IMG/VR virus record: IMGVR_UViG_3300044825_002278
Location: 39,910 to 103,909 of that record
Length of the DNA stretch: 64,000 nucleotides
Origin: a virus
Direction: 5' to 3' (one strand)
Shown here: piece by piece, positions 1-64,000 of the stretch
How the letters are laid out: each line of letters begins with the position of its first letter
Numbering within the stretch: position 1 is the first letter of the stretch
Notes under the pieces: generated by a model
What the model saw: the letters and a program-made list of their open reading frames with translations, nothing else
Told to the model about the DNA's origin: nothing
Database searches by the model: none
Program-made: the position numbers and the translations under genes

Positions 1-69
1 ACAAAGGATAAGCAAATGGAAAATAGTGTTGAACTTCTTGGTTATTATTTTTTAAAAAACAACATTTAA
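1..69 (+). CDS. C-terminal end of a gene cut by the window edge
   Basis: Frame 1 is open from the window edge to a TAA at 67-69 and gives 22 residues ending in FLKNNI. The composition is protein-like and the strand matches the downstream genes, but the stretch is too short to identify. It is followed by the promoter-like site at 78-95, which fits the end of a transcription unit. It could also be a chance open stretch. Confidence 0.35.
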   Translation, partial: TKDKQMENSVELLGYYFLKNNI

Positions 70-77
70 AGTCAAAA

Positions 78-95
78 TTTGTGTATAATACTATG
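78..95 (+). promoter_or_regulatory. Putative phage promoter, TTGTGTATAATA type
   Basis: The sequence TTTGTGTATAATACTATG contains a perfect TATAAT at 84-89. It matches the site at 14130-14147 in 16 of 18 positions, and its core recurs in four minus-strand gaps before late genes. No clear TTGACA-like -35 box is seen, so recognition may depend on the extended TTGTG part or on a phage factor. It would start a transcript at about position 100, inside the inverted repeat that follows. Confidence 0.6.
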
Positions 96-116
96 GATAA
101 ATTCGCGGTTATCCAT
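93..116 (+). repeat. Perfect 8-bp inverted repeat at a likely transcript 5' end
   Basis: ATGGATAA (93-100) and TTATCCAT (109-116) are perfect inverted copies separated by eight bases. They overlap the downstream edge of the promoter-like site. The repeat could be an operator for a dimeric repressor or a hairpin at the 5' end of the RNA. Nothing in the sequence decides between these. Confidence 0.5.
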
Positions 117-135
117 ATGTAAACAAAATAACTTT

Positions 136-187
136 ACCCCCCTTTTGTTTGATGCCGCGAACATCTCCAATTGTGGGGGTTTTTTAT
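136..187 (+). terminator. Terminator-like hairpin with T-tract, possible attenuator
   Basis: ACCCCC at 136-141 pairs with GGGGGT at 175-180, and a smaller GATG/CATC pair (151-154, 162-165) can form inside the loop. A run of six T follows. This resembles a rho-independent terminator with a long loop. It lies between the promoter-like site and the GIY-YIG gene, so it would either end a short RNA of about 85 bases or act as an attenuator in the leader of the nuclease gene. Confidence 0.5.
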
Positions 188-196
188 TAAAATATT

Positions 197-844
197 ATGA
201 AATCAGGAATATATCAAATAAAAATAAACAATAGTTTTTATATTGGGTCTTCTAAAAATATTCAAAGAAGATACTGGGAACATTTATGGAAATTAAAAAA
301 TAAAAAACATCCAAATATCCATTTACAAAATTTGTATAATAAACATGGAGAAGAAAAATTTGAATTATTTATATTGGAAAGTTGCACAATAAATTGTTTA
401 ATAGAGAGAGAGCAATACTGGATTAATTTATTAAATCCAAATATAAACAAAGCACCAGTTGCTGGTTCAACATTAGGACTAAAATTAACAAATGAACAAT
501 GCAAAAATAGAAGCAAAAATAATATTGGAAGAAAACATTCTCTTGAATCTATCAAAAAAAGAACAGATAAAATAAAAGGTAGAAAATATACAGAAAAACA
601 CAGAGAAAATATATCTAAAAGCAGATTAGGTAAAAAACAAAATCAACAAACAATTAAAAATAGGGCAGAAAAAAATAAAAAACCTATTGCTTGTTATGAT
701 TTAAATTATATATTAATACGAATATACGATTCCGCTAAAACAGCGGCTTTAGAAAACAATTATCATGCAACAAACATAACAAGATGTTGTAAAAATAAAA
801 TTAAAACTTATAAAAACAAGATTTGGAGGTATTGGGATGGTTGA
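197..844 (+). CDS. GIY-YIG homing endonuclease
   Basis: This is a 215-residue GIY-YIG family nuclease. GIY is at residues 4-6 and YIG at 15-17, followed by R24 and a catalytic-type glutamate in LIEREQYW (E72). Residues about 110-160 hold repeated GRKHS / GRKYT / GKKQN segments typical of NUMOD3 DNA-binding modules, and the C-terminus resembles a NUMOD1-type region. Such proteins cut intron-less or intron-containing target genes and spread by repair. It has no good ribosome-binding site and lies just after a terminator-like hairpin, so expression may be weak. Its end overlaps thyX by eight bases and carries the thyX ribosome-binding site. Base composition is more AT-rich than its neighbours, as expected for a mobile gene. 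Confidence 0.88.
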   Translation: MKSGIYQIKINNSFYIGSSKNIQRRYWEHLWKLKNKKHPNIHLQNLYNKHGEEKFELFILESCTINCLIEREQYWINLLNPNINKAPVAGSTLGLKLTNEQCKNRSKNNIGRKHSLESIKKRTDKIKGRKYTEKHRENISKSRLGKKQNQQTIKNRAEKNKKPIACYDLNYILIRIYDSAKTAALENNYHATNITRCCKNKIKTYKNKIWRYWDG

Positions 845-1484
845 ACTTATTTCATATTGGGGCAATGATTTAATGATCGTTAACGCCGCTAGAGTATCTT
901 TTGGAAAATATAAAAATAAATTAGACGAGAAAGATAAAAAATTAATTAAATTTCTTAAAGAACATAAACACGTTAGTGTATTTCGTCATCCGCAATTACA
1001 ATTTAGGATCACATGCCCAATTTTTGTAGAAAGACAATTGTTTAAACATCAAGTAGGGATGTCTGCTAATAGTATATCCGGTAGATATGTTGACTTTAGC
1101 GATTCTTATTTTAGTTTTAAAGATGGGGAGTGGCGGAAACAATCAGCGAATTCTAAACAAGGAAGCTCTGGTCCGGTTTTAAATAATCTTCAACATAAAT
1201 GTACAAAAATACAAAATAGCGTAGTAGATATTTGTAAAAACGCATATAATGAATTATTATCTTTAGGCGTTTCAAAAGAACAAGCAAGAACTATACTTCC
1301 GCTATGTTTAAATACAACTTTTATTTGGACAGGTTCTTTATTATCATTTTTACATCTTTGGGAATTAAGATTAAAAGAAGATGCTCAACAGGAAACCAGA
1401 GAAATCGCTGTTAAAATGCTAGAGTTGGTCAAGGGCATCGAAGGCAATCCGTTTAAACATACGCTTGAAGCGTGGGGATATTGA
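837..1484 (+). CDS. thyX: Flavin-dependent thymidylate synthase (ThyX), variant motif
   Basis: ThyX methylates dUMP to dTMP using methylenetetrahydrofolate, FAD and NADPH. The 215-residue length fits the family. The family signature region (RHR-x7-S, then RY) is present as KHQVGMSANSISGRY at residues 70-84, so the usual RHR is KHQ, the usual NE is NS, and one residue appears inserted. FRHPQLQFRI (49-58) and the C-terminal NPFKHTLEAWGY are in line with phage ThyX. The start has a strong GGAGG at 825-829, seven bases upstream. The next gene begins at the stop codon. The altered signature leaves the exact activity open, but the family call is firm. Confidence 0.85.
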   Translation: MVELISYWGNDLMIVNAARVSFGKYKNKLDEKDKKLIKFLKEHKHVSVFRHPQLQFRITCPIFVERQLFKHQVGMSANSISGRYVDFSDSYFSFKDGEWRKQSANSKQGSSGPVLNNLQHKCTKIQNSVVDICKNAYNELLSLGVSKEQARTILPLCLNTTFIWTGSLLSFLHLWELRLKEDAQQETREIAVKMLELVKGIEGNPFKHTLEAWGY

Positions 1485-1882
1485 TGAAACTAAGAACTGG
1501 CGCACAGATAAAGAATTTTAGGCACGAGTCTGTGGATCTGTATAAAATTTCAAGAGGGTGCGATATGTGCGGGTATAACAAGCATCCATCTAGTCTTTGC
1601 TTTGATCATTTGCCAGAATATGAAAAATCTCCAGTTACTAAAAATGGTAATAACAACACTTGGATTGGTGGAGGAATGTATAATTTGTACAAAAAACTCT
1701 ATACCATAGATCAACTCATAGACGAAATTAAAAAATGCAGACTTTTGTGTCATAATTGTCATATGGAAACTACATACCCAAACAATAAACGGTATAAAGA
1801 CCAAACCGAGGAAAGAATATTTACTGTGCAAGAACTTGAAAAAAGATTGCGCGATTTTGAAGAAAACTTATTGGAAATATAG
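1484..1882 (+). CDS. HNH-type zinc-binding endonuclease-like protein
   Basis: From the ATG at 1484, which overlaps the thyX stop as ATGA, this encodes 132 residues. An upstream GTG at 1472 is less likely. C26-x2-C29, then FDH (40-42), then CRLLCHNCH (85-93) give the pattern of a zinc-stabilised HNH fold, in which the histidine of DH is the general base. Homologues are usually small free-standing homing-type nucleases in phages. It lies directly after thyX, a frequent target of such elements. The C-terminal 25 residues are helical and charged. The substrate is unknown. Confidence 0.65.
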   Translation: MKLRTGAQIKNFRHESVDLYKISRGCDMCGYNKHPSSLCFDHLPEYEKSPVTKNGNNNTWIGGGMYNLYKKLYTIDQLIDEIKKCRLLCHNCHMETTYPNNKRYKDQTEERIFTVQELEKRLRDFEENLLEI

Positions 1883-1895
1883 ATAGAGGTTGACA

Positions 1896-2552
1896 ATGCT
1901 AGTAATAGGTGATGTGCATGGAAAATACAATGATTATTATAATCTTGTAAAAGACGAAAAGTCTTCGTTTCAGCTAGGCGATTTTGGCTTTAATAACGCT
2001 TGGATAAATTTAGATTATTCTAGTTTAGATCCAAAAATGCATCGTGTTGGCCAAGGAAATCACGATCCTCACGATGTGCTAAATAAAGATATTAAGTATT
2101 GGACTGGTCGTTATGGGCCGGTTAAAGTTGATGGTCATAATATATTCTGGGTTGGCGGCGCGCTCAGTATCGATATGGTTTACCGTGTTGGCGAATGGAT
2201 GAGTAATCGTAGTGGACCAAAGACTTGGTGGGCAAACGAACAGCTTTCATACGCAGAAATGGAAGATTGTAAAAAGAAGTGGAAAAACAAAAAACCGCAA
2301 ATTGTATTTACCCACACCGCTCCAGAATCAATTATATTGCACAATTTTAATGGCAATAAAGGAGCAAACATAATGGATGCTTACGGATGGGGTTCTGGCT
2401 ACACTGACACAACAAGTCAATTCCTAGAGCATTTGTGGCGTATTCACAAGCCTGATTTGTGGATATTTGGACATTTCCACCGTTCTTGGACTCAAATTAT
2501 TGATGGAACAGAATTCCGATGTTTAGCAGAACTAGAAACTTTCAACTTATAG
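1896..2552 (+). CDS. Calcineurin-like metallophosphoesterase
   Basis: This 218-residue protein has all motifs of the binuclear metallophosphoesterase fold: GDVHGK at residues 5-10, GDFG at 28-31, GNHDPHD at 54-60, a THT segment near residue 147 and a C-terminal GHFH. Members hydrolyse phosphomonoesters or diesters, including protein phosphates, cyclic nucleotides and nucleic acids; the substrate cannot be told from sequence. The ATG at 1896 has AGAGG six bases upstream and is preferred over the TTG at 1890. It is followed closely by two small genes of unknown function. Confidence 0.85.
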   Translation: MLVIGDVHGKYNDYYNLVKDEKSSFQLGDFGFNNAWINLDYSSLDPKMHRVGQGNHDPHDVLNKDIKYWTGRYGPVKVDGHNIFWVGGALSIDMVYRVGEWMSNRSGPKTWWANEQLSYAEMEDCKKKWKNKKPQIVFTHTAPESIILHNFNGNKGANIMDAYGWGSGYTDTTSQFLEHLWRIHKPDLWIFGHFHRSWTQIIDGTEFRCLAELETFNL

Positions 2553-2560
2553 AGGTAATT

Positions 2561-2875
2561 ATGATAAATCCATACGATATAATAAAAAGCATTTTGTCAG
2601 AAGAGGGTTTTTCAAATGAATTATTTTCGGTAAAAATCAAAGATACAATAAATGTAAAAATAGAACAAAAAGACGATAACTTTCTAGTGTCGTTTTTAGA
2701 TAATAAGCCGACAATAAAAGTAAATAAGTATATCTCGCTGTCGTTGACAGTAAAGTCAATCTTGCTCAAAAATAATGGCGGCGTTTTCCAAATTGATTAT
2801 TTCCCAGATATTCCTTTTAAATATAGTTGGATTTTTGGGGAAGATGACCAAGGAGATTCAAATGAATTACGGTGA
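2561..2875 (+). CDS. Hypothetical protein, 104 residues
   Basis: I do not recognise this family. The ATG at 2561 has AGAGG at 2551-2555, spaced as in the preceding gene, and starts MINPYDIIKSIL. The protein is soluble in appearance, with an alternating charged/hydrophobic pattern that suggests mixed alpha-beta structure and no membrane segment. Its 3' end overlaps the start of the next gene by 14 bases, which fits translational coupling. Confidence 0.6.
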   Translation: MINPYDIIKSILSEEGFSNELFSVKIKDTINVKIEQKDDNFLVSFLDNKPTIKVNKYISLSLTVKSILLKNNGGVFQIDYFPDIPFKYSWIFGEDDQGDSNELR

Positions 2876-3170
2876 AGTAATACAAAAAGAGATTAATGAA
2901 AAATACTCAAATAGTCCCCACAGAAAAAAACTAGCTGAAAAATGCTTGGAAAAGGCAAATGAATGGCTAGAAGCCAATAACCCAATTTCGACCAATCAAG
3001 ACAAAAAGAAAATCAAAAAAGAGTGCGCATCTTATATCAAAAAGAATGTTGATACTACAGAAGAAGAGCGGATTTACGGTTCTGTTTTGTTAATGATAAT
3101 TATGGGCGCAGTTGTGTCGTGGCTAATACAAAGATTATTAGACGAAATTTTTGACAAGGAACAAAAATGA
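2862..3170 (+). CDS. Small protein with one C-terminal membrane helix
   Basis: From the ATG at 2862, with AGGAG at 2851-2855, the product has 102 residues. The first 75 are highly charged and helical, and a single hydrophobic stretch near residues 76-96 (SVLLMIIMGAVVSWLI) looks like a transmembrane helix followed by a short charged tail. This gives a tail-anchored topology with the charged domain in the cytoplasm. The function is unknown. The stop overlaps the start of the MazG-like gene. Confidence 0.55.
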   Translation: MNYGEVIQKEINEKYSNSPHRKKLAEKCLEKANEWLEANNPISTNQDKKKIKKECASYIKKNVDTTEEERIYGSVLLMIIMGAVVSWLIQRLLDEIFDKEQK

Positions 3171-3478
3171 ACGAATTTGAAAATTATGTTGAAAAGGTTA
3201 AGCAGTGGCATCATGATAGAAATTTGATCGACGGAAGTACCGACAAAGATCAAACCCTGAAACTTTTGCAAGAACTTGGAGAATTGTCTGATAGTGTTTG
3301 CAAGGGAAAAGACATACGCGACGATATAGGCGATATGCTTGTAGTTATGATAAATATTATCGAACGCAATAAACTAACGCTTACCGACTGCATATCTAGG
3401 GCTTGGGACGATATTAAGGACAGAAAAGGTCGAATGGTTGATGGTATTTTTATCAAAGAAGACTGTAATTGGCAATAA
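3167..3478 (+). CDS. MazG-like nucleotide pyrophosphohydrolase
   Basis: This 103-residue all-alpha protein fits the short single-domain MazG-like family. LLQELGEL at residues 33-40 and RDDIGDMLV at 51-59 supply the acidic Mg-binding residues (EExxE then ExxD-type pattern). Family members cleave (d)NTPs to the monophosphate and pyrophosphate. In phages they are thought to adjust nucleotide pools or alarmones. With ThyX, dNMP kinase and polymerase in the same strand block, a role in the dNTP supply is reasonable. The start overlaps the previous stop by four bases. Confidence 0.75.
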   Translation: MNEFENYVEKVKQWHHDRNLIDGSTDKDQTLKLLQELGELSDSVCKGKDIRDDIGDMLVVMINIIERNKLTLTDCISRAWDDIKDRKGRMVDGIFIKEDCNWQ

Positions 3479-3480
3479 AA

Positions 3481-3497
3481 AATGCGTATACTATTTT
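3481..3497 (+). promoter_or_regulatory. Possible promoter, GCGTATACTAT variant
   Basis: AATGCGTATACTATTTT lies in the short gap before the tail-tube-like gene. It resembles the minus-strand late site near 62340 (TTGTGCGTATAACAAT) and the site at 78-95 with two bases missing. It is a weaker match than the others and could be chance in AT-rich DNA. If real, it would allow separate expression of this structural-type gene from within the early region. Confidence 0.35.
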
Positions 3498-3529
3498 GTA
3501 GACGTAAACCAAAACATTAAGATAAATAT

Positions 3530-4489
3530 ATGCCAAGTCCATTTCCAATACCCAATGATAGAATTTTTTACGCATGTCAGGCGGTTTTAAGCAATAATAT
3601 ATACCTAGAGGGTGTACAAAGCGTTGGTGTAAATTGGAATTTAACAACCGAAATGTTGCTAGATGTTGGGAAACATAAACAGCAAAAACACCGTTATGGA
3701 AAACCAACTTATACTGTAACAATTTCTAGAGTCTTGCCCAAAAGCGGAAATTTCTTTTTTAGCTCTTCGAGTCACCCGCTAGAATCCGCCGCTATCGGCA
3801 CTGGTCCAAGCCCAAGAACTTGGGATATAGCTCTTCTTTATTCTGCTGATAGTCAGCAATTTGTCAATGGCACGATTTCAAAAATTACATACAATAATTG
3901 TAGATTAACCGCCATTGGATATTCTATAACTGTTGATGGCCCAATCAAAGAAAATATCACTTTTGAATGTAGCTCTTACAGTAAAGTAAATACTTCAATT
4001 GATTTGACTTCTACACTTCCTCAAACTGGCTTTACATTAAAAAGAGAAGATGTTACGTTTACTACCTTGCCGCAGGAAGTTCTTGACGCTTTCAATATTG
4101 GTAACTCTTTAAATGGCAAAACTATTTATGGACTTCAGTCAATTGAAATAAATGTAGAAATAAATTATCGAGATGTGATGGATGTTGGTACTTGGGATGA
4201 TAATTTCTTGCTTGTTGAAATACCCATGAGTGTAACTAGTTCATTTACCGGAATAGTTAGATCTCATTATGACGAAACTCGTCCAAATATAAGCGATGAA
4301 TATTACAACACAAATAGAACAATCAATATCGCTGCAAATGCTGGAGCAACATCGTTTAGATGGAATTTAGGTTCTGATAATTATTTAACTGGTTTCGATT
4401 TCTCTGGTGGAGATACGGAGGGTGGAAATGTAGAAGCTACTCTGAGTTATCAAAATGATAGTAGTGAATTTTACTTTACAAAATCATAA
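3530..4489 (+). CDS. Tail-tube-like structural protein, paralogue of the late tail tube
   Basis: This 319-residue protein shares three landmarks with the minus-strand protein at 56999-57997: an N-terminal NDRIFYACQAV, a GVQSVGVN segment at residues 28-35 (GLQSVGMN in the other), and a C-terminal FSGGDTEGGNVEATLSY (YSGGDTGGGNATVTYSF in the other). The beta-rich middle differs much more. The other copy lies directly upstream of the assembly and tape-measure genes, so it is the better candidate for the true tail tube. This one sits among replication genes on the opposite strand, with a possible promoter of its own. It could be a second tube or decoration subunit. No clear ribosome-binding site precedes the ATG. 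Confidence 0.7.
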   Translation: MPSPFPIPNDRIFYACQAVLSNNIYLEGVQSVGVNWNLTTEMLLDVGKHKQQKHRYGKPTYTVTISRVLPKSGNFFFSSSSHPLESAAIGTGPSPRTWDIALLYSADSQQFVNGTISKITYNNCRLTAIGYSITVDGPIKENITFECSSYSKVNTSIDLTSTLPQTGFTLKREDVTFTTLPQEVLDAFNIGNSLNGKTIYGLQSIEINVEINYRDVMDVGTWDDNFLLVEIPMSVTSSFTGIVRSHYDETRPNISDEYYNTNRTINIAANAGATSFRWNLGSDNYLTGFDFSGGDTEGGNVEATLSYQNDSSEFYFTKS

Positions 4490-4509
4490 TTCCGCAAAGG
4501 AAAAAATAA

Positions 4510-5181
4510 ATGGCGAGAAAAAAGCAAGCATCTCAGAAACAACCGATTAGACCATCTCGCAAAACTTTAAAACCAAAAACAAAAAATCAAGAAACATACA
4601 TTATCGCAATGGCAGAATCAGATATAACATTTTGTTCTGGTCCTGCCGGTTCTGGAAAAACTGCCGTTGCAGTTGGATTGGCTTGTGAATACATACTTGC
4701 CAATAAAGTGGAAAAAATAGTTATTACACGCCCAGTTGTAGAGTCGGGCAGAGGATTAGGCTTTTTGCCCGGAACCCTTACTGAGAAAGTTCAACCATAT
4801 CTAATTCCTATAATTGAAGAAATGAAGTTGTACTTAGGAATGGAAACATATAACTCAATGAGAGCAACAAATACAATCGAAATTTGCCCATTAGAATATA
4901 TGCGAGGAAGAAACTTTCATGATACATTCATGATTTTAGATGAAGCGCAAAATGCAACTTTCGAGCAGATAAAAATGTTCTTAACAAGAATAGGAATGAA
5001 TTCTAAGGCTGTGGTCAATGGCGACTTAGATCAAACCGATCTCAGAGGAGATGCCTATGGCGGATTACACGAATGCATGAAATTGTTAGACGATTTAGAA
5101 GGTGTCGCTATTTGTAAATTAGACTATTCAGATATAGTAAGAAACGGCATTATAGCCAAGGTTTTGAATAGACTAAGGTAA
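4510..5181 (+). CDS. phoH: PhoH-like P-loop ATPase
   Basis: The 223-residue protein is a PhoH-family ATPase. Walker A is GPAGSGKT at residues 44-51 and Walker B is FMILDEAQN at 140-148. The TRPVVESGRGLGFLPG segment (73-88) and the NGDLDQTDLR segment near residue 170 are hallmarks of the family. The N-terminal 25 residues are basic and probably disordered. PhoH-like proteins are common in phages; their helicase/ATPase role, possibly on RNA, is not settled. It is followed by a strong terminator at 5208-5249, so it ends a transcription unit. Confidence 0.9.
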   Translation: MARKKQASQKQPIRPSRKTLKPKTKNQETYIIAMAESDITFCSGPAGSGKTAVAVGLACEYILANKVEKIVITRPVVESGRGLGFLPGTLTEKVQPYLIPIIEEMKLYLGMETYNSMRATNTIEICPLEYMRGRNFHDTFMILDEAQNATFEQIKMFLTRIGMNSKAVVNGDLDQTDLRGDAYGGLHECMKLLDDLEGVAICKLDYSDIVRNGIIAKVLNRLR

Positions 5182-5207
5182 AAACACGCTTTTCTATGTG
5201 TCTTATG

Positions 5208-5249
5208 GGCTGCTTTGTATTACTATAAATACAGCAGCCTTTATTTTTG
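5208..5249 (+). terminator. Rho-independent terminator after phoH
   Basis: GGCTGCT (5208-5214) pairs with AGCAGCC (5233-5239), and an inner GTATT/AATAC pair extends the stem. A T-rich tail, TTTATTTTT, follows at once. This is a good intrinsic terminator for the phoH transcript. The next gene starts at 5262, so it needs read-through or a promoter hidden in the gap. Confidence 0.75.
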
Positions 5250-5261
5250 ATAGGATTAAAA

Positions 5262-5615
5262 ATGCCAACTTATGACTTTGAATGCGAGCCGTGTGCGTAT
5301 ATCACGGAAATTAGACAGTCGATAGACAGTCCTAGTATTTTGGAATGTCCAATTTGTAAACAAGAAACCTTGAAAAAGGTATTTATATCAGTGCCTACAA
5401 TGTTTGTTCGTGGCGAACCAACAACGGTTGGGCAACTTGCAGAAAGAAATACTGTTAAGCTTGGTAAGTACGAACTAGAAGCAAGAAAAGAAAACGATAA
5501 ATTACAGAATACAGTTAGTGAAGAAGTTAAGAAAAAAAGAAAAGAACATCGTGCCATTCAATCAATGACTCCAGAGCAACAAGTCAAATATATAAAGACC
5601 GGGGAAATGCCTTGA
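5262..5615 (+). CDS. FmdB-type zinc-ribbon protein
   Basis: The N-terminus, MPTYDFECEPC, with C8-x2-C11 and C29-x2-C32, is the FmdB-type putative regulatory zinc ribbon. The rest of the 117 residues is charged and helical, with a long lysine/glutamate-rich segment. Phages often carry these proteins and their role is unknown; nucleic-acid or protein binding through the ribbon is likely. The ATG at 5262 has AGGA upstream and is preferred over an earlier in-frame start at 5247. The stop overlaps the next start. Confidence 0.75.
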   Translation: MPTYDFECEPCAYITEIRQSIDSPSILECPICKQETLKKVFISVPTMFVRGEPTTVGQLAERNTVKLGKYELEARKENDKLQNTVSEEVKKKRKEHRAIQSMTPEQQVKYIKTGEMP

Positions 5616-5914
5616 GTTCCTACGAATTAAAATTTACAGAACTTTTAAAACAACACAACGAGTCGTTAAAAAAGGAAATAAAAGACGAGCCAAGAAAATC
5701 CTTACCTCATATTGCCGTACTGACTTTTAAAATAGATGTTAGAGAACTCGACAATGATGGTATAATGGGAGAATTTGTTTTAAGCGGGAATGAGCTTAAA
5801 AAATATGGCATGAGCAATAAAGCCCAAATTTTTGTAAAAGGGCAATCGGAAGCAGATTGTATTAAAAAAGTTAAAAACATATTGGAGAATATAGATGCAA
5901 GAGCCAGAAACTGA
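5612..5914 (+). CDS. Hypothetical protein, 100 residues, TTG start
   Basis: I do not recognise this family. The frame opens with TTG at 5612, overlapping the previous stop (TTGAG), and GGGGA at 5601-5605 is well placed as a ribosome-binding site. The product is a charged alpha-beta protein with no membrane segment; a helical N-terminus is followed by strands (AVLTFKIDVREL) and a C-terminal helix. Its end overlaps the next gene by 20 bases. Confidence 0.55.
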   Translation: MSSYELKFTELLKQHNESLKKEIKDEPRKSLPHIAVLTFKIDVRELDNDGIMGEFVLSGNELKKYGMSNKAQIFVKGQSEADCIKKVKNILENIDARARN

Positions 5915-6257
5915 AGCTTTGTTTAGAGAAATGGGAATACCAGATCCTATACAAACAAAAGTTACCTTTATAGGCAAGGGCGGAAAAGAGTGCGACGAAT
6001 ATTCTTCTCTTGCCAAAAAGGTCGAAGTAAAATATAGTGTAAGCGATTTACAGTATCATTACTTTGTTAGGGTTGGACGAGGAGAATTGATAGACCCGTA
6101 CGAGGCTAATTCAAATTTGAGCAGAAAACATATTTCGGAAATGTTTGTTTATAGAAGAGTCAGCGAAAGAATTTTCAATGCCTTTTCTAAATATCTTGAA
6201 ACTAAAAATAGAATACATTTTACAACAGCAAGAAGACTTTTACTATCGGAGAGATAA
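5895..6257 (+). CDS. Hypothetical protein, 120 residues
   Basis: No family is recognised. The ATG at 5895 has GGAG about nine bases upstream. The sequence starts with an acidic helix and then shows a strand-rich part (YHYFVRVGRGELIDPYE) and a basic helical C-terminus. It lies in a run of small co-directional genes with overlapping ends between phoH and recA, so it probably has an early replication-linked role. Confidence 0.55.
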   Translation: MQEPETEALFREMGIPDPIQTKVTFIGKGGKECDEYSSLAKKVEVKYSVSDLQYHYFVRVGRGELIDPYEANSNLSRKHISEMFVYRRVSERIFNAFSKYLETKNRIHFTTARRLLLSER

Positions 6258-6258
6258 A

Positions 6259-6570
6259 ATGAAAAAAGGACCGCTTTCAGGCGAAGAAAAAGAGTATATC
6301 AAAAACAATTACCAAGGACTTCAAGTAGAAGCTATGGCTGAAAAACTCGAAAGATCATTATCGATTGTTCAAAAATTCGTTGAGCAACTTCCTCCGATAT
6401 TACCAGATACTAAAGGAAATGCTCAAGATCTTTATGCGCGCAAACCAGAACGTGGAGTTGTCGCATCTACTCAAGCTGCTTCAATGGCGGCAGATGAGTC
6501 AAGAGCAAACAGAGAGTCCAATCCAATTAGTCCAAGATACAACCAATTTATTCATAAAATAAAGAAATGA
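6259..6570 (+). CDS. Small helix-turn-helix-like protein
   Basis: From the ATG at 6259, with GGAGAG just upstream, the product has 103 residues. The N-terminal 45 residues (PLSGEEKEYIKNNYQGL..., then AEKLERSLSIVQKFV) look like the sigma-4/homeodomain-like helix-turn-helix found in many phage nucleases and regulators. The C-terminal half is polar and probably disordered. It may bind DNA as a regulator. An earlier start at 6145 would overlap the previous gene by more than 100 bases and is unlikely. Confidence 0.5.
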   Translation: MKKGPLSGEEKEYIKNNYQGLQVEAMAEKLERSLSIVQKFVEQLPPILPDTKGNAQDLYARKPERGVVASTQAASMAADESRANRESNPISPRYNQFIHKIKK

Positions 6571-7088
6571 GAACAGAAGTTTGTACTAACTTTGATGCGT
6601 ACATGCATCATATATGTCATAATAGCATCAACATGAGTTGGACAGCCGATATGCAAAACGGTGTTACAATTTATGGTGATTATGAGCGTCCAGATTATGA
6701 AGATTGCTGGACTAGATTCAAAAAATATTGTGCTGAAAATAAAGTAGTTCCAGTTAGAATAAAACTTTATATGTTTGGCATGAAAGAATTTGTTTTCTTT
6801 GAAGATCCAAGCGGTCTTGATGGTTTTTCAATATGTCGTGGTTGTTCAAGAGATCAGTCGCTGAGTGGAGAATTTAGAGATTTTCAATTTTTGGCAGTGT
6901 CATTATTGAGGGACGAGTGTGATTATATCAATGTTAGAAAGTTTGCTTGGCCAGAAACAGCTTTTGAAGAAGCTGAAAGTATTAGGATGCTAACACAAAA
7001 CAACATTGAAAACATGATATTTAAACATGACTCAGAAAAAGCAAAACACCCAGAAGTTCAGCAGTATCTCAACAGGACAACCGTGTAG
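6567..7088 (+). CDS. Hypothetical protein, 173 residues
   Basis: I do not recognise this family. The ATG overlaps the preceding stop by four bases. The protein is acidic and rich in aromatic residues and cysteine (C6, C17, C47, C54, and a CRGC pair near residue 90), which may bind metal. No membrane segment is present. It belongs to the small-gene run before recA. Confidence 0.55.
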   Translation: MRTEVCTNFDAYMHHICHNSINMSWTADMQNGVTIYGDYERPDYEDCWTRFKKYCAENKVVPVRIKLYMFGMKEFVFFEDPSGLDGFSICRGCSRDQSLSGEFRDFQFLAVSLLRDECDYINVRKFAWPETAFEEAESIRMLTQNNIENMIFKHDSEKAKHPEVQQYLNRTTV

Positions 7089-7497
7089 CGCGGCTCAATA
7101 TATTGCTGAGTTGGTTTGCATACGAAAATCGGAAAAAGAAAACAAAGGAAGCTTGGCTTATAAATTCTGGAACAAAACAGATAACTACGAAATACAAATT
7201 CGTGTAGCAAATAAGTTGATAAACAAATATGGCGAAAGAGCTGTATTACACTATCTAAATAGCCCTAGCGGATCGAATGTATATTCGCTAGGGTTTTTGC
7301 ATAAAAGCAAGAAATTTGTTTTACCATTAGACTTTGTTAAAAAGGGTGTGGAAAAATCAAAAGAAATAACAGATGCCGAAGATGCAAAGCCCAAAAAAAT
7401 AGTCCAGCAACCAACAAGCGAATATAAACAAAAACAATCGTCACCAAATACTAAGAGTTTATTTTTTAAATTGAGGAAAGCAGATGGTAGCAACTAA
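7027..7497 (+). CDS. Hypothetical protein, up to 156 residues
   Basis: The frame from 7027 overlaps the previous gene by 62 bases, so the true start could be further in, but no better ATG follows soon. A structured middle (AQYIAELVCIRKSEKENKG, then FWNKTDNYEIQIRVANKLI) is followed by a polar lysine-rich tail. The proximity to recA suggests a recombination accessory or loader role, but this is only position-based. The end overlaps recA by 14 bases. Confidence 0.5.
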   Translation: MTQKKQNTQKFSSISTGQPCSAAQYIAELVCIRKSEKENKGSLAYKFWNKTDNYEIQIRVANKLINKYGERAVLHYLNSPSGSNVYSLGFLHKSKKFVLPLDFVKKGVEKSKEITDAEDAKPKKIVQQPTSEYKQKQSSPNTKSLFFKLRKADGSN

Positions 7498-8566
7498 AAT
7501 TCCAGATTACTTGAAAAAGTCAACTAAAGACTACGGTCAAATTATTAAAAGCGGGTCGGAGGTTTTGCAGGAAAAAAGTAACTACGAAGTTATTTCTGTG
7601 GGTCCAGCGATTGATATTGCTCTTGGAGGCGGAATAAAAGAAGGTAGTTGGGTAACTTTGACGGGAGATCCAAAAAGCGGAAAAACTACAACCGCAATGC
7701 AAATAGCGGCAAACTGCCAAAAGCTAGGTAGAAATATAATTTATATTGACGCGGAAGGAAGATTCAAGGATATGAATTTTCAAGTAGACGGACTTGATCC
7801 AGAAAAGATGCTTATTATGGCTCCAGAAGATAAGCCGATTCCAGCAGAGAAATTTCTTGAATGGGCATACTTGATGATGAGCCATCCAGAAAATTACGGA
7901 GCTGTTTTGATCATTGACTCCATTTCTTCTTTGATTCCAGAAAAAGAACTCGATGGAGATTTTACTGCCGGTCGCGCTGGTCTTCCAAAGGTTTTATCTG
8001 TTTTTACTAAAAAGATAGGACAGCTTTTACCGCGACAACGTGGACTGGTTATTGCTATAACGCATTACATAGCCAATACATCTGGTTTTGGAAAAGCAAA
8101 AATGGCCGATGGTGGAAATAAAATCCAATATCAGGCTGACACTAGAATGGAAATTGCCGGGGGTGGAGAAAACACTCCAGCGGTTAAGTTCTGGGAAGAT
8201 GACGAAGGTAAACGTGTAGGACAAGTTGTGAATTGGAAAATTATTTGTTCTTCTATGGGACCGCCGGGAGGACAAGTCCAAAGCTATATTAGATACGGTC
8301 ATGGAATAGACCGCACACAAGAAATATTAATGCTTGGTTTGGATCTCGGTCTTATCGACAAATCTGGCGCATGGTTTACATGTTCGTTTATTCAATTTTA
8401 TAAAGATATAGCAAAACAAATATTTGCAAACATAGATACAGACAATGAAGAAGAGTTATTTAAAAAGTTTAAATTTCAAGGACAAAATAAACTTTATGAA
8501 TTTTTGAAATCATATCCAATTCTTGTTGACACGCTTGAAGGCATGATAAAAGGAAACTTAAAATGA
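7484..8566 (+). CDS. recA: RecA/UvsX-like recombinase
   Basis: This 360-residue protein is a RecA-family strand-exchange ATPase. Walker A is GDPKSGKT at residues 61-68, IDAEGRF at 88-94 includes the catalytic-type acidic residue, and Walker B is VLIIDS at 141-146. Its length and divergent C-terminus are closer to phage UvsX-type proteins than to cellular RecA. It would pair homologous DNA in recombination-dependent replication and repair, with the annealing, nuclease and SSB proteins nearby. The stop overlaps the next gene by four bases. Confidence 0.85.
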   Translation: MVATKIPDYLKKSTKDYGQIIKSGSEVLQEKSNYEVISVGPAIDIALGGGIKEGSWVTLTGDPKSGKTTTAMQIAANCQKLGRNIIYIDAEGRFKDMNFQVDGLDPEKMLIMAPEDKPIPAEKFLEWAYLMMSHPENYGAVLIIDSISSLIPEKELDGDFTAGRAGLPKVLSVFTKKIGQLLPRQRGLVIAITHYIANTSGFGKAKMADGGNKIQYQADTRMEIAGGGENTPAVKFWEDDEGKRVGQVVNWKIICSSMGPPGGQVQSYIRYGHGIDRTQEILMLGLDLGLIDKSGAWFTCSFIQFYKDIAKQIFANIDTDNEEELFKKFKFQGQNKLYEFLKSYPILVDTLEGMIKGNLK

Positions 8567-9507
8567 ATTTTTGGTCTTTGAGAAAAGAAGGAAAAATTGG
8601 AGATAATCTTTTTTGTAACTTGTATAAATGTTGCAAGCAGATGAACATCCAAGAATTAAAAAACGGAACTAGAAAAACTACATTTGAAGCAATCCAAAAT
8701 TGTGTTGGATATGACCCAAATTTTTCAACATTAATAACTCACGCAGATGATTGGGGTATTAAAAAACATAGATCTAAAATAACAAAATCAAATTCAATTT
8801 ATAGTTACACTATTGAAGGAGCGCCACATAATGGATGTTATTTGAATCTAGAGATAGATTCTGTTTTGCCAAAAGCAAAAAGATGGTTTATGTCAAATTT
8901 GGGACAAGATATAGCAAAAAATGTATATCCAATACCAATCAATATTTGGCAAAAAGATTGGAATGGATTAGATATAAATCATCTTCGACAAACCGACAAA
9001 AAACATCTTTGTTATGCAAATTTCACAATGACCTCTCCCTATAGAATAACTGTGGCTGAATGGGCTTGGGGAGAAAAATACATTGATTGTTACTTTCCTA
9101 AAAGATATGAACATCAAGATGTTGAACTAAGTATGCCGATATTAAAGCATGAGCGATTATCTATGGACAAGTTTACCGAAACTTTAGCCTCGTATCATTT
9201 CTGTATTGCTCCAACTGGAAATGGTTTAGACTGTTTCAGAACTTGGGAGTGTATTCTATGCAACACAGTGCCGATAGTCCAAGACAATTGGATGAATAAA
9301 GTTTTCTCAAAAATATGGCCGATGATTTTGGTTCATAGATATGAATTTACAAACGTGTATGAAGAAATAAACAAATTTCATGAGCAATACGGTCAAATAA
9401 ACTATGATTATTCTTTGCTATTAGAAGAAAACTTTGAAGCTTTACTAGATAGGATAGAATATGAAAGTAATAGGCTTAGACGGGAACTCGTACAAATGGA
9501 ATCCTAA
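8563..9507 (+). CDS. Exostosin-like (GT47-type) glycosyltransferase
   Basis: The C-terminal part holds FCIAPTGNGLDCFRTWECI (about residues 213-231) followed by NTVPIVQDNW, the nucleotide-sugar-binding pattern of exostosin/GT47-type GT-B enzymes. The N-terminal 150 residues form the variable acceptor side. The 314-residue length is short for the family but usual in phages. It is embedded between recA and a nuclease, with overlaps on both sides, so it is expressed with the replication genes. The acceptor is unknown: DNA, virion protein and host surface glycan are all possible. Confidence 0.7.
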   Translation: MNFWSLRKEGKIGDNLFCNLYKCCKQMNIQELKNGTRKTTFEAIQNCVGYDPNFSTLITHADDWGIKKHRSKITKSNSIYSYTIEGAPHNGCYLNLEIDSVLPKAKRWFMSNLGQDIAKNVYPIPINIWQKDWNGLDINHLRQTDKKHLCYANFTMTSPYRITVAEWAWGEKYIDCYFPKRYEHQDVELSMPILKHERLSMDKFTETLASYHFCIAPTGNGLDCFRTWECILCNTVPIVQDNWMNKVFSKIWPMILVHRYEFTNVYEEINKFHEQYGQINYDYSLLLEENFEALLDRIEYESNRLRRELVQMES

Positions 9508-9865
9508 ATCGGGTTCTGAATCAGCGAAAAGATCAAAACTTCATGAAAAGGCAAAAGTTATACTTGACATATGCTTTCCTTATGATAGAATCTTACAAGA
9601 AGTTTCGTTACCCGGAACCAAAACGCTTGGAAGAAAAGGAACTCTTAGAGCTGATTTTTTTATACCAAACAGAAATTTGATTGTTGAAATTCATGGCCAA
9701 CAGCATTTTAAATTCAACAAGTTTCATTTTAAAGATAAATTATCTTTTTTTCGCGCTCAAGCAAGAGACAGAGATAAACGAGAATGGTGTCGAGTAAATG
9801 AAATTAACATCATAGAATTTAATTATAACGAGAGTGAAGATGACTGGAGAAGAAAAATTAGCTGA
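9461..9865 (+). CDS. Small PD-(D/E)XK-type nuclease
   Basis: In this 134-residue protein, LRADFFIPN (residues 62-70, D65) and LIVEIHGQQH (73-82, E77) form the two core strands of the PD-(D/E)XK fold seen in Vsr-like and DUF559-like nucleases, with H79 in the place of the usual lysine. The following helix is basic and aromatic. It may be a homing-type nuclease or a recombination endonuclease. It overlaps both neighbours (by 47 and 26 bases). Confidence 0.6.
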   Translation: MKVIGLDGNSYKWNPKSGSESAKRSKLHEKAKVILDICFPYDRILQEVSLPGTKTLGRKGTLRADFFIPNRNLIVEIHGQQHFKFNKFHFKDKLSFFRAQARDRDKREWCRVNEINIIEFNYNESEDDWRRKIS

Positions 9866-10319
9866 ATTCTTACAGGCTATAGAAGATTGGAAAACTTCTA
9901 AGCACTTAAAAGAAACAAAACCACCAAGAGATGAGTCGCAATTAAATGCCATACTAAATGGTAGCTCTGAATGGTTAAAGATGCTAAATGATAAAGAATG
10001 TACAATGTATGCTTATGAACTTTATGTTTATGCTGAATATATCGAAACAGTCAAAGCTAAAGAAAAAAATGTTTTAGAATGGGCAGATGCCTCTATTTGG
10101 TTTATAATAGGTGGAGTAATCAATCAGTACGGTAGTCAATACTCTAAGTGGCAAGAAAAGTATTATGCTGCTGTTAAAGAAAATCCGCTGGCTTCTGAAA
10201 TACTAAAGATAAAAAATCATGCCGAAGCAAGAGTTAGAACCCTAGAAGGCAAGCATGAAAGGTTGATGAAAATGGCAGAAATACTAAATAATTTAGCTAG
10301 GAGAAAACAGCATGGATAA
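9840..10319 (+). CDS. Hypothetical alpha-helical protein, 159 residues
   Basis: No family is recognised. The ATG at 9840 is preferred over a GTG at 9834. The protein appears all-helical, with many aromatic residues in the middle (MYAYELYVYAEYIETV) and a basic C-terminal helix ending in ARRKQHG. The stop overlaps the next start. Lying between a nuclease and the DnaB helicase, it may be a helicase loader or other replication factor, but only the position suggests this. Confidence 0.5.
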   Translation: MTGEEKLAEFLQAIEDWKTSKHLKETKPPRDESQLNAILNGSSEWLKMLNDKECTMYAYELYVYAEYIETVKAKEKNVLEWADASIWFIIGGVINQYGSQYSKWQEKYYAAVKENPLASEILKIKNHAEARVRTLEGKHERLMKMAEILNNLARRKQHG

Positions 10320-10719
10320 TGAAATTGTAAATAAATTGTTGGAATCTTTGTCTCCAGAACAACAAGCTGAACTTGTGCAGCAGTTACTGCAAAAACAAGC
10401 AGCTCCTAAAAATGAAACACAAGCCTACAAAAGAAATCCTCCGAGCAGAGATAAAGATGAAAATCTTTTTGTTATGAAGCAAGAGACAAACAAAGTGCGA
10501 AAAACGCCAGTAACAGAAGGTAAACGGTTCAACAAATTTGTGGACAGCGGAGAGCATCGTGATGAAGTAAATCAAACACCGGTAGTAAAACCGACTGAAA
10601 GACGCAGACCTAGTTTTCAATTGGTTGAACAAACCTGTATGCGATGCAGTAAAAAAGTTCAAGTTCACCCTCAACACTCTCGCGAATTTTATGTGTGTGA
10701 TTCATGTCTAAGAAGATAG
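10312..10719 (+). CDS. Hypothetical protein with C-terminal zinc ribbon
   Basis: The 135-residue product has a helical N-terminus with two LSPEQQAEL-like helices, a polar basic middle that is probably disordered, and a C-terminal zinc ribbon with C109-x2-C112 and C129-x2-C132. The layout resembles small adaptor proteins that bind a partner at one end and nucleic acid at the other. It overlaps the helicase gene by 16 bases, suggesting coupled expression. Confidence 0.55.
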   Translation: MDNEIVNKLLESLSPEQQAELVQQLLQKQAAPKNETQAYKRNPPSRDKDENLFVMKQETNKVRKTPVTEGKRFNKFVDSGEHRDEVNQTPVVKPTERRRPSFQLVEQTCMRCSKKVQVHPQHSREFYVCDSCLRR

Positions 10720-12176
10720 AAAATAAGTTAGAAGATTTAGCTTCAGAACGCGCGGTTTTGGCTGCGCTGTGCCAGTATGGTCTAGACGCATATTTAGATG
10801 TAGACTTTATTGATTCTAGGTCTTTTACAGACCCAATCAATCAGTTAATATTTGACTGTATTTATAAATCAATATCTGAAAATACTCAGGTAGAGCTTTC
10901 GTCTATTCTTTCTGCCGCAAACAACTTGGGTGTAGCAGAACAGATAAATAACAAAGACGAAATAGCTTTTATTAGATCATTATTTAACTTTCCAATACAC
11001 AAATCAAATGTTGGTGTTTACGCCGCAAAAATAGCAAAACTTAAGCTCGCTAGAGATTTGTTGCAAACACTTCGTGCCTGCGAGAAAGAACTTGGAAATG
11101 TTACAGGCGAAGAAGATATCATTGATATTATATCAAAGATAGAAGAGCCTCTACTTGATGCAACTGGCGATATATACCAATCATCAAGCAAAAAAACTCA
11201 AACGCTTGGAGAAGGTCTAGATGAGTATTTGGAATATGTTTCCAACAATGTTTCTGATTTTGTTGGTATACCAAGTGGATTTCCTGCTTATGATGCTGCT
11301 ATAGGCGGAGGATTGCGTAGGAAGTGCGTTGATCTTGTTGCAGCTAGACCAAAGGTTGGTAAATCAATGTTTGGCGATGCTGTAGCTTTGCATGTAGCGA
11401 GCAAATTAAATATTCCGGTTTTGATGCTTGATACTGAAATGTCAAAAGAAGATCACTACAATAGAATTTTAGCCAACTTGTCTGGTGTTGAAATTAATAA
11501 GATTTCCACTGGCAAGTTTAGCGAGAATGAAATTGAAAAAGAAAAGGTTTTTACTGCCGCTAAAAAGCTAAAAGAAATTCCATATCACTATATTAGTATT
11601 GCTGGAGAATCTTTTGAAAATATTTTGAGTCAGACTAGAAAATGGGTTTATCAACATGTAGGCTTTGACGAGAATGGTAAAACCAAAGACTGTCTCATAG
11701 TATATGACTATCTTAAACTAATGGGATCGGAAGGTATTAGCGCGGCTATGCAAGAATACCAAGTTCTTGGTTTTCAAATAACTAAACTTCACAATTTTGT
11801 TGTTAAATATGATGTTCCGTGTTTAGCTTTTGTGCAGTTAAATAGAGATGGTATTACTAAAGAAAGCACCGATGCAGTTTCTGGTTCGGATCGTTTGATT
11901 TGGCTTTGTACAAGTTTTTCAATATTCAAACTAAAATCAGACGAAGAAAAGGCCACTGACGGAACAAACAATGGAGATAGAAAATTAGTGCCGGTTGTTT
12001 CTCGTCATGGAGAAGGTTTGGATGATGGCGACTATATTAGCATGAAAATGCATGGCCGTTACGGAAGAATTGAGCAGGGTTTAACAAGAAATGAAATTCA
12101 TGAAAACAACAAAGTTAGACAAGAAGGTTTTGAAACCGACAACATTGACGAAGGAGAAGATTTCGTCGTTATGTGA
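10704..12176 (+). CDS. dnaB: DnaB-type replicative DNA helicase
   Basis: This 490-residue protein has the two-domain DnaB layout. The N-terminal helical domain (residues 1-150) begins ERAVLAALCQYG, and the RecA-like ATPase domain starts at GIPSGFPAYDAAIGGG (188-203). Walker A is ARPKVGKS at 214-221, TEMS follows the next strand, and CLIVYDYLKL is the Walker B region. It would unwind DNA at the fork as a hexamer, working with the primase encoded just downstream. The last 86 bases overlap the primase frame. Confidence 0.88.
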   Translation: MSKKIENKLEDLASERAVLAALCQYGLDAYLDVDFIDSRSFTDPINQLIFDCIYKSISENTQVELSSILSAANNLGVAEQINNKDEIAFIRSLFNFPIHKSNVGVYAAKIAKLKLARDLLQTLRACEKELGNVTGEEDIIDIISKIEEPLLDATGDIYQSSSKKTQTLGEGLDEYLEYVSNNVSDFVGIPSGFPAYDAAIGGGLRRKCVDLVAARPKVGKSMFGDAVALHVASKLNIPVLMLDTEMSKEDHYNRILANLSGVEINKISTGKFSENEIEKEKVFTAAKKLKEIPYHYISIAGESFENILSQTRKWVYQHVGFDENGKTKDCLIVYDYLKLMGSEGISAAMQEYQVLGFQITKLHNFVVKYDVPCLAFVQLNRDGITKESTDAVSGSDRLIWLCTSFSIFKLKSDEEKATDGTNNGDRKLVPVVSRHGEGLDDGDYISMKMHGRYGRIEQGLTRNEIHENNKVRQEGFETDNIDEGEDFVVM

Positions 12177-13173
12177 TGAAGTTTTTCTTAAAATTCATTC
12201 GTTGCTAGAGCGATTAGAAATTGACTATGTTGAATATCCAAATAGACTAGCGTTTCCTTGTCCGGTTCACGGTGGAGATAACCCAGAGGCTTGTTGTATT
12301 TTTACCGATGGGCTTACCAATCAAGGTAATTGGGCCTGTTGGACGCATTCTTGCCACGATGAATACGTCAACAATCTTTTCGGGTTTGTTCGTGGGTGTT
12401 TATCTTATAAAAGCGGTAAACCGGTATCAATGCACGAAACCTCAAAATTTCTTTGCGAGTTTATAGCAAAAGATTTAGATGATCTAGAAGTTAAACAAAC
12501 CAGAGAAAGTAAAACTTTAGATATCTTTAATAGGAAGATTAGCAGAGTAAATACCAATGTTTCTAGAGAAGAGATAAGAAGCAGAATAAAAATACCATCT
12601 GAATATTATATTCGTAGAGGCTATTCTGCTGATATTTTAAATCTATTTGATGTTGGAGAATGTCTTGCTGACAATCAACCCATGAGCGGCAGGGTTGTAG
12701 TCCCAATATATGACGAGAGCTATAATTATGTTGGTTGTGTAGGAAGGGCAATAAAAGAACATATTAATCCAAAATGGTTGCACAGTAAGAACTTTACAAA
12801 AAATGTTTTATATGGAATGAATTTAGCAAAAGACAATATACTGTCCAAAAGAACTGTCGCGATTGTAGAGGGTCAGGGTGATGTTTGGCGAGCTTTCGAG
12901 GCTGGTTTGAATATAACAGTTGGTATATTTGGATGTAGTCTAAATGATGATCAATTGATATTATTAGAGCAAAGCGGAGCGTTAAATGCTATAATACTTA
13001 CAGACCAAGATGAAGCTGGAAACAAAGCCGCAGAACAAATTATGAATAAATGCGGCAGAAGATTTAATTATATCAGACCCAAATGGTCAACTAAAGACAT
13101 TGGAGATTTAACAGTCGAACAAATCAAAACAGAAATATTTCCCCAGTTGAAAGGACTTGTTGATGAAAACTAG
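12091..13173 (+). CDS. dnaG: DnaG-type DNA primase
   Basis: The protein has an N-terminal CHC2-type zinc finger (FPCPVHGG, C57 and H60, then CWTHSCH, C83 and C88) and a TOPRIM catalytic domain. VAIVEGQGDVWRAFEAG carries the catalytic-type glutamate and TDQDEAGNKAA carries the metal-binding acidic DxD-like residues. The spacing is that of a short phage DnaG-type primase without a large helicase-binding domain. It makes RNA primers for the DnaE-type polymerase. The start could also be the ATG at 12100; both lie within the helicase gene. Confidence 0.87.
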   Translation: MKFMKTTKLDKKVLKPTTLTKEKISSLCDEVFLKIHSLLERLEIDYVEYPNRLAFPCPVHGGDNPEACCIFTDGLTNQGNWACWTHSCHDEYVNNLFGFVRGCLSYKSGKPVSMHETSKFLCEFIAKDLDDLEVKQTRESKTLDIFNRKISRVNTNVSREEIRSRIKIPSEYYIRRGYSADILNLFDVGECLADNQPMSGRVVVPIYDESYNYVGCVGRAIKEHINPKWLHSKNFTKNVLYGMNLAKDNILSKRTVAIVEGQGDVWRAFEAGLNITVGIFGCSLNDDQLILLEQSGALNAIILTDQDEAGNKAAEQIMNKCGRRFNYIRPKWSTKDIGDLTVEQIKTEIFPQLKGLVDEN

Positions 13174-14080
13174 AATTTTAGCTTTTGCTGGCTGCAAACA
13201 AGCTGGTAAATCTACTTGCTCAAACTTTTTGCATGGATATCAACTTCGCGCACAGGAAGTTATTCAAGATTTCGCCATTACTGAGCATGGAAAGCTTGTA
13301 GTAAAAACAGAAATTAGCGAAGATGGTAAAACTGAAATTGGCGAGACGTTTCTAGACACATCAAGAAAAGATCCTGATTTCGTAGAGTGGGCAATGTATA
13401 ATATGTGGCCATTTGTAAAAAAGTATTCGTTTGCGGATACTTTAAAAGAAATTGGCATGACTCTTTTTGGTTTGACTTATGAGCAAGTTTATGGTTCTGA
13501 AGCATATAAAAACCAACTCGTAGAACATCTACGGTGGGAAAATATGCCGGGTGTTATCACCCATAAAATGGTATCTTCTTTTATGGTTGGTATAAATCCA
13601 CCAATTAAAACTGCAAATGACTATATTGAATATGATAAAGATTTTACTGATGTATTTAAATTTATTATACATAAACCCGGACCAATGACTGTGCGCGAAT
13701 TTCTACAGTATTTTGGAACCGAAGTATGTCGTAAAATATATGAACCAATATGGGTAAATAGAACCATCAAAGATATACAGCAAGAAGAACCTTTACTTGC
13801 GGTTATTGATGATTGTAGATTTGAAAATGAAATCAGGGCAGTTCAAGAAGCTGGCGGAAAAGTAATTGGACTAACTAGAAACGCCTCAAAAGATAAACAT
13901 GACAGCGAACGAGTAATTGAAGATCATTCTGATATGATGGATGCAATTATTGATAATCAGAACATGGAAATTTTTGATGTTTGTAAATCAATCATAACAC
14001 AGCTAGATGAATGGGGATGGCTTGGAGCGCAAACGGTCACAAATAATGTAAAAGGACTTCACACCATAAAGGGTAAATAA
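13163..14080 (+). CDS. Deoxynucleoside monophosphate kinase
   Basis: The 305-residue protein begins with a P-loop, AGCKQAGKST, at residues 8-17, as in T4 gp1-like dNMP kinases. AVIDDCRFENEIRAVQEAGG is the usual Walker B-like region with a substrate-contacting arginine. A long insertion with FADTLKEIGMTLFGL and EFLQYFGTEVCR is typical of these phage kinases. It would turn dNMPs, including dTMP from ThyX, into diphosphates. It overlaps the primase by 11 bases and ends the first plus-strand block before a promoter gap. Confidence 0.82.
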   Translation: MKTRILAFAGCKQAGKSTCSNFLHGYQLRAQEVIQDFAITEHGKLVVKTEISEDGKTEIGETFLDTSRKDPDFVEWAMYNMWPFVKKYSFADTLKEIGMTLFGLTYEQVYGSEAYKNQLVEHLRWENMPGVITHKMVSSFMVGINPPIKTANDYIEYDKDFTDVFKFIIHKPGPMTVREFLQYFGTEVCRKIYEPIWVNRTIKDIQQEEPLLAVIDDCRFENEIRAVQEAGGKVIGLTRNASKDKHDSERVIEDHSDMMDAIIDNQNMEIFDVCKSIITQLDEWGWLGAQTVTNNVKGLHTIKGK

Positions 14081-14129
14081 TGATAGTTACATATACTAAA
14101 TAATCAAAATAAATCCACTTATTGTTTAT

Positions 14130-14147
14130 TTTGTGTATTATACTGTG
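14130..14147 (+). promoter_or_regulatory. Putative phage promoter, TTGTGTATTATA type
   Basis: TTTGTGTATTATACTGTG lies in the 96-base gap after the dNMP kinase gene and 30 bases before the HNH gene. It differs from the site at 78-95 at only two of 18 positions, and the surrounding DNA is very AT-rich. It would drive the HNH gene and possibly the downstream exonuclease and polymerase genes. Confidence 0.6.
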
Positions 14148-14176
14148 TAACAATTACATTTTTTGCGAGATACAGT

Positions 14177-15001
14177 ATGAAACCAAGTAAAAAACAATTA
14201 CAAGATCAATTAAATCAGGGAAAAACACTGAAGCAAATAGCAGAATATTTCGGCAAGAAATCTGCGTCATCTATTAAAAACTGGTTATCTAATTATAATC
14301 TTATTTCTAATAAGGTTTGTAAGCCTTGGACAGAGGAAGAAGATAGGTTTTTGGTAGAAAATTACCCAAAGTATGGATATGAATATTGTGGAAAAAAACT
14401 TGGTAGATCAAAAGATTCGATATATCAAAGATGTCAAAAAATTGATATTTGTAAAAATAGTAAATGGCAATCTTTAGATAGGGATTGGCTTATAAAATGT
14501 TATGAGGAAGACAATTTGAGCATTAAAAATATAGCAAGTCAAATAGATGGTATAGAATTCTGGGATGTCTACGCGGCTCTAATACATTATGGAATAAAAA
14601 TAAACAAATCTGGCAAATACTATGGAAAAGATCATCATAATTGGTCTGGATATCAAGAAATTTCAAATACTCATTGGTTGTCAATAAAACAATCTGCAAA
14701 AAAGGGAAGGTCTAGAGAGATAGATTTTGATATAACTATAGAGGAAGCATGGGAATTATTTATAGGGCAAAATCGTCAATGCGCTTTATCTGGAGTAGAA
14801 ATTAAATTTTCTCCAACCGGAAGTAATAGGTATCAAAAAACTACAGCATCGTTAGATAGAATAGATTCTTCAAAAGGATATTTTTTAAATAATTGCCAAT
14901 GGGTTCATAAAAATATCAACATGATGAAACAATCTTTATCCGATAAAGAGTTCATAGATTGGTGTTCTAAAGTTTGTAATTACAATCAAGGTAAAAAATA
15001 A
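14177..15001 (+). CDS. HNH homing endonuclease with N-terminal DNA-binding helices
   Basis: The 274-residue protein has two helix-turn-helix-like units in the first 110 residues (TLKQIAEYFGKKSASSIKNW, and WTEEEDRFLVENYPKYG with GRSKDSIYQRC). A C-terminal HNH-like domain has CALSGVEIKF, then ASLDRIDSSKGYFLNNCQWVHKNINMMK. The latter is the beta-beta-alpha metal pattern of phage HNH proteins. It is more AT-rich than its neighbours and has a promoter-like site of its own, so it looks like a mobile insertion between the kinase and exonuclease genes. Confidence 0.8.
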   Translation: MKPSKKQLQDQLNQGKTLKQIAEYFGKKSASSIKNWLSNYNLISNKVCKPWTEEEDRFLVENYPKYGYEYCGKKLGRSKDSIYQRCQKIDICKNSKWQSLDRDWLIKCYEEDNLSIKNIASQIDGIEFWDVYAALIHYGIKINKSGKYYGKDHHNWSGYQEISNTHWLSIKQSAKKGRSREIDFDITIEEAWELFIGQNRQCALSGVEIKFSPTGSNRYQKTTASLDRIDSSKGYFLNNCQWVHKNINMMKQSLSDKEFIDWCSKVCNYNQGKK

Positions 15002-15003
15002 TT

Positions 15004-16023
15004 ATGTTATGCACCTACGTTCGCTCATCAAGCTATAATAACTATGACTATTGCGAGATGCAGTACTTCATTACTTATGTACTTGGACATACGTCAAGTT
15101 CTAATAAAAAAGCCCAACTAGGAACAATTGTCCATAAAGTAATGGAGTGTTTAGCGTCTTGCAAAAAACAACTTCAAGATAATCCAAATGAAAAAAGTTT
15201 GTTTGTAAATGATGATGCCTTGGGTAAAATAAATTTTACTCCAAAAACTCTATTTACAAAAGGTTTTGTATTTAAGCTTTTAGATCAAAGTTATGAATAT
15301 TATACATCGAATTGCACCCATAATTACATACCGGCAGATAAAAAGTTTTGTCGTGAATTAACTGATAGCGCTTTGAATTATAATGACGGACAATTTGACC
15401 CTAGAAATAGAAAAATCATAGATGCCGAACCGCGTTTTGATATACCAATAAACAAAGACTGGGCTAAATTTAAATATATGATTGGCGGTCAAGAAGTTGA
15501 GGGTCAATTAGCAATAAAGGGAACAATCGATCTTGTTACCGAAATTGAAGATGGCATTATAGAAGTTATAGATTGGAAAACTGGACAAAGAAAAAATTGG
15601 GCTACCGGAGAAGAAAAAACTTACGAAAAACTAATTGACGATCCTCAGCTTTTATTGTATAATTACGCTATCTCTCAACTTTATCCAAACTACGAACAAG
15701 CGATAATGTCGATATTCTTTATACGAGATGGCGGTCCATTTAGCTTGTGTTTCGATAAATCAGACCAAGAAAGATTCTTGGAAATGTTAGAAAAAAGATT
15801 TACAGAAATAAAAAATAATACAAAACCAAAACCATGTTCAGCAAATAGAACAAATTTCAAATGTACCAAGCTATGCGACTTTTACAAAAAGACTTGGCCG
15901 GGAACAAATGTTTCAATGTGTGAACATGTTGAAGAACATTTAAAAACTTTTGGTCATGATGCAACAGTGGAGAAATGTACAAAAGATGGACACAATATCG
16001 GATATTACCAAGCGCCGGGATAA
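15004..16023 (+). CDS. RecB/Cas4-like PD-(D/E)XK exonuclease
   Basis: The 339-residue protein starts with a SSSYNNYDYCEMQYF segment (C17), has GTIVH with H44, GTIDLV with D176 and IIEVIDWKTG with E187/D190 and K192. These are the ordered motifs of RecB-family nucleases. Cysteines near the C-terminus (CSANRTNFKCTKLC) with C17 could bind an iron-sulphur cluster as in AddB and Cas4, but the spacing is not a clear match. It would resect DNA ends for RecA-dependent recombination. Confidence 0.75.
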   Translation: MLCTYVRSSSYNNYDYCEMQYFITYVLGHTSSSNKKAQLGTIVHKVMECLASCKKQLQDNPNEKSLFVNDDALGKINFTPKTLFTKGFVFKLLDQSYEYYTSNCTHNYIPADKKFCRELTDSALNYNDGQFDPRNRKIIDAEPRFDIPINKDWAKFKYMIGGQEVEGQLAIKGTIDLVTEIEDGIIEVIDWKTGQRKNWATGEEKTYEKLIDDPQLLLYNYAISQLYPNYEQAIMSIFFIRDGGPFSLCFDKSDQERFLEMLEKRFTEIKNNTKPKPCSANRTNFKCTKLCDFYKKTWPGTNVSMCEHVEEHLKTFGHDATVEKCTKDGHNIGYYQAPG

Positions 16024-16768
16024 GATAGTTTTATTAATCGAATTTTTTAAATCAGAATTTGAGGAAAGAAATAAAGAGTTCTTAGAAGCTCTAAGAAGAA
16101 ATATAGACTGCGAGCATATTCACAAGATTGTTTTATTTTATGAAAATAGTCTTGATGAATATCCAGATATTCCATATAGCCCAAAAGTAGAAATAGCATA
16201 TACCAAAAAGAGAATGACTTTTGGTGATTATTTTACTTACTGCAACAATAAGCTTAATAGTAACATTTACATTGTGGCGAACAGTGACATATATTTTGAT
16301 GATTCAATAAAGCATGTTTGTTCGATGGGCGAAAATGACTTTTTATGCATCACTAGGTGGAATAATGGTATTTTACAAGGACATGCCGCTTATTCTCAGG
16401 ACGTATGGGTTTTTAGAAAAAAAATACCAGATAACATGATGCGTTATTGCGATTTTCAGCTTGGTAAACAACAATGTGACAACAGAGTTGCTTTTCTAGC
16501 GATGAGAAGCGGGTTTAACATAATTAATCCATGCTATTTAGTTAAATGTCATCATTTACACAAAGATCCAAATAAAATAACTTACAAGAAAGATGATTTT
16601 CATAAAGACCTTGCGAGATTGTCGTCTATAGAGCCAACCGATAGAATTGAATATGAACCAAACAATGTTTGTGGTTTTATTGGTAACTTTTTTGGAAATA
16701 AATATATTGAATTTTTTAGGAATGAATTGAATGAGTTGGAATCCAATAAATTGCAAAACACACTTTAG
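15986..16768 (+). CDS. Glycosyltransferase-like (GT-A type) protein
   Basis: The ATG at 15986 gives 260 residues starting MDTISDITK and is preferred over 15950, which lies deeper in the exonuclease gene. IYIVANSDIYFDDSI resembles the DxD region of GT-A glycosyltransferases, and PCYLVKCHHLHKDPNKITY looks like the late metal-binding histidine region. Related proteins occur in glycan clusters of viruses and bacteria. The acceptor is unknown. It sits between the exonuclease and the polymerase, again interleaving a glycan gene with replication genes. Confidence 0.55.
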   Translation: MDTISDITKRRDKIVLLIEFFKSEFEERNKEFLEALRRNIDCEHIHKIVLFYENSLDEYPDIPYSPKVEIAYTKKRMTFGDYFTYCNNKLNSNIYIVANSDIYFDDSIKHVCSMGENDFLCITRWNNGILQGHAAYSQDVWVFRKKIPDNMMRYCDFQLGKQQCDNRVAFLAMRSGFNIINPCYLVKCHHLHKDPNKITYKKDDFHKDLARLSSIEPTDRIEYEPNNVCGFIGNFFGNKYIEFFRNELNELESNKLQNTL

Positions 16769-18305
16769 TTTACAGCATGGGTTTTGTAAACCAGATAAAT
16801 TAGCCAAGAAATGCTCTGACTATGGTTATCAAGCCTGTGGAATAGCAGATTTTGGAACGCTTTCTGGAGCTGTAGATTTCCATCAAAGTTGTACAAAACA
16901 TGGAATCAAACCGATTATTGGTTGTGAATTCGATGGTTATATTCTTTATGCAAAAAACAAAGACGGTTGGTTTGATTTGGTTAAATATGTTTCAAATCAA
17001 AATCTTGAAGTGTTGAAAGAAATAGCAAAGAATGGAAACGTGCTTTGCGTTACTCCATCTGTAAATGGATTTGCTAATTTGTTTAAAAGTAATCATATAC
17101 AGATGGACTACTCAGACGAAGCTATTTATTATGTTGAAAAAGATGACGCTGATTGTCACCGTATTATGCTATGCGGAAAGTTAAAAACTACACTGAAAAA
17201 AGTGAAGAATATTGAAAACAATGAATATCAACAGTTCTTTGACGGTAACGATAGATGGTATCTTCCATCGCAGGAAGAGTCAAACAAAACCAGTAGTATT
17301 GATAAGCTGGTAAATGTCTGTGAAGCTTATGAACTTGCTGGCCCTCCAATGTTGCCAAACTTTGAATGTCCAATTGGTTATGATGAAGATCAATACCTAA
17401 CCGAGCTGTGTCGAGTTGGGTGGAAAAAGAAACTTGTTCCGTGTAATAAAGTATCTACAGAAGAACAAAAAAACATTTATGCAGAAAGAGTCAAACACGA
17501 ACTCAAAGTTATATTCAAGGCAAAACTTTCTGGTTATTTCTTGATCGTTCAAGACATTATCAAATGGGTCAAATCAAAAGGCTGGCTTGCTGGTCCCGGA
17601 CGAGGCAGCGCTGCTGGGTGTCTGATTTCTTATCTGCTTGACATTACCGAAGTTGATCCAATAGAATATGATTTAATTTTCGAGCGTTTTTATAATGAAG
17701 GAAGAAACACAGAAGGCAATGTTGCAATTCCAGATATAGATATGGATGTGCCAGCGGAACATCGCGACGAAGTTATAGATTATATCAAACAAAAATATGG
17801 CGAATCCAATGTGTCTCAAATGATTACATTTGGGCGTTTACAGGGAAGAGCCGCAGTAAAAGAGGTTTTGAGAATCAATGAAGCTGTGTCATTTGCAGAA
17901 ATGAATGCTATAACAGATAGTATTCCAGATGAAGCTAAAATTTCTGATCAGTTAGAGCTTATGGAAGATAAGTCAATTATCAAATGGGCTTTGGAAAATG
18001 AACCAGATAATTTAAGAAATTGGTGTTTTTATAACGATAATAATGAACTTGATGGGCCACTAGCCAATTTGTTTCAACAAGCAATTAAAATAGAAGGAAC
18101 AAACAAATCCCAAGGAAAACATCCCGCTGGAGTTATTATATCAAAACATAAGCTCAACGAGGTTTGTCCGATGACAAACGATAAATCTGGAGATCCTGTT
18201 GTTGCTTTTGAAATGAATGCTCTTGAATATCAAGGTCATATAAAATTTGACGTTTTAGGAATTGATTTACTGTCTAAGATAATGGAGATTTGCGATGAAG
18301 AATGA
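16731..18305 (+). CDS. dnaE: DnaE-type DNA polymerase III alpha, N-terminal half (PHP and palm)
   Basis: This 524-residue protein corresponds to the first half of bacterial DnaE. The PHP domain is at residues 5-75 with a degenerate metal site: THFS replaces HVHS and ADFG replaces TDHG. GPGRGSAAGC is at 288-297. All three palm aspartates are present: PDIDMD at 334-339 (D335, D337) and KFDVLG at 505-510 (D507). HPAGVII is at 464-470. The protein stops just after the third aspartate, where DnaE normally continues toward the fingers. The rest is encoded at 19672-21231. No intein-like sequence is present at its C-terminus (EICDEE). Confidence 0.88.
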   Translation: MSWNPINCKTHFSLQHGFCKPDKLAKKCSDYGYQACGIADFGTLSGAVDFHQSCTKHGIKPIIGCEFDGYILYAKNKDGWFDLVKYVSNQNLEVLKEIAKNGNVLCVTPSVNGFANLFKSNHIQMDYSDEAIYYVEKDDADCHRIMLCGKLKTTLKKVKNIENNEYQQFFDGNDRWYLPSQEESNKTSSIDKLVNVCEAYELAGPPMLPNFECPIGYDEDQYLTELCRVGWKKKLVPCNKVSTEEQKNIYAERVKHELKVIFKAKLSGYFLIVQDIIKWVKSKGWLAGPGRGSAAGCLISYLLDITEVDPIEYDLIFERFYNEGRNTEGNVAIPDIDMDVPAEHRDEVIDYIKQKYGESNVSQMITFGRLQGRAAVKEVLRINEAVSFAEMNAITDSIPDEAKISDQLELMEDKSIIKWALENEPDNLRNWCFYNDNNELDGPLANLFQQAIKIEGTNKSQGKHPAGVIISKHKLNEVCPMTNDKSGDPVVAFEMNALEYQGHIKFDVLGIDLLSKIMEICDEE

Positions 18306-18522
18306 AGACGTTTACAAGGCTGTTATATTTGACGGCGCTTTTGTTGAGGCTAACGGTGTTTCTTTGTGTAATTTAGAAGACGCAATACGTGGTAACTCGT
18401 TTATACCAAGAGCAAAATACCAAGTATGGTCCGATAGACATAAGTATCATCAGTTGTTTTTTAACATCGATGATGCTGTAGCGACATTTTTGGAACTCAA
18501 ATCAAAGAAAAATTGGAATTAG
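18295..18522 (+). CDS. Hypothetical protein, 75 residues
   Basis: I do not recognise this family. The ATG lies inside the last codons of the polymerase N-half gene. The product is a small alpha-beta protein with strands such as YKAVIFDGAFV and a C-terminal helix (DDAVATFLELKSK). It lies between the polymerase halves and could help them associate, but nothing in the sequence shows this. Confidence 0.5.
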   Translation: MKNEDVYKAVIFDGAFVEANGVSLCNLEDAIRGNSFIPRAKYQVWSDRHKYHQLFFNIDDAVATFLELKSKKNWN

Positions 18523-18523
18523 T

Positions 18524-18964
18524 ATGGAAGCACAAATATCAAACGGAGAACTAGTTGATAAAATAACTATTCTTGATATCAAGTCACGACGAATAAAAGA
18601 TACTGTAAAAGTAGACAATGTAATCCAAGAAATGGATTCATTGATGCTTAAATCAGCAGCGTGGTGGAAGTATTGGGAATCTGAAATTTTTCTTTTATTC
18701 AAGCAATTGCTTGATGTTAATGAAAGGTTGTGGGACATTGAAGATAAAATACGTCAACTAGATAAAGAAGTATTTCCATTAGAACAATACGGAGATGCTT
18801 CATCGATACCATTTTTACCATATTATTTTCTTCCTGCTAAAGTTTGCGAGTATATGGAATGCGCAAGAATGGTTTATACATTAAATGACGAACGATCTAA
18901 AATTAAACGTGAGATAAACGAGATCACAAGATCAAATATAATAGAAGAAAAATCTCACTCTTAA
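18524..18964 (+). CDS. DUF6165-like helical protein
   Basis: The 146-residue protein begins EAQISNGELVDKITILDIKSRRI and ends with NDERSKIKREINEITRSNIIEEKSHS. Both segments match my memory of the DUF6165 family, in which the ISNGELVDKLTILEIK and KREIN...EEKSY motifs are constant. That family is found near glycosyltransferases and has no known activity. Between the polymerase halves it is out of its usual setting, although glycosyltransferase genes lie on both sides of this block. Confidence 0.6.
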   Translation: MEAQISNGELVDKITILDIKSRRIKDTVKVDNVIQEMDSLMLKSAAWWKYWESEIFLLFKQLLDVNERLWDIEDKIRQLDKEVFPLEQYGDASSIPFLPYYFLPAKVCEYMECARMVYTLNDERSKIKREINEITRSNIIEEKSHS

Positions 18965-18976
18965 CAAGGTAAAAAC

Positions 18977-19663
18977 ATGAATAATAGAGATATTATAGTA
19001 TTCGATTTTGAAACCACTGGTCGTAATCCATTAAAGTGTCAACCAACACAGATTGCCGCTGTGGCTATTCATGCAAGAAAACTTACAATACAACCCGGAG
19101 GAATATTTGAAAGCAACATACGATGCATTGTAGACGATGAAAAAGCTATAGCTGCTGGTTTTGATCCTGTTGAAGATGGCGCTCTGGAAGTAACTAGAAA
19201 AACAAGAGATCAAATATCCAAAGGGCCGTCGCCAAAAGTAGTCTGGCAAAAGTTTGCTCAGTTTTGCGATAAGTTCAATTTCAATAAAACTCCATTTTCA
19301 GCGCCAATTGCGGCAGGGTACAATATCAATAGTTATGATATGCCGATTGTACAACGCATGTGCGAAATGTATGGACCAACAGATGAAAAAACTGGTCGCC
19401 AAAAACTATTTAATCCTATCTTTTCAATGGATCTTATGCAGCATATTTATTGTTGGTTTGAAAATAATTCCGATGTTAAGGGCTATAGTATGGATTATAT
19501 GCGCGATTATTTTGGAATGTCAAAAGAAAAATCTCATGACGCATTGCAAGATGTGAAAGATACGGCTAATATACTAATAAGGTTTCTTGTTATGCAAAGA
19601 AACTTGTCCAAGAAGATTAAATTTGAAAAAGCTTTTGCGAACGGCGAATTGTATATAAAGTAG
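18977..19663 (+). CDS. DEDD-type 3'-5' exonuclease (DnaQ-like)
   Basis: This 228-residue protein has Exo I as VFDFETTG (D10, E12), Exo II around GYNINSYDMPIVQRMC and Exo III as SHDALQDVKDT, the DEDDh arrangement. It resembles the DnaQ epsilon proofreading subunit and oligoribonuclease-type enzymes. The PHP domain of the split polymerase lacks key metal ligands, so this protein is the likely proofreader. It lies nine bases before the gene for the C-terminal polymerase half. Confidence 0.85.
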   Translation: MNNRDIIVFDFETTGRNPLKCQPTQIAAVAIHARKLTIQPGGIFESNIRCIVDDEKAIAAGFDPVEDGALEVTRKTRDQISKGPSPKVVWQKFAQFCDKFNFNKTPFSAPIAAGYNINSYDMPIVQRMCEMYGPTDEKTGRQKLFNPIFSMDLMQHIYCWFENNSDVKGYSMDYMRDYFGMSKEKSHDALQDVKDTANILIRFLVMQRNLSKKIKFEKAFANGELYIK

Positions 19664-19671
19664 GAATTTGA

Positions 19672-21231
19672 ATGTTCGATATCAATAATTTTGACGACCC
19701 CGAAGTTTGGGATTTAATTTGCGAAGGTGATACCAAGGGTATATTCCAGTTGGAATCTAATCTTGGTAAACATTGGGCTAAAGAAACTAAACCTAGAAAC
19801 ATCAAAGAACTAGCCGCTTTGATTAGCCTTATTCGTCCGGGTACGCTTTTAGCTAGAGATGCCAATGGCAAAAGCATGACTCAAGTTTATGCAGATAGAA
19901 AAGGTGGCAAACCAAATTCGCCAGTTGAATACCTCCATGAATCTCTTGAGCCAATATTGAAAGAAACTTACGGTGTGTTGGTATATCAAGAACAATCCAT
20001 GATGATTGCCCAAAAATTAGCTGGTTTCGATCTTAAAGAAGCCGATGCGTTGCGTAAGGCTATTGGCAAAAAGAAAGCAGACCTTATGGAGAAAGTCAAA
20101 AGGGCATTCTTAGAGGGAACTGAAAAACAAGGTATTGTATCAAAAGAAATTGCAGAAGAACTTTTTTCGTGGATTGAAAAATCTAACCGTTATGCATTCA
20201 ACAAATCGCACGCGATTTCTTATGCAATCAATGCTTATTGGTCTGCTTATTGCAAAACATATAGAAGAAAGAAGTTTTACGAGAAGTATCTGAATAGGGC
20301 CGATAGAAAGCCAGCTCCAGACATTGAGAAAAAACAACTGATTATGGATGCAAGACGTTTTGGTATTGAAGTTTTGCCACCAAGGTTACAACATTTACAT
20401 AAAGATTTTACAAGACACCCAGAAAAAGACATAGTTTACTACGGGCTTGCTCATATAAAACATGTGGCCGAAAAAGAGTCTGAAAAACTTTCCAGTCTTA
20501 CAAATGTAGAAAATTACAATTGGATGGATTGTTTGATAAACATTATTTACGAACTTGGAATCAATAAAAGCGCGACCGTGGCGTTTATATCGGTTGGGGC
20601 ATTCAATGGTCCAAACAATCGTATAAGCAGGCAAAAGATGCTTTATGAGTTTGATAGCTGGCGACAATTGACTCAAAAAGAACAAGATGCCATAGCAATA
20701 TCGTACAATTCTGATGCTAATAAACCAAAAGATTTATATGAAGCGATGCAAAAATTAACTTCCACAGTAAAAATAAATGCTAGAAGGCTTCAATCAATAG
20801 AAGATATCAAACAGTCTTTAAAAAATCCGTTTTATGATATCGAAGATAAATTCGAGACGATAGCAATCGATGAAGAAAAATATATGAGTTGTTCTTTGAC
20901 TTGCAGCAAGGTTGATGGATTAGAGATAAATACTACGATAAATATGTGTCAAGAAGTATCTAGCAAGTCTATAATAGGTAAAGTGAGTCTTGCTATTGAA
21001 ATTGTGCGCATTAAAATTGTAAAGACTAAAAAGGGTAAAACTCCCGGCCAAGAAATGGCCTTTCTTACTGTAGAAGATGGAAGCGGCTCATTGGATTCAA
21101 TAACCGTATTCCCAGAAGCTTATGACAAATATAAAGACTTGCTTGTAGAAAATAATACTGTTCTTTTGATTGGCGAAATATCTAAAAAAGACAAAGGATC
21201 TGTAATCGTCAATCAAGTATCACAAATTTGA
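19672..21231 (+). CDS. dnaE: DnaE-type DNA polymerase III alpha, C-terminal half (fingers, duplex-binding, OB)
   Basis: The 519-residue protein starts where the N-half leaves off: DDPEVWDLICEGDTKGIFQLES (residues 8-29) corresponds to the DnaE segment after the third catalytic aspartate. ISLIRPGTL, LVYQEQSMMIAQKLAGF, LRKAIGKKK (127-135) and AFNKSHAISYA (175-185) are conserved fingers motifs. An OB-fold follows near residues 420-515 (GQEMAFLTVEDGSGSLDSITVFP). The site used by cyanobacterial split inteins (before the C in CFNKSHS) is uninterrupted here and reads AFNKSHA, so this is a different break. The starting residues are not intein-like. Confidence 0.88.
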   Translation: MFDINNFDDPEVWDLICEGDTKGIFQLESNLGKHWAKETKPRNIKELAALISLIRPGTLLARDANGKSMTQVYADRKGGKPNSPVEYLHESLEPILKETYGVLVYQEQSMMIAQKLAGFDLKEADALRKAIGKKKADLMEKVKRAFLEGTEKQGIVSKEIAEELFSWIEKSNRYAFNKSHAISYAINAYWSAYCKTYRRKKFYEKYLNRADRKPAPDIEKKQLIMDARRFGIEVLPPRLQHLHKDFTRHPEKDIVYYGLAHIKHVAEKESEKLSSLTNVENYNWMDCLINIIYELGINKSATVAFISVGAFNGPNNRISRQKMLYEFDSWRQLTQKEQDAIAISYNSDANKPKDLYEAMQKLTSTVKINARRLQSIEDIKQSLKNPFYDIEDKFETIAIDEEKYMSCSLTCSKVDGLEINTTINMCQEVSSKSIIGKVSLAIEIVRIKIVKTKKGKTPGQEMAFLTVEDGSGSLDSITVFPEAYDKYKDLLVENNTVLLIGEISKKDKGSVIVNQVSQI

Positions 21232-21241
21232 AAGGTAAAAT

Positions 21242-21574
21242 GTGAATAAATGTCATTTTTTAGGAAAGCTAACCTGCGATCCTAAAGTTAAAAAAGAAAA
21301 TAATGTTCCGGTAATAAATTTTGAATTAGAAATAGAAGAGTTTAGAAAAGACAACAATAAAGAAAAGGTAAGGTCTTTAACTTATTTGAATTTCGAGGCA
21401 TGGGATACGGCAGCAGAGGCAATTGAAAAGTATGCCAAAAAAGGAAGTTTGATGGCCATCGAATCTGTAGCGAGAAATTATTTTTATGAAGACCCGCATG
21501 ATCCAGAAGCAGATGAAATAACTGAAACTTATTTTAGGGTAACTAATTTTAAAATACTCGGAATAGGAATATGA
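21242..21574 (+). CDS. ssb: Single-stranded DNA-binding protein (OB fold), GTG start
   Basis: This 110-residue protein resembles a bacterial-type SSB: MNKCHFLGKLTCDPKVKKENNVPVINFELEIEE at the start, then a YLNFEAWDTAAEAIEKYAKKGSLM segment matching the SSB pattern F..v.fG..Ae....l.KG. The acidic SSB tail tip is missing; it ends KILGIGI. The start is GTG at 21242 with AAAGGT upstream; the overlapping ATG at 21240 reads directly into TGA. It coats single strands during replication, and follows the polymerase genes. Confidence 0.75.
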   Translation: MNKCHFLGKLTCDPKVKKENNVPVINFELEIEEFRKDNNKEKVRSLTYLNFEAWDTAAEAIEKYAKKGSLMAIESVARNYFYEDPHDPEADEITETYFRVTNFKILGIGI

Positions 21575-23205
21575 GAAAAAAAAGAATACTTTGGGTAAAC
21601 GATGCCTCATGGAAAGGCACTGGTTATGCTGTTTATTCTAATGAAGTACTATCTAGACTTAATAAAGTTGAAGATTTTGAAGTGGCTGAAATAGCTTGTT
21701 ATGCAGACAAAAACGATCCGCATATCAAAGATGTTCCTTGGAAGGTTTACGCCAATAGACCATTAGAAACTGATCCAAATTTTGAAAACTATGTCAAAAA
21801 TCCAAGTTTAATTTTTGGCGAGAATGTTTTTAATGAAGTTCTTTTGGATTTTATGCCGGATATAGTTATGGATATACGCGATTGGTGGATGTTTGAATAC
21901 CAGCAGCGTTCGCCATTCAGGGAATTTTTTCACTGGTCAATAATGCCAGCGGTAGATGCATCGCCTCAAAATCCGCAATGGATTAATACTTATGCTTCAG
22001 CCGACAGTGTTTTTGGTTATTGTGAATTTAGTAAAGAAACCCTTGAAAATCAATCTGATAAAATAAATTTCATCGACATAGCGTCTCCTGCGGCCAATGC
22101 AAATGATTTTGTTCCAGTAAAAGATAAAGCGACCCACAAAGACAATATGGGATTAGACGCAAATTCAATTATTGTTGGAACTGTGATGCGAAATCAACGA
22201 CGAAAGCTTTACCCAGATTTATTTAAAGCTTTTAGAATGTTTCTGGATGAAACTAAAAACCCAAACGTATTTCTATTCTGCCATAAATATTATCCAGATA
22301 TTGGGTGGGAAACTCCAGCATTGCTTGATATGTTTGGGTTGAGTAATAGAGTTTTGTTTTCTTACAAATGCCAAGAATGTAAACATATTAGCGTTGACTT
22401 CTTTAAAGATTCAGTCACTCATTGCGAAAAATGCAAAAAGTTTTCAAAACGCTTGGTGGGTGTTGATAATACAATGAGCAATGAGGAACTAAGCAAAATA
22501 TACAATTTATTTGATGTTTATGTTCAATATGCCAATAGCGAAGGATTTGGTATGCCTCAGCTTGAGGCAGCTTATTGTGGCATTCCGGTTATGACCATTT
22601 ATTATTCAGCAATGAAATCTGTTGCAGACAACATAGGAGCTATTCCTATTTATCCAATAGAATATTCTATGGAATGTGAAACTGGATGCTACAGAGCGAT
22701 ACCAAACAATCAACAATTTGTAGAAAAATTGAAAGAAGTTTTAAGCACCGATTTTCGTTCTGCTGGTTTAAAAACAGCGGAGCTTGCCAGAAAGCATTAT
22801 AGTTGGGACAAAACTGCAAATGCTTGGATTGATCATTTTAGAACGATACCGCTGAAAGATCATTCTGAAACTTGGCGGTCGCCGCCTAAGATATTTGAGC
22901 CAGCAACTACTATACCAAGCGAAATAATAGACCTTAAAGATCAAATAAATTACATATTTAGATACGTTCTACACAAACCAGAATGGATTGGCGGTTACTT
23001 CTGGTCTAAAGTTTTAAAAGATATTACTTTTGGATACCGCGTAAGAAACTCAGAAGATGACTATTACTTTAATGAGTCGCATATGCCAGCAGTTGATAAA
23101 TACCAAAAGTTTAATTTTGTTATGGCAGTGAACGAACTAACAAATCTTAGAAATCAATGGAATCAATGGGAAAGGCTCAGAAGTGAACATGTTGCAAGAT
23201 TTTAG
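21571..23205 (+). CDS. GT4-type glycosyltransferase with inserted zinc ribbon
   Basis: The 544-residue protein has a GT-B fold. An N-terminal RILWVNDASWKGTGYAVYS gives the glycine-rich acceptor-domain loop. VGTVMRNQRRKLYPDLFKAF starts the donor domain, and VQYANSEGFGMPQLEAAYCGIPVM is the nucleotide-sugar-binding motif. Unusually, the donor domain contains a zinc ribbon, C267-x2-C270 and C285-x2-C288. About 120 extra C-terminal residues follow the donor domain. It overlaps SSB as ATGA and opens the glycan cassette. Confidence 0.8.
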   Translation: MRKKRILWVNDASWKGTGYAVYSNEVLSRLNKVEDFEVAEIACYADKNDPHIKDVPWKVYANRPLETDPNFENYVKNPSLIFGENVFNEVLLDFMPDIVMDIRDWWMFEYQQRSPFREFFHWSIMPAVDASPQNPQWINTYASADSVFGYCEFSKETLENQSDKINFIDIASPAANANDFVPVKDKATHKDNMGLDANSIIVGTVMRNQRRKLYPDLFKAFRMFLDETKNPNVFLFCHKYYPDIGWETPALLDMFGLSNRVLFSYKCQECKHISVDFFKDSVTHCEKCKKFSKRLVGVDNTMSNEELSKIYNLFDVYVQYANSEGFGMPQLEAAYCGIPVMTIYYSAMKSVADNIGAIPIYPIEYSMECETGCYRAIPNNQQFVEKLKEVLSTDFRSAGLKTAELARKHYSWDKTANAWIDHFRTIPLKDHSETWRSPPKIFEPATTIPSEIIDLKDQINYIFRYVLHKPEWIGGYFWSKVLKDITFGYRVRNSEDDYYFNESHMPAVDKYQKFNFVMAVNELTNLRNQWNQWERLRSEHVARF

Positions 23206-23785
23206 TTGGATTATCGATAAAATAAATACTGCAAAGATAGATATAGATAGCAGTGATGTTTTGGTAGACGCTGCATTTGCAAGAGATTCTTTATTCAAAG
23301 AAGTACTTGATTCTTTTGATGGACAATCGGTTAAAGTATTTCAAATAGGAGCAATAGAATCTTTAGAAGATAGATTTCGAGTTGGCTCTGGTTGGAGCGA
23401 TATGTTTTGGGGTCTTTATACTAAAAAATATGGCGGCGCAGTTGTTATCGCGGAAATGGATTTAAATCACATAGCAAATTCAAATTTTCTTGCACAACAA
23501 TTGGGCTATGAATGTAATTTCATTTTTGGAGATGCTAATAATTTTATTTCCAAAGGATATGACATTTATTATTTAGATGGAGCCGATATATCATATGCAG
23601 TAGACGCATACGAACAAACTCTAAGTCAATTCAAAAAAATAGAAAATGAAAATTGTGTTGTGCTTGTGGATGATTTACCAAGCAAAGGAAAGCTTTTATT
23701 GGACTACCTAAAAGAAAAGAATATACCATATACAACCCATAACTTTGGTTCTGGAATGGCTAAAATTGATATGAGGTCGAAATGA
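23183..23785 (+). CDS. Class I methyltransferase-like protein
   Basis: This 200-residue protein has a Rossmann-like pattern: KVFQIGAIESLEDRFRVGSGWSDMF as motif I region, VVIAEMDLNHI as the acidic end of strand 2, and YDIYYLDGADISYAVDAYEQ and CVVLVDDLP as later strands. It is close to methyltransferases of glycan clusters that lack part of the usual GxGxG. The substrate is unknown. The start may be GTG 23183, with AAAGG eight bases upstream, or ATG 23189. Confidence 0.5.
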   Translation: MNMLQDFSWIIDKINTAKIDIDSSDVLVDAAFARDSLFKEVLDSFDGQSVKVFQIGAIESLEDRFRVGSGWSDMFWGLYTKKYGGAVVIAEMDLNHIANSNFLAQQLGYECNFIFGDANNFISKGYDIYYLDGADISYAVDAYEQTLSQFKKIENENCVVLVDDLPSKGKLLLDYLKEKNIPYTTHNFGSGMAKIDMRSK

Positions 23786-24864
23786 AAATATTGTACATAG
23801 GTCATTATCGTGATGGAACTGGATGGGGAAATGCTGCGGTAAACAATATTTTAGCATTAGATTCTGTTGGCGTAGAAGTTGTTCCGAGAGCAATTACATA
23901 TGAAAGTCAAGATAGACCGTATCCAGATCGTATAAAAGAATTAGAAGACAATTCAGAAATTGGCTGTGATATTGTTATTCAACACACGCTACCAAATAAT
24001 TATTGGTATAATTCTAGCTACAAAAATATTGGATGCCTCACAGCAGAGTCGTCAAATTTTAAATCAACTGGATGGCAAAACTACTGTAATTTAATGGACG
24101 AGCTGTGGGTTTCTAGCAAAGTAACAAAAGAAATATGTAAAAGAAGCGGAGTTAAAAAACCAGTCAGTGTAGTTCCTTATTCTTTAGATTTGTCTAAATA
24201 TGAGAATCCATACGGCGAACAAGTAGAGGAATTAAAAAATAATTTTACCTTTGGTTTTGTCGGAGAATGCATCGAACGTAAAAACATCAAAGCTTTAGTA
24301 CAAGCTTTTCATATGGAATTTGACCCAAGAGAACCAGTAAATCTATTTGTAAAAACATCAAAAAAGGATTTAGCTGGAATACAGGGTTATTTTGGCCACA
24401 TCAGGAGAGGTTTGAAAAACAGAAAAAATTACTCTGAAGAAATAATCATAACAGGAATGATGCCAGAAACTGATTACATTTCTGTTTTATCACAAGTTGA
24501 TTGTTTTATTATGCCAAGCAGAGGAGAGGCAGGATGCATTCCGTCGTTAGAAGCTATGGCTTTGGGTATACCAGTTATTTGGACTGATGGTATCGGCATA
24601 GACCATGCCATTGGAATGTCGGTTAAATCCTACGACGTTCCTTGTTTTGGCGCAATAGAAACATTAAATGATTTAGATACAAGCGAAGCTACATGGAAAG
24701 AAATTGATGTTCTAGAGCTATCTAAAGCAATGAGAAAAATGTATGAAAATATGACTATAAAAAGCAATCGAGAAAATATGTCCGAACAATGCAAAAGTCA
24801 AGCAATGAAATACTCTCAGAAAGAAATAGGAAAAAAAATGCTGGAGGTTTTAAATGACCGCTAG
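23782..24864 (+). CDS. GT4-type glycosyltransferase
   Basis: The 360-residue protein is a GT-B enzyme. It opens MKILYIGHYRDGTGWGNAA with the glycine-rich loop; FTFGFVGECIERKNIKALVQAF starts the donor domain; and CFIMPSRGEAGCIPSLEAMALGIPVIW has the EAGCIPSLEAMA form of the E-x7-E motif. The donor sugar is unknown. It begins four bases before the end of the methyltransferase-like gene, so the two are probably translated together. Confidence 0.83.
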   Translation: MKILYIGHYRDGTGWGNAAVNNILALDSVGVEVVPRAITYESQDRPYPDRIKELEDNSEIGCDIVIQHTLPNNYWYNSSYKNIGCLTAESSNFKSTGWQNYCNLMDELWVSSKVTKEICKRSGVKKPVSVVPYSLDLSKYENPYGEQVEELKNNFTFGFVGECIERKNIKALVQAFHMEFDPREPVNLFVKTSKKDLAGIQGYFGHIRRGLKNRKNYSEEIIITGMMPETDYISVLSQVDCFIMPSRGEAGCIPSLEAMALGIPVIWTDGIGIDHAIGMSVKSYDVPCFGAIETLNDLDTSEATWKEIDVLELSKAMRKMYENMTIKSNRENMSEQCKSQAMKYSQKEIGKKMLEVLNDR

Positions 24865-25882
24865 AGCAAATTTAAGATCAGTACGCTCATTCATGAGCAA
24901 AAATAAACAAAAAGAAAAACTAAACATACTAACATTTCCAACGCATGAAAGGTATGAAGAAAACTTGTGCCGTACCGGGCATAATTTTTATGCATTTAAT
25001 TATGGTAAAACTTGGAATTCAATGTATGCTCCCATTCCAGACAATTATCATGTAATAAATAACCTTCCCAATTGGTTAGACATTGATCTTGTTCTAAGCC
25101 ATACCTCGTGCGAACGTCTGCAAGTAGCTCATGATTTACTTTCAGAAACTCTTGGCACTATAAATCAAATATCTGTGCCTATAATTAGGCATTGCCATAT
25201 ATTGCCAACCGTGGGAATACAGGATCAACAGGAAAATTATAAAAGTATCGATGTATTCAGAAATTCTTTCATATCTAACTATAACATGAACGCTTGGGGA
25301 TATAATGACAAAGAGGCATTTGTTATCAATCATGGTATAGATACTGATTTTTGGACACCAGACTCGTCTGTAAAACGAGATAATGTTTTACTATCAGTTG
25401 TAAACGGTTGGCCAGATCGCGATTGGTGCTGCGGATTTAATTTATGGAAAAATACAGTTAAACTTGGAGCCGAAAACCAACTGCCGGTTCGTGTTTTTGG
25501 CGATAGTCCCGGTTTTTCTGTTGCGGCAAAAGATAAATATCATCTACGTCAAATATATCAAAATTCTAGTGTATTTTACAATACATCGCTGCATTCGCCT
25601 GTGCCGACAGTTCTAATGGAGGCAATGGCCTGCGGCTGCGCTGTTGTTTCAACTAATAATTGTATGATACCAGAAATTATTGAGCATGGTTACAATGGCC
25701 TTTTATCAAACGACCCAGAAGAATTAACCTCTTACTGTGAGCTGTTATTAAAAAAACCAGAATTTGCAAGACGTTTAGGTAATAATGCTAGATTGACTAT
25801 ATTAGAAAAATACAATATGGAAAATTTCGTTAATAATTGGAACACATTACTTTACAATACAGTTGGAGATTTTAGATGTTAG
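24854..25882 (+). CDS. GT4-type glycosyltransferase
   Basis: The 342-residue protein has the GT-B C-terminal donor motif VFYNTSLHSPVPTVLMEAMACGCAVVSTNNCMIPEII, close to the GT4 pattern with P-x-x-L-M-E-A-M-A. EKYNMENFVNNWNTLL is the usual C-terminal helix. The N-terminal domain is divergent and starts with about 20 basic residues. It overlaps both neighbours by 7-11 bases. Its role is probably one step in assembling the same glycan as the other cassette enzymes. Confidence 0.8.
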   Translation: MTARANLRSVRSFMSKNKQKEKLNILTFPTHERYEENLCRTGHNFYAFNYGKTWNSMYAPIPDNYHVINNLPNWLDIDLVLSHTSCERLQVAHDLLSETLGTINQISVPIIRHCHILPTVGIQDQQENYKSIDVFRNSFISNYNMNAWGYNDKEAFVINHGIDTDFWTPDSSVKRDNVLLSVVNGWPDRDWCCGFNLWKNTVKLGAENQLPVRVFGDSPGFSVAAKDKYHLRQIYQNSSVFYNTSLHSPVPTVLMEAMACGCAVVSTNNCMIPEIIEHGYNGLLSNDPEELTSYCELLLKKPEFARRLGNNARLTILEKYNMENFVNNWNTLLYNTVGDFRC

Positions 25883-26310
25883 TATATCTTACAGGAAGAG
25901 ACTCAGTTCCAGAGGCGTGTTCAAAGCACACAATTTGCAGAGATGTATCGACATTGGCAAGAAATGTGCTTCAAAATGAAGCAACAGAAATTATTTGTCA
26001 AGACTTTTTATCCTGCTTCAATTGGGAAGATTTGCCAAAAGTTATCGAATTGATCTTAACAAAAATGAGAAAAGGTTGCAAATTAACAATATTAGAAAAA
26101 GATCTACGATTAATTTCAAGGCAAATTTATAAAGAAATATCTTCGGTAGAATCTTTAAACAAAAAAATATTTGAATCTGGGCAGATAATGAAGTCTTTGT
26201 TTTCTCTTGAAGATATAATAAGTCATATCAATGTAAGCGAATACAAAATAACTTCTAAAGGTTTTGTCGATGGGGCAAGTTTTAGCTTAACACTGGAGAG
26301 AATTAAATGA
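25876..26310 (+). CDS. Short methyltransferase-like protein
   Basis: The 144-residue product follows the second half of class I methyltransferases common in glycan clusters: IICQDFLSCFNWEDLPKVIELI in place of the VLEHV...E..KVL segment, then MRKGCKLTILEKDLRLI in place of LKPGGKL.I..PD. Motif I is reduced to LTGRDSVPE, so SAM binding may be lost and the protein may be a degenerate or partner subunit. Overlaps of four to seven bases join it to its neighbours. Confidence 0.45.
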   Translation: MLVYLTGRDSVPEACSKHTICRDVSTLARNVLQNEATEIICQDFLSCFNWEDLPKVIELILTKMRKGCKLTILEKDLRLISRQIYKEISSVESLNKKIFESGQIMKSLFSLEDIISHINVSEYKITSKGFVDGASFSLTLERIK

Positions 26311-27104
26311 AAATAGTAAGTCATTGCAAAAATTGCGTATTTGCAAAATACAACAATGATCACAAGCAAATATCTTGTTCTCTAAATAGGCATGATAAAC
26401 TTGGTGTAGAAAAGATAGTCGAAAATAATTTTGAGTTACAAAGATATTGTAATACGTTTCGACCAAAAGAATGGATGCAGCAATTATCATTTGAAGAATC
26501 ATTAAATCCAGAAGATACAGTTTTGCAAGAAGTGCATCCAAGAATTGGTTTTTTTGTTAAACTAAATACAGAAGAATCAAATGCAATTGACGCTCTTGAA
26601 CTAACCATAAATTCTATATCTAAATTAGATGGTAGAAAAGCCGCGTATGTTGTCGTTATAAATGATAAAGTAGAATACAACGAGGAAATATGGGGTCTTT
26701 TTATTAAGTATTTTGGAGAAGTATCAGAAACTACAAAGTACCACATAGTGCAATTAAATGAAAAGCCATCAAAAATGATTGAAATAATTGATGAAGCTTT
26801 TCCAAGAGCCGAAAATGGTTGGGTCATGTGTACATCAAGCGGTCTTAGAGTTAGGCCAGAGACATTAGAAAAGTTACACGATTTGATCAATAAACAAATG
26901 AAACAACTAACTATGATTGAGCCTCATGATAACTTTAATGGCTTAATGTTTCCTGCTTATTTATTCAAATTTTTGAATGGCAATAAAACAAAAACATTTC
27001 AAGATGAAGTTGTTGATAGCAACGAATTTATCCAAAAGGTTAGAAACGCGGAAGAGCGCGGCAAAACAAAAACGATTATGACATGGAAGGAATTTTACGC
27101 ATGA
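26307..27104 (+). CDS. Glycosyltransferase-like protein with N-terminal cysteine cluster
   Basis: This 265-residue protein starts with a compact cysteine set (C7, C10, C23, C48) in HCKNCVFAKY...ISCSLNR, resembling a small zinc knuckle. The remainder looks like a GT-A-type Rossmann domain: RIGFFVKLNTEE, then AYVVVINDKVEYNEE and NGWVMCTSSGLRVRPETLEKL, where WVMCTSSGLRV takes the DxD place. I know no firm family. It ends with ATGA overlap onto a clear GT2 gene. It could be a GT accessory protein. Confidence 0.45.
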   Translation: MKIVSHCKNCVFAKYNNDHKQISCSLNRHDKLGVEKIVENNFELQRYCNTFRPKEWMQQLSFEESLNPEDTVLQEVHPRIGFFVKLNTEESNAIDALELTINSISKLDGRKAAYVVVINDKVEYNEEIWGLFIKYFGEVSETTKYHIVQLNEKPSKMIEIIDEAFPRAENGWVMCTSSGLRVRPETLEKLHDLINKQMKQLTMIEPHDNFNGLMFPAYLFKFLNGNKTKTFQDEVVDSNEFIQKVRNAEERGKTKTIMTWKEFYA

Positions 27105-27877
27105 ACTATGACCCAAGTAGAAAAACGCTGTGCGATATAAAAGAACTTCCTAAAGTCGCTATTGTTTGTGCTAATTATAACTATGGCAAATATATTATCG
27201 CTGCCATAGATAGCGTTATGAATCAAACATACAAAGGACCACTTCGTTTGTATATTGTAGACGATGGATCTACAGATAATTCTTGGGAATTGATATCTGA
27301 ATATCTAGCGAATTTTAAACAAGAAGGCAAAATATGGGCAATTAGAATAGAAAACTCTGGGGCTAGTGCTGCAAGAAATTTAGCTATTGTTGCACACGCT
27401 ATGGAGTGGGCTGATATTATAGGAATACTGGATGCTGATGACGCTTATATGCCGCAAAAAGTTGAAAAACTAGTGAATAAGCTTGTAGAACATGATGAAA
27501 TTGGGGTTGCTTATGCTGATTATCTAAATGTATTTCCAGATTATTCAAAACGCGAGTTTAAACCGTCATATGACAAAATTGGACTTATGAAAAGATGCAT
27601 GGTTCATAGCAACGCATTGATAAAATCAAAATATCTAAAACAGGTTCAGTTTGAGAATGGAGATATTTTTGATAGAAATCTTCATGGGCCAGCAAGCAAA
27701 GGATTTATTGGCTGCACAGAAGACTATGATTTATGGCTGCGACTTTCTAACGTATGTATTATTAGTCATGTTCCAGAATGTTTAGCAATCTCCAATCAAC
27801 ATGGCAATAACCAATCGATGAAAATGACGGCAGAAATTTTTAATGAAAATACAAAAATAATGATGGATAGAAAATGA
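27101..27877 (+). CDS. GT2-family glycosyltransferase
   Basis: From the ATG at 27101, which overlaps the preceding stop as ATGA, this encodes 258 residues. VAIVCANYNYGKYI, YIVDDGSTDNSWELI, GASAARNLAI and ILDADDAYMPQKVE are the ordered GT2 motifs for nucleotide-sugar and metal binding, and CTEDYDLWLRL is the catalytic-base ED motif. An earlier ATG at 27083 lies within the previous gene and has no better ribosome-binding site. It transfers a sugar from a nucleotide donor with inversion; the acceptor is unknown. Confidence 0.85.
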   Translation: MNYDPSRKTLCDIKELPKVAIVCANYNYGKYIIAAIDSVMNQTYKGPLRLYIVDDGSTDNSWELISEYLANFKQEGKIWAIRIENSGASAARNLAIVAHAMEWADIIGILDADDAYMPQKVEKLVNKLVEHDEIGVAYADYLNVFPDYSKREFKPSYDKIGLMKRCMVHSNALIKSKYLKQVQFENGDIFDRNLHGPASKGFIGCTEDYDLWLRLSNVCIISHVPECLAISNQHGNNQSMKMTAEIFNENTKIMMDRK

Positions 27878-28584
27878 CTAGGTTTATAACCAATATTAGA
27901 AAAAAGACTGTTCAAAATGAACAATCAGATGGAATATCCGTGGCAATACTTTCGGCTGGGTGCGGAAGTAAAATAAAATCATACGAACCAAGAAGCCTTC
28001 TCAAAATCAAAAGCGAAGAATTTTTGATAGATTGTCAACTTGATATAATTGGTAATTTTTTTGTAAAGCCTGAAATTATTACAGTTGTTGGGTGTCATGC
28101 AAACAAAGTAATCAAGAAAATTAAAGGTAAATGTCGAATTGTTGAAAATCAAATATATGAGGATACAAACGCTTCTGAAAGTATGAGACTTGCTTTCAAC
28201 AACTCAACAATGTCAAGTTTTATGTTTATACATGGCGATATTTTATTTGATGCCAATTGTTTAAATGTAGAATACGCCAATTCATTTATAATAGTGGACT
28301 CGAAAAAAATGATCGGAGAAAATGAAATTGGAGTTACTATAGTTGATAACAAGGCATCTATAATGTCTTATGGCTTACCAACAAAATGGGCGCAGATAGC
28401 ATTCTTTACAGGAAGAGAACTAAAAATACTTGGTAGCATTTTTCAGAAATTTGAAGAAAAAGACAGAAAGAAGCTTTCATTTGAAATAATAAACGAAGTT
28501 ATAGCAAACGGTGGAATATTTCACTGTTATGAACCAAACAAAATGAAAATCAAAGAAATAGATACAATAAAGGATATCGAATGA
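27874..28584 (+). CDS. Sugar-1-phosphate nucleotidyltransferase-like protein
   Basis: The 236-residue protein has VAILSAGCGSKIKSYEPRSLLKI (about residues 23-45), matching the G-x-G-x-R signature of nucleotidyltransferases with K for R, and SFMFIHGDILFD as the metal-binding aspartate region. Such enzymes make NDP-sugars or attach CTP to choline/phosphonate-type groups. It lacks a C-terminal beta-helix domain. It would supply an activated donor to the cassette. Confidence 0.65.
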   Translation: MTRFITNIRKKTVQNEQSDGISVAILSAGCGSKIKSYEPRSLLKIKSEEFLIDCQLDIIGNFFVKPEIITVVGCHANKVIKKIKGKCRIVENQIYEDTNASESMRLAFNNSTMSSFMFIHGDILFDANCLNVEYANSFIIVDSKKMIGENEIGVTIVDNKASIMSYGLPTKWAQIAFFTGRELKILGSIFQKFEEKDRKKLSFEIINEVIANGGIFHCYEPNKMKIKEIDTIKDIE

Positions 28585-29621
28585 AAGTATTGATAGCAAG
28601 TGATGGTCTACATGCTCACTATTACGAAAGAATGACATGGGCAAGTGCGTTTTTAGCTTGTGGAATAAATGTCGCAATATGGGACATAAAGCAACATTCA
28701 GCGTTTGATGTTTTTGACACATTTGAGCCAGATTTGTTTCTTGGTCAATCTTACAATTTAGATGAAGCAACAATAAAATGTATTTATGAAAGACCGCATT
28801 TGAAAGTTGGACTTCGTGCTGGAGATTGGGGAGATCAAACAAAAGAAATTGATTTGCGTAAGTTCAATATTTTGACATGCAGTCCAAAAGAAAGAGAAGT
28901 CTTAAAAAGACTCAAAGACGAAACTGGCCAACCTGAATTTGTATATATTCATTACACGCCGCAGGCTATAGCTCAAACACACAATCACTTTGAAACAATA
29001 GGCATCAAACCAATTTCGGTTATGATGTCTGCCGATACCACAGCTTATAGCGGAGCTAAATTCGATCCATCTCTTGAGTGCGACATAGGATTTGTTGGCG
29101 GGTTTTGGCCGTATAAAGGGCAAATAATAAAACCGTATTTATTCCCTTTATTTGAGCCGTTTGGAAAATATCATATAAAAATCTTTGGCAATCAGCCTTG
29201 GCCAGCAAATCAGTACTGCGGCCTGATAAATGACGAACAAGTAAAAGATCTATTTGTTTCTGCTAAAATATGCCCCAATTTAAGCGAGCCACATGCCCAT
29301 GAATTTGGGTTTGATGTTAATGAAAGAATATTCAAGATTTTGTATGCTGGAGGATTTTGTATTAGCGATAATGTAGAAGGATACAAAACTACATTCGGAG
29401 ACTCGGTTGTTTACGCTGAGTCGCCGCAGGATTTTAAAAATAAGATCGATTACTATCTAAACAATGAACAAGAGCGGCAACAAATTTCCAAACGTGGCCA
29501 CAACTTTGTAAAAGAAAATCATACCGGTTTTCATAGGATATCGCAAATATTAAAAGAATTTGGTCACGAAGACTTAGCAAATAAACTATTGATTCAATAC
29601 CGAGAATACATCAATGCATAG
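28581..29621 (+). CDS. CgeB-like glycosyltransferase
   Basis: The 346-residue protein matches the CgeB/DUF3880-type GT-B group. CDIGFVGGFWPYKGQII begins the donor domain, KIFGNQPWPANQY and CPNLSEPHAHEFGFDVNERIFKILYAGGFCISD carry the N-x-R-x-F-E-x-x-A-x-G-like motif, and FGDSVVYAESPQDFKNKIDYYL the end. The N-terminal part contains GLRAGDWGDQT. It overlaps its neighbours by four and eight bases. Confidence 0.75.
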   Translation: MKVLIASDGLHAHYYERMTWASAFLACGINVAIWDIKQHSAFDVFDTFEPDLFLGQSYNLDEATIKCIYERPHLKVGLRAGDWGDQTKEIDLRKFNILTCSPKEREVLKRLKDETGQPEFVYIHYTPQAIAQTHNHFETIGIKPISVMMSADTTAYSGAKFDPSLECDIGFVGGFWPYKGQIIKPYLFPLFEPFGKYHIKIFGNQPWPANQYCGLINDEQVKDLFVSAKICPNLSEPHAHEFGFDVNERIFKILYAGGFCISDNVEGYKTTFGDSVVYAESPQDFKNKIDYYLNNEQERQQISKRGHNFVKENHTGFHRISQILKEFGHEDLANKLLIQYREYINA

Positions 29622-30576
29622 AAAGATTTTAGTTACTGGAGCCAACGGTTTTCTTGGCAAAGCCGTTATGGATAAAATAGATAGCAAGTATATAAAGATT
29701 GGACTCAAAGGAAAATCTCACTGCGATTTAACCAATCAAAAATACGTTGATTATACTCTACAAGAGTATGAACCAGACTACGTTATACATTTAGCAGCGG
29801 CGTGCGGAGGAATTGGAATCAATCAAAAACTTCCGGGCCAATTTTTGTATGACAACTTGGCAATGGGCATGAACTTAATTGAAAGCTGTCGCAAATATGG
29901 CAGACTAAAAAAGTTTGTAATGGTTGGAACGGTTTGTTCATATCCAAAGTATACTCCAGTTCCATTTAAGGAAGACGATTTATGGAATGGATATCCAGAA
30001 GAAACCAATGCTCCGTACGGTATAGCAAAAAAGACATTGATAGAAATGTTGATTGCATACAACAAGCAATACGGTTTTAATTCTACAAATTTGATACCAG
30101 TGAATATGTATGGACCAAACGATAACTTTAATCCTGCCAGCAGTCATGTTATACCGGCACTTATACTCAAAATAGATCGTGCAATTCAAAACAATGATCC
30201 AAGTGTAGTTTTATGGGGAAGCGGATATGCGAGTCGAGAATTTTTGTATGTTGAAGACTGCGCCGAGGCAATAGTTTCTTGTTTGGATATTGATACTGGC
30301 CCGTATCCTATCAACATAGGCACATGCAGTGAAATTACAATTAGAGATTTAGCTGAAAAAATTGCAAAAACAATGGGATATAATGGAACTATATTGTATA
30401 ACACAGACTACCCAGACGGTCAACCCAGAAGGTGTTTAGATGTAACAAAAGCCGCAGATACATTAAACTTTAAAGCAAAAACAAAATTTGATGATGGACT
30501 TAAGCAAACCATTGAATGGTATTACAAAAATAAAGATATGGAGAAGTTCGTTGATTACTTTAATTATATTCAGTAA
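29614..30576 (+). CDS. fcl: GDP-L-fucose synthase-like epimerase/reductase
   Basis: This 320-residue short-chain dehydrogenase matches GDP-L-fucose synthase (Fcl/WcaG). TGANGFLG is the NADP-binding loop, HLAAACGGIGINQ is the typical AAxVGGI-like stretch, VGTVCSYPK gives the serine/threonine region and YGIAKK is the YxxxK catalytic pair. YGPNDNF and WGSGYASREFLYVED are also typical. It converts GDP-4-keto-6-deoxymannose to GDP-fucose. GDP-mannose 4,6-dehydratase is not in the window, so the substrate must come from the host or another phage region. A related 6-deoxy-sugar enzyme is possible. Confidence 0.8.
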   Translation: MHRKILVTGANGFLGKAVMDKIDSKYIKIGLKGKSHCDLTNQKYVDYTLQEYEPDYVIHLAAACGGIGINQKLPGQFLYDNLAMGMNLIESCRKYGRLKKFVMVGTVCSYPKYTPVPFKEDDLWNGYPEETNAPYGIAKKTLIEMLIAYNKQYGFNSTNLIPVNMYGPNDNFNPASSHVIPALILKIDRAIQNNDPSVVLWGSGYASREFLYVEDCAEAIVSCLDIDTGPYPINIGTCSEITIRDLAEKIAKTMGYNGTILYNTDYPDGQPRRCLDVTKAADTLNFKAKTKFDDGLKQTIEWYYKNKDMEKFVDYFNYIQ

Positions 30577-31435
30577 AAATAGACCGCTACAATTAGATCT
30601 ATGCTTGTCGAGCATAGCTCAAAATTTCAATGCAAATTATACGCCTATAGTTTTATATAGCTGCGATGAAGAGTATGAAAATGCATACAAAACTCTGAAA
30701 CAAGAACATGAAGATGTAATGTTTTGGAAACAAGGAAAGTCTTTATTTGAAGACGTTTTTGTTGCTGTAAATTCATACGATAATTCATACTGTTGTTTTT
30801 TAACCGATGATTGTGTTATGTATCAACAATCTCCGAATCTAAGCGATCAAAATTTAAACAACATATTTGCTATGGAAAATATTTGTTGTTTTTCTTTAAG
30901 ACTTGGATCAAACATAATCAAGCGTGGTTTTAAAGATGAATTAGAATTTAAATGGTTTAATGATAGACTTCAATACGCCGATGGTTTAAATGTATGGAAA
31001 AATAGCCTCGGCTTTATATGTTGGGATAGAAGTCAGCATTTCTATGGCGGCTATTGGAATTATCCCATTTCTGTGGATGGGCATATTTTTAGAACACAAG
31101 ATTTATCTTCTTGGATGGAAGAGCTTGTTTATCTTGAGGCTATAAAAAAATGGAATCAAACACCCAATGAAATTGAACGTGCTTTGCAAAGATTTGCAAA
31201 CGAAGCGCCTTGTTTAGTTGGATGTTTTGAATCGAGTTGCATTGTCAATAGCCCAAACAATAGAGTTCAAAATACTATCAAAAATTACGATGGTGTATTT
31301 CATCCGGCCACGCCAGAGTTATTGCTTAAATACTTTGAGCAGGGAAAAAGAATAAAACTTGAAAAATTAGAAATTCAAGAAATCGAATGCCCTCATACCG
31401 AAATCGATATACTCAAAGGATTACAAAATGATTAG
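30551..31435 (+). CDS. GT-A-type glycosyltransferase-like protein, TTG start
   Basis: The likely start is TTG at 30551, seven bases after GGAG (30540-30543), giving about 294 residues; the ATG at 30488 lies well inside fcl. LITLIIFSKNRPLQLDLCLSS is the N-terminal GT2-like segment and SYCCFLTDDCVMYQ the metal-binding region. A GFICWDRSQHFYGG segment and a WMEELVYLEA helix follow. Members of this group occur in viral and bacterial glycan clusters. The next gene overlaps by eight bases. Confidence 0.6.
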   Translation: MITLIIFSKNRPLQLDLCLSSIAQNFNANYTPIVLYSCDEEYENAYKTLKQEHEDVMFWKQGKSLFEDVFVAVNSYDNSYCCFLTDDCVMYQQSPNLSDQNLNNIFAMENICCFSLRLGSNIIKRGFKDELEFKWFNDRLQYADGLNVWKNSLGFICWDRSQHFYGGYWNYPISVDGHIFRTQDLSSWMEELVYLEAIKKWNQTPNEIERALQRFANEAPCLVGCFESSCIVNSPNNRVQNTIKNYDGVFHPATPELLLKYFEQGKRIKLEKLEIQEIECPHTEIDILKGLQND

Positions 31436-32186
31436 TGTTGTAACTGGCACTTTAAATAGATATGACTATCTATACGATCTTTTAAAAAACACTGTTTGGG
31501 CCGACGATAGAATCGAGCTAGTTTTAGTCGATGGCGGAAGCACCGATGGAACAATAGAGCTGGTCAGATCAATAGCGTCTATAGAGCCAAGAATTAAATT
31601 CATAGAAGTAGGACAAAGAAGTTCTTACCCGCATTATATGAATCTAGGAATTAAAAATGCGTCACATGAATTAGTCTGTCAATGGAACGATGATGTTATT
31701 TTGTGCAATAAATGGCAAGAAGTAATCAACGAAATAGATGACCACGATGTTTACATTTTTAATTGGAAAACCGGAACAAAGCACGATACATACGATGAAA
31801 ACTGGCTAAAATGCGACGGAATACGCGATAACGGATGGATTGTTATCAACAATGCTCAGTATAAGTATCCTCAATCTATAGGCGAGCAATACAATGAAAT
31901 CTGCGTAAACTATGGAATCTACAAAAAGGATGTATTTAGAAAATTTGGTTTGTACAATCCTAAATACAAATATTATTGCGCTGATGGAGAAATGGCTATG
32001 CGTGCAAAATATTATGGCGCAAAGTTTAAAACTTGCTTCAACATCAAAGTTTGTGTGCTTCCGGCAGAAAAAAGAGCCATTATGATTAATGAAGACGTAC
32101 AAAGATACAATTTAGATTGCTTTCATTTTAATTACAATACACCAAGTTATTTTGAGGGTGAATTTTTGGAGAAACGCTATGAGTAA
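31428..32186 (+). CDS. GT2-family glycosyltransferase
   Basis: The 252-residue protein starts MISVVTGTLNRYDYL and has LVLVDGGSTDGTIELV, YMNLGIKNASHELVCQWNDDVIL and YYCADGEMAMRAKYYG. These are the nucleotide-binding, DxD-like and catalytic regions of a GT2 enzyme. It ends with an extension of about 40 residues. It overlaps the next gene by eight bases. The acceptor is unknown. Confidence 0.82.
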   Translation: MISVVTGTLNRYDYLYDLLKNTVWADDRIELVLVDGGSTDGTIELVRSIASIEPRIKFIEVGQRSSYPHYMNLGIKNASHELVCQWNDDVILCNKWQEVINEIDDHDVYIFNWKTGTKHDTYDENWLKCDGIRDNGWIVINNAQYKYPQSIGEQYNEICVNYGIYKKDVFRKFGLYNPKYKYYCADGEMAMRAKYYGAKFKTCFNIKVCVLPAEKRAIMINEDVQRYNLDCFHFNYNTPSYFEGEFLEKRYE

Positions 32187-32739
32187 AACCGCGTTACTTT
32201 TGTTTGCGCGAATAGAATCCAATGGCAACATAAGCCCAGAAATAAATGAAACTATTGAAAGTTTCAAGCAATTAAATACAACTCTAGATATTCATCTTGT
32301 AGCTTTTGGAGTAGCGTCTAAAAATATAGTAGTTAATGATGATGTTAATTTTTCTTTTTATGAAAATTTGGATATTAACTTTTTTCAAAGTGTTATTTGT
32401 TCAAAACTAGAATTATTTCTTGCCGCTGGACACAATAAAACAATAATAAGCAGTTGTTCGTATCAAATAAATAACAAAAATTTTCTTGACAAAAATTTAG
32501 TAATTGTGACTTATGATGGAAACGAGTTTAACGAAAATAAAAACATCAATCATAGATTCATCTATGGGAGAACCGCATTATTAAAAAGAATATGGGAAAA
32601 CAAACCGTTTGATGCAGCAAAAGATCTTGATAAAAATTTGTTTTTAAATGTATTTAATGTAATAGGCTTAAAAAACATGAACGAAAATAAAGTTCCGATG
32701 AATGGATTTATTAAACGAATTGGCTGGCACGCTCAATGA
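32179..32739 (+). CDS. Hypothetical protein of the glycan cassette, 186 residues
   Basis: The ATG at 32179 has GGAG eight bases upstream. The sequence begins KTALLLFARIESNGNISPEI and looks like an alpha-beta Rossmann-type protein without visible GT or methyltransferase motifs. It may be a reduced GT-A domain, since DIHLVAFGVA and TIISSCSYQI fit the strand pattern, but the DxD is missing. Overlaps tie it to the cassette on both sides. Confidence 0.45.
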   Translation: MSKTALLLFARIESNGNISPEINETIESFKQLNTTLDIHLVAFGVASKNIVVNDDVNFSFYENLDINFFQSVICSKLELFLAAGHNKTIISSCSYQINNKNFLDKNLVIVTYDGNEFNENKNINHRFIYGRTALLKRIWENKPFDAAKDLDKNLFLNVFNVIGLKNMNENKVPMNGFIKRIGWHAQ

Positions 32740-33470
32740 AATTAATATCTTTTAGCCTTTATGGCAACGATCCAAAATATACTCATGGATTAATAGAGAA
32801 TCTAAAAATCAAAGAACAAGAAGGATTATATGGTGGCTGGAATGTAATCGTATATCATGACGATTCAGTTCCAAGCGGAGTTTTGGATGTATTGCAGCAT
32901 TATAAAGTAATTTTAAGAAATGTAGACGGTTGTGGGATACTTCCAGCAAGCTGGAGATTTTTAGCATACGATGAGCCAGAAGTAGAAAGGTTTATTTGTC
33001 GCGATGCTGATTCTAGAATTAATAAACGTGAAGAATTGGCCGTAAAACAATGGGAAAATGGGAATAAGATTTTACATATAATGCGAGATCATCCGCATCA
33101 TGGTTCCCAAATACTTGGTGGAATGTGGGGCATAAGAAAATATTATCAAGATGGAACGCGGGTATTTAATACATCTTTCAAAGATCTGATACTTTTACAT
33201 CAGGGCGGCAAGAATTACACAATGGCAAAAAGTGAATGGTTTTGGAGTGATATGAATTTTTTAAGAGATACTGTTTATAACGCTTTAGCAAAACCAGAAA
33301 CTTCATTGATACATGCTGCGCAAGATTACATGCATAGAGTCCCTTGGAAGAACGAAGATTGGGCAATCGATTTCCCTACGCCAATTGGTCCAGAAAAATA
33401 CTTTATTGGAGAAATATTCTTTTTTCAAAACGGAATACAAAAACGAGACTATCAATATACGGAAAGATAA
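32736..33470 (+). CDS. GT-A-type glycosyltransferase-like protein
   Basis: The 244-residue protein has MKLISFSLYGNDPKYTHGLIEN at its start and RFICRDADSRINKREELAVKQW (about residues 88-109), where RDADSR carries a clear DxD motif. ILHIMRDHPHH and GGMWGIRKYY follow. The combination is known from phage and bacterial proteins annotated as glycosyltransferases. The TAATG junction couples it to the next gene. Confidence 0.62.
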   Translation: MKLISFSLYGNDPKYTHGLIENLKIKEQEGLYGGWNVIVYHDDSVPSGVLDVLQHYKVILRNVDGCGILPASWRFLAYDEPEVERFICRDADSRINKREELAVKQWENGNKILHIMRDHPHHGSQILGGMWGIRKYYQDGTRVFNTSFKDLILLHQGGKNYTMAKSEWFWSDMNFLRDTVYNALAKPETSLIHAAQDYMHRVPWKNEDWAIDFPTPIGPEKYFIGEIFFFQNGIQKRDYQYTER

Positions 33471-33928
33471 TGATCAATATATCGGTATTAATAAATGATT
33501 TATCGGCATCGCAAAATGCTTTTTACATGATAAAAGAATTCAATAAATGTATAGAAAACACAGACATATCGGCTAGTGTTTTTTGTAATAGACATTCTGT
33601 TCCGGTTACTCAGCCATTGTTTGCTTGTCGTCTTGCAAATTTTCTAGTTTCTTATAATGGAATAGTTATAGCAACAACTCTCGAAGAAGCAGAAACTATA
33701 TTGAAGCTACCAAACAAATCCAAAAGATATCTTTATTTATGGGATTTAGATTGGCTAGAAAACCCTGTATTTTTTTCTGCCGCAATGAATATCTTGAGAA
33801 ACGATAAACTTGAAATTTTAGCCCGTAGTGAGTCTCATGCTAAAGTAATAGAACATTTCTGCAATAAAAAAGTTAAAGGCATAATTGACAATTGGAATAT
33901 AAATCAGGTATTAGAATTATGTACATGA
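33470..33928 (+). CDS. Short GT-B-like protein, 152 residues
   Basis: The ATG at 33470 overlaps the preceding stop as TAATG and has GGAAAG upstream. ISVLINDLSASQNAFYMI, VFCNRHSVPV, LYLWDLDWLENP and ILARSESHAKVIEHFCNK resemble the acceptor domain of GT4-like enzymes, ending before any donor domain. It could be a half-size protein working with another subunit or a reduced gene. Codon use is like its neighbours and no stop-codon damage is visible. Confidence 0.45.
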   Translation: MINISVLINDLSASQNAFYMIKEFNKCIENTDISASVFCNRHSVPVTQPLFACRLANFLVSYNGIVIATTLEEAETILKLPNKSKRYLYLWDLDWLENPVFFSAAMNILRNDKLEILARSESHAKVIEHFCNKKVKGIIDNWNINQVLELCT

Positions 33929-34533
33929 TTCATCATCATCTTGGGCTTGGCGACCATATTATTTGCAACGGCTTAGTCCGTTTCTTAAGTAAAGAAAAAG
34001 GCATTACATTGGCTGTAAAACATAACAATTTAGCAAATGTAGCTAGAATGTTCAAAGATTTAAGTATCGAATATTACTTGATCGATAAAGATGAGCATAC
34101 TGGAAATTTAGGTTGGTGTTTTGGTGGAGATAAAACCATTAACTTTGATGAAGCTTTTTACAAACAAGCTGGAGTTGATTTTCAAGAACGCTGGAACTCT
34201 TTTTACATTGACAGAGACTACGATAAAGAAAAGACTTTAATAGAATATCTGAATCTTCCAGAAAGATTTTGTTTGATTCACGATACAGCCAGCGCCGGAA
34301 AAGTTAATATTGTTGTAAATACGGATCTTCCAATTGTACGAGTTCGTAAAACAGAAATAGAAAAGTCTATGTTTGATTGGATGGGCATTATTGAGTTGGC
34401 ATCAGAAATTCATTGTATAAATTCTTCATTCATTCATTTGGTTGATTCAATGCGTCCAAATGCTAAATTATATTTTCATGACGATAGGTCACACTTACAG
34501 TTTTCAAAAAAATTAAATTGGAACTTAGTATAA
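33919..34533 (+). CDS. GT9-like (heptosyltransferase-like) GT-B protein
   Basis: The likely start is the ATG at 33919, giving MYMIHHHLGLGDHIICNGLVR. This GxGD-type opening is typical of GT9/heptosyltransferase-like proteins, and ELASEIHCINSSFIHLVDSM near the C-terminus resembles their donor-side motif. At about 204 residues it is shorter than full GT-B enzymes. The TAATG junction links it to the methyltransferase gene downstream. The function as an active transferase is uncertain. Confidence 0.5.
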   Translation: MYMIHHHLGLGDHIICNGLVRFLSKEKGITLAVKHNNLANVARMFKDLSIEYYLIDKDEHTGNLGWCFGGDKTINFDEAFYKQAGVDFQERWNSFYIDRDYDKEKTLIEYLNLPERFCLIHDTASAGKVNIVVNTDLPIVRVRKTEIEKSMFDWMGIIELASEIHCINSSFIHLVDSMRPNAKLYFHDDRSHLQFSKKLNWNLV

Positions 34534-35141
34534 TGTCTGGTCAAATTCAAAATAACAGCAATTTCGGTAAGGTTCTAAAAACAATCGCTCAAAGAGCAGA
34601 TGTTAAAAATATAGTTGAAATAGGCACTTGGAATGGTCTTGGTTCGACTTTATGTATATTAGAATCAATACAAAACAAAGAAACAACTTTCATAAGCATC
34701 GAACTTATCAAAGAAATGTATAATCACGCCAAAAATAATTTAAGACAATATTCTAAAGTTATTCTTTTAAATGGAGCTATTATAACAGCAGAAGATTTGA
34801 ATTGGTTTAATGTAGAAGAAGCTAAATGTAATTTTACTTCAATCGAACGCGAGCATTTTGACCTGCATTACATGAAAGAAGTAGAGGCAATAAAAACAGC
34901 AAATAATGTATTGGATCAAATTCCAGAAACAATCGATTTTCTCATCTTGGATGGTGGCGAATATAGCACATATCCAGAGTGGCAAAAACTCAAATCAAGA
35001 ACAAAAATTGTTGCCATTGATGATACAACAGTGCTGAAGTCTAAAAAAATTAGAAGTGAGTTGCTATCAGACAATGAATGGCAGCTTGTTACAGAAGATC
35101 AATCAGATCGAAATGGATATTCAGTTTTTGAAAGAAAATAA
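34533..35141 (+). CDS. Class I SAM-dependent methyltransferase
   Basis: From the ATG at 34533 the product has 202 residues. NIVEIGTWNGLGSTLCIL is motif I, TTFISIELIKEMYNHAKNNL is motif II with the ribose-binding glutamate, and DFLILDGGEYSTYPEWQKL and IVAIDDTTV are later strands. It resembles O-methyltransferases of glycan clusters. The target is unknown; sugar O-methylation is likely from context. Confidence 0.7.
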   Translation: MSGQIQNNSNFGKVLKTIAQRADVKNIVEIGTWNGLGSTLCILESIQNKETTFISIELIKEMYNHAKNNLRQYSKVILLNGAIITAEDLNWFNVEEAKCNFTSIEREHFDLHYMKEVEAIKTANNVLDQIPETIDFLILDGGEYSTYPEWQKLKSRTKIVAIDDTTVLKSKKIRSELLSDNEWQLVTEDQSDRNGYSVFERK

Positions 35142-35143
35142 CT

Positions 35144-35749
35144 ATGAGTCAATTTCCTGTATTTGTTGGAAAAAATAGTTTGCAAGTAATAGATCAAAAA
35201 AGTGGATTATTGTTTCCTTGGTATGTTCCAGATTCTTTAGAATTTTTCAAAGATAGGGACATATCGCAATGGGAAGTATTTGAATGGGGCGGAGGATCGT
35301 CAACTATTTGGTATGCATATAACGCTAAACATGTTGACGTATTAGAAGCAAATAAAGATTGGGCAGAAAAAATAAGCACTTACATACTGAACATTATGAA
35401 TCAAAATAATTACTCGGTGAAATATATAGATGTTAAATCAGAAGAAGCCGAAAATGGATCTCAAAATAAACCAACGCCAAATATGCAAGAATATCTTTCA
35501 TACATCAAGACACTCGGCAAAACTTACGACTGCATCATTATCGATGGATCGTACCGGGACGAAGCTATAGTTCCGTCTTTGGAATGCATAAAAGATGGGG
35601 GGTATATAATATTCGATAATTACGAACAAGACACATCTGGATATCTTATATTAAAAAATAAAAATTTGCTAAATAAGCATCCCAATAAGCTATACCAGTA
35701 TGGCGAGTGGAAAACAAAAATATGGAGAATAGAAAATGAATATAGATGA
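35144..35749 (+). CDS. Class I methyltransferase-like protein
   Basis: The 201-residue protein has FEWGGGSSTIWYAYNAKHVDVLEANKDWAEKI, giving motif I and the acidic residue of motif II. YDCIIIDGSYRDEAIVPSLECIKDGGYIIFDN is the usual motif IV-VI run. This type is common in phage and bacterial glycan clusters. It is the last recognisable cassette gene and overlaps the downstream nuclease by 14 bases. Confidence 0.68.
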   Translation: MSQFPVFVGKNSLQVIDQKSGLLFPWYVPDSLEFFKDRDISQWEVFEWGGGSSTIWYAYNAKHVDVLEANKDWAEKISTYILNIMNQNNYSVKYIDVKSEEAENGSQNKPTPNMQEYLSYIKTLGKTYDCIIIDGSYRDEAIVPSLECIKDGGYIIFDNYEQDTSGYLILKNKNLLNKHPNKLYQYGEWKTKIWRIENEYR

Positions 35750-36506
35750 AAAATACGCAATAGAAAAATACAAAGAAGGTTTTAGTTGTCAAGAAATAGC
35801 CGAACAATTAAATACATACGCTAAAAAAGTAGAACGGGCATTGAAAAAAAATGGCGTTGAGATCAGAAGCAAATCTAAAGCAATGCAATTAGCAATTAAA
35901 AATGGGCGATCTGAACATCCGACAAAAGGCAAAAAACGAAACGAGGATTCAAAACTTGCGATTAGCAAAGGTGTCGAACAGGCATGGAAAGATATGACAC
36001 CAGAAACAAAAGAAGAACTTTCCAGCAGCGCAAAAGATAGATGGAAAAATATGGACCCTGTTAAAAAACGCGAAATGCAAGAAAAGGCTGGCCGCGCTTT
36101 AAGAGAGGCTTGTCTTAGCGGCTCGAAAGCTGAAAAATTTCTTAAGTCAAAACTACAAGAAATGGGTTATGAAGTCGTAATGCATAAAAAGGGTTTGATA
36201 GAGGGAAATTTTGAAATAGATTTGCTTTTGCCGGAACTCAACACGATAATAGAAGTAGACGGTCCACAACACTTTCTTCCGGTATTTGGAGAAGATAAGT
36301 TGTCAGAAATTGTAAAGATGGACACCATTAAAAATGGTTTATTGATTGGTAAAGGGTTTTGTGTTATTAGAATCAAATATCTTTGCAAGAACATGAACCT
36401 AAGCGTCGAAAGAAAATTGTGGGATGCTGTATCAAAAGAAATAGAGAAGATTGAAATTAGTTTTCCGCCTAAAACAAAACGATTTATTGAATTGGAGATT
36501 AAGTAA
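35736..36506 (+). CDS. Homing-type PD-(D/E)XK endonuclease with N-terminal helix-turn-helix
   Basis: The 256-residue protein has an N-terminal helix-turn-helix (YKEGFSCQEIAEQLNTYAKKVERAL), a lysine-rich middle with NUMOD-like repeats (KGKKRNEDSKLAISKGV), and a C-terminal nuclease domain. NFEIDLLLPELNTIIEVDGPQH supplies the D and E-x-D residues of a Vsr/DUF559-like PD-(D/E)XK site. Such proteins act as free-standing homing nucleases. It sits at the border of the glycan cassette and the recombination-type genes. Confidence 0.7.
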   Translation: MNIDEKYAIEKYKEGFSCQEIAEQLNTYAKKVERALKKNGVEIRSKSKAMQLAIKNGRSEHPTKGKKRNEDSKLAISKGVEQAWKDMTPETKEELSSSAKDRWKNMDPVKKREMQEKAGRALREACLSGSKAEKFLKSKLQEMGYEVVMHKKGLIEGNFEIDLLLPELNTIIEVDGPQHFLPVFGEDKLSEIVKMDTIKNGLLIGKGFCVIRIKYLCKNMNLSVERKLWDAVSKEIEKIEISFPPKTKRFIELEIK

Positions 36507-37261
36507 TGTCACAGGATTTGTTTGATGTTGAAAGCATCAAAGAGGATATGAACAACGAAGAAATGCAACAACGCGATTTAATGCCAGCTTATGGTTCTGA
36601 AAAATGGCATGATTACGTCATGAGTAAGTTTTATCCAAATGAACTTTATGATGGCAATCCTGTGTGCGCTGGTTTGCGTAGAGTTGCTGAAGAATTGCTT
36701 GGTACTATCATTGTTAGCAGACCATCGCATGTTTGGCCAGCAATGGACACAGATGGTCCCGGACGAGCAACTGTAGTATTTGAAGTAGTTATCGATTGGA
36801 TGGATTCTGGTCAACTAAGAACATTCTCTGACGTTGCAGACGTATGGCATGGAAACACCGACGATTTATTTTGCGCACATCCGGTTGCAACAGCATCCAC
36901 GCGCGCAGAAGGTCGAGCCTTGAGAAAGGCATTAAAAGTAAAATGTTTGGCAGCAGAAGAACTAGCCAAAAAGGATATTGTTTCTATTGTAAGGCAGTCG
37001 GTCCAAAACCAAGGGTCTACCGATGGAACATGGAAGGAGGATGAAAGTATTAGTACTCCGCAAGTTAACTTTATTGATGCTAAGTGTAAACAACTTAATA
37101 TCAATGTAATGAAGTTTATCAATATAGGAGAATCTAAATACGAATCAATCGACAAAGTTAGTAAAAAGACAGCATCAAAAATGCTAGGAGTCTTAAACGA
37201 GTACCAGACTGGTGTAAAGCCAATTCCGGCTGAAATCACTGGATATACCAATTGGAGGTAA
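36506..37261 (+). CDS. Putative single-strand annealing (Rad52-like) protein
   Basis: I do not recognise a firm family. The 251-residue protein has GLRRVAEELLG (about residues 53-63), a strand pair GRATVVFEVVIDWMDSG and TFSDVADVWHGNT, then HPVATASTRAEGRALRKALKVK. The order strand-strand, then A-x-TRAEGRALRKAL helix, is like Rad52/ERF-type annealing proteins, where an AVTDALKRALR helix follows the beta sheet. A zinc-ribbon gene follows at once. The function is an inference from this pattern and the presence of RecA and exonuclease genes. Confidence 0.45.
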   Translation: MSQDLFDVESIKEDMNNEEMQQRDLMPAYGSEKWHDYVMSKFYPNELYDGNPVCAGLRRVAEELLGTIIVSRPSHVWPAMDTDGPGRATVVFEVVIDWMDSGQLRTFSDVADVWHGNTDDLFCAHPVATASTRAEGRALRKALKVKCLAAEELAKKDIVSIVRQSVQNQGSTDGTWKEDESISTPQVNFIDAKCKQLNINVMKFINIGESKYESIDKVSKKTASKMLGVLNEYQTGVKPIPAEITGYTNWR

Positions 37262-37264
37262 TGA

Positions 37265-37594
37265 ATGAAAGTAACTTATCAACTAGGCAAACTAACAGCT
37301 TCTTTTGAGTGCGATACTCAAAAAGATTTGTTTACTCAACTGTCTTCTTTTCAAGAAGTGTTTGGACAGTCTAAGTGCGGAAAGTGCGGAGCAGAAGATT
37401 TAGTTTTTATCGTTAGAGAAAACGGTGGGAATGAATATCATGAAATGAGATGCACTTCTTGCAATGCTAGATTGTCGTTCGGAGTAAACAAAAAGGGCGG
37501 AGGTTTGTTTCCGAAGCGCAAAGACGCTGAAGGAAACTGGTTGCCAGATGGCGGCTGGGTAAAGTGGAATCAGAAAACGCAAGCAGTAGAGTAA
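37265..37594 (+). CDS. Zinc-ribbon protein
   Basis: The 109-residue protein has a four-cysteine ribbon, C38-x2-C41 and C63-x2-C66, between an N-terminal beta hairpin and a C-terminal glycine/lysine/tryptophan-rich tail (LPDGGWVKWNQ). It starts three bases after the annealing-like gene. Similar small proteins follow recombination genes in other phages and may bind DNA. A terminator follows at 37627. Confidence 0.6.
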   Translation: MKVTYQLGKLTASFECDTQKDLFTQLSSFQEVFGQSKCGKCGAEDLVFIVRENGGNEYHEMRCTSCNARLSFGVNKKGGGLFPKRKDAEGNWLPDGGWVKWNQKTQAVE

Positions 37595-37626
37595 CATAAC
37601 GCACGCTGCTTATTTTTGCAAAACAA

Positions 37627-37650
37627 GGGGTATCATAGTATACCCCTTTT
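37627..37650 (+). terminator. Rho-independent terminator
   Basis: GGGGTAT (37627-37633) and ATACCCC (37640-37646) form a perfect 7-bp stem with a six-base loop, followed by TTTT. It ends the long plus-strand block after the zinc-ribbon gene. As the palindrome is perfect and lies just before the next promoter-like site, it might also be an operator. Confidence 0.75.
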
Positions 37651-37657
37651 ACTTAAA

Positions 37658-37665
37658 TATAAATA
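37658..37665 (+). promoter_or_regulatory. TATAAATA box before the last plus-strand gene
   Basis: TATAAATA at 37658-37665 is identical to the core of T4 late promoters and lies between the terminator and the gene at 37678. In such AT-rich DNA it may be chance; it is only 13 bases before the start codon, which is short for a transcript leader and partly overlaps the AAAGGA ribosome-binding region. Confidence 0.25.
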
Positions 37666-37677
37666 AAGGAAAACTCA

Positions 37678-37971
37678 ATGGACAATAAACCAGAACCTAA
37701 AAACGCTAAATCATTAAAACAAGATATATCTAATCTTACAAACGAAGACAAGTACATTATAGTCTTATCTAAACTGAACGGAGATAATATTGACACATGG
37801 GTGGCTGCAAACAGCTTTAGACTAAACGATTACCCGATTGTAAGAAATACTTTATCTCAAATGATCTATGAGATGCACGAAGAAGAAATCAAAAAGGCCA
37901 CAAGCACAACGCAAGAACAACAACTTAAGACTCAAGAAAAAGAAATCAAAAATCTTTTAAATATGCAATAA
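37678..37971 (+). CDS. Hypothetical protein, 97 residues
   Basis: No family is recognised. The ATG at 37678 has AAAGGA upstream. The protein is charged and helical: a polar N-terminus, a central globular part (YIIVLSKLNGDNIDTWVAANSFRL) and a C-terminal coiled-coil-like helix with many E, K and Q. It is the last plus-strand gene, between two terminators, and so can be expressed on its own. Confidence 0.55.
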   Translation: MDNKPEPKNAKSLKQDISNLTNEDKYIIVLSKLNGDNIDTWVAANSFRLNDYPIVRNTLSQMIYEMHEEEIKKATSTTQEQQLKTQEKEIKNLLNMQ

Positions 37972-37974
37972 AAA

Positions 37975-38024
37975 ATGGATGGAGTCAATATCCAACATAC
38001 CGCTGGACTATTGCTTCCATCCAT
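37975..38024. terminator. Bidirectional terminator between converging operons
   Basis: ATGGATGGA (37975-37983) pairs with TCCATCCAT (38016-38024) and the pairing continues partly inward (TCAAT/ATTG). An A-run lies on the left and a T-rich run on the right, so the hairpin can end transcripts from both strands. It lies exactly between the end of the plus-strand genes and the end of the minus-strand tail operon. Confidence 0.65.
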
Positions 38025-38044
38025 ACTTATTTTGGTTATTTCTA

Positions 38045-39019
38045 TTAATAGTATTCTAGCGACACATAAAGACCATATGCTTCTTTTGCGCCAGTAGAAA
38101 GCGGCGTTGCCGATAAAGCAACCGACCAAGTATGATGAGTGTCAACGCCAGTTCCTCCAAAAGTTTTTATTCTATTTCCTACTGTTGAACCATCACCAAA
38201 ACTAAAACCAAACACAGTTGATTGGTTTGTAGTATCAGTCAGATACTGTGTCCACTTAGGCCAAACCATACCAGTGCCACTTATTGTGTGACTATTGTGA
38301 AGATATTTTTGCCCAGAGCCGGGACTATCGAGCAATGGAACAACTATACCAGTTCCACCAACAGTATCATAGCTACCAGCAACAGCAGCAGCGGCAAGTC
38401 GCGAATCTCCGTTAACACGACTATCAGAGCTAGTCCCATTACGAAAAACCGCGCCCACACTGTTTGTATAATAATTTTTACCACCGGTAATAAATGCCGC
38501 TGGCCAAGGTTCGCCCCACCACCAAAGATCGCCACTTCCCTGTGCAGCAGAATTTAAGCCATTGTCTGCGCCTTGATTATTGAATGTACTACCGTTAAAA
38601 TTAACAATCTCAGCGACTTTAGTATTTACGCCACTAGCTGGATAATTAACATTGGCGCGATCATAAATTCTAAGTTGACAATTTTGCACTCTAACTGCCG
38701 AAGTATGACCAAATTCAATACCGAGAGTTCCGTACATGCTTCTTACGCCGCTCAATCCAGTATTTACCGGAGAACCGGGAACAGCGTCCAAAACACACCG
38801 ACCGCTAGGAAAAGAGTTAGCGACATATTTAATATTAGATGTAGCGTCGGCAATTACTGTAGCATCACCATTTGCGACATAAGTTGTATCTTGATATGAC
38901 CCAATTTGGACCGATGAACCTTGAGTTACACCAAAGAAAGCCAAACCAGAACCAGACAATGTTCTAACGCTTGGCGTTCCGTTGTTGTTTCCCAATATTT
39001 GAAATTGTATTTCTGCCAT
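38045..39019 (-). CDS. Distal virion structural protein, candidate receptor-binding or decoration protein
   Basis: The 324-residue protein is rich in glycine, serine, threonine and asparagine, with a predicted all-beta character and no enzyme motif. WGEPWPAAFITGG and HTISGTGMVWPKW segments suggest a jelly-roll-like fold. It is the last gene of the tail operon and has a promoter-like site of its own at 39049-39065, so it can be made in higher amount than the upstream tail genes. Its position suggests a tail-tip, fibre or decoration role. Confidence 0.55.
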   Translation of the reverse strand: MAEIQFQILGNNNGTPSVRTLSGSGLAFFGVTQGSSVQIGSYQDTTYVANGDATVIADATSNIKYVANSFPSGRCVLDAVPGSPVNTGLSGVRSMYGTLGIEFGHTSAVRVQNCQLRIYDRANVNYPASGVNTKVAEIVNFNGSTFNNQGADNGLNSAAQGSGDLWWWGEPWPAAFITGGKNYYTNSVGAVFRNGTSSDSRVNGDSRLAAAAVAGSYDTVGGTGIVVPLLDSPGSGQKYLHNSHTISGTGMVWPKWTQYLTDTTNQSTVFGFSFGDGSTVGNRIKTFGGTGVDTHHTWSVALSATPLSTGAKEAYGLYVSLEYY

Positions 39020-39048
39020 TTTATTTACTCCTGTTTTAGGTTATAGTT

Positions 39049-39065
39049 TATTATACACATAATAA
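39049..39065 (-). promoter_or_regulatory. Putative late promoter, TTATGTGTATAATA
   Basis: On the minus strand this reads TTATTATGTGTATAATA, with TGTGTATAAT as in the plus-strand sites. It lies 30 bases before the start of the last tail gene in a 64-base gap. It is one of four such sites in minus-strand gaps. Confidence 0.6.
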
Positions 39066-39083
39066 TCGAATATGAATTAAATT

Positions 39084-39977
39084 TTAAGTATCTCCAGTGG
39101 CACATGGAGCTGGTGGGCATTCACCGGCACATTTTTCTGGACAACCAACCCATACTGGAATCCATTCGTAGTTAATTCTAGCTGCCACAACCCAAATTAA
39201 ATCTTTAACATATTCTTGATAAAGACTTGGATCTCTATTGGTTATCGTGCATTTTTCTTGGCGTTTTTTGGGCCATTTAATCGCATTGGTTGGTGGCGAT
39301 TGAGTACCGGTATCTCTAAAAACCTTAATATTAAAATATGTTGGGCTACATGGAGTAGATGGGGCAACAATAGCTTGCTCGGCAACACCGCATATCATAT
39401 GGTGTCCCATACTCCAAACTTTTCTGTCGCGATCCCATTGAAACGCAACCGGTCCACTTTTCCAAATTCCACGATTACTAGCATATTGCGGGTCCATAGT
39501 AAAAACATCATTACCTTTATAAGGAACTGGCCTATCGCCCAAGTCAGAACCCCATCCACTTAAAACCATTGGTCCTCTATGCTGACTTACTGAAACCTGT
39601 GTAATGCTTGGTCTATTTATTTTTCTAATATTCATATCGCTTCCGCTGTCGCCGGTTCCATTATTCATTACAATTTGATAATCGCATTCAGTTATAAAAG
39701 TTGTTGGGTTTCCATCTAGCCATGTTGAAAAATACGGATCTAACTCAGATCTAGTTGCTCCAAGATGTCCACTATTATACTTTCCGTTGGATCTTGAATC
39801 ACCAACAGGTATTTCAAAACTAGAAACTACACCGCTACGATTTTGTCCACCCCTAACAATTAAAATTGGAGAATAAAGCTGCTCATGTCCTGTAACAGCA
39901 TAATTTGATGGAAATTGTCCTGCGGCAGCAGCAATGTCCGATAAAATCCCATACGATCCACTAATGTCTAACGGCAT
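39084..39977 (-). CDS. Tail structural protein with cysteine-rich C-terminus
   Basis: The 297-residue protein looks all-beta, with repeated SGWGSDLGDR and GTGDSGSDMN loops and no known domain. The C-terminal 20 residues hold five cysteines (GCPEKCAGECPPAPCATGD), which may bind metal or form cross-links. It follows the 912-residue tail protein by eleven bases and is probably part of the tail tip. Confidence 0.5.
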   Translation of the reverse strand: MPLDISGSYGILSDIAAAAGQFPSNYAVTGHEQLYSPILIVRGGQNRSGVVSSFEIPVGDSRSNGKYNSGHLGATRSELDPYFSTWLDGNPTTFITECDYQIVMNNGTGDSGSDMNIRKINRPSITQVSVSQHRGPMVLSGWGSDLGDRPVPYKGNDVFTMDPQYASNRGIWKSGPVAFQWDRDRKVWSMGHHMICGVAEQAIVAPSTPCSPTYFNIKVFRDTGTQSPPTNAIKWPKKRQEKCTITNRDPSLYQEYVKDLIWVVAARINYEWIPVWVGCPEKCAGECPPAPCATGDT

Positions 39978-39988
39978 ATATTTGTCCT

Positions 39989-42727
39989 TTATTGAGTTCC
40001 ACTATTTATATTTGATTGATTAACTCCTGAAACCACTTTGATAAAAGAAGCATTACCAGACGGATCAGTATGCGCAGATTTTGCTTTATCAAGCATATTA
40101 AAATCGCTTTTTTCAAATTTCAATTTTGGAAATGGTGGTTTTTCTATTTCGCTTCTTAGTTTTTGCGCGCGCGCCCATGAATTTTTATTTATTTTAGCTA
40201 TTCGGTCAAGGTTATATTTTGCCAGTTTTCCAAACTCGGGTGTCCAAGTATTAAATTTGTATGTTGTTTTTACTCCGCCAGTTGCATCAGCCGATATATC
40301 CATTCCGCTCACATAAGGTCCATCGCCAGCAAATCTTTCTCCGATATTAAAAGCTGGAGCGCCAGCAAGCTCGATAGAGCCAGTTTCACTTTCATGCATT
40401 TCAGAAGTAGAAACTTGAGCGTATATACTTCCTGCTATAAGTAAATCTAAATAGCTACCATAAGTTTCTGGAACAAGCTGTGTTATTTCTGATGCCTCTG
40501 CTCGTCCGTCTGGACTATAATTTCCACGAACTAAAACACCTCCAATATTTGTATCGTTTCTCAAAGTAATCCAAGGACCATAATTAAATCTTTGACTTTC
40601 TTGAGGAATGCCAATATAAGTTGGATCTAAAACATCTGGAGGAATTGCTATTTGCAAACTTTGTTTTCCAGATCCTATATATCTTATTGGAGGTATATTA
40701 ATTCCAAGAAGCATTTTAACAACATGTGTTAAACCAAAATCTGGAGTTGTAACTGCGTCGAATTCCCTTGGCTGACAACCAGTTTTAAACATTACTCCAA
40801 ATGTACCTACATTCGCACCAAAACCGTATGTATACCAAAAAGACTCGCCATCGGGTTGTCCTTTTTTAGTAACAACACTCCCAGAAGCTTTATTTACGCC
40901 AAGACCATAATCTGAACCAAGGGCCGATAAATCGGGAGTACCGCCATTTCTTCCAATTACCATTGGATAGCCAACACAGGCTTGCATTTTACCACTGCCA
41001 TCAAAAAAAGAAGCATCAACAGCAGGAGCATATTTTCCATACTGGATAAAAGCTGAACTTGCTACCGACCAAGACCTCATGTAATACGTGTCTTCATAGT
41101 CTTCTTGCGGCGAATAAATATTGTAATAGGTATTGGCACTTTCGCTTGGGAGAAAAACAAAATATTCTTGTTTGTAGGAATTGCTTGCCACCGCAGAAAC
41201 AGCAGCAAAAATTTTATCACAAATTGCGTTTTTTTGTTCGCTCCAAGCCTGATTTGCGCGTTGAAGATTTGTGCATATCATATCATAACTATTACCAATA
41301 CCAGCTACCAATAAATTTAAAATGCCAACAGTTGCTTCTTGAGTAGCAGTAAATGGAGCATCAATAAGGCGGGTAATTCCATTTGGCTCTTTCTTTGCAA
41401 TAACTTCCATAGTCTTCCAAAACTGCCAAGATTCTTTTCCTTGAAGAGCCATTCTTATTTCAAATGGTGTACATCTATATATTCCATAACCAGCAACAAA
41501 TATTCCTATGCCTGCTGGACTCAAAGGAGATCCGTACACCAAGCCAGATTGACCAATAACATTTGGACTGTTTTTGACTACGCTACTGGATTGACCCCAA
41601 ACAGCATATGCAGCAGAAGAAATGTCCAATGGGCCATATTCTAAATATCTTGTTCGTCTTCCGCCCCAAATGATTTTTTGAGTTACAGTATCCGCAAACT
41701 CTTTTCCAAGATTGTAAGACATTAAAATTTTGTTATCACGATTTCTTACTTCTTCGATATACTTTTTTATTCTGTTGGGTTCTGGTGGAAATGACTTATC
41801 AACAATTTGTAGATATATGGTTGGCTTGAGACTATTAGGAATTTGCTGACCTCCATTAGGAAGATCGTCAATACCACTTTCAGGCTGTATGCTATAATAA
41901 TAATCGAACTGATGAAATTCTCCAAGCTCTTGTATTAGTCCATTCACATTTTTAACCGGACCCTGAACACGCAGCGCCATCAAGTCTTTATCTGTCAAAC
42001 CAATATTTCTATAAAACTGCTCTAAATTAGATATGTCTAAAGCATAAGTTGAAGCAGACGCTGAAAAGTTTGGCCCATTACCAACACCAGAAAATCTCAT
42101 TGGACCGCCCCAAGGATTATTGCCAACTGGTTCGTGTCGCATTAAAATTTCCATAGCAGATAAAATACTCAAAACTGGCATACCAGAAGAGTTAAATCCA
42201 GATGCTCCAAAATTTCCTCCAGACGGAATATAATTTAAGCCATAAACAGGATTTTCATAAAAAGCAAAAAGGTTGTAAACATTGTAGTAATTTCCATAGA
42301 ATGCATGAAAAGTACTAATATTTGTACTTGACTCAAGTTGATTGTATTGATTAGCAAATAAGTCAGTCGCGCCGTTCCAATTTTCTATAACTAATTGAAC
42401 ACCATCCATTAACTTAGATGGAGATTCTAACACAATATCGTATGTTCGACCGCTGGGACTTTCTTTGTAAGTCCATCTTTGAAAGATTCCACCAAAATAG
42501 AAACCGTTATATTTAAAATAACAAGCAGTGCCAGTGTTTGGTGAATTAACACTTCCGCCATAAAAAGGATTTCCTTCTTTGTCTTTTTCTAAAACAACAC
42601 CATTGGTTTCATCTTCAACCAATGTCATTTGAAGACTTCCGCCTTGGCCATTTAAACCAATCCCCACAGAAATATTTGAGATGTAAACCCCAAACATTTT
42701 AGGCGTGTCGTTTGCGTTTATTATCAT
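39989..42727 (-). CDS. Large distal tail/baseplate hub protein
   Basis: The 912-residue protein starts MIINANDTPKMFGVYISNISVGIG, followed by a strand-rich part (QMTLVEDETNGVVLEKDKEG and FYFGGIFQRWTYKESPSGRTYDIVLES) that is like the tube-fold domains of tail-hub proteins, where an element binds the last tube ring. The C-terminus has a lysine-rich helix. Size and order after the tape measure and two other tail proteins suit a siphovirus tail hub or central tip. No lysozyme or peptidase motif was seen. Confidence 0.6.
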   Translation of the reverse strand: MIINANDTPKMFGVYISNISVGIGLNGQGGSLQMTLVEDETNGVVLEKDKEGNPFYGGSVNSPNTGTACYFKYNGFYFGGIFQRWTYKESPSGRTYDIVLESPSKLMDGVQLVIENWNGATDLFANQYNQLESSTNISTFHAFYGNYYNVYNLFAFYENPVYGLNYIPSGGNFGASGFNSSGMPVLSILSAMEILMRHEPVGNNPWGGPMRFSGVGNGPNFSASASTYALDISNLEQFYRNIGLTDKDLMALRVQGPVKNVNGLIQELGEFHQFDYYYSIQPESGIDDLPNGGQQIPNSLKPTIYLQIVDKSFPPEPNRIKKYIEEVRNRDNKILMSYNLGKEFADTVTQKIIWGGRRTRYLEYGPLDISSAAYAVWGQSSSVVKNSPNVIGQSGLVYGSPLSPAGIGIFVAGYGIYRCTPFEIRMALQGKESWQFWKTMEVIAKKEPNGITRLIDAPFTATQEATVGILNLLVAGIGNSYDMICTNLQRANQAWSEQKNAICDKIFAAVSAVASNSYKQEYFVFLPSESANTYYNIYSPQEDYEDTYYMRSWSVASSAFIQYGKYAPAVDASFFDGSGKMQACVGYPMVIGRNGGTPDLSALGSDYGLGVNKASGSVVTKKGQPDGESFWYTYGFGANVGTFGVMFKTGCQPREFDAVTTPDFGLTHVVKMLLGINIPPIRYIGSGKQSLQIAIPPDVLDPTYIGIPQESQRFNYGPWITLRNDTNIGGVLVRGNYSPDGRAEASEITQLVPETYGSYLDLLIAGSIYAQVSTSEMHESETGSIELAGAPAFNIGERFAGDGPYVSGMDISADATGGVKTTYKFNTWTPEFGKLAKYNLDRIAKINKNSWARAQKLRSEIEKPPFPKLKFEKSDFNMLDKAKSAHTDPSGNASFIKVVSGVNQSNINSGTQ

Positions 42728-42739
42728 TTCCTAATTTCC

Positions 42740-44152
42740 TTAATTGCTTGGTTGATTGTCTGTCCAAACATAATCTAGACCCAATGTGTATTGTCCAGTT
42801 ATTGGATTCCATGTCTCGGTCATATTTTCTCTATACTTTGGACTTATATTTGGCAGATAAGAATCAATATAAGCCAAGGCTAAACTTGTTGGTCTGCTGA
42901 CTCTTGAATTTTGATTCATTGTTACATCGAGAGAAATGCTCCGTTTGCGCTCGCCAGTGGTTTGCATGTTTTGAATAATTGGGCCACTTGTTTTAGCGAT
43001 TATTGGTAATATTGCAACGATTTGATTGCCGCCATCCTCGTTATTGTAAGTAATATTTAAACTTACACTCGAAGCGCCAGCAAAAGGAACAACCCTATCA
43101 TTGAAACTTTGTGTTACAGTTATTATTCCATCTGTTCGATTATCGCTTCTTGAAGTTGATATTGGATTAACATTGAATGTCTTTGAACCGCCAGCAGTAA
43201 TATAAAATTGACTAGCCCATGTGGATATGTTTGGCTTAATGTAAGTTTCATAAAACGCCACTGCGTTGGTATACTTGTCAGAAGTTCCACCGTTTAAATT
43301 AAGCGAAGATAATCCATTGATAGTAATATTTGCTTGGACTGTTTGAGCCTCAGAAGTTTGATCGCCGTCAAAAGTAAATTCTACCGATGAAGTTGCAGGA
43401 TACAAACTGGTCTGCCAAGTAGTAGTAGCGCTGTAAGTACCTTCAAGAATATCCTGTGTTATTTGAATTGTTCGATTATAAGTAGAGTAGCCAACCGGAA
43501 TTTGTAGCGATACTGGCTCTGGTACTTTAGAAAGGTCTTGTGGAACAGTTGTAATAGGATTTGTTGATATTCTGTCCTGCACCCATTGTTTGGCTGCAAT
43601 GTAGCCAGACTTTTGCGTATCTCGGTTTGATCTTCCTGTGGCAGAAAGAGTTTGTGTGATAGTAAAAATAGTCTGCGGTAATCCAGTAACAATATCCGAA
43701 TATGTTCCTTCGTCTATGCTTGTTTCCCAGCTTTCAGATATTTCTGTTAAATGTGTTTTACTAAGAGTACTTCCAGTAAAACTATAAGCTTCAAAATTCA
43801 AAGTATAATCTTGATTTTGAATACCGCGACTAACTTCATCTTGCTGGGCTGCTTCGGTACTGATTATGATACAGTCAGTGAAAACCAAAGAAGTTGGCCC
43901 GTCGATTGTTAAAGTTCCAACTTCACCAACAACAGCCGCAATAGTTTTAACCAAATTACGCTGATTGTTTTCGCGTTGATTTAGATCGCCTGTAATAATC
44001 AAAGTGCCTGTTACTGTAATGTTATACTTTATGCCCAAATCAACCATGTCTTTTCTGATTGGTTCAGACGTAATGCTATATGCTGGCGCTGGATTGCTGC
44101 CTCCGCCAATTTGTATGTTTGATCCGCCAGTATAAGCAAATGTTATCGACAT
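42740..44152 (-). CDS. Tail protein, beta-rich, 470 residues
   Basis: I do not recognise this family. The protein is beta-rich, with several ITVTQSFND- and TITQTLSATG-like strands and NITINGLSSLNLNGG loops. It contains internally similar units in which an IT(Q/V) strand follows a glycine or serine turn, for example around residues 165, 230 and 345. It lies between the LFI-repeat protein and the hub, so it is probably a distal tail component. Confidence 0.5.
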   Translation of the reverse strand: MSITFAYTGGSNIQIGGGSNPAPAYSITSEPIRKDMVDLGIKYNITVTGTLIITGDLNQRENNQRNLVKTIAAVVGEVGTLTIDGPTSLVFTDCIIISTEAAQQDEVSRGIQNQDYTLNFEAYSFTGSTLSKTHLTEISESWETSIDEGTYSDIVTGLPQTIFTITQTLSATGRSNRDTQKSGYIAAKQWVQDRISTNPITTVPQDLSKVPEPVSLQIPVGYSTYNRTIQITQDILEGTYSATTTWQTSLYPATSSVEFTFDGDQTSEAQTVQANITINGLSSLNLNGGTSDKYTNAVAFYETYIKPNISTWASQFYITAGGSKTFNVNPISTSRSDNRTDGIITVTQSFNDRVVPFAGASSVSLNITYNNEDGGNQIVAILPIIAKTSGPIIQNMQTTGERKRSISLDVTMNQNSRVSRPTSLALAYIDSYLPNISPKYRENMTETWNPITGQYTLGLDYVWTDNQPSN

Positions 44153-44868
44153 TATTGATATCCTATCTCAAAAAGTGTTGTGGTTTTAACAATAGGAGTT
44201 TTGATAAATAGTGTGGCTGAATTTGTAGTAAGCGACCGTCCAGAAGCAAACATCGTCATTGATTGGTTTGGGTTTGTTTGCTTGATGAATAGCGGAATAT
44301 CTTTACCTTTATTGAAATCAGTTTCAATATACAGTGTTGTATTTGTATTGTGTGATTGGTCGCCACGAATAGCCAATGATATACCTTTATTGGACGCTGC
44401 ATAGCCACTAATATTGATTACACCAATCAAAGATATAGCGCCTATATCAAGTGGACTTGTGCTACCACCTTGAGGAATTTCTGGAGGCGCTGGTCTAGTT
44501 ATAAACAAAGTTGTAAAGTTTTTTTCTTCTATGTAAGCTGGTCCGCGCATTGTCAATGTAGCATTGGTTCCAATTACAGTATTTGGAATACCTCTAACTC
44601 GCATTGACAAAGGTTTGGCTATTGGTGTTCCGCCATAGTTTGGTTGACCATTCATATAAATTGGCATTTTGCCACTGGCAACGCCATCAGATAAGGGCAA
44701 GCCTATAAAAAGCGGTATTTCTGCTGACTTTGGACCGGTAATAAAAAGATTGGCACTTTTAGTAACTTCATAAACTGGCCCAATAAATAAACTAATATCG
44801 CCCGAAGCGTCAGGACCGCCGCGTATGGTCAAAGTTGTAGTGTTTACAGTTTCTAGTCCAAATACCAT
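44152..44868 (-). CDS. Tail protein with short LFI-type repeats
   Basis: The ATG at 44868, one base after the tape measure stop, gives 238 residues; an upstream GTG overlaps that gene. The sequence holds many similar strands: TLTIRG, LFIGPV, LFITGP, LFIGLP, TLTMRG, TLFITR, SLAIRG, TLYIET, LFIKQT and TLFIKT, at spacings of about 15-25 residues. This suggests a beta-helix or beta-sandwich fibre-like protein. The junction TAA-A-ATG implies coupled translation with the tape measure. Confidence 0.55.
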   Translation of the reverse strand: MVFGLETVNTTTLTIRGGPDASGDISLFIGPVYEVTKSANLFITGPKSAEIPLFIGLPLSDGVASGKMPIYMNGQPNYGGTPIAKPLSMRVRGIPNTVIGTNATLTMRGPAYIEEKNFTTLFITRPAPPEIPQGGSTSPLDIGAISLIGVINISGYAASNKGISLAIRGDQSHNTNTTLYIETDFNKGKDIPLFIKQTNPNQSMTMFASGRSLTTNSATLFIKTPIVKTTTLFEIGYQ

Positions 44869-44869
44869 T

Positions 44870-47800
44870 TTAGCTACCACCAGCCTTAAAATTTATATTG
44901 TCTAATCTTGCATCTAGTTCTCGTGTTATTATTTCTTTCAGTTTTGGAGTTATAGCTTCGGCTATTTGATTTTTTAACACATCGCCATTTTGAATATTGA
45001 AAGCCAAAGTCATGTCTCCACTAAATTGATGAACAACATTCATTCCAGCAGAAAGAGCAGAAACTAAACTTCCAACAATTCCGCCAAAACTACTAAATGC
45101 CGTTATAATGTTATCAAGTCCACTTTTGAAATCGCCACTAAATGAATCAAAAATACTTTGAATACCGTTAAAATTAAATGAAAACCCGCCGCCGGATTTG
45201 GGAATTCCACCATCTCCTAAATAATTCACTCCGCCAACCAAACCGCCGCGACGAAATCCCGGAACTTGTCCCTTGTTCAGAGACTTCATATAACCAACAC
45301 CGAATTTGTTTACAGCTTCGGGACTCATAACAAATTCGCCCGGAGTCAACATGGCCGGTATTGTGTCGGCTGGATTTCCACCTTCGTTAAAATATTTTGC
45401 GCGACCACCGCTTTGCATGTAAACCAAACCACCGCCAGAAAAATAAAACCCACTTGCCCGAAGTCTTTCAACAGCATCTCTTTCTTTTGTGGAAAGTCCC
45501 ATTCCAGCATCTCTTGCGTTTATTTGATCTTTTGTAGAAACATCGGCTCCAAACCCAACGGCGGTATTTGTTTTAGTTTTCCCCGGAGGGATTTTAACTG
45601 TTGCCACATAACTTTGTACAGAAGCAATAACATCTTCCCAAGTATCAATTGGACCTTTAGTTCCTAAAGCAGCTTCAGTTAAAAGTCCCCAGCCGGAATA
45701 TTGTATTTTTTTATATGCTTTTAAAGTTGTTATGTCGGCAAGTGACTTTTTAACCCAGTTCTCTATTGTTTCAACTGTAGCCTCTGGATTTAACATAGAT
45801 CCAGAAGCATTAATTTCGGAAAAAATTGCTCCAGCTCCAGAATTCATCCCATTCATGAAATCTGCAACAGCTTTTGTTTCTGCGGCAAGAAATCTATTCG
45901 ACTGAAACTTCCCAGATCTAATCAAAAAAATCAAATCTTTTATGTCTTTATCACTAGAATTCAGATCTTTAGCAAATTTAGTGAGTTGTCCGCTTTGTGC
46001 TAAAGCGGCGATTCCTCGCTGCATCATTGATGTATATGAAGCGCCACTTATTAGATTAATTCCGCTCAATGGTCCAGCGCCAGTAGTAGTAGCGGTAGCA
46101 GCACCGATTGGAGTTACTGGACCGCCAGCAGCGCGATAAATTGGACCGCCCATTGCTTTGTTTACAGTGGATGTGTTTCCATTGTTTATTGCAGCAAGGT
46201 TAGAAACGCCAATTTTGTCCACGGCTGATTTACGAATAACAAATTCGCCGGGAGTTAACATCGCTGGAACAGTATCTGTGCCGCGAGGTTTGAATATAGT
46301 TCCTCCGGCAGCTTTGTAAATCGCACCTTGATTTCCTATCACTCCATTTTCAGTTCTTAATATAGGACCACGATATGATGATGAAACTTTGGATTGCTTA
46401 CTTGAAGCGGCTTTTTTTGCATCTTCGTCATTAAGACGATCCCAAGGAAGTTTTCTCAATTCGCCCATTGCAGTTACTAATCTAACTGCATCTTGATCAG
46501 CAGAAATTACAGCGCCCTCAAATGGAGAACTTAATATCCCCTGAGTATCGGTCCATTTTTCAAAAGGATAATTTAATTTTTCAACAACTCTTACGCGTGA
46601 ATTTGACAAAAGATCAGTCCAAGGAACATCAAATTCTCTAGACTGTGCCGGTTGATTTGGAACATCTAATCTTTTTACTTTTGTAATTTTCACTCCAGAT
46701 GTTGATGCAGAAAGAATATCAGCTTTTATCTTTCTTCCATCCGAACTATAAAGTACATCGCGAGTATCTTCTGCCTCTTTGGCCAACTCCTGCATTCTAT
46801 TTTCTTTTTCAATTGCCTTTTTTTGTTTTCTGCTTTCTTCAGCCTGTTCAGCCTGTTGCGCCATACGTTCATTACGAGATTTTTCGGCTGCGATTTGATT
46901 ATGAACCTGTCTAGCAGCTTGATCGCGGCGCTCTTTTTCTCTAGCTTTTTCTCTGCTTGTTTTCATTTCTGGATCATTATCATATCGCTCGCCAAGGTCT
47001 GCGTCAGGAGCTATAGATAAAAGGTAATTTCTTATAAGATCTTCTGTAACATATAATCCACTACTAGAAAATTTGTAAGCTCCAGCGTCTTTAAATTTTT
47101 GATTTTGTCTTATATTATTATCTAATTTTATTTCATCATTTAAAACACCATACTTTGCAAGCTGATCTTTGTTTTTTTTAACAGCAAGATTTGCTAATCT
47201 ACGTTTTTCTTTTTCGGAATTGAATCGAGATAAAACTTTTGGTTTAAAATCATTTGAAATATTTTTACTAGCTAAAAGTACGCCAGCAAATACCTCTTCA
47301 AAATCTGGATTAGATTTCTGTATTCCAAACATTTTAGTTGTTAATGGTTGTAAAATATCAACAAACCCAGAATCAATTAATTTCTTATACCTTCCAGCCT
47401 CTCCAATCATTCTTTTTCCGCTAGTTTGAGGTGGATTAGGAAGTCTATCAATCATACTAAAGAAATCATTAGGATCTGATAATTCCGAATAACTCATCAA
47501 AGAGTTTCTTAGCTGCTCTTTTAATGCGCCATCTCCAAATATTTTTGAAAGAATTTTACTTCTTGTGACATCTGGAAAACTTTCAGTATTATCAATAATA
47601 CCGGAACCTGTAAACATATTTCCATAATAGTCTGCTATAGTTTGCAAATAAGATTGATTTTGAAGCTCTGGACTTTCAATAGCATTGTTCAAATATTGCA
47701 TTTTGATAAATAAATCCCTTAATCCCGGAAATTGTCTTTCTGCATCACTCCACTCGCTATAAGGCTTTAAATCTGGATATTTTTGAATTAATTCATCTTC

Positions 47801-50800
47801 TTTTTTATTACTTCCGTTAGCACGATATATAACACTTCCGCCTTTGCTTCTATTAATTGCTTTCAATAACGGCATATTTTTAGCAGCCGAACGTGCATTG
47901 ACAACATATTCGCCCGGAGTGAGCATTGCCGGTACAGTGTCGGTTCCTTTGGACTGAATAGAACCGCCATCGGCACGATAAACAACACCACCCTTTGAAA
48001 AACCAAGAGAACCAGCCTGCGTATTGAGATTACTAGCCGGAACTTTGGCGGCAATCGCCTGAAGTTTTGTTTGTGTCCTGAGTTCTTGTAAAATTAATTC
48101 TTCGGTTGTGGTTTGTGTAGCAAGTTCTTTAGCAATGTCTGGCGGAAAACCTAGACGAACGGCATCTCGGAAAACAAGCTCATTGGCAATTTGACCGCCA
48201 GTTAATCCAGTCCCAGCAATCATAACATCTTTTAATTTATCGAGCAAACCAAAAGTTTGCGAGCGTTGTTCTTCGCTCAAATTCTGCGTTGTCCCAGTTT
48301 GTATGGCAGACAAAACTCCCATTGCGCCAGATGTGATTGCAGATCTTGCATCATCTCCGCCAGCAACAAACTCTTTTAAAACAGAGAATGCTTGCTCGCG
48401 AACTTGACGTTCTTTATCTAAAGCTTCTGTAAGCCGATCTATTTCAGCGCCTGAACTCGCAATTTCTTCAAGAGCAGCCGAAGCATCTTTTGTAACATTG
48501 GCAAGTTGCGCTTGTTCAGCTTGAAGTTTAGACAATTGGCCATCTAGGTCTTTTACAGTATTTCCCAATTGTTTCAAACGCGCTATTTCGTTTATAATTT
48601 CAATTGTACGAGCTTGTGCCGCTTTCTTTTCGCGAGCAAGTTGTGCTGGATCTGTAGCATTTAAAAATCTCCCGCCGCGACTAGCTTGCCCAGCGTTGAG
48701 TGTTCTTTGACGAGATTCGAGTTCGTTTCTGGCTCTTACAGCGGCAACACTTTGTCCAGTGGCACGCGCCAAAGCTTCAGAACCAGATGAAACGGCGCTA
48801 TTGTATTTGCTAATTGCCGACAATTGTTCTTCGCGCAACATTTGTTCGGCTTGAATTTGTTGTTGCCGAAGATTGATTTCTTCCTGCTGAACCGATTGAA
48901 TTTCATTGATGATACTTGCTGAATCTTTGGCACGTTCTGCCAAAGGCGCAAGAATTTTATCCAAAACTTCTGGAGTAATTGGTGTTTTTTGATCGCGCAA
49001 AGTAACGGCAATTTGCTGGAAAATAGCTTTTCCTAATTCTCCACCGCCCAAAGCTTCTGGAGTTAAACCTATATCTTTTAAAATCTTTTCAGCGTCAATA
49101 GACTCTTCTAATTCAAATGTTTTACCAATTAGCGACTTGTTTGCTTGTTCAAAAAGTTTGGCTACATTGGTTAGTTCATCGGCTGCTTTTTGAGCTTCTG
49201 GACTTCCAGAAACTTGGGCAACACCTTGAACTTGACGAGAAAATTTTGCGGCATCGGTGATTTTGCTTGGTTCTTCGATATTTCTAATTGGTTTAATTGC
49301 AGTCGATAAATCAACAATACCGCCAGAAAGAGTATCAGTAAAATCTTTTAATGCTTCGGAGCGCGCCTTGATTGTATCCTTTTCATCGGCCAAAGAATCT
49401 AAAAATACAGCAGTTCTTCGCGCTGCTTCGGCCATAGCAATTTGAGCAGCTACTGCCCGTTGATTTGCTTCCGCCTCGGCCATTTTTGCCTTTATAGTTG
49501 CGTCTCTTCCTGCATAAGCAGCGTTAATTTTTATCTGACTTTCTTTATTGACTGCATCTACAGCATTTTTATCCTGCGAGTTAACTTGACTTAATTTGAA
49601 ATCCCGTTCTCTTTCAAGTGATTGAACATAAGCTTCTATTGCTTGATTGTAAGCAGCAACGGTTTTTTGAGCAGCGTTGGTGGTTCCACTAAGATCTAAA
49701 TTAGCGGCAGCATCATTTAAATTCTTACCAGTTTCTTGAATTTGTCTTGCCGTTTCGTCTGCCGAAGCTTTGAGAGTTGCAACGCTTGCTTTAACGCTTG
49801 CTTGTATATCGGCTATATCGCCTTCGCCCAAATCTGGGTTGTTCTTTTTTGCCGCTGCTGCTATTTCTTCTGGACTCATAGCAGATGCCGCTTCTGTAGT
49901 TACTCCCAATCTTCCAGCGCTAGTTTTTAATTGGTTTGAAGCTAATGTTCCGGCTCTTAAAGCATCGTTTCCAGCAGAAGAAGTAGCAATAGCCTCCATT
50001 CTTCGTTCAAGTTTATCTTGATTGCTAAGTCCCGGAGTAGACTCTATTGCGTTTAAAGTACTGCTTAATTTGTATGAAGATGCGCTTAATTGAAGATACG
50101 ATTCGTATACTTTTCCAATTGCTTCAACTTCGCGTCTTCTTGCTTCTGCCGCCTCCATAACCGCCGACTCTGAATCCAACAAAGCCGTTCCAAGTCCAGC
50201 AGCAGCTCCAATGGCTCCACCGATAGCTGCGCCAAAAGGACCGCCAAGTAAAAATCCAACTCCAGCGCCAGCGGCAGTAAAAGAAGCAACAGTTTTCAAT
50301 GAACTTGCAGACATTTGCTCGGCGCTTCTTTGTCGCATTTCAAGTTCTTGTTCAAGTCCAGCTTGTAGTTCTCCGGGTTTAAAATTAGATACCCCAGTTT
50401 CTGCTGCACTTTTGAGTCTAGCGTCTCTATCTTTGCTGATTGCTTCTGCGCTTTCTTTGTTTTGAGAAGACAAAAATTTTAGCGCAGACACGGCAGCAAC
50501 GGCTGCAATAACCACAAGCCCAAGCGCATTTGCAGCGGCAGCGCCTTTTTGGGCTGCGGTATTTTGTGTAATAGAAGTGGTGTTTGCTTGAACCGCGAGA
50601 CTATTTGCGCCAAAAGATGTTAAAGTTTGTGCAAGCGTTCCAACAATACCAACCAAACCTACGGTAAAGCCAGCGGTTTCTGCTATTGCTTTGTTTGTTG
50701 TGTCGCCAAATAATCCAAGTTGACTTGTTACTGCTGCTACCGAAGCCCCAAGAAATGCAAAATTTTGCATACTACCAGCAATTTCACCGCCTCTTTGAGC

Positions 50801-53800
50801 AAAACCAGCCCGAGAATCTTTGTCGCCAAGACCAACCCCAGTATACTTTGGCGCACCTAAGAATTCTTTTCTTTGCTCTTGTCTTTTTTTAGCCAAAGAT
50901 TGATTCAAAGCCTGCTGTTCAGTGGTTGTATTTCTTATAACCTGATTTAAAGCATCTTGAGAAGTCCATCCCGCTTTAACAAACATTCTATATCTAGCAA
51001 AAGAATCTTTAAGTTGTTGACCTTCCAAGCCCATAGCTTTGAACATTCCAGATGCATATACAGCATCTTTTTGAACTTGATTAAAATTTCCGGTTTGAAC
51101 TGTAACGCTACCAGCGGCTCTTGCTTCAGATGTTCCTGCTGTTTTTCTGGCATCAGATGCTTGTTGTTGTTCTAATCTTCTAGCAAGTTGTTCATTTGCA
51201 TCTTCGGTTCGACCAATCGCTTTATTGGCTGACTGCATCGATTTAGAAACAAGTTCTGTGTCATCGCTTACTTTATCAACATTTCTGGTAAATCCCTTCA
51301 AAGCCGCTTTAACAGCTTCAACATCTGTTAAACCACTCAATTGTCCGGTCAACTGCTCAAAAGCCGATGTGTTCTTAATTGCCGCTTGTTTAAGCATTGC
51401 AAATTCTTTGATGGATAATTGAGAAACTGCTCCAGTTCCTCCTCTAAGCTGATCAAGCTGTTGAGCTACGCCACCTTGGGCAAACTTTTGTACACCAACT
51501 ACACCACCACGGGCATAACCAGTAACACCGTGTTTGTTCATACGGTTGAGATTTGTATATCCAATACTTTGTGCAGCCGACTTGCTAACAACAAATTCTC
51601 CGGGAGTAAGCATTGCTGGAACAGTATCTGAACCAGATATACCTCCGCCAGAAGCGCGTTTAACAACTCTTTGCGCCCTTGAGCCTTTTGTGTTAAAGGC
51701 ATCCAGTGCCGGTTGTTTGCTACCGCCTTGAGTAAATATCATATTGGCAAGCGGAATACCAAATAACTGATTTAAATATTCCCCAACGCCATCGACACGG
51801 CGAGACTTGGTTATAATTTTTAAATTATTTGGATTGATTTGACCATTTTGAATAGCCGATTGCAACGTCTTTCCAAATTGTGTTAATGGAGAAGATTTAA
51901 TATCTTGTAGTCTGCCTGCACCAACAAAATACTTTTTCAATACTTCTTCTTTTGCTTTTTCTGTTTTAGCTTGAGCGTAGGCTTTATCACCAATTGTTCT
52001 AATTAATGTGCGGTCTACATCAAGAGCGCCGCCACCAGCTTTGATAATATCTTCGATATTTTTTGGATTTGGAAGAATCGCACCCTTGGCATTTTCTAAT
52101 ATATCATCAACCAATGGGTAATTACTTGGTTTTACACCAGTACCAGAACTGCCTTTATTAAATTTTTGTATTAAGCCGCCAAAATGTTTTTTATTTACAG
52201 TAGATTTGTCATTAACTGTTGGTCTATTTTGAAAATAAGATTCATATAAATCTGATGCTAATTGACTTTGTGTCTTTTTCTCAAATTCATTGGGAGCAAT
52301 GTTCGACCCGCCTGAAACTTTAGCGTCAACATAATTTATAGCTTGCAAAGCCCGAAACAGTTTTCCAGTTTTAACACCATTAGTAAAATCAAATGGCCTA
52401 TTCGATTCTTTAGCTTCAGCCGAGAGTGGCTGACCATTAAAAGCATCAACAACATCTTCAAATAAATTACCCTTTTGCGCTTGTGGTAATTGATATTGCG
52501 GCGAAAATTGAACCTCGTTTCCTTGTAGTCTTACTTCAGCCACTGCGCCAAATTTTTGTACTACAGAATTTATTAATTTTTTAGATTCTTCATTTACAAT
52601 ATTGTCAAATGCAAGTTTTTCTTGACTCCCAATACCTTCCGCTAATGTGGAATATGTTTTTTGTGTAAACCCAAGCTGTTTTTGAGCCACATCCTTTATA
52701 TCTTGAATAGACATTTTGCCACGAGATATTAATGTATCTCTAGCTCCGGCTTTTATATTTGTAGGAATTCCATAGATATCAACAATAGATTTTGAAGCTA
52801 ATGCACCAAAACCAGTTTTTTTATTTATTACGTCATTAAGAGATATTGTAACTTGCCCAGATTTTGGCTGTAGTGACTCATTTATTATATCTGGAACCGC
52901 AATTCCAACTGACGATTCCTTTGCTATACCACCAGCAGCATACCCATTAGCATTCATTTGCGCCAGTGTTCCAGCGCCCAATTTATTCACACTGCTTTTG
53001 CGAATCACAAACTCGCCCGGAGTTAGCATTGCCGGAACAGTGTCACGATTGCCACTTCCGGGAACCAAGCCACCACTCGCAAACTTGCTTGCACGAATAC
53101 CGCTTGGCGCACCAGCAAACCCTCGCAATATACCAATACCACTCGCCAATCCCTGACCAGCTTTTAACGCAAACAAAGTAGTAAGCAGCGGAAGCACCGG
53201 CTCTAAAGCTTTGCCAATATTGATGAATGCATCGGCAAGTTTTAACGCTCCGGTTATAATACTTCTAAACGAATCGCTACCAACTAAATTTGCAATAAAT
53301 TCATTGAATTTTTCTTTGGTTTTATTTATTTGAACTGCTAAAGCTTGTTGCGATGTTTGAGCATCAGCAGCAACCGAACCGCTTGCGCTTTGAGCAATAT
53401 TTAAAGCTTGCTGCGCAATAGTAAATTGATTGATAAGAGGAATAACTTTACCAATTTGACGATAACCGCCAAGTTCTTCGACTATTGCAGCAAATCTAAA
53501 ATCACGAGGGTCTAAAGACGACAACCCTTCGGACAATCTTTTAACAGCCTCAAAAGCTCCAACAAATTGTCCTTGTGAATTTCTAAGTTCGATACCTAAT
53601 TCTTTCAAAGCGTCCACGGTATCGCCGCGTTGTATACGTGTAAAAATAGTTCGCAAGCCAGTACCAATCGTTTCGGCACTTTCGCGTGTAGTGGCACGAA
53701 CACTTGTAAACAAAGAAATAAGCTCGTTTACGCTTCCGCCAGCATTTGAAAACACGCCGCCAACTTTGCGAATAACATCCACAAGGTCGGCAGATTCAAC

Positions 53801-54484
53801 TGCAAAAGCCTTAGAAACAGCATTGATAGAATCAAGGCTTTGTTCTAAAAATTTAACGTCTCCACCAGCTCTTGCAGCTTCGCCACGAAACTGATTGATA
53901 AGCGCAATCGCACCTTCGGTAGTAGACTGAAGATCGTCAAACGAAGCCGAAAGAGTTGTTTTAGCAAGAATATCAAGCGACTTTCTTGTTTTATCGGCAC
54001 TCAAACCGGCTTGCAACAATATGCGAGCAGTGCCAGCAAGTTCGGCAGAAGAAACACCCAACGAAGTTGATAGCTTACGGATTTCGTTTGACATAGCGCC
54101 AACTTCGCGCATTGTTTGACCAGTTGTTTGAGATATTTTTACCATCTCGTATTCAAAGTCAATCGCAGCACTAGTTGATTTCTTAAAAGCATTTACAAGC
54201 GAAAGCAAACTTCCAGTAGCAACTGTAATAACACTAAATCTACGAGCCGATTCGGCCAAACTACGATTAAAATCGCCCATAGAACCAGCGGCAGTTTTAG
54301 CATTTGCATTAAACGTAGCCATTTGCTGGTTAGCCTGAGCCAAAGATTTGGTGTTGGCTTGTACATTTAATTGTACATTGCCCAAAGGAGCAAGTTGTTT
54401 TTTAAGCTGAGAAACAACCTGATTTATATTGGATGAATTTGCTTGTAATTGTAACTGTGCAGTTAAGTTAAATCGCTGTGCCAT
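44870..54484 (-). CDS. Tape measure protein with embedded enzyme-like domains
   Basis: This 3,204-residue protein sets tail length. Residues 1-480 are the phage tail tape measure core, with helices such as FDDLQSTTEGAIALINQF. Hydrophobic helices lie near 1315-1336 and 1399-1438. Five copies of a DTVPAMLTPGEFV motif start at about residues 481, 953, 2182, 2737 and 3040, flanked by glycine-rich linkers such as IYRAAGG. Between them are a PD-(D/E)XK-like region (540-760: GNLFE 672-676, D699, D720-A-K722), a HAD-like region (815-920: DVDRT 822-826) and two Sla1-homology-1-like units (2570-2690). Helical coiled coil is predicted at about 1100-2100 and 2505-2573. At roughly 1.5 angstrom per residue the tail would be near 480 nm if all residues spanned it; the inserted domains would shorten that. 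Confidence 0.9.
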   Translation of the reverse strand: MAQRFNLTAQLQLQANSSNINQVVSQLKKQLAPLGNVQLNVQANTKSLAQANQQMATFNANAKTAAGSMGDFNRSLAESARRFSVITVATGSLLSLVNAFKKSTSAAIDFEYEMVKISQTTGQTMREVGAMSNEIRKLSTSLGVSSAELAGTARILLQAGLSADKTRKSLDILAKTTLSASFDDLQSTTEGAIALINQFRGEAARAGGDVKFLEQSLDSINAVSKAFAVESADLVDVIRKVGGVFSNAGGSVNELISLFTSVRATTRESAETIGTGLRTIFTRIQRGDTVDALKELGIELRNSQGQFVGAFEAVKRLSEGLSSLDPRDFRFAAIVEELGGYRQIGKVIPLINQFTIAQQALNIAQSASGSVAADAQTSQQALAVQINKTKEKFNEFIANLVGSDSFRSIITGALKLADAFINIGKALEPVLPLLTTLFALKAGQGLASGIGILRGFAGAPSGIRASKFASGGLVPGSGNRDTVPAMLTPGEFVIRKSSVNKLGAGTLAQMNANGYAAGGIAKESSVGIAVPDIINESLQPKSGQVTISLNDVINKKTGFGALASKSIVDIYGIPTNIKAGARDTLISRGKMSIQDIKDVAQKQLGFTQKTYSTLAEGIGSQEKLAFDNIVNEESKKLINSVVQKFGAVAEVRLQGNEVQFSPQYQLPQAQKGNLFEDVVDAFNGQPLSAEAKESNRPFDFTNGVKTGKLFRALQAINYVDAKVSGGSNIAPNEFEKKTQSQLASDLYESYFQNRPTVNDKSTVNKKHFGGLIQKFNKGSSGTGVKPSNYPLVDDILENAKGAILPNPKNIEDIIKAGGGALDVDRTLIRTIGDKAYAQAKTEKAKEEVLKKYFVGAGRLQDIKSSPLTQFGKTLQSAIQNGQINPNNLKIITKSRRVDGVGEYLNQLFGIPLANMIFTQGGSKQPALDAFNTKGSRAQRVVKRASGGGISGSDTVPAMLTPGEFVVSKSAAQSIGYTNLNRMNKHGVTGYARGGVVGVQKFAQGGVAQQLDQLRGGTGAVSQLSIKEFAMLKQAAIKNTSAFEQLTGQLSGLTDVEAVKAALKGFTRNVDKVSDDTELVSKSMQSANKAIGRTEDANEQLARRLEQQQASDARKTAGTSEARAAGSVTVQTGNFNQVQKDAVYASGMFKAMGLEGQQLKDSFARYRMFVKAGWTSQDALNQVIRNTTTEQQALNQSLAKKRQEQRKEFLGAPKYTGVGLGDKDSRAGFAQRGGEIAGSMQNFAFLGASVAAVTSQLGLFGDTTNKAIAETAGFTVGLVGIVGTLAQTLTSFGANSLAVQANTTSITQNTAAQKGAAAANALGLVVIAAVAAVSALKFLSSQNKESAEAISKDRDARLKSAAETGVSNFKPGELQAGLEQELEMRQRSAEQMSASSLKTVASFTAAGAGVGFLLGGPFGAAIGGAIGAAAGLGTALLDSESAVMEAAEARRREVEAIGKVYESYLQLSASSYKLSSTLNAIESTPGLSNQDKLERRMEAIATSSAGNDALRAGTLASNQLKTSAGRLGVTTEAASAMSPEEIAAAAKKNNPDLGEGDIADIQASVKASVATLKASADETARQIQETGKNLNDAAANLDLSGTTNAAQKTVAAYNQAIEAYVQSLERERDFKLSQVNSQDKNAVDAVNKESQIKINAAYAGRDATIKAKMAEAEANQRAVAAQIAMAEAARRTAVFLDSLADEKDTIKARSEALKDFTDTLSGGIVDLSTAIKPIRNIEEPSKITDAAKFSRQVQGVAQVSGSPEAQKAADELTNVAKLFEQANKSLIGKTFELEESIDAEKILKDIGLTPEALGGGELGKAIFQQIAVTLRDQKTPITPEVLDKILAPLAERAKDSASIINEIQSVQQEEINLRQQQIQAEQMLREEQLSAISKYNSAVSSGSEALARATGQSVAAVRARNELESRQRTLNAGQASRGGRFLNATDPAQLAREKKAAQARTIEIINEIARLKQLGNTVKDLDGQLSKLQAEQAQLANVTKDASAALEEIASSGAEIDRLTEALDKERQVREQAFSVLKEFVAGGDDARSAITSGAMGVLSAIQTGTTQNLSEEQRSQTFGLLDKLKDVMIAGTGLTGGQIANELVFRDAVRLGFPPDIAKELATQTTTEELILQELRTQTKLQAIAAKVPASNLNTQAGSLGFSKGGVVYRADGGSIQSKGTDTVPAMLTPGEYVVNARSAAKNMPLLKAINRSKGGSVIYRANGSNKKEDELIQKYPDLKPYSEWSDAERQFPGLRDLFIKMQYLNNAIESPELQNQSYLQTIADYYGNMFTGSGIIDNTESFPDVTRSKILSKIFGDGALKEQLRNSLMSYSELSDPNDFFSMIDRLPNPPQTSGKRMIGEAGRYKKLIDSGFVDILQPLTTKMFGIQKSNPDFEEVFAGVLLASKNISNDFKPKVLSRFNSEKEKRRLANLAVKKNKDQLAKYGVLNDEIKLDNNIRQNQKFKDAGAYKFSSSGLYVTEDLIRNYLLSIAPDADLGERYDNDPEMKTSREKAREKERRDQAARQVHNQIAAEKSRNERMAQQAEQAEESRKQKKAIEKENRMQELAKEAEDTRDVLYSSDGRKIKADILSASTSGVKITKVKRLDVPNQPAQSREFDVPWTDLLSNSRVRVVEKLNYPFEKWTDTQGILSSPFEGAVISADQDAVRLVTAMGELRKLPWDRLNDEDAKKAASSKQSKVSSSYRGPILRTENGVIGNQGAIYKAAGGTIFKPRGTDTVPAMLTPGEFVIRKSAVDKIGVSNLAAINNGNTSTVNKAMGGPIYRAAGGPVTPIGAATATTTGAGPLSGINLISGASYTSMMQRGIAALAQSGQLTKFAKDLNSSDKDIKDLIFLIRSGKFQSNRFLAAETKAVADFMNGMNSGAGAIFSEINASGSMLNPEATVETIENWVKKSLADITTLKAYKKIQYSGWGLLTEAALGTKGPIDTWEDVIASVQSYVATVKIPPGKTKTNTAVGFGADVSTKDQINARDAGMGLSTKERDAVERLRASGFYFSGGGLVYMQSGGRAKYFNEGGNPADTIPAMLTPGEFVMSPEAVNKFGVGYMKSLNKGQVPGFRRGGLVGGVNYLGDGGIPKSGGGFSFNFNGIQSIFDSFSGDFKSGLDNIITAFSSFGGIVGSLVSALSAGMNVVHQFSGDMTLAFNIQNGDVLKNQIAEAITPKLKEIITRELDARLDNINFKAGGS

Positions 54485-54511
54485 CGTTTTACCTTCTTAG
54501 TATTAAAATAT

Positions 54512-54529
54512 GTGGGGCCGAAGCCCCAC
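54512..54529 (-). terminator. UUCG-loop hairpin before the tape measure gene
   Basis: On the minus strand GTGGGGC-TTCG-GCCCCAC forms a 7-bp stem with a very stable UUCG loop, followed by ATATTTTAATA. It lies between the acidic tail-assembly gene and the tape measure. The T-tract is broken, so it may act as a partial terminator that lowers tape measure transcription relative to the tube, or as an RNA-processing or stability element. Confidence 0.6.
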
Positions 54530-54555
54530 TACTTTCCACACTTTAAAATACACAA

Positions 54556-55539
54556 TTATTCGCTCGCAGCGTCGTTTTCAGCCAAAACCTTTTTCTTAGT
54601 TTTCTTGGTTTTTTCTTCGCCAACACTACCTTCTGCCACAAGATTTTCTTCTTTTTCAAAATCTTCCTTTTTGGCAGTAACAATAGGGTTGCCATTGTCA
54701 TCCAAAAACGGCTTGCGAACAGCTTTGTCCTTTGTAACCCAGCTTTCCTCGCCATCTTCGTCAACAATTTTGATCACTTCTTGACCGTCCTTGTTTACAT
54801 AATAACGATCATTTGGATCTTTGTTGAGTTCGCCTTCGGGCGTGCGATATGCGACAAAACGTCCATCATCATCGATGAGTCTGCCTTCAATATCAACAGT
54901 ATGACCCTTTTCGTTGATGAGCGACAATTCTTCGTTTACAAATTCAAACTCACGCAAAAACTTATTCTCGGTAAGTTTATTGTCATAATCTGGATCAAGC
55001 CCATAAATAATGCTTGCAAGCTCAGAAGAAGCCTTTACAACCCAAGGCTGATCGCCACTAGCGTCAAAGTCCTTTTGGGTTTGAAAGTATGGCTGATTTG
55101 TGTTTGGATTGACCATGCAAAGTCTAACCAGTTCGGTAAATCGCGCATTGTCGGCTTGGCCCTCAACCGTGTTTTGATCGAGAATATTTCTTTCTGCAAT
55201 AAATTCACGAAATTGAAAACGAAGTCGTCGCAAATCCAAAGCAATTTGTTTTGCTTCCGATAGTTTGATGCCACCGCTCTTCAGGACTTGTTCTTTTTCC
55301 TGAATTTCGTTTATATATCTGTCGTTCTTTTCTTGCTTTTCTTTGTTCCAAATTCCCTGTTCGGTCATGTAGTCAGAAAGTTTTTGTCGCAGCAAAGCTC
55401 CAGAGTCAAGCGCTTTTCTAAAAGCCTTGTTGTATTCGATTTGTGAATCACGATACTCTTGAGGTCCGGGAGTTTTCAGCTTGATACGAACATTGTTTCC
55501 GTCTTTGTCTATTGACTCGATAATTTTTTCTTTATCCAT
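54556..55539 (-). CDS. Acidic tail assembly-region protein, possible chaperone
   Basis: The ATG at 55539 has AAGGAG nine bases upstream, giving 327 residues; an upstream ATG at 55566 is inside the previous gene. It begins MDKEKIIESIDKDGNNVRIKL and has a long helical middle with an acidic strand-rich part (IDDDGRFVAYRTPEGE, VDEDGEESWVTKDKAV) and a lysine-rich end. Genes between tail tube and tape measure usually encode tail assembly chaperones, and this one is a good candidate. No frameshift site was found at the junction. Confidence 0.5.
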   Translation of the reverse strand: MDKEKIIESIDKDGNNVRIKLKTPGPQEYRDSQIEYNKAFRKALDSGALLRQKLSDYMTEQGIWNKEKQEKNDRYINEIQEKEQVLKSGGIKLSEAKQIALDLRRLRFQFREFIAERNILDQNTVEGQADNARFTELVRLCMVNPNTNQPYFQTQKDFDASGDQPWVVKASSELASIIYGLDPDYDNKLTENKFLREFEFVNEELSLINEKGHTVDIEGRLIDDDGRFVAYRTPEGELNKDPNDRYYVNKDGQEVIKIVDEDGEESWVTKDKAVRKPFLDDNGNPIVTAKKEDFEKEENLVAEGSVGEEKTKKTKKKVLAENDAASE

Positions 55540-55921
55540 CTTGGTTATCTCCTTGGTTGGAATCATTACTTACTGGTAAATTAATCTGATATCTTTTCTT
55601 CTGAACTTCATACCCCGAAAATTCTGCTTCTAAATTTCTAATCTGCGTGTTGCCACGATCCAGAATTGTAGCGCGAATTTCATCGTATATGTCCTTCATT
55701 TGTTTTTGTTCTGTTGTTAGCTCTTCTTCGTTTTCAAAACACCAAAGAAAGCCAAACCTCTTTTCGATTGTATCCAAAGCGCCAATCATAGTTGTTTGTA
55801 TTTTCTTTTTACAAGATTTAAACAACGAATCCTTGGATACTTCCCTCCTCCTTTCTTCACGAATGTTTTTTAAGTTTATTGACTTCTTGAGAAAATTGTT
55901 GTAATCTTTATCATCCGACAT
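55532..55921 (-). CDS. Small tail assembly-region protein, 129 residues
   Basis: The protein has a basic helical N-terminus (NIREERRREVSKDSLFKSC), a central IQTTMIGALDTIEKRFGFLW segment and a helical C-terminus with an acidic, asparagine-rich tail. I do not recognise the family. It overlaps the downstream gene by eight bases and follows the 350-residue protein after one base, so all three are likely translated together, as expected of tail assembly chaperones. Confidence 0.5.
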   Translation of the reverse strand: MSDDKDYNNFLKKSINLKNIREERRREVSKDSLFKSCKKKIQTTMIGALDTIEKRFGFLWCFENEEELTTEQKQMKDIYDEIRATILDRGNTQIRNLEAEFSGYEVQKKRYQINLPVSNDSNQGDNQDG

Positions 55922-55922
55922 A

Positions 55923-56975
55923 TTATCTTCCTTTTGACTTTATTGCGCTTCTGGCAGTATTAACTGCATTTAACATTCTTTCTTGCTTAACATCTGGCAA
56001 TTCTTTATGATTCAACAAACCAGAAGTGCTTTTAATTTCTTCTTGGCGTTGCTTGATAATCGTCCTAACTGCATCATTATTTAGAGAGTAAACATCCTGT
56101 GCTTCTTCTTGCGAGTTTGCCATAACAAATATTTCTTGAGAGTTTTTAATTTTTGGATTGCTAATCAAATCCTCGGTTTGTTGCTTTATCTTGTCTTTTT
56201 CATGTTTTCTGCGTTGTTCAATAAACCATCCATCAAGACAATCATCGTCGTCAATAACTTCTTCTTTGGGTGATTCTGGATTTTCATAAACGCTATCATA
56301 CATTTGAGAATATGAAATCAAAGCAAGTTGATTTTGATCAAGATAAACAGACGATTTACCAAAAACATCGCCGCGTTTTTTCGAGCTATTCCACATTTGT
56401 CGCCAAGGCGAAGTTCTAGCTATTTTACGAAATGTTGTTGGATCTATTGCAGAGGCTGAATATTCCTCAAGAATGGTTTGGATATTAACATCTAAAAAAT
56501 CGTAATTTTTACCATCGATTGTTTTTGTGGTTTGTTGTAAGATCCAAGCTCTGCGAGTGAAATTAGCGACTCCAGAGCATGTAATATGATCAAATTGTTT
56601 TTTCTTATGTGCGGTTATGGCTCGATCCATTTCGGTCATCCTTATCAGTCTTTTTATACCCGACAATTCCTTCTTTTTAAAAAATGCCTTGTAAGCATTT
56701 ACCTTTAATTCTTCTAACTTTTTATCCATTGCTTCGACTTCTTTGTCATCAAACGGAGTCCACATATCATAATCTATCAATAGACTCAAAACTTCTTGTT
56801 CGGTATAACAACCAGAAAAATAAGCTCTTTTATATGCCTGATCGTATATTTCAAAAGATTCTTCGAGTATCTCGGCAGATGGCTCGTGTATAAACAAAAC
56901 AAGGTCGCCCAGCCGAATGCGTAGGCGACCCTGAATTATTCTATTTAAAATCTTTTCGTAGTAAATTTCATCCAA
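55923..56975 (-). CDS. Tail assembly-region protein, 350 residues
   Basis: The protein is helical and charged. It starts MDEIYYEKILNRIIQGRLRIRLGDLVLFIHEP and has SFEIYDQAYKRAYFSGCYTEQEVLSLLIDYDMWTP, then KKKQFDHITCSGVANFTRRAWIL. I recall similar proteins near the tail tube gene in other environmental phages, where no function is known. By place it is an assembly chaperone or a peripheral tail factor; it is longer than most chaperones. Confidence 0.5.
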   Translation of the reverse strand: MDEIYYEKILNRIIQGRLRIRLGDLVLFIHEPSAEILEESFEIYDQAYKRAYFSGCYTEQEVLSLLIDYDMWTPFDDKEVEAMDKKLEELKVNAYKAFFKKKELSGIKRLIRMTEMDRAITAHKKKQFDHITCSGVANFTRRAWILQQTTKTIDGKNYDFLDVNIQTILEEYSASAIDPTTFRKIARTSPWRQMWNSSKKRGDVFGKSSVYLDQNQLALISYSQMYDSVYENPESPKEEVIDDDDCLDGWFIEQRRKHEKDKIKQQTEDLISNPKIKNSQEIFVMANSQEEAQDVYSLNNDAVRTIIKQRQEEIKSTSGLLNHKELPDVKQERMLNAVNTARSAIKSKGR

Positions 56976-56998
56976 ATCCTAGTCCTTAATCTAATTTA

Positions 56999-57997
56999 CT
57001 AAGCTCCGCCATCCAGCACTGTCAAGTTATTGTAGTTGCTGAACGAGTAAGTAACTGTAGCATTTCCGCCACCAGTGTCGCCACCGGAGTAAGAAATAGC
57101 AGTCAGTTTATTTTTGTTTCCTAAATTAATAACAGTACCGGCAGTATCGCGAAGAACTATAGAATCGCCAGCTCCCAAGTTCTTGTTGCTTCCAGAAACG
57201 CTCTTGAGATCACCCGAAGTCGCAATAACTTCAAATTCACAAGTAACTTCGATTGGGAAAGAAGTAAATTTGGCATAAGGTCCAAGACGACCAAGTTCAA
57301 GAATATTTTCCTGACCAAAATCAGCACTGACGCTGATACTTTGAATATGCGTACTATTGGCAAGATCGCCGCGTTGCGAATTAACGATTTCTGGAATAGT
57401 AGATCCAGCAACATTAAAGTTGACACGACGAACAACACCCGAAGCAGGAGTGTCTGTATTGAAACCAGTTGCCAAAGGACTGCCGCCAGCAACCCAACGA
57501 GCATAAGCCGTTGCTGGACCGCCGGTATCAGCATTCCAAAACTTATCGTTGCCAACAAGCGTAACCGATTCAGTGGCATTTCCATCAACCGAATAGTTGT
57601 ACGAAACATTGCTGACATACATACCGGAATTCCAGCAAACATTTCTTACTGCGCCGGTAGCATTTGCTGTGCCGTCGTCATAAATAGCAACATAAACATC
57701 GCAACGGGCTTTTGCAGCGCCAACCAAGTCGGTCTTGCACTTTCCATTGCTTGTTAGATTGAAAATGAGCTTTTCGCCGTCGATAACCTTTTCAAGGCTA
57801 ACTTCGGTGTCGCTAACATCTTCGATATTTTCATAAAGTTCAAGCTGACCGATTTCAAAAACCTGATCAAGTGTGAACGTAGAATTCATACCAACGCTTT
57901 GCAAACCACGCACAATATGCGTTGAGGCAGGATCTACACCGGTCGGTGTAATTGCCACTGCTTGGCAAGCGTAAAAAATTCTGTCATTTCTTGGCAT
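56999..57997 (-). CDS. Major tail tube protein
   Basis: This 332-residue beta-rich protein starts MPRNDRIFYACQAV and contains GLQSVGMNSTFTLDQVFEIG, typical of the N-terminal strand pattern of tube-type proteins, and ends with SYSGGDTGGGNATVTYSF. The ATG has AGGAG eight bases upstream and a promoter-like site 42 bases upstream, consistent with high late expression. It is directly upstream of the assembly and tape measure genes, the usual place of the tail tube gene. A paralogue lies at 3530-4489 on the other strand. Confidence 0.72.
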   Translation of the reverse strand: MPRNDRIFYACQAVAITPTGVDPASTHIVRGLQSVGMNSTFTLDQVFEIGQLELYENIEDVSDTEVSLEKVIDGEKLIFNLTSNGKCKTDLVGAAKARCDVYVAIYDDGTANATGAVRNVCWNSGMYVSNVSYNYSVDGNATESVTLVGNDKFWNADTGGPATAYARWVAGGSPLATGFNTDTPASGVVRRVNFNVAGSTIPEIVNSQRGDLANSTHIQSISVSADFGQENILELGRLGPYAKFTSFPIEVTCEFEVIATSGDLKSVSGSNKNLGAGDSIVLRDTAGTVINLGNKNKLTAISYSGGDTGGGNATVTYSFSNYNNLTVLDGGA

Positions 57998-58038
57998 TTA
58001 AAATTCTCCTATAGAATTTAGTCCTCTGGTAAGGCACT

Positions 58039-58055
58039 ATTGTATACACAAAAAT
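58039..58055 (-). promoter_or_regulatory. Putative late promoter before the tail tube gene
   Basis: The minus strand reads ATTTTTGTGTATACAAT, sharing TTGTGTATA with the other sites and ending in a palindromic GTATAC. It lies 42 bases upstream of the tail tube ATG in the 61-base gap after the preceding gene. Extra transcription from here would fit the large amount of tube protein a virion needs. Confidence 0.6.
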
Positions 58056-58058
58056 CGA

Positions 58059-59045
58059 TTAAACTGGGCCAACTTCCGTTGAACAACGCGCAACACCCAT
58101 ATAAAGATCAACAGAAAGTTGAGTTATATTTTCACCACGAGTATTGTAAACCCAACATTTTCTGTATGGATAATTGTCCACTAAATGAGGGTAAAGACCA
58201 CTAGCCTGAGCATGGCCTCGCAATTCTCGTTCTTTTCCATTTTCAAATGTGAATGGAGAAACACCGCTTTGAGCCACTTTTGTACTGTCAAAAAGGGTTA
58301 AAGTTCGATCATTTTGGGCAACAATAGTATCAATCAAATTGACAGCTTCCCAATGGTTTTCAGTCATAACATAAAATAGAATGTCGCTGTTGACCCATTG
58401 ACCACCGCCCAACTGGTAGGGTTTTGTTTGTCGGGCAGGAACAACCTCAACAGCTATCGCTGGCAGTTGAACGCGCGTTTCGCCCAAACGAACCCAACCA
58501 CCAGAACCCTGAACTTGAAAATTAGCTTCGTTTCTAAAAGAATTTTGCTGTAATTGCCGAAACCAAGAAACACCTTCGGCTGGTATAGTTTGCACTCGTT
58601 TGTGGCTATATTCTAGCTGAACATTGCTGGTTGTTGCCTGAGCCGAATCAAAAACAACGCGACCCAATTGATAGTCTATATAAAACGGTTTTGTAACATT
58701 GCCAGTGGCATAAAATGTGCCGTTAACATAAACACCAGAAATATTTATTGGTTGCTGATTAACGCCATCGATATTGCCGCTGCCTTCCCAAACCCAATTT
58801 TGACGATAACCCTCCCAAACTCGACCAGCAGTATAATTCGGCGCATCAACCAATCTTAGTTTATGACGGTCGCCACCATAAATACCGCTTTGAGGAATCG
58901 ATATTGTGTAAAACCCGCCTTTATCAAGCAAGCCCCAATCATAAAAATTAACAAAATTATCCAACAAAACTTCCGACAAAGTTGCATCTGTGGCTTTTTC
59001 CAAACCTCCAGCAAGATTTAATTTTGTATGCGATCCTCCGGGCAT
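58059..59045 (-). CDS. Virion structural protein of the neck/tail, 328 residues
   Basis: The protein starts MPGGSHTKLNLAGGLEKATDA and then LLDNFVNFYDWGLLDKGGFY. It has many aromatic residues and a beta-rich pattern (SIPQSGIYGGDRHKLRLVDAPNYTAG). I recall similar sequences next to tail tube genes of aquatic phages, with no assigned role. Its position between the tail completion-like protein and tail tube suggests a tail terminator or collar component. It overlaps the previous stop as TAATG. Confidence 0.5.
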   Translation of the reverse strand: MPGGSHTKLNLAGGLEKATDATLSEVLLDNFVNFYDWGLLDKGGFYTISIPQSGIYGGDRHKLRLVDAPNYTAGRVWEGYRQNWVWEGSGNIDGVNQQPINISGVYVNGTFYATGNVTKPFYIDYQLGRVVFDSAQATTSNVQLEYSHKRVQTIPAEGVSWFRQLQQNSFRNEANFQVQGSGGWVRLGETRVQLPAIAVEVVPARQTKPYQLGGGQWVNSDILFYVMTENHWEAVNLIDTIVAQNDRTLTLFDSTKVAQSGVSPFTFENGKERELRGHAQASGLYPHLVDNYPYRKCWVYNTRGENITQLSVDLYMGVARCSTEVGPV

Positions 59046-59647
59046 TATAATGTTCCTGTAATTATGCTTTGTATTTGTGGATAAACTCTATCAATAGCTC
59101 GTGTTATAAAGTTATCGTTTAAAGTTCCAGAAAAGGCACTATTTACTTTATATGGGGCCATTTTACTTGACATTCTAGCATCGCCAGTCCGAGAAGTTTT
59201 AAATGATCCAAACTCTACGCCAAATCCAGTAATTATAATCGAGTCGCCCAATGTTAAAAGCCACGAAAGCCACGGTAAACTTCCGCCCTCTATTGCTTGC
59301 TGCGCAAAAGATCTTCCCAAGATGTTAGAATAATCAGACGGTTGCATCAGTATCTCGATACCGCCTCCACGGTTTTTTTGCGCATAAAGTGGACGAAACT
59401 CGATAGTCGCTAAAATCGCTTCGATGAGTTGATTGGTTGGATCAGTTTCAAGACCAAACTCGGCTCGCAAAGCACCATTTTGCAACGAAGCTATTTCTGG
59501 ACTTGAAGCCAACGCCAACCGTACAACCGGAATAATTCTTTGTTTTAAAGTTGGTAATAAATTTTTGATGGCAAGATTAATTTCTTTGGCCAGCGCGCCG
59601 TTGATTGCGGCAACAACTTGAGCATCGGTTTCTCGAAACTTAATCAT
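59045..59647 (-). CDS. Tail completion/neck-type protein, 200 residues
   Basis: The ATG at 59647 overlaps the preceding stop as ATGA; an upstream start at 59665 is less likely. The protein is helical at its N-terminus (AQVVAAINGALAKEINLAI, then LLPTLKQRIIPVVRLAL) with a hydrophobic WLSWLLTLGDSIIITGFGVEFG segment. That pattern resembles proteins of the head-tail connector or tail completion group (HK97 gp10-like), though no firm family is assigned. Order in the operon agrees. Confidence 0.45.
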   Translation of the reverse strand: MIKFRETDAQVVAAINGALAKEINLAIKNLLPTLKQRIIPVVRLALASSPEIASLQNGALRAEFGLETDPTNQLIEAILATIEFRPLYAQKNRGGGIEILMQPSDYSNILGRSFAQQAIEGGSLPWLSWLLTLGDSIIITGFGVEFGSFKTSRTGDARMSSKMAPYKVNSAFSGTLNDNFITRAIDRVYPQIQSIITGTL

Positions 59648-60159
59648 TGCGAAGCCCTTGTCCAAAAAGTAACAATATATTTAGTATTGTTTTGCTTGAA
59701 GCCTTGAGGAAACGACATGCCCATTTTTTCAAACTTAGCATTCGGATCATACTTTTCTATACCATCATATTTTGGTATCATATACTTGCACTTTTCTATT
59801 TTGTCCAAGTCGGCCATATATGCTATAGTTTGAATTGCGCCATCGGGAATATTGATTGCTGCTCCGGTGTTTACCCAAGATTTACGATCCCAATAAATTC
59901 TCAGAGTAATTTCATCGGTATCTTCTACTGCTTTATAACCTTGGCCATTACAATAAGGACACGGCATACCGCGCTCGAACGGGTATGGTCCTCCAGTTTT
60001 ATAAATACTAATAGAACGTCCAGTATTGCCCATTGTATTCATAAGGCAATTCGGACAGTCTTCTTTCTTTTCTGGATAAACCAACGTAGCACTTCGCGTA
60101 AAAAGCAAAATCGCTTCGTTGTAAACATCGAAAACGCTACTTGGTATATTGATAGCCAT
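59644..60159 (-). CDS. Zinc-ribbon neck-region protein, 171 residues
   Basis: C35-x2-C38 (DCPNC) and C67-x2-C70 (CPYCNGQGYK) form a DnaJ-like or rubredoxin-type zinc ribbon inside an otherwise beta-rich protein that ends with MSFPQGFKQNNTKYIVTFWTR. A zinc ribbon in a structural protein of the neck is known from head-closure proteins of several phages. It lies between a small protein and the tail completion-like protein, in keeping with a head-closure role. Confidence 0.5.
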   Translation of the reverse strand: MAINIPSSVFDVYNEAILLFTRSATLVYPEKKEDCPNCLMNTMGNTGRSISIYKTGGPYPFERGMPCPYCNGQGYKAVEDTDEITLRIYWDRKSWVNTGAAINIPDGAIQTIAYMADLDKIEKCKYMIPKYDGIEKYDPNAKFEKMGMSFPQGFKQNNTKYIVTFWTRASQ

Positions 60160-60169
60160 TTAAGTTTCC

Positions 60170-60406
60170 TTAACCAGCGCCGTCGCCAGCATAGTAACGA
60201 GGATCGTCATATCGTGTATCAAGCGATGCATCAATTGCAGCTATAGATTGATCAACTTTAGAAGGATCAATGCCTTGCGGGTTTAAAGTATGTTTACTAT
60301 CTAAAAAAGAAGCCGAGTCTAATCCGCGCGCTCCAGCAACGCCAACAACAGCGCATCCACCATTTGGTTGCGCATTGCCGGTAATAATTTTTTGAGATAC
60401 AGCCAT
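60170..60406 (-). CDS. Hypothetical small protein, 78 residues
   Basis: No family is recognised. The product starts MAVSQKIITGNAQPNGGCAVVGVAG and ends in a polar acidic stretch (DTRYDDPRYYAGDGAG). GGAGAAAAATAA upstream of the ATG gives a ribosome-binding site. It lies between the connector-like protein and the zinc-ribbon protein with gaps of 10-23 bases, so it belongs to the same operon. Confidence 0.45.
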   Translation of the reverse strand: MAVSQKIITGNAQPNGGCAVVGVAGARGLDSASFLDSKHTLNPQGIDPSKVDQSIAAIDASLDTRYDDPRYYAGDGAG

Positions 60407-60429
60407 TTATTTTTCTCCGTATATTGAAT

Positions 60430-60939
60430 TTAAAAATATCCGCCGCCATCGTAACGGTTTTGACTAACATTCCAACTTCCGGGACTGTAAGGACCAAGTA
60501 TCGCAGTGCCAACCGGAGTTCCGTCGCCATTGCCCGATTCGTAACGATAACTATTTAGTAAATCTTCATACTTTGCACACAAGTCTTTGTAAAGGTTTGT
60601 TAAACTTCCACTAACACCACGAAGGTCGATAGCCGAAGGACCATCTTTTATAGAAATAGCGTTGGCCGATTCGGTTTTAACTTCGCTGCCAACTAAAATA
60701 CAAGCACTTTTATAAACAGTTAAAACGGTAAAATTTGTATCATTTAAATCTACTGGATCTGGAGTGATCGAAACACCACCAACATTTGCAGTATAAGTAT
60801 TTGGAAAAGTAGCATCATTTTGAACATTGTATGCACCAACCACCAAGACCTGTTTTAGTCGTGCATCGGTATATTTAGTAGAGTCAAGATCGCCAATAAT
60901 AGATCTTAACATCAAAACCATATCTGTTTGCCACGGCAT
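60430..60939 (-). CDS. Head-tail connector-like protein
   Basis: The ATG at 60939 has AGGTGA upstream and gives 169 residues. MVLMLRSIIGDLDSTKYTDARLKQVLVVGAYNVQND (residues 7-42) is the usual N-terminal helical repeat of phage connector/adaptor proteins (xxLR..IGD....YTD..L...L..A). The C-terminal half includes a conserved helix (LYKDLCAKYEDLLNSY). A promoter-like site lies 35 bases upstream. Confidence 0.6.
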   Translation of the reverse strand: MPWQTDMVLMLRSIIGDLDSTKYTDARLKQVLVVGAYNVQNDATFPNTYTANVGGVSITPDPVDLNDTNFTVLTVYKSACILVGSEVKTESANAISIKDGPSAIDLRGVSGSLTNLYKDLCAKYEDLLNSYRYESGNGDGTPVGTAILGPYSPGSWNVSQNRYDGGGYF

Positions 60940-60973
60940 GTTTGTCACCTTTAGATAGAAAGTCTGTGTGTTG

Positions 60974-60990
60974 TTGTATACACAATTTAC
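60974..60990 (-). promoter_or_regulatory. Putative late promoter before the connector-like gene
   Basis: The minus strand reads GTAAATTGTGTATACAA. It carries the TTGTGTATA core and the palindromic GTATAC seen at 58039-58055. It lies in the 68-base gap upstream of the gene at 60430-60939. Confidence 0.6.
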
Positions 60991-61007
60991 GTGACGATTT
61001 TTAAAAT

Positions 61008-61787
61008 TTATTGAACTCCAACAACAAAAGTTGCTGTAGAATCTGGAGTCAAAGTTTTCACCAAATGAGTGGTAACACCATCGGTACGCTTTATTGTCCA
61101 AGTTGTACCAGAAATACTATATTCAAGAGCCGCCAGAACCAATGTACACAAAGAATGTTCTGGAGCCATACTTTCAACACTAAACATATCGCGGGTAAGA
61201 ATACCATCGCCAATTTTATAAGCAGCGCTCGTTGCCACGGCGCTAGAATTTATAGCATCAACAGCAAAAGCCGAACTGGTTATTGCGCCCACGGTAAAAC
61301 CAAGCACAGTAACTCCATTTACAGCCATATCGTTGAGATATTTACCGGCAGTACCAGCGCCATTGTGGGAAGCAAGAACTTCATCCCAAACAGCATCGGC
61401 TATTTCGGCAACTGCCGAAGCAGACAATTCAAGATTGCCAATTGCATCGGTTGCGATTGCAGCCGCAGTAATAGCACCATCGGTAAACGATAAAGGGGCA
61501 ATTGCTTTGTTTAGCAACACCCCCGATGATTGTCCAAATTGAAATGTAGTATTTGTATCTTCAGCGTAACCCCACCAAATAGCCACAGCAGTAGATCCAA
61601 CAGTGGCAACGAGTTGATAAGTTCCAGCGGTTAGGTTTGCAAAGGTTGCTATATAATAACCTTTACGATTTGTTTGTTCAACACACGAAGAAGCAGTGTA
61701 TGCGACGGTATCAGAACCAATCGCATACAGCTTCGCCGTTAGTGTCATTCCGCTTGGTGCTTCAAACTCGATTTGTTGAGTTGGCAT
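61008..61787 (-). CDS. Virion structural protein with ADAVWDE motif
   Basis: The 259-residue protein has a beta-rich N-terminal domain (about 80 residues, MPTQQIEFEAPSGMTLTAKLY) followed by alanine-rich repeats (ITAAAIATDAIGNLELSASAVAEIADAVWDEVLASHNGAGTAG). AVWDE-x-LA-x-H segments are widespread in phage virion proteins annotated as head or tail structural proteins. The exact role is not known. Its start overlaps the preceding stop as TAATG. Confidence 0.5.
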   Translation of the reverse strand: MPTQQIEFEAPSGMTLTAKLYAIGSDTVAYTASSCVEQTNRKGYYIATFANLTAGTYQLVATVGSTAVAIWWGYAEDTNTTFQFGQSSGVLLNKAIAPLSFTDGAITAAAIATDAIGNLELSASAVAEIADAVWDEVLASHNGAGTAGKYLNDMAVNGVTVLGFTVGAITSSAFAVDAINSSAVATSAAYKIGDGILTRDMFSVESMAPEHSLCTLVLAALEYSISGTTWTIKRTDGVTTHLVKTLTPDSTATFVVGVQ

Positions 61788-62164
61788 TATTGAGGCTCGG
61801 GTTCAGGTTCTGGCTCGGGTTCTGGCTCGGGTTCGGGCGCAGGAGGATTGTTTTGTGCAGCAATCCACTGTCGCAGCGGATCTATTGAGAGAAGAATCGC
61901 ACCCATTGCCTGAGCAACTTCTGGAACTTCAGCCGTTGCTTGCATAAGTTTATCGGTACTTATTACTTGAACCTGCGGTAAAGTTTCAAAAGTTTGACTC
62001 GACATTGGCAAATACTCAATATGCACCAAACCTCCGCCAGATTGATCTGTTGGGGCCAAAGTACGAATAACGATTTGCGATATCCACAAAGCGTCAAATT
62101 CTTTTTGAGTAGTGGCAGGAACCACAACCGGATTATCCAAAGGAACAATTATTGACTCGGGCAT
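61787..62164 (-). CDS. Structural-type protein with C-terminal proline-glutamate tail
   Basis: The 125-residue protein has about 105 ordinary residues starting MPESIIVPLDNPVVVPATTQKEFDALW and then an alternating PE tail, NPPAPEPEPEPEPEPEPQ-like. In DNA the tail is a 12-base-type repeat that may change length by slippage. PE tails are stiff, extended linkers. The function is unknown; it sits between a very small protein and the ADAVWDE protein. Confidence 0.5.
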   Translation of the reverse strand: MPESIIVPLDNPVVVPATTQKEFDALWISQIVIRTLAPTDQSGGGLVHIEYLPMSSQTFETLPQVQVISTDKLMQATAEVPEVAQAMGAILLSIDPLRQWIAAQNNPPAPEPEPEPEPEPEPEPQ

Positions 62165-62167
62165 TTA

Positions 62168-62299
62168 TTAACCCTCCGACTTTGCGATAGCCTGTTGCAG
62201 AACTTCAACGGCTTGACGAATAGTTTCGTGATCCTTGCGAGTTCCAGCAACATTTTGGGCAACTTGATCGAGTACTTGAAGAGCTTGTTCTGGTGTCAT
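62168..62299 (-). CDS. Very small helical protein, 43 residues
   Basis: This gene is short but has a good AAGG ribosome-binding site just before the ATG at 62299 and a promoter-like site 38 bases upstream. The protein is one or two amphipathic helices (MTPEQALQVLDQVAQNVAGT, then HETIRQAVEVLQQAIAKSEG), with a leucine/valine heptad pattern. It may oligomerise. No family is known to me. Confidence 0.5.
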   Translation of the reverse strand: MTPEQALQVLDQVAQNVAGTRKDHETIRQAVEVLQQAIAKSEG

Positions 62300-62336
62300 A
62301 TTTACCTTCCTTAAAAAACATTGAAAAAACACTACT

Positions 62337-62354
62337 ATTGTTATACGCACAAAC
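62337..62354 (-). promoter_or_regulatory. Putative late promoter, TTGTGCGTATAACA variant
   Basis: The minus strand reads GTTTGTGCGTATAACAAT. It shares TTTGTG and GTATAA with the other sites, with an extra CG before the TATA part. It lies in the 84-base gap before the small gene at 62168-62299, 38 bases upstream of its start. Confidence 0.5.
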
Positions 62355-62383
62355 CAGTGAAAAAACACACGGTTTGCGATTTT

Positions 62384-63157
62384 TTATCTTGGAAATGGAA
62401 TGATACCACATCCAATCATATCTTTAACTACAGTTAGAGTACCGGAAACATCTTTTACGGCAAGATGAACAGCAGAACGATAAGAGGAGTCTCCCACAAA
62501 TCCTACAGATCTACTTCCAGTTCCTGCTGTAGTTTCTGTTACAACCATTGCCACTAAACTTCCAAAGTCTCTACCATGACGATAGGTGCTGTTTCCGCCC
62601 GGATATAATGTATTGAAATTAATTGGGTCATCTAAAAAAGTAGAAAAATTTTCATTCTCACAAATTATTCCTGCTGCTCTCATAGAATCGCCAGTCCCAG
62701 AACTACCGTCAGTGACCGAGGCTTCATTAATAGAAGCGGGTTCTCCATCAAATAAAACCAAACTAGAGTGTACTGCGGAGTTTTGACTGGAGTTAAAAGT
62801 AACGGCTACCGCCCACATTTTTAGTGCGTTATTGGTGCGGTTTACTACAACAGTCTGAGTTCCTGTGGGCAAACCAGAGCCTAAAAACCAAGCTTTGCAA
62901 TCTGTTTCAAACCCACTTTGAGTATTGATAACTTCAGCCCTTCCTCCGCTAACCGGATTAACAGTAACACCACCATAAGTCACCGAAGTTGCGTTATCTC
63001 CATCTAAAATATACGGATTAACAGTCGGCTCTGCCAACGTAAAAGTAAAAATTAACACCCCTTCCGGCGAAGCTCCCGCGCCGTGACTCCAGCTAAAACT
63101 AGCTTCACTTGCAGAAGTATTGGCATACCCACTAGAAGCATCAAAACTAATTGCCAT
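62384..63157 (-). CDS. Virion structural protein, 257 residues
   Basis: The protein starts MAISFDASSGYANTSASEASFSWSHGAG and is rich in glycine, serine and threonine, with beta-sandwich character. The sequence N-terminus to TVNPYILDGDNATSVTYGGVTVNPV and KMWAVAVTFNSSQN matches a common phage virion protein type that I recall from environmental tailed phages, without a proven role. A minor head-decoration or tail protein is likely. It follows a partial repeat-containing gene. Confidence 0.5.
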   Translation of the reverse strand: MAISFDASSGYANTSASEASFSWSHGAGASPEGVLIFTFTLAEPTVNPYILDGDNATSVTYGGVTVNPVSGGRAEVINTQSGFETDCKAWFLGSGLPTGTQTVVVNRTNNALKMWAVAVTFNSSQNSAVHSSLVLFDGEPASINEASVTDGSSGTGDSMRAAGIICENENFSTFLDDPINFNTLYPGGNSTYRHGRDFGSLVAMVVTETTAGTGSRSVGFVGDSSYRSAVHLAVKDVSGTLTVVKDMIGCGIIPFPR

Positions 63158-63159
63158 GA

Positions 63160-64000
63160 TTAACTTTCAATTGTATAATAATCAACTTGAACCACTACAC
63201 TGCCGCCAGTTGGGACTGAGCATACAATATAAAGTTCTTCACCATCTCCGCCAATCCCAACAATACCACCAGAATGGCCTTTACTGACACCTGAACCCGG
63301 AGCAATACCCGGATGACTAAGTATTACTTTAGTCACAGCATCCGCAGCAGAAGCGCCTTGAGTTGGCACACCAGTTGTTCCAAAGCCCAAACGAACAGAA
63401 GTATTCACAGTATTTGCAGCAGAGGCTGTAACGGTTACTCCAGTAATTACATATCGCGTACCAGCAGAAATCAATGGTAAAACATTGTCTCCACCAGAAG
63501 TTTGCGCAGCAGTAGTAATATACTCTGCCGATTGAAGGTTTGGATGACCGCCAATAGTCCATAAAATACCGTGACGATTGGCGTATAATTGTGTTCGATC
63601 AGCTTCTGCGACTTGGGTTGGATTAGTTCCATGAGCTATTGCTCTTGCGCCAAGTTTGATTGGGTTGCCAGTATCAGCAGCATCGTGGGCAACATTGCCA
63701 GCAACCGGCATTACTTTGGACACATCAAAATCAACTCTTAATCTACCGTCTTGGGCAAGTGTCAAATGATAAACCGTGTCTCCAAGAAATGACGGAGGAC
63801 TAGCTTCGTACTTAGCGCCTGTAAGCAAAGCCCCTTTTGGGCTTGCCCAAGTTCTAGTTACGTCACCGCTGGCTACATCGGCTGGAGTTACAGCATAATA
63901 TGAACCGCAAAGTATTGGATTATTTCCAGAAATAGCCGCATCGTGAGCTTGAATGCCGCCAACAGCTATAGTGCCAGCAGTTCCCCCATTAACAGTATTT
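63160..64000 (-). CDS. Partial virion protein with HDAA-x-SGNP repeats (5' end beyond window)
   Basis: The minus-strand frame is open to the window edge, so the N-terminus is missing; at least 279 residues are visible. Two related units occur, one with AHDAAISGNNPILCG and one with AHDAADTGNPIKLGARAIAHGTNPTQV. Repeats with this HDAA-x-SGNP-x-x-x-G pattern are common in phage virion proteins. The C-terminal 100 residues (TRYVITGVTVTASAANTVNT onward) resemble a beta-sandwich domain. The role may be in the head or on the tail. Confidence 0.65.
   Translation of the reverse strand, partial: NTVNGGTAGTIAVGGIQAHDAAISGNNPILCGSYYAVTPADVASGDVTRTWASPKGALLTGAKYEASPPSFLGDTVYHLTLAQDGRLRVDFDVSKVMPVAGNVAHDAADTGNPIKLGARAIAHGTNPTQVAEADRTQLYANRHGILWTIGGHPNLQSAEYITTAAQTSGGDNVLPLISAGTRYVITGVTVTASAANTVNTSVRLGFGTTGVPTQGASAADAVTKVILSHPGIAPGSGVSKGHSGGIVGIGGDGEELYIVCSVPTGGSVVVQVDYYTIES

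Follow-up and report, generated by a model that had tools for sequence, protein, structure and literature searches.

An exchangeable nuclease-like cassette in a slot of a phage tape measure protein

We analyzed a 64,000-nucleotide stretch (hereafter the window) of a 103.9-kb virus record, in which the largest open reading frame encodes a tape measure protein with a cassette domain that fills a slot bounded by the first and the second TPGEFV motif of its tape measure family. The cassette is probably a virion-borne, exchangeable, metal-dependent PD-(D/E)XK-like nuclease that occupies a dedicated slot, is delivered with the genome and cuts non-self DNA; that it is an active nuclease, sits in the virion and is ejected, and what it targets, are points that we infer. 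Evidence that bears on this reading includes a near-invariant set of residues of catalytic type, the order of secondary structure elements in a confident structural model, and the replacement of whole cassettes by unrelated nuclease-like domains in closely related phages.

The tape measure protein and its cassette domain

The 3204-aa product was identified as a tape measure protein by profile matches and as a very long ORF of the tail module. Residues 133-339 match the Pfam family PhageMin_Tail (E 3e-26), and matches to several PHROG tape measure families reach E values down to 8e-27. None of the tape measure relatives in INPHARED exceeds about 31% identity at the N-terminus, where the SPbeta protein YomI, annotated as a transglycosylase, is a distant relative. 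The ten proteins that flank the tape measure (window 38045-44880 and 54556-61787, minus strand) are essentially without PHROG match, which marks this phage lineage as poorly known. Further along the protein, a hydrophobic stretch with a glycine-zipper pattern is a possible membrane-insertion segment, and similar glycine-zipper-like runs occur in 32 of 65 full-length relatives. Three more TPGEFV motifs are found at residues 2182-3052 (window 45330-47940, minus strand), with cassette-like stretches between them. On the plus strand of the window, positions 21571-37261 hold a run of glycosyltransferase genes and a sugar epimerase gene, and modification of DNA or virion by sugars is possible; DNA polymerase matches are spread over two ORFs (positions 246-612 and 627-1066 of PHROG 405) with another ORF between them (window 16731-18305, 18977-19663 and 19672-21231), perhaps owing to an intron or an inserted gene.

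Table 1. Features of the tape measure gene in the window and slot types outside the main cassette family
Feature	Position in window, or loci	Strand	Basis or conservation
Tape measure protein gene, 3204 aa	44870..54484	-	Largest ORF; PhageMin_Tail and PHROG tape measure families
Left boundary motif DTVPAMLTPGEFV, residues 481-493	53006..53044	-	
Nuclease-like cassette domain, residues 520-750	52235..52927	-	87-member slot family; AlphaFold2 model
E676, helix glutamate of GNLFE (672-676)	52457..52459	-	86/86; rank 1 of 239 columns
D699, aspartate of RPFDF	52388..52390	-	D 84/86, E 2/86; rank 2
D720-A721-K722, (D/E)xK motif in YVDAKVS	52319..52327	-	Conservation; model strand 200-202
K737, conserved lysine in the next helix (model 212-230)	52274..52276	-	Kept in 78/85
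Second module with HAD-like motifs (LDVDRTL/DxDRT, IITKSRR/TKS, GSKQPA), residues ~775-945	51650..52162	-	Motif only
Right boundary motif DTVPAMLTPGEFV, residues 953-965	51590..51628	-	
Glycine-zipper hydrophobic stretch, residues 1400-1435	50180..50287	-	Pattern search
SNase-like slots (n=3)	L019, L027, L146		Sorted by eye from motifs
Slots with other E/D/ExK layout (n=7)	L025, L104, L030, L042, L045, L073, L090		Sorted by eye from motifs
Slot of another kind (n=1)	L102		Sorted by eye from motifs
Slots cut by contig end (n=4)	L014, L033, L062, L069		

A preliminary description of this DNA had proposed a PD-(D/E)XK nuclease-like domain inside the tape measure protein. GNLFE at residues 672-676, D699, D720 and K722 all lie where it had placed them, between the boundary motifs at 481-493 and 953-965. 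The domain is discrete and real, and its boundaries at residues 520-750 are slightly wider on the N-terminal side than had been claimed.

The domain family was built with an iterated HMM with trimmed flanks, after an earlier broad profile that grew into the conserved flanks had been discarded, and comprises 87 domains with a mean pairwise identity of about 18%. The cassette carries a near-invariant quartet of catalytic type in PD-(D/E)XK order, and the succession of E, D and (D/E)xK by which this superfamily is recognized runs across the 87 domains. Position 720 is occupied by D in 70 and by E in 16 of 86 domains (D or E in all 86), an interchange that the superfamily name itself describes; K722 is kept in 83 of the 86 and absent in three, and G672 is kept in 84. 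By Jensen-Shannon conservation, E676, D699, position 720 and K722 rank 1, 2, 4 and 6 among 239 columns, with a chance of 1e-7 that four columns fixed beforehand would all fall within the top six, although these ranks are partly circular because the recruiting profile itself contains the motifs. Independently of the profile, a regular expression for GxxFE...(D)...(D/E)xK matched 72 of 97 related tape measure slots, compared with a mean of 0.9 and a maximum of 4 for shuffled slots and with 3 of 351 length-matched segments from elsewhere in the same proteins. The E/D/(D/E)xK layout of the slots is beyond chance.

An AlphaFold2 model of residues 520-760, computed with 43 aligned sequences and numbered as residue minus 519, is confident (pLDDT 91.1, pTM 0.83). 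This part of the protein had been called non-helical; the model is instead mixed alpha/beta, with eight helices of at least four residues. E676 (157 in the model) is located inside helix 149-163, D699 (180) adjoins a strand bridge at 181, and D720-K722 (201-203) are placed on and directly after strand 200-202, with helix 212-230 next. The predicted order of secondary structure elements fits that of PD-(D/E)XK nucleases, so that the structure prediction agrees with the earlier proposal in its alpha/beta character and in the succession of helix E, bridge D and DxK strand, at the level of secondary structure only. Strands 6-11, 22-29 and 89-98 of the model precede the motif helix, and a permuted sheet is a possible arrangement.

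Membership in the PD-(D/E)XK fold was not confirmed by searches with this model. At E <= 0.001 Foldseek retrieved no match for it from either PDB or BFVD; the best Foldseek match, a ParB-like protein with a TM score of 0.12, was judged meaningless. The cassette sequence, used singly and as a profile, had no Pfam, PHROGs or PDB sequence match, and Pfam had none for 43 members of the family. Comparison by hhalign with Mrr, UPF0102, PDDEXK_1, VRR, SNase and HNH families and with decoys gave no match and is uninformative, since the known PD-(D/E)XK families also missed each other in that set-up. The highest-scoring of 42 hhalign targets was another type of cassette (A5-type, GNAFE..PLDG..LEVKR), with a P of 0.004 from a set-up whose positive controls failed; the model of this A5-type cassette is of low confidence (pLDDT 44).

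Slot occupancy and cassette exchange among related tape measures

Two scans with N-terminal tape measure profiles yielded 80 loci each, the second being 80 of 455 confirmed relatives, and 14 contigs from genome bins of many phyla were added; removal of duplicates left 97 tape measures with the first TPGEFV motif. All 97 carry cargo behind this motif, with a median slot length of 346 aa and a shortest complete slot of 191 aa, and no slot among them is empty. The iterated HMM recruits 82 of the 97 slots. The remaining 15 fall into the groups given in Table 1, among which the SNase-like type is recognized by DGDT..R..GYDAYE..FGR; their sole library support is a match of Pfam SNase to L019 at an E value of 0.036, below the cut-off. 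From their motifs, and assigned mostly by eye, the SNase-like and A5-type occupants also look like nucleases. In nearly every relative with a readable slot, the slot holds an interchangeable nuclease-like domain, which suggests a tail-carried nuclease delivered with the DNA. One relative (L050) has a very long slot (residues ~480-1375) with a P-loop-like GPAGSGKTTF, an acetyltransferase-like stretch and the nuclease-like domain, which looks like several effector modules in series.

The cassette domain was not found in the cultured phages of INPHARED, and a genome scan detected the family only on metagenome-assembled contigs; we assign no host to these phages because the contigs fall in many unrelated phyla. 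Two contigs of the SAR202 bin OSU_TB57 (L087 and L097, 94 and 153 kb) both encode the tape measure family, and represent either a host link or misbinned phages.

Comparison of closely related phages indicates that cassettes are exchanged as whole units with sharp boundaries. Four pairs (L061/L059, L072/L057, L001/L064 and L079/L054) are 93-99% identical over tape measure residues 60-460 and only 25-28% identical in the domain. L060 and L059 share 99.9% identity across the 10.1 kb that lead up to codon 504, have unrelated sequences from there to codon 788 and are 94.7% identical thereafter, and the four loci L059-L062 carry four different cassettes on backbones that are 93-99.9% identical to L060. 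In swapped pairs, homology stops roughly 20-39 codons past the start of the first TPGEFV motif and returns about 7-14 codons ahead of the second. A relative obtained by the whole-protein scan (L003) is about 90% identical to the window in the N-terminal region and has a different domain in the slot (GYLFE..GFDFP..AEAK). Conversely, the one close homologue obtained when viral contigs were scanned for the domain (L001) is 68% identical to the window in the domain and only 49% identical in residues 60-460.

A second module with HAD-like motifs is not part of the nuclease-like domain, though it lies inside the same TPGEFV interval. It is 92.3% identical to L003 at the nucleotide level over 691 nt, whereas the adjacent nuclease cassettes are unrelated; therefore, the two modules move separately. 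The module has no Pfam or PDB match, and its DxDRT/DxDKT motif occurs in 10 of the 97 tape measures. In L001 (residues ~925-935), and also in L064, an HExxH metallopeptidase-like domain (TGTIDHEVGHLVD) replaces the HAD-like module.

No gene that co-varies with the cassette was detected. L060 and L059 do not differ in the 10.1 kb upstream, and L072 and L057 are continuous over about 7.7 kb on the upstream side of the slot, apart from one 0.35-kb insertion, and as far as roughly 4.3 kb beyond the gene. The swapped pairs display an exchangeable domain behind a constant part, the arrangement by which polymorphic toxins are recognized, with toxicity only putative here; a toxin-immunity system of this kind was dropped as a model, since the compared stretches contain no co-varying neighbor gene.

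The domain is under constraint, as dN/dS between the window and L001 slots is 0.24. Within pairs of similar cassettes pN/pS reaches 0.56, compared with 0.10 in the N-terminal region; the slot is not special in this respect because the region after it gives 0.50, a value from few pairs. The high pN/pS of the slot shows looser constraint and not necessarily an arms race, and diversifying selection is not claimed.

Proposed function of the cassette

In the mechanism that we favor, the tape measure would be built into the tail with the cassette aboard as cargo. Ejection of tape measures together with the genome is established in general, and the same would take place here on infection. Inside the recipient cell the nuclease would then cut DNA that is not the phage's own, with the host chromosome, plasmids and resident or competing phages as candidate targets. 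Sequence comparison shows that cassettes are replaced as units by recombination via the conserved flanking segments in which the TPGEFV motifs are encoded, and since no immunity gene is linked in the compared stretches, self-protection would depend on inactivity before ejection or on substrate specificity. The best argument for DNA cutting as the function of the slot is that unrelated nuclease-like types share it, and the same observation argues against a single fixed site in the DNA of the phage itself as the target. Our reading is further supported by the near-invariant E/D/(D/E)xK set and K737 in so divergent a family, by the order of elements in the confident model, by the always-filled slot and by whole-cassette swaps between near-identical phages.

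Since the slot belongs to the protein's N-terminal third, and the N-terminal part of the phage lambda tape measure is directed toward the head and hence lies near the DNA end, the nuclease might alternatively act on the phage's own DNA, processing the end of the genome in the tail, holding it there or aiding DNA entry in the manner of EndA-type nucleases, which are proposed to help DNA entry. An always-filled slot is what such an essential step would require, and a linked immunity gene would be unneeded; an essential act on a conserved DNA end, however, does not predict unrelated cassettes in near-identical phages, and we consider this explanation unlikely. Less likely again is a purely structural role as a plug, played by a catalytically dead or non-catalytic domain with affinity for DNA or metal. 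The missing match to any known nuclease fold and the loss of K722 in 3 of 86 domains are compatible with a plug, but the residues conserved are the catalytic ones and not a surface patch, D and E both occur at position 720, and replacements of SNase-like and ExK type point to activity and not to shape.

Swap boundaries in conserved flanks are also expected of a homing-like selfish cassette that, in mixed infections, cleaves tape measure genes bearing different cassettes and is copied into them by repair via the flanks, and nuclease genes are known at phage gene-exchange boundaries, some of them in or near tape measure genes (PMC10448857). Homing endonucleases and inteins need empty alleles as targets, however, and we rank this model low because no empty slot exists (0 of 97); in addition, the HAD-like neighbor module moves independently. 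SNase-type nucleases are non-specific, which speaks further against homing; we regard this model as very improbable. We regard as the most improbable explanation another metal- or phosphate-binding enzyme of a new fold with a similar residue pattern, which would agree with a confident model that has no fold match, but not with the order of the motifs or the nature of the other domains that fill the slot, both of which point to nucleases.

Relation to known systems

The closest tested precedent for a tape-measure-borne nuclease is Tme, an effector of the contractile injection system of Streptomyces davawensis that is related to tape measures and for whose C-terminal domain endonuclease activity has been measured (PMC11126660). 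As in the protein described here, for which the nuclease is predicted, a remote tape measure homologue is combined with a DNA endonuclease domain in a tail-like device; Tme also has predicted transmembrane helices. The nuclease of Tme is C-terminal, EndA-like (DRGH, H-N-N) and delivered by a bacterial injection system, whereas the cassette is internal, exchangeable and borne by a phage, and its conserved residues are of another kind, E/D/(D/E)xK. With the PD-(D/E)XK superfamily (Mrr_cat, RecB/PDDEXK_1, UPF0102, VRR_NUC and others) the cassette shares the order of helix-E, strand-D, strand-(D/E)xK and a helix with a conserved basic residue, and its GxxFE resembles, by eye, the helix motifs of the Mrr type; it differs from these families in that further N-terminal strands and a long helix precede its motif helix.

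Polymorphic toxins also combine a constant delivery part with exchangeable toxic domains, whereas the carrier here is a phage structural protein. The T6SS DNase effector Tde1 needs a glycine zipper for membrane passage, its zipper region matches tape measures too, and such zippers have been noted in tape measures as well (PMC10240207); DNase and zipper likewise occur together here, as a predicted nuclease and the stretch at residues 1400-1435. Phage polyvalent proteins are large, multi-domain proteins with several enzyme-like domains that are delivered with the DNA (PMC5512222). The text of that paper does not mention tape measures, and in our case it is the tape measure that acts as carrier. 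Tape measures with lytic transglycosylase domains have embedded enzymes in the same way, with cell-wall enzymes in place of the DNase-like domain. In phage lambda, the ejected tape measure contacts inner-membrane entry proteins, a contact that the defense nuclease SNIPE exploits (PMC13190303). The papers searched contained no account of phage tape measures with nuclease domains, which is weak evidence of novelty because most subscription journals and preprints were outside the search.

More broadly, the tape measure may be a polymorphic weapon carrier in a large lineage of uncultured tailed phages, with an always-filled slot, traded unrelated nucleases and no linked immunity gene, each virion injecting its own nuclease; we hold the case for this wider view to be evenly balanced. 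The cassette design, with one carrier, different cassettes and four named residues, makes the nuclease reading testable. If the domain is active, it would explain part of the size of these tape measures, offer a source of unusual nucleases and connect the tape measures of phages with effectors of contractile injection systems such as Tme, and the tail would deliver a DNase into the cell as the genome enters, ahead of any phage gene expression.
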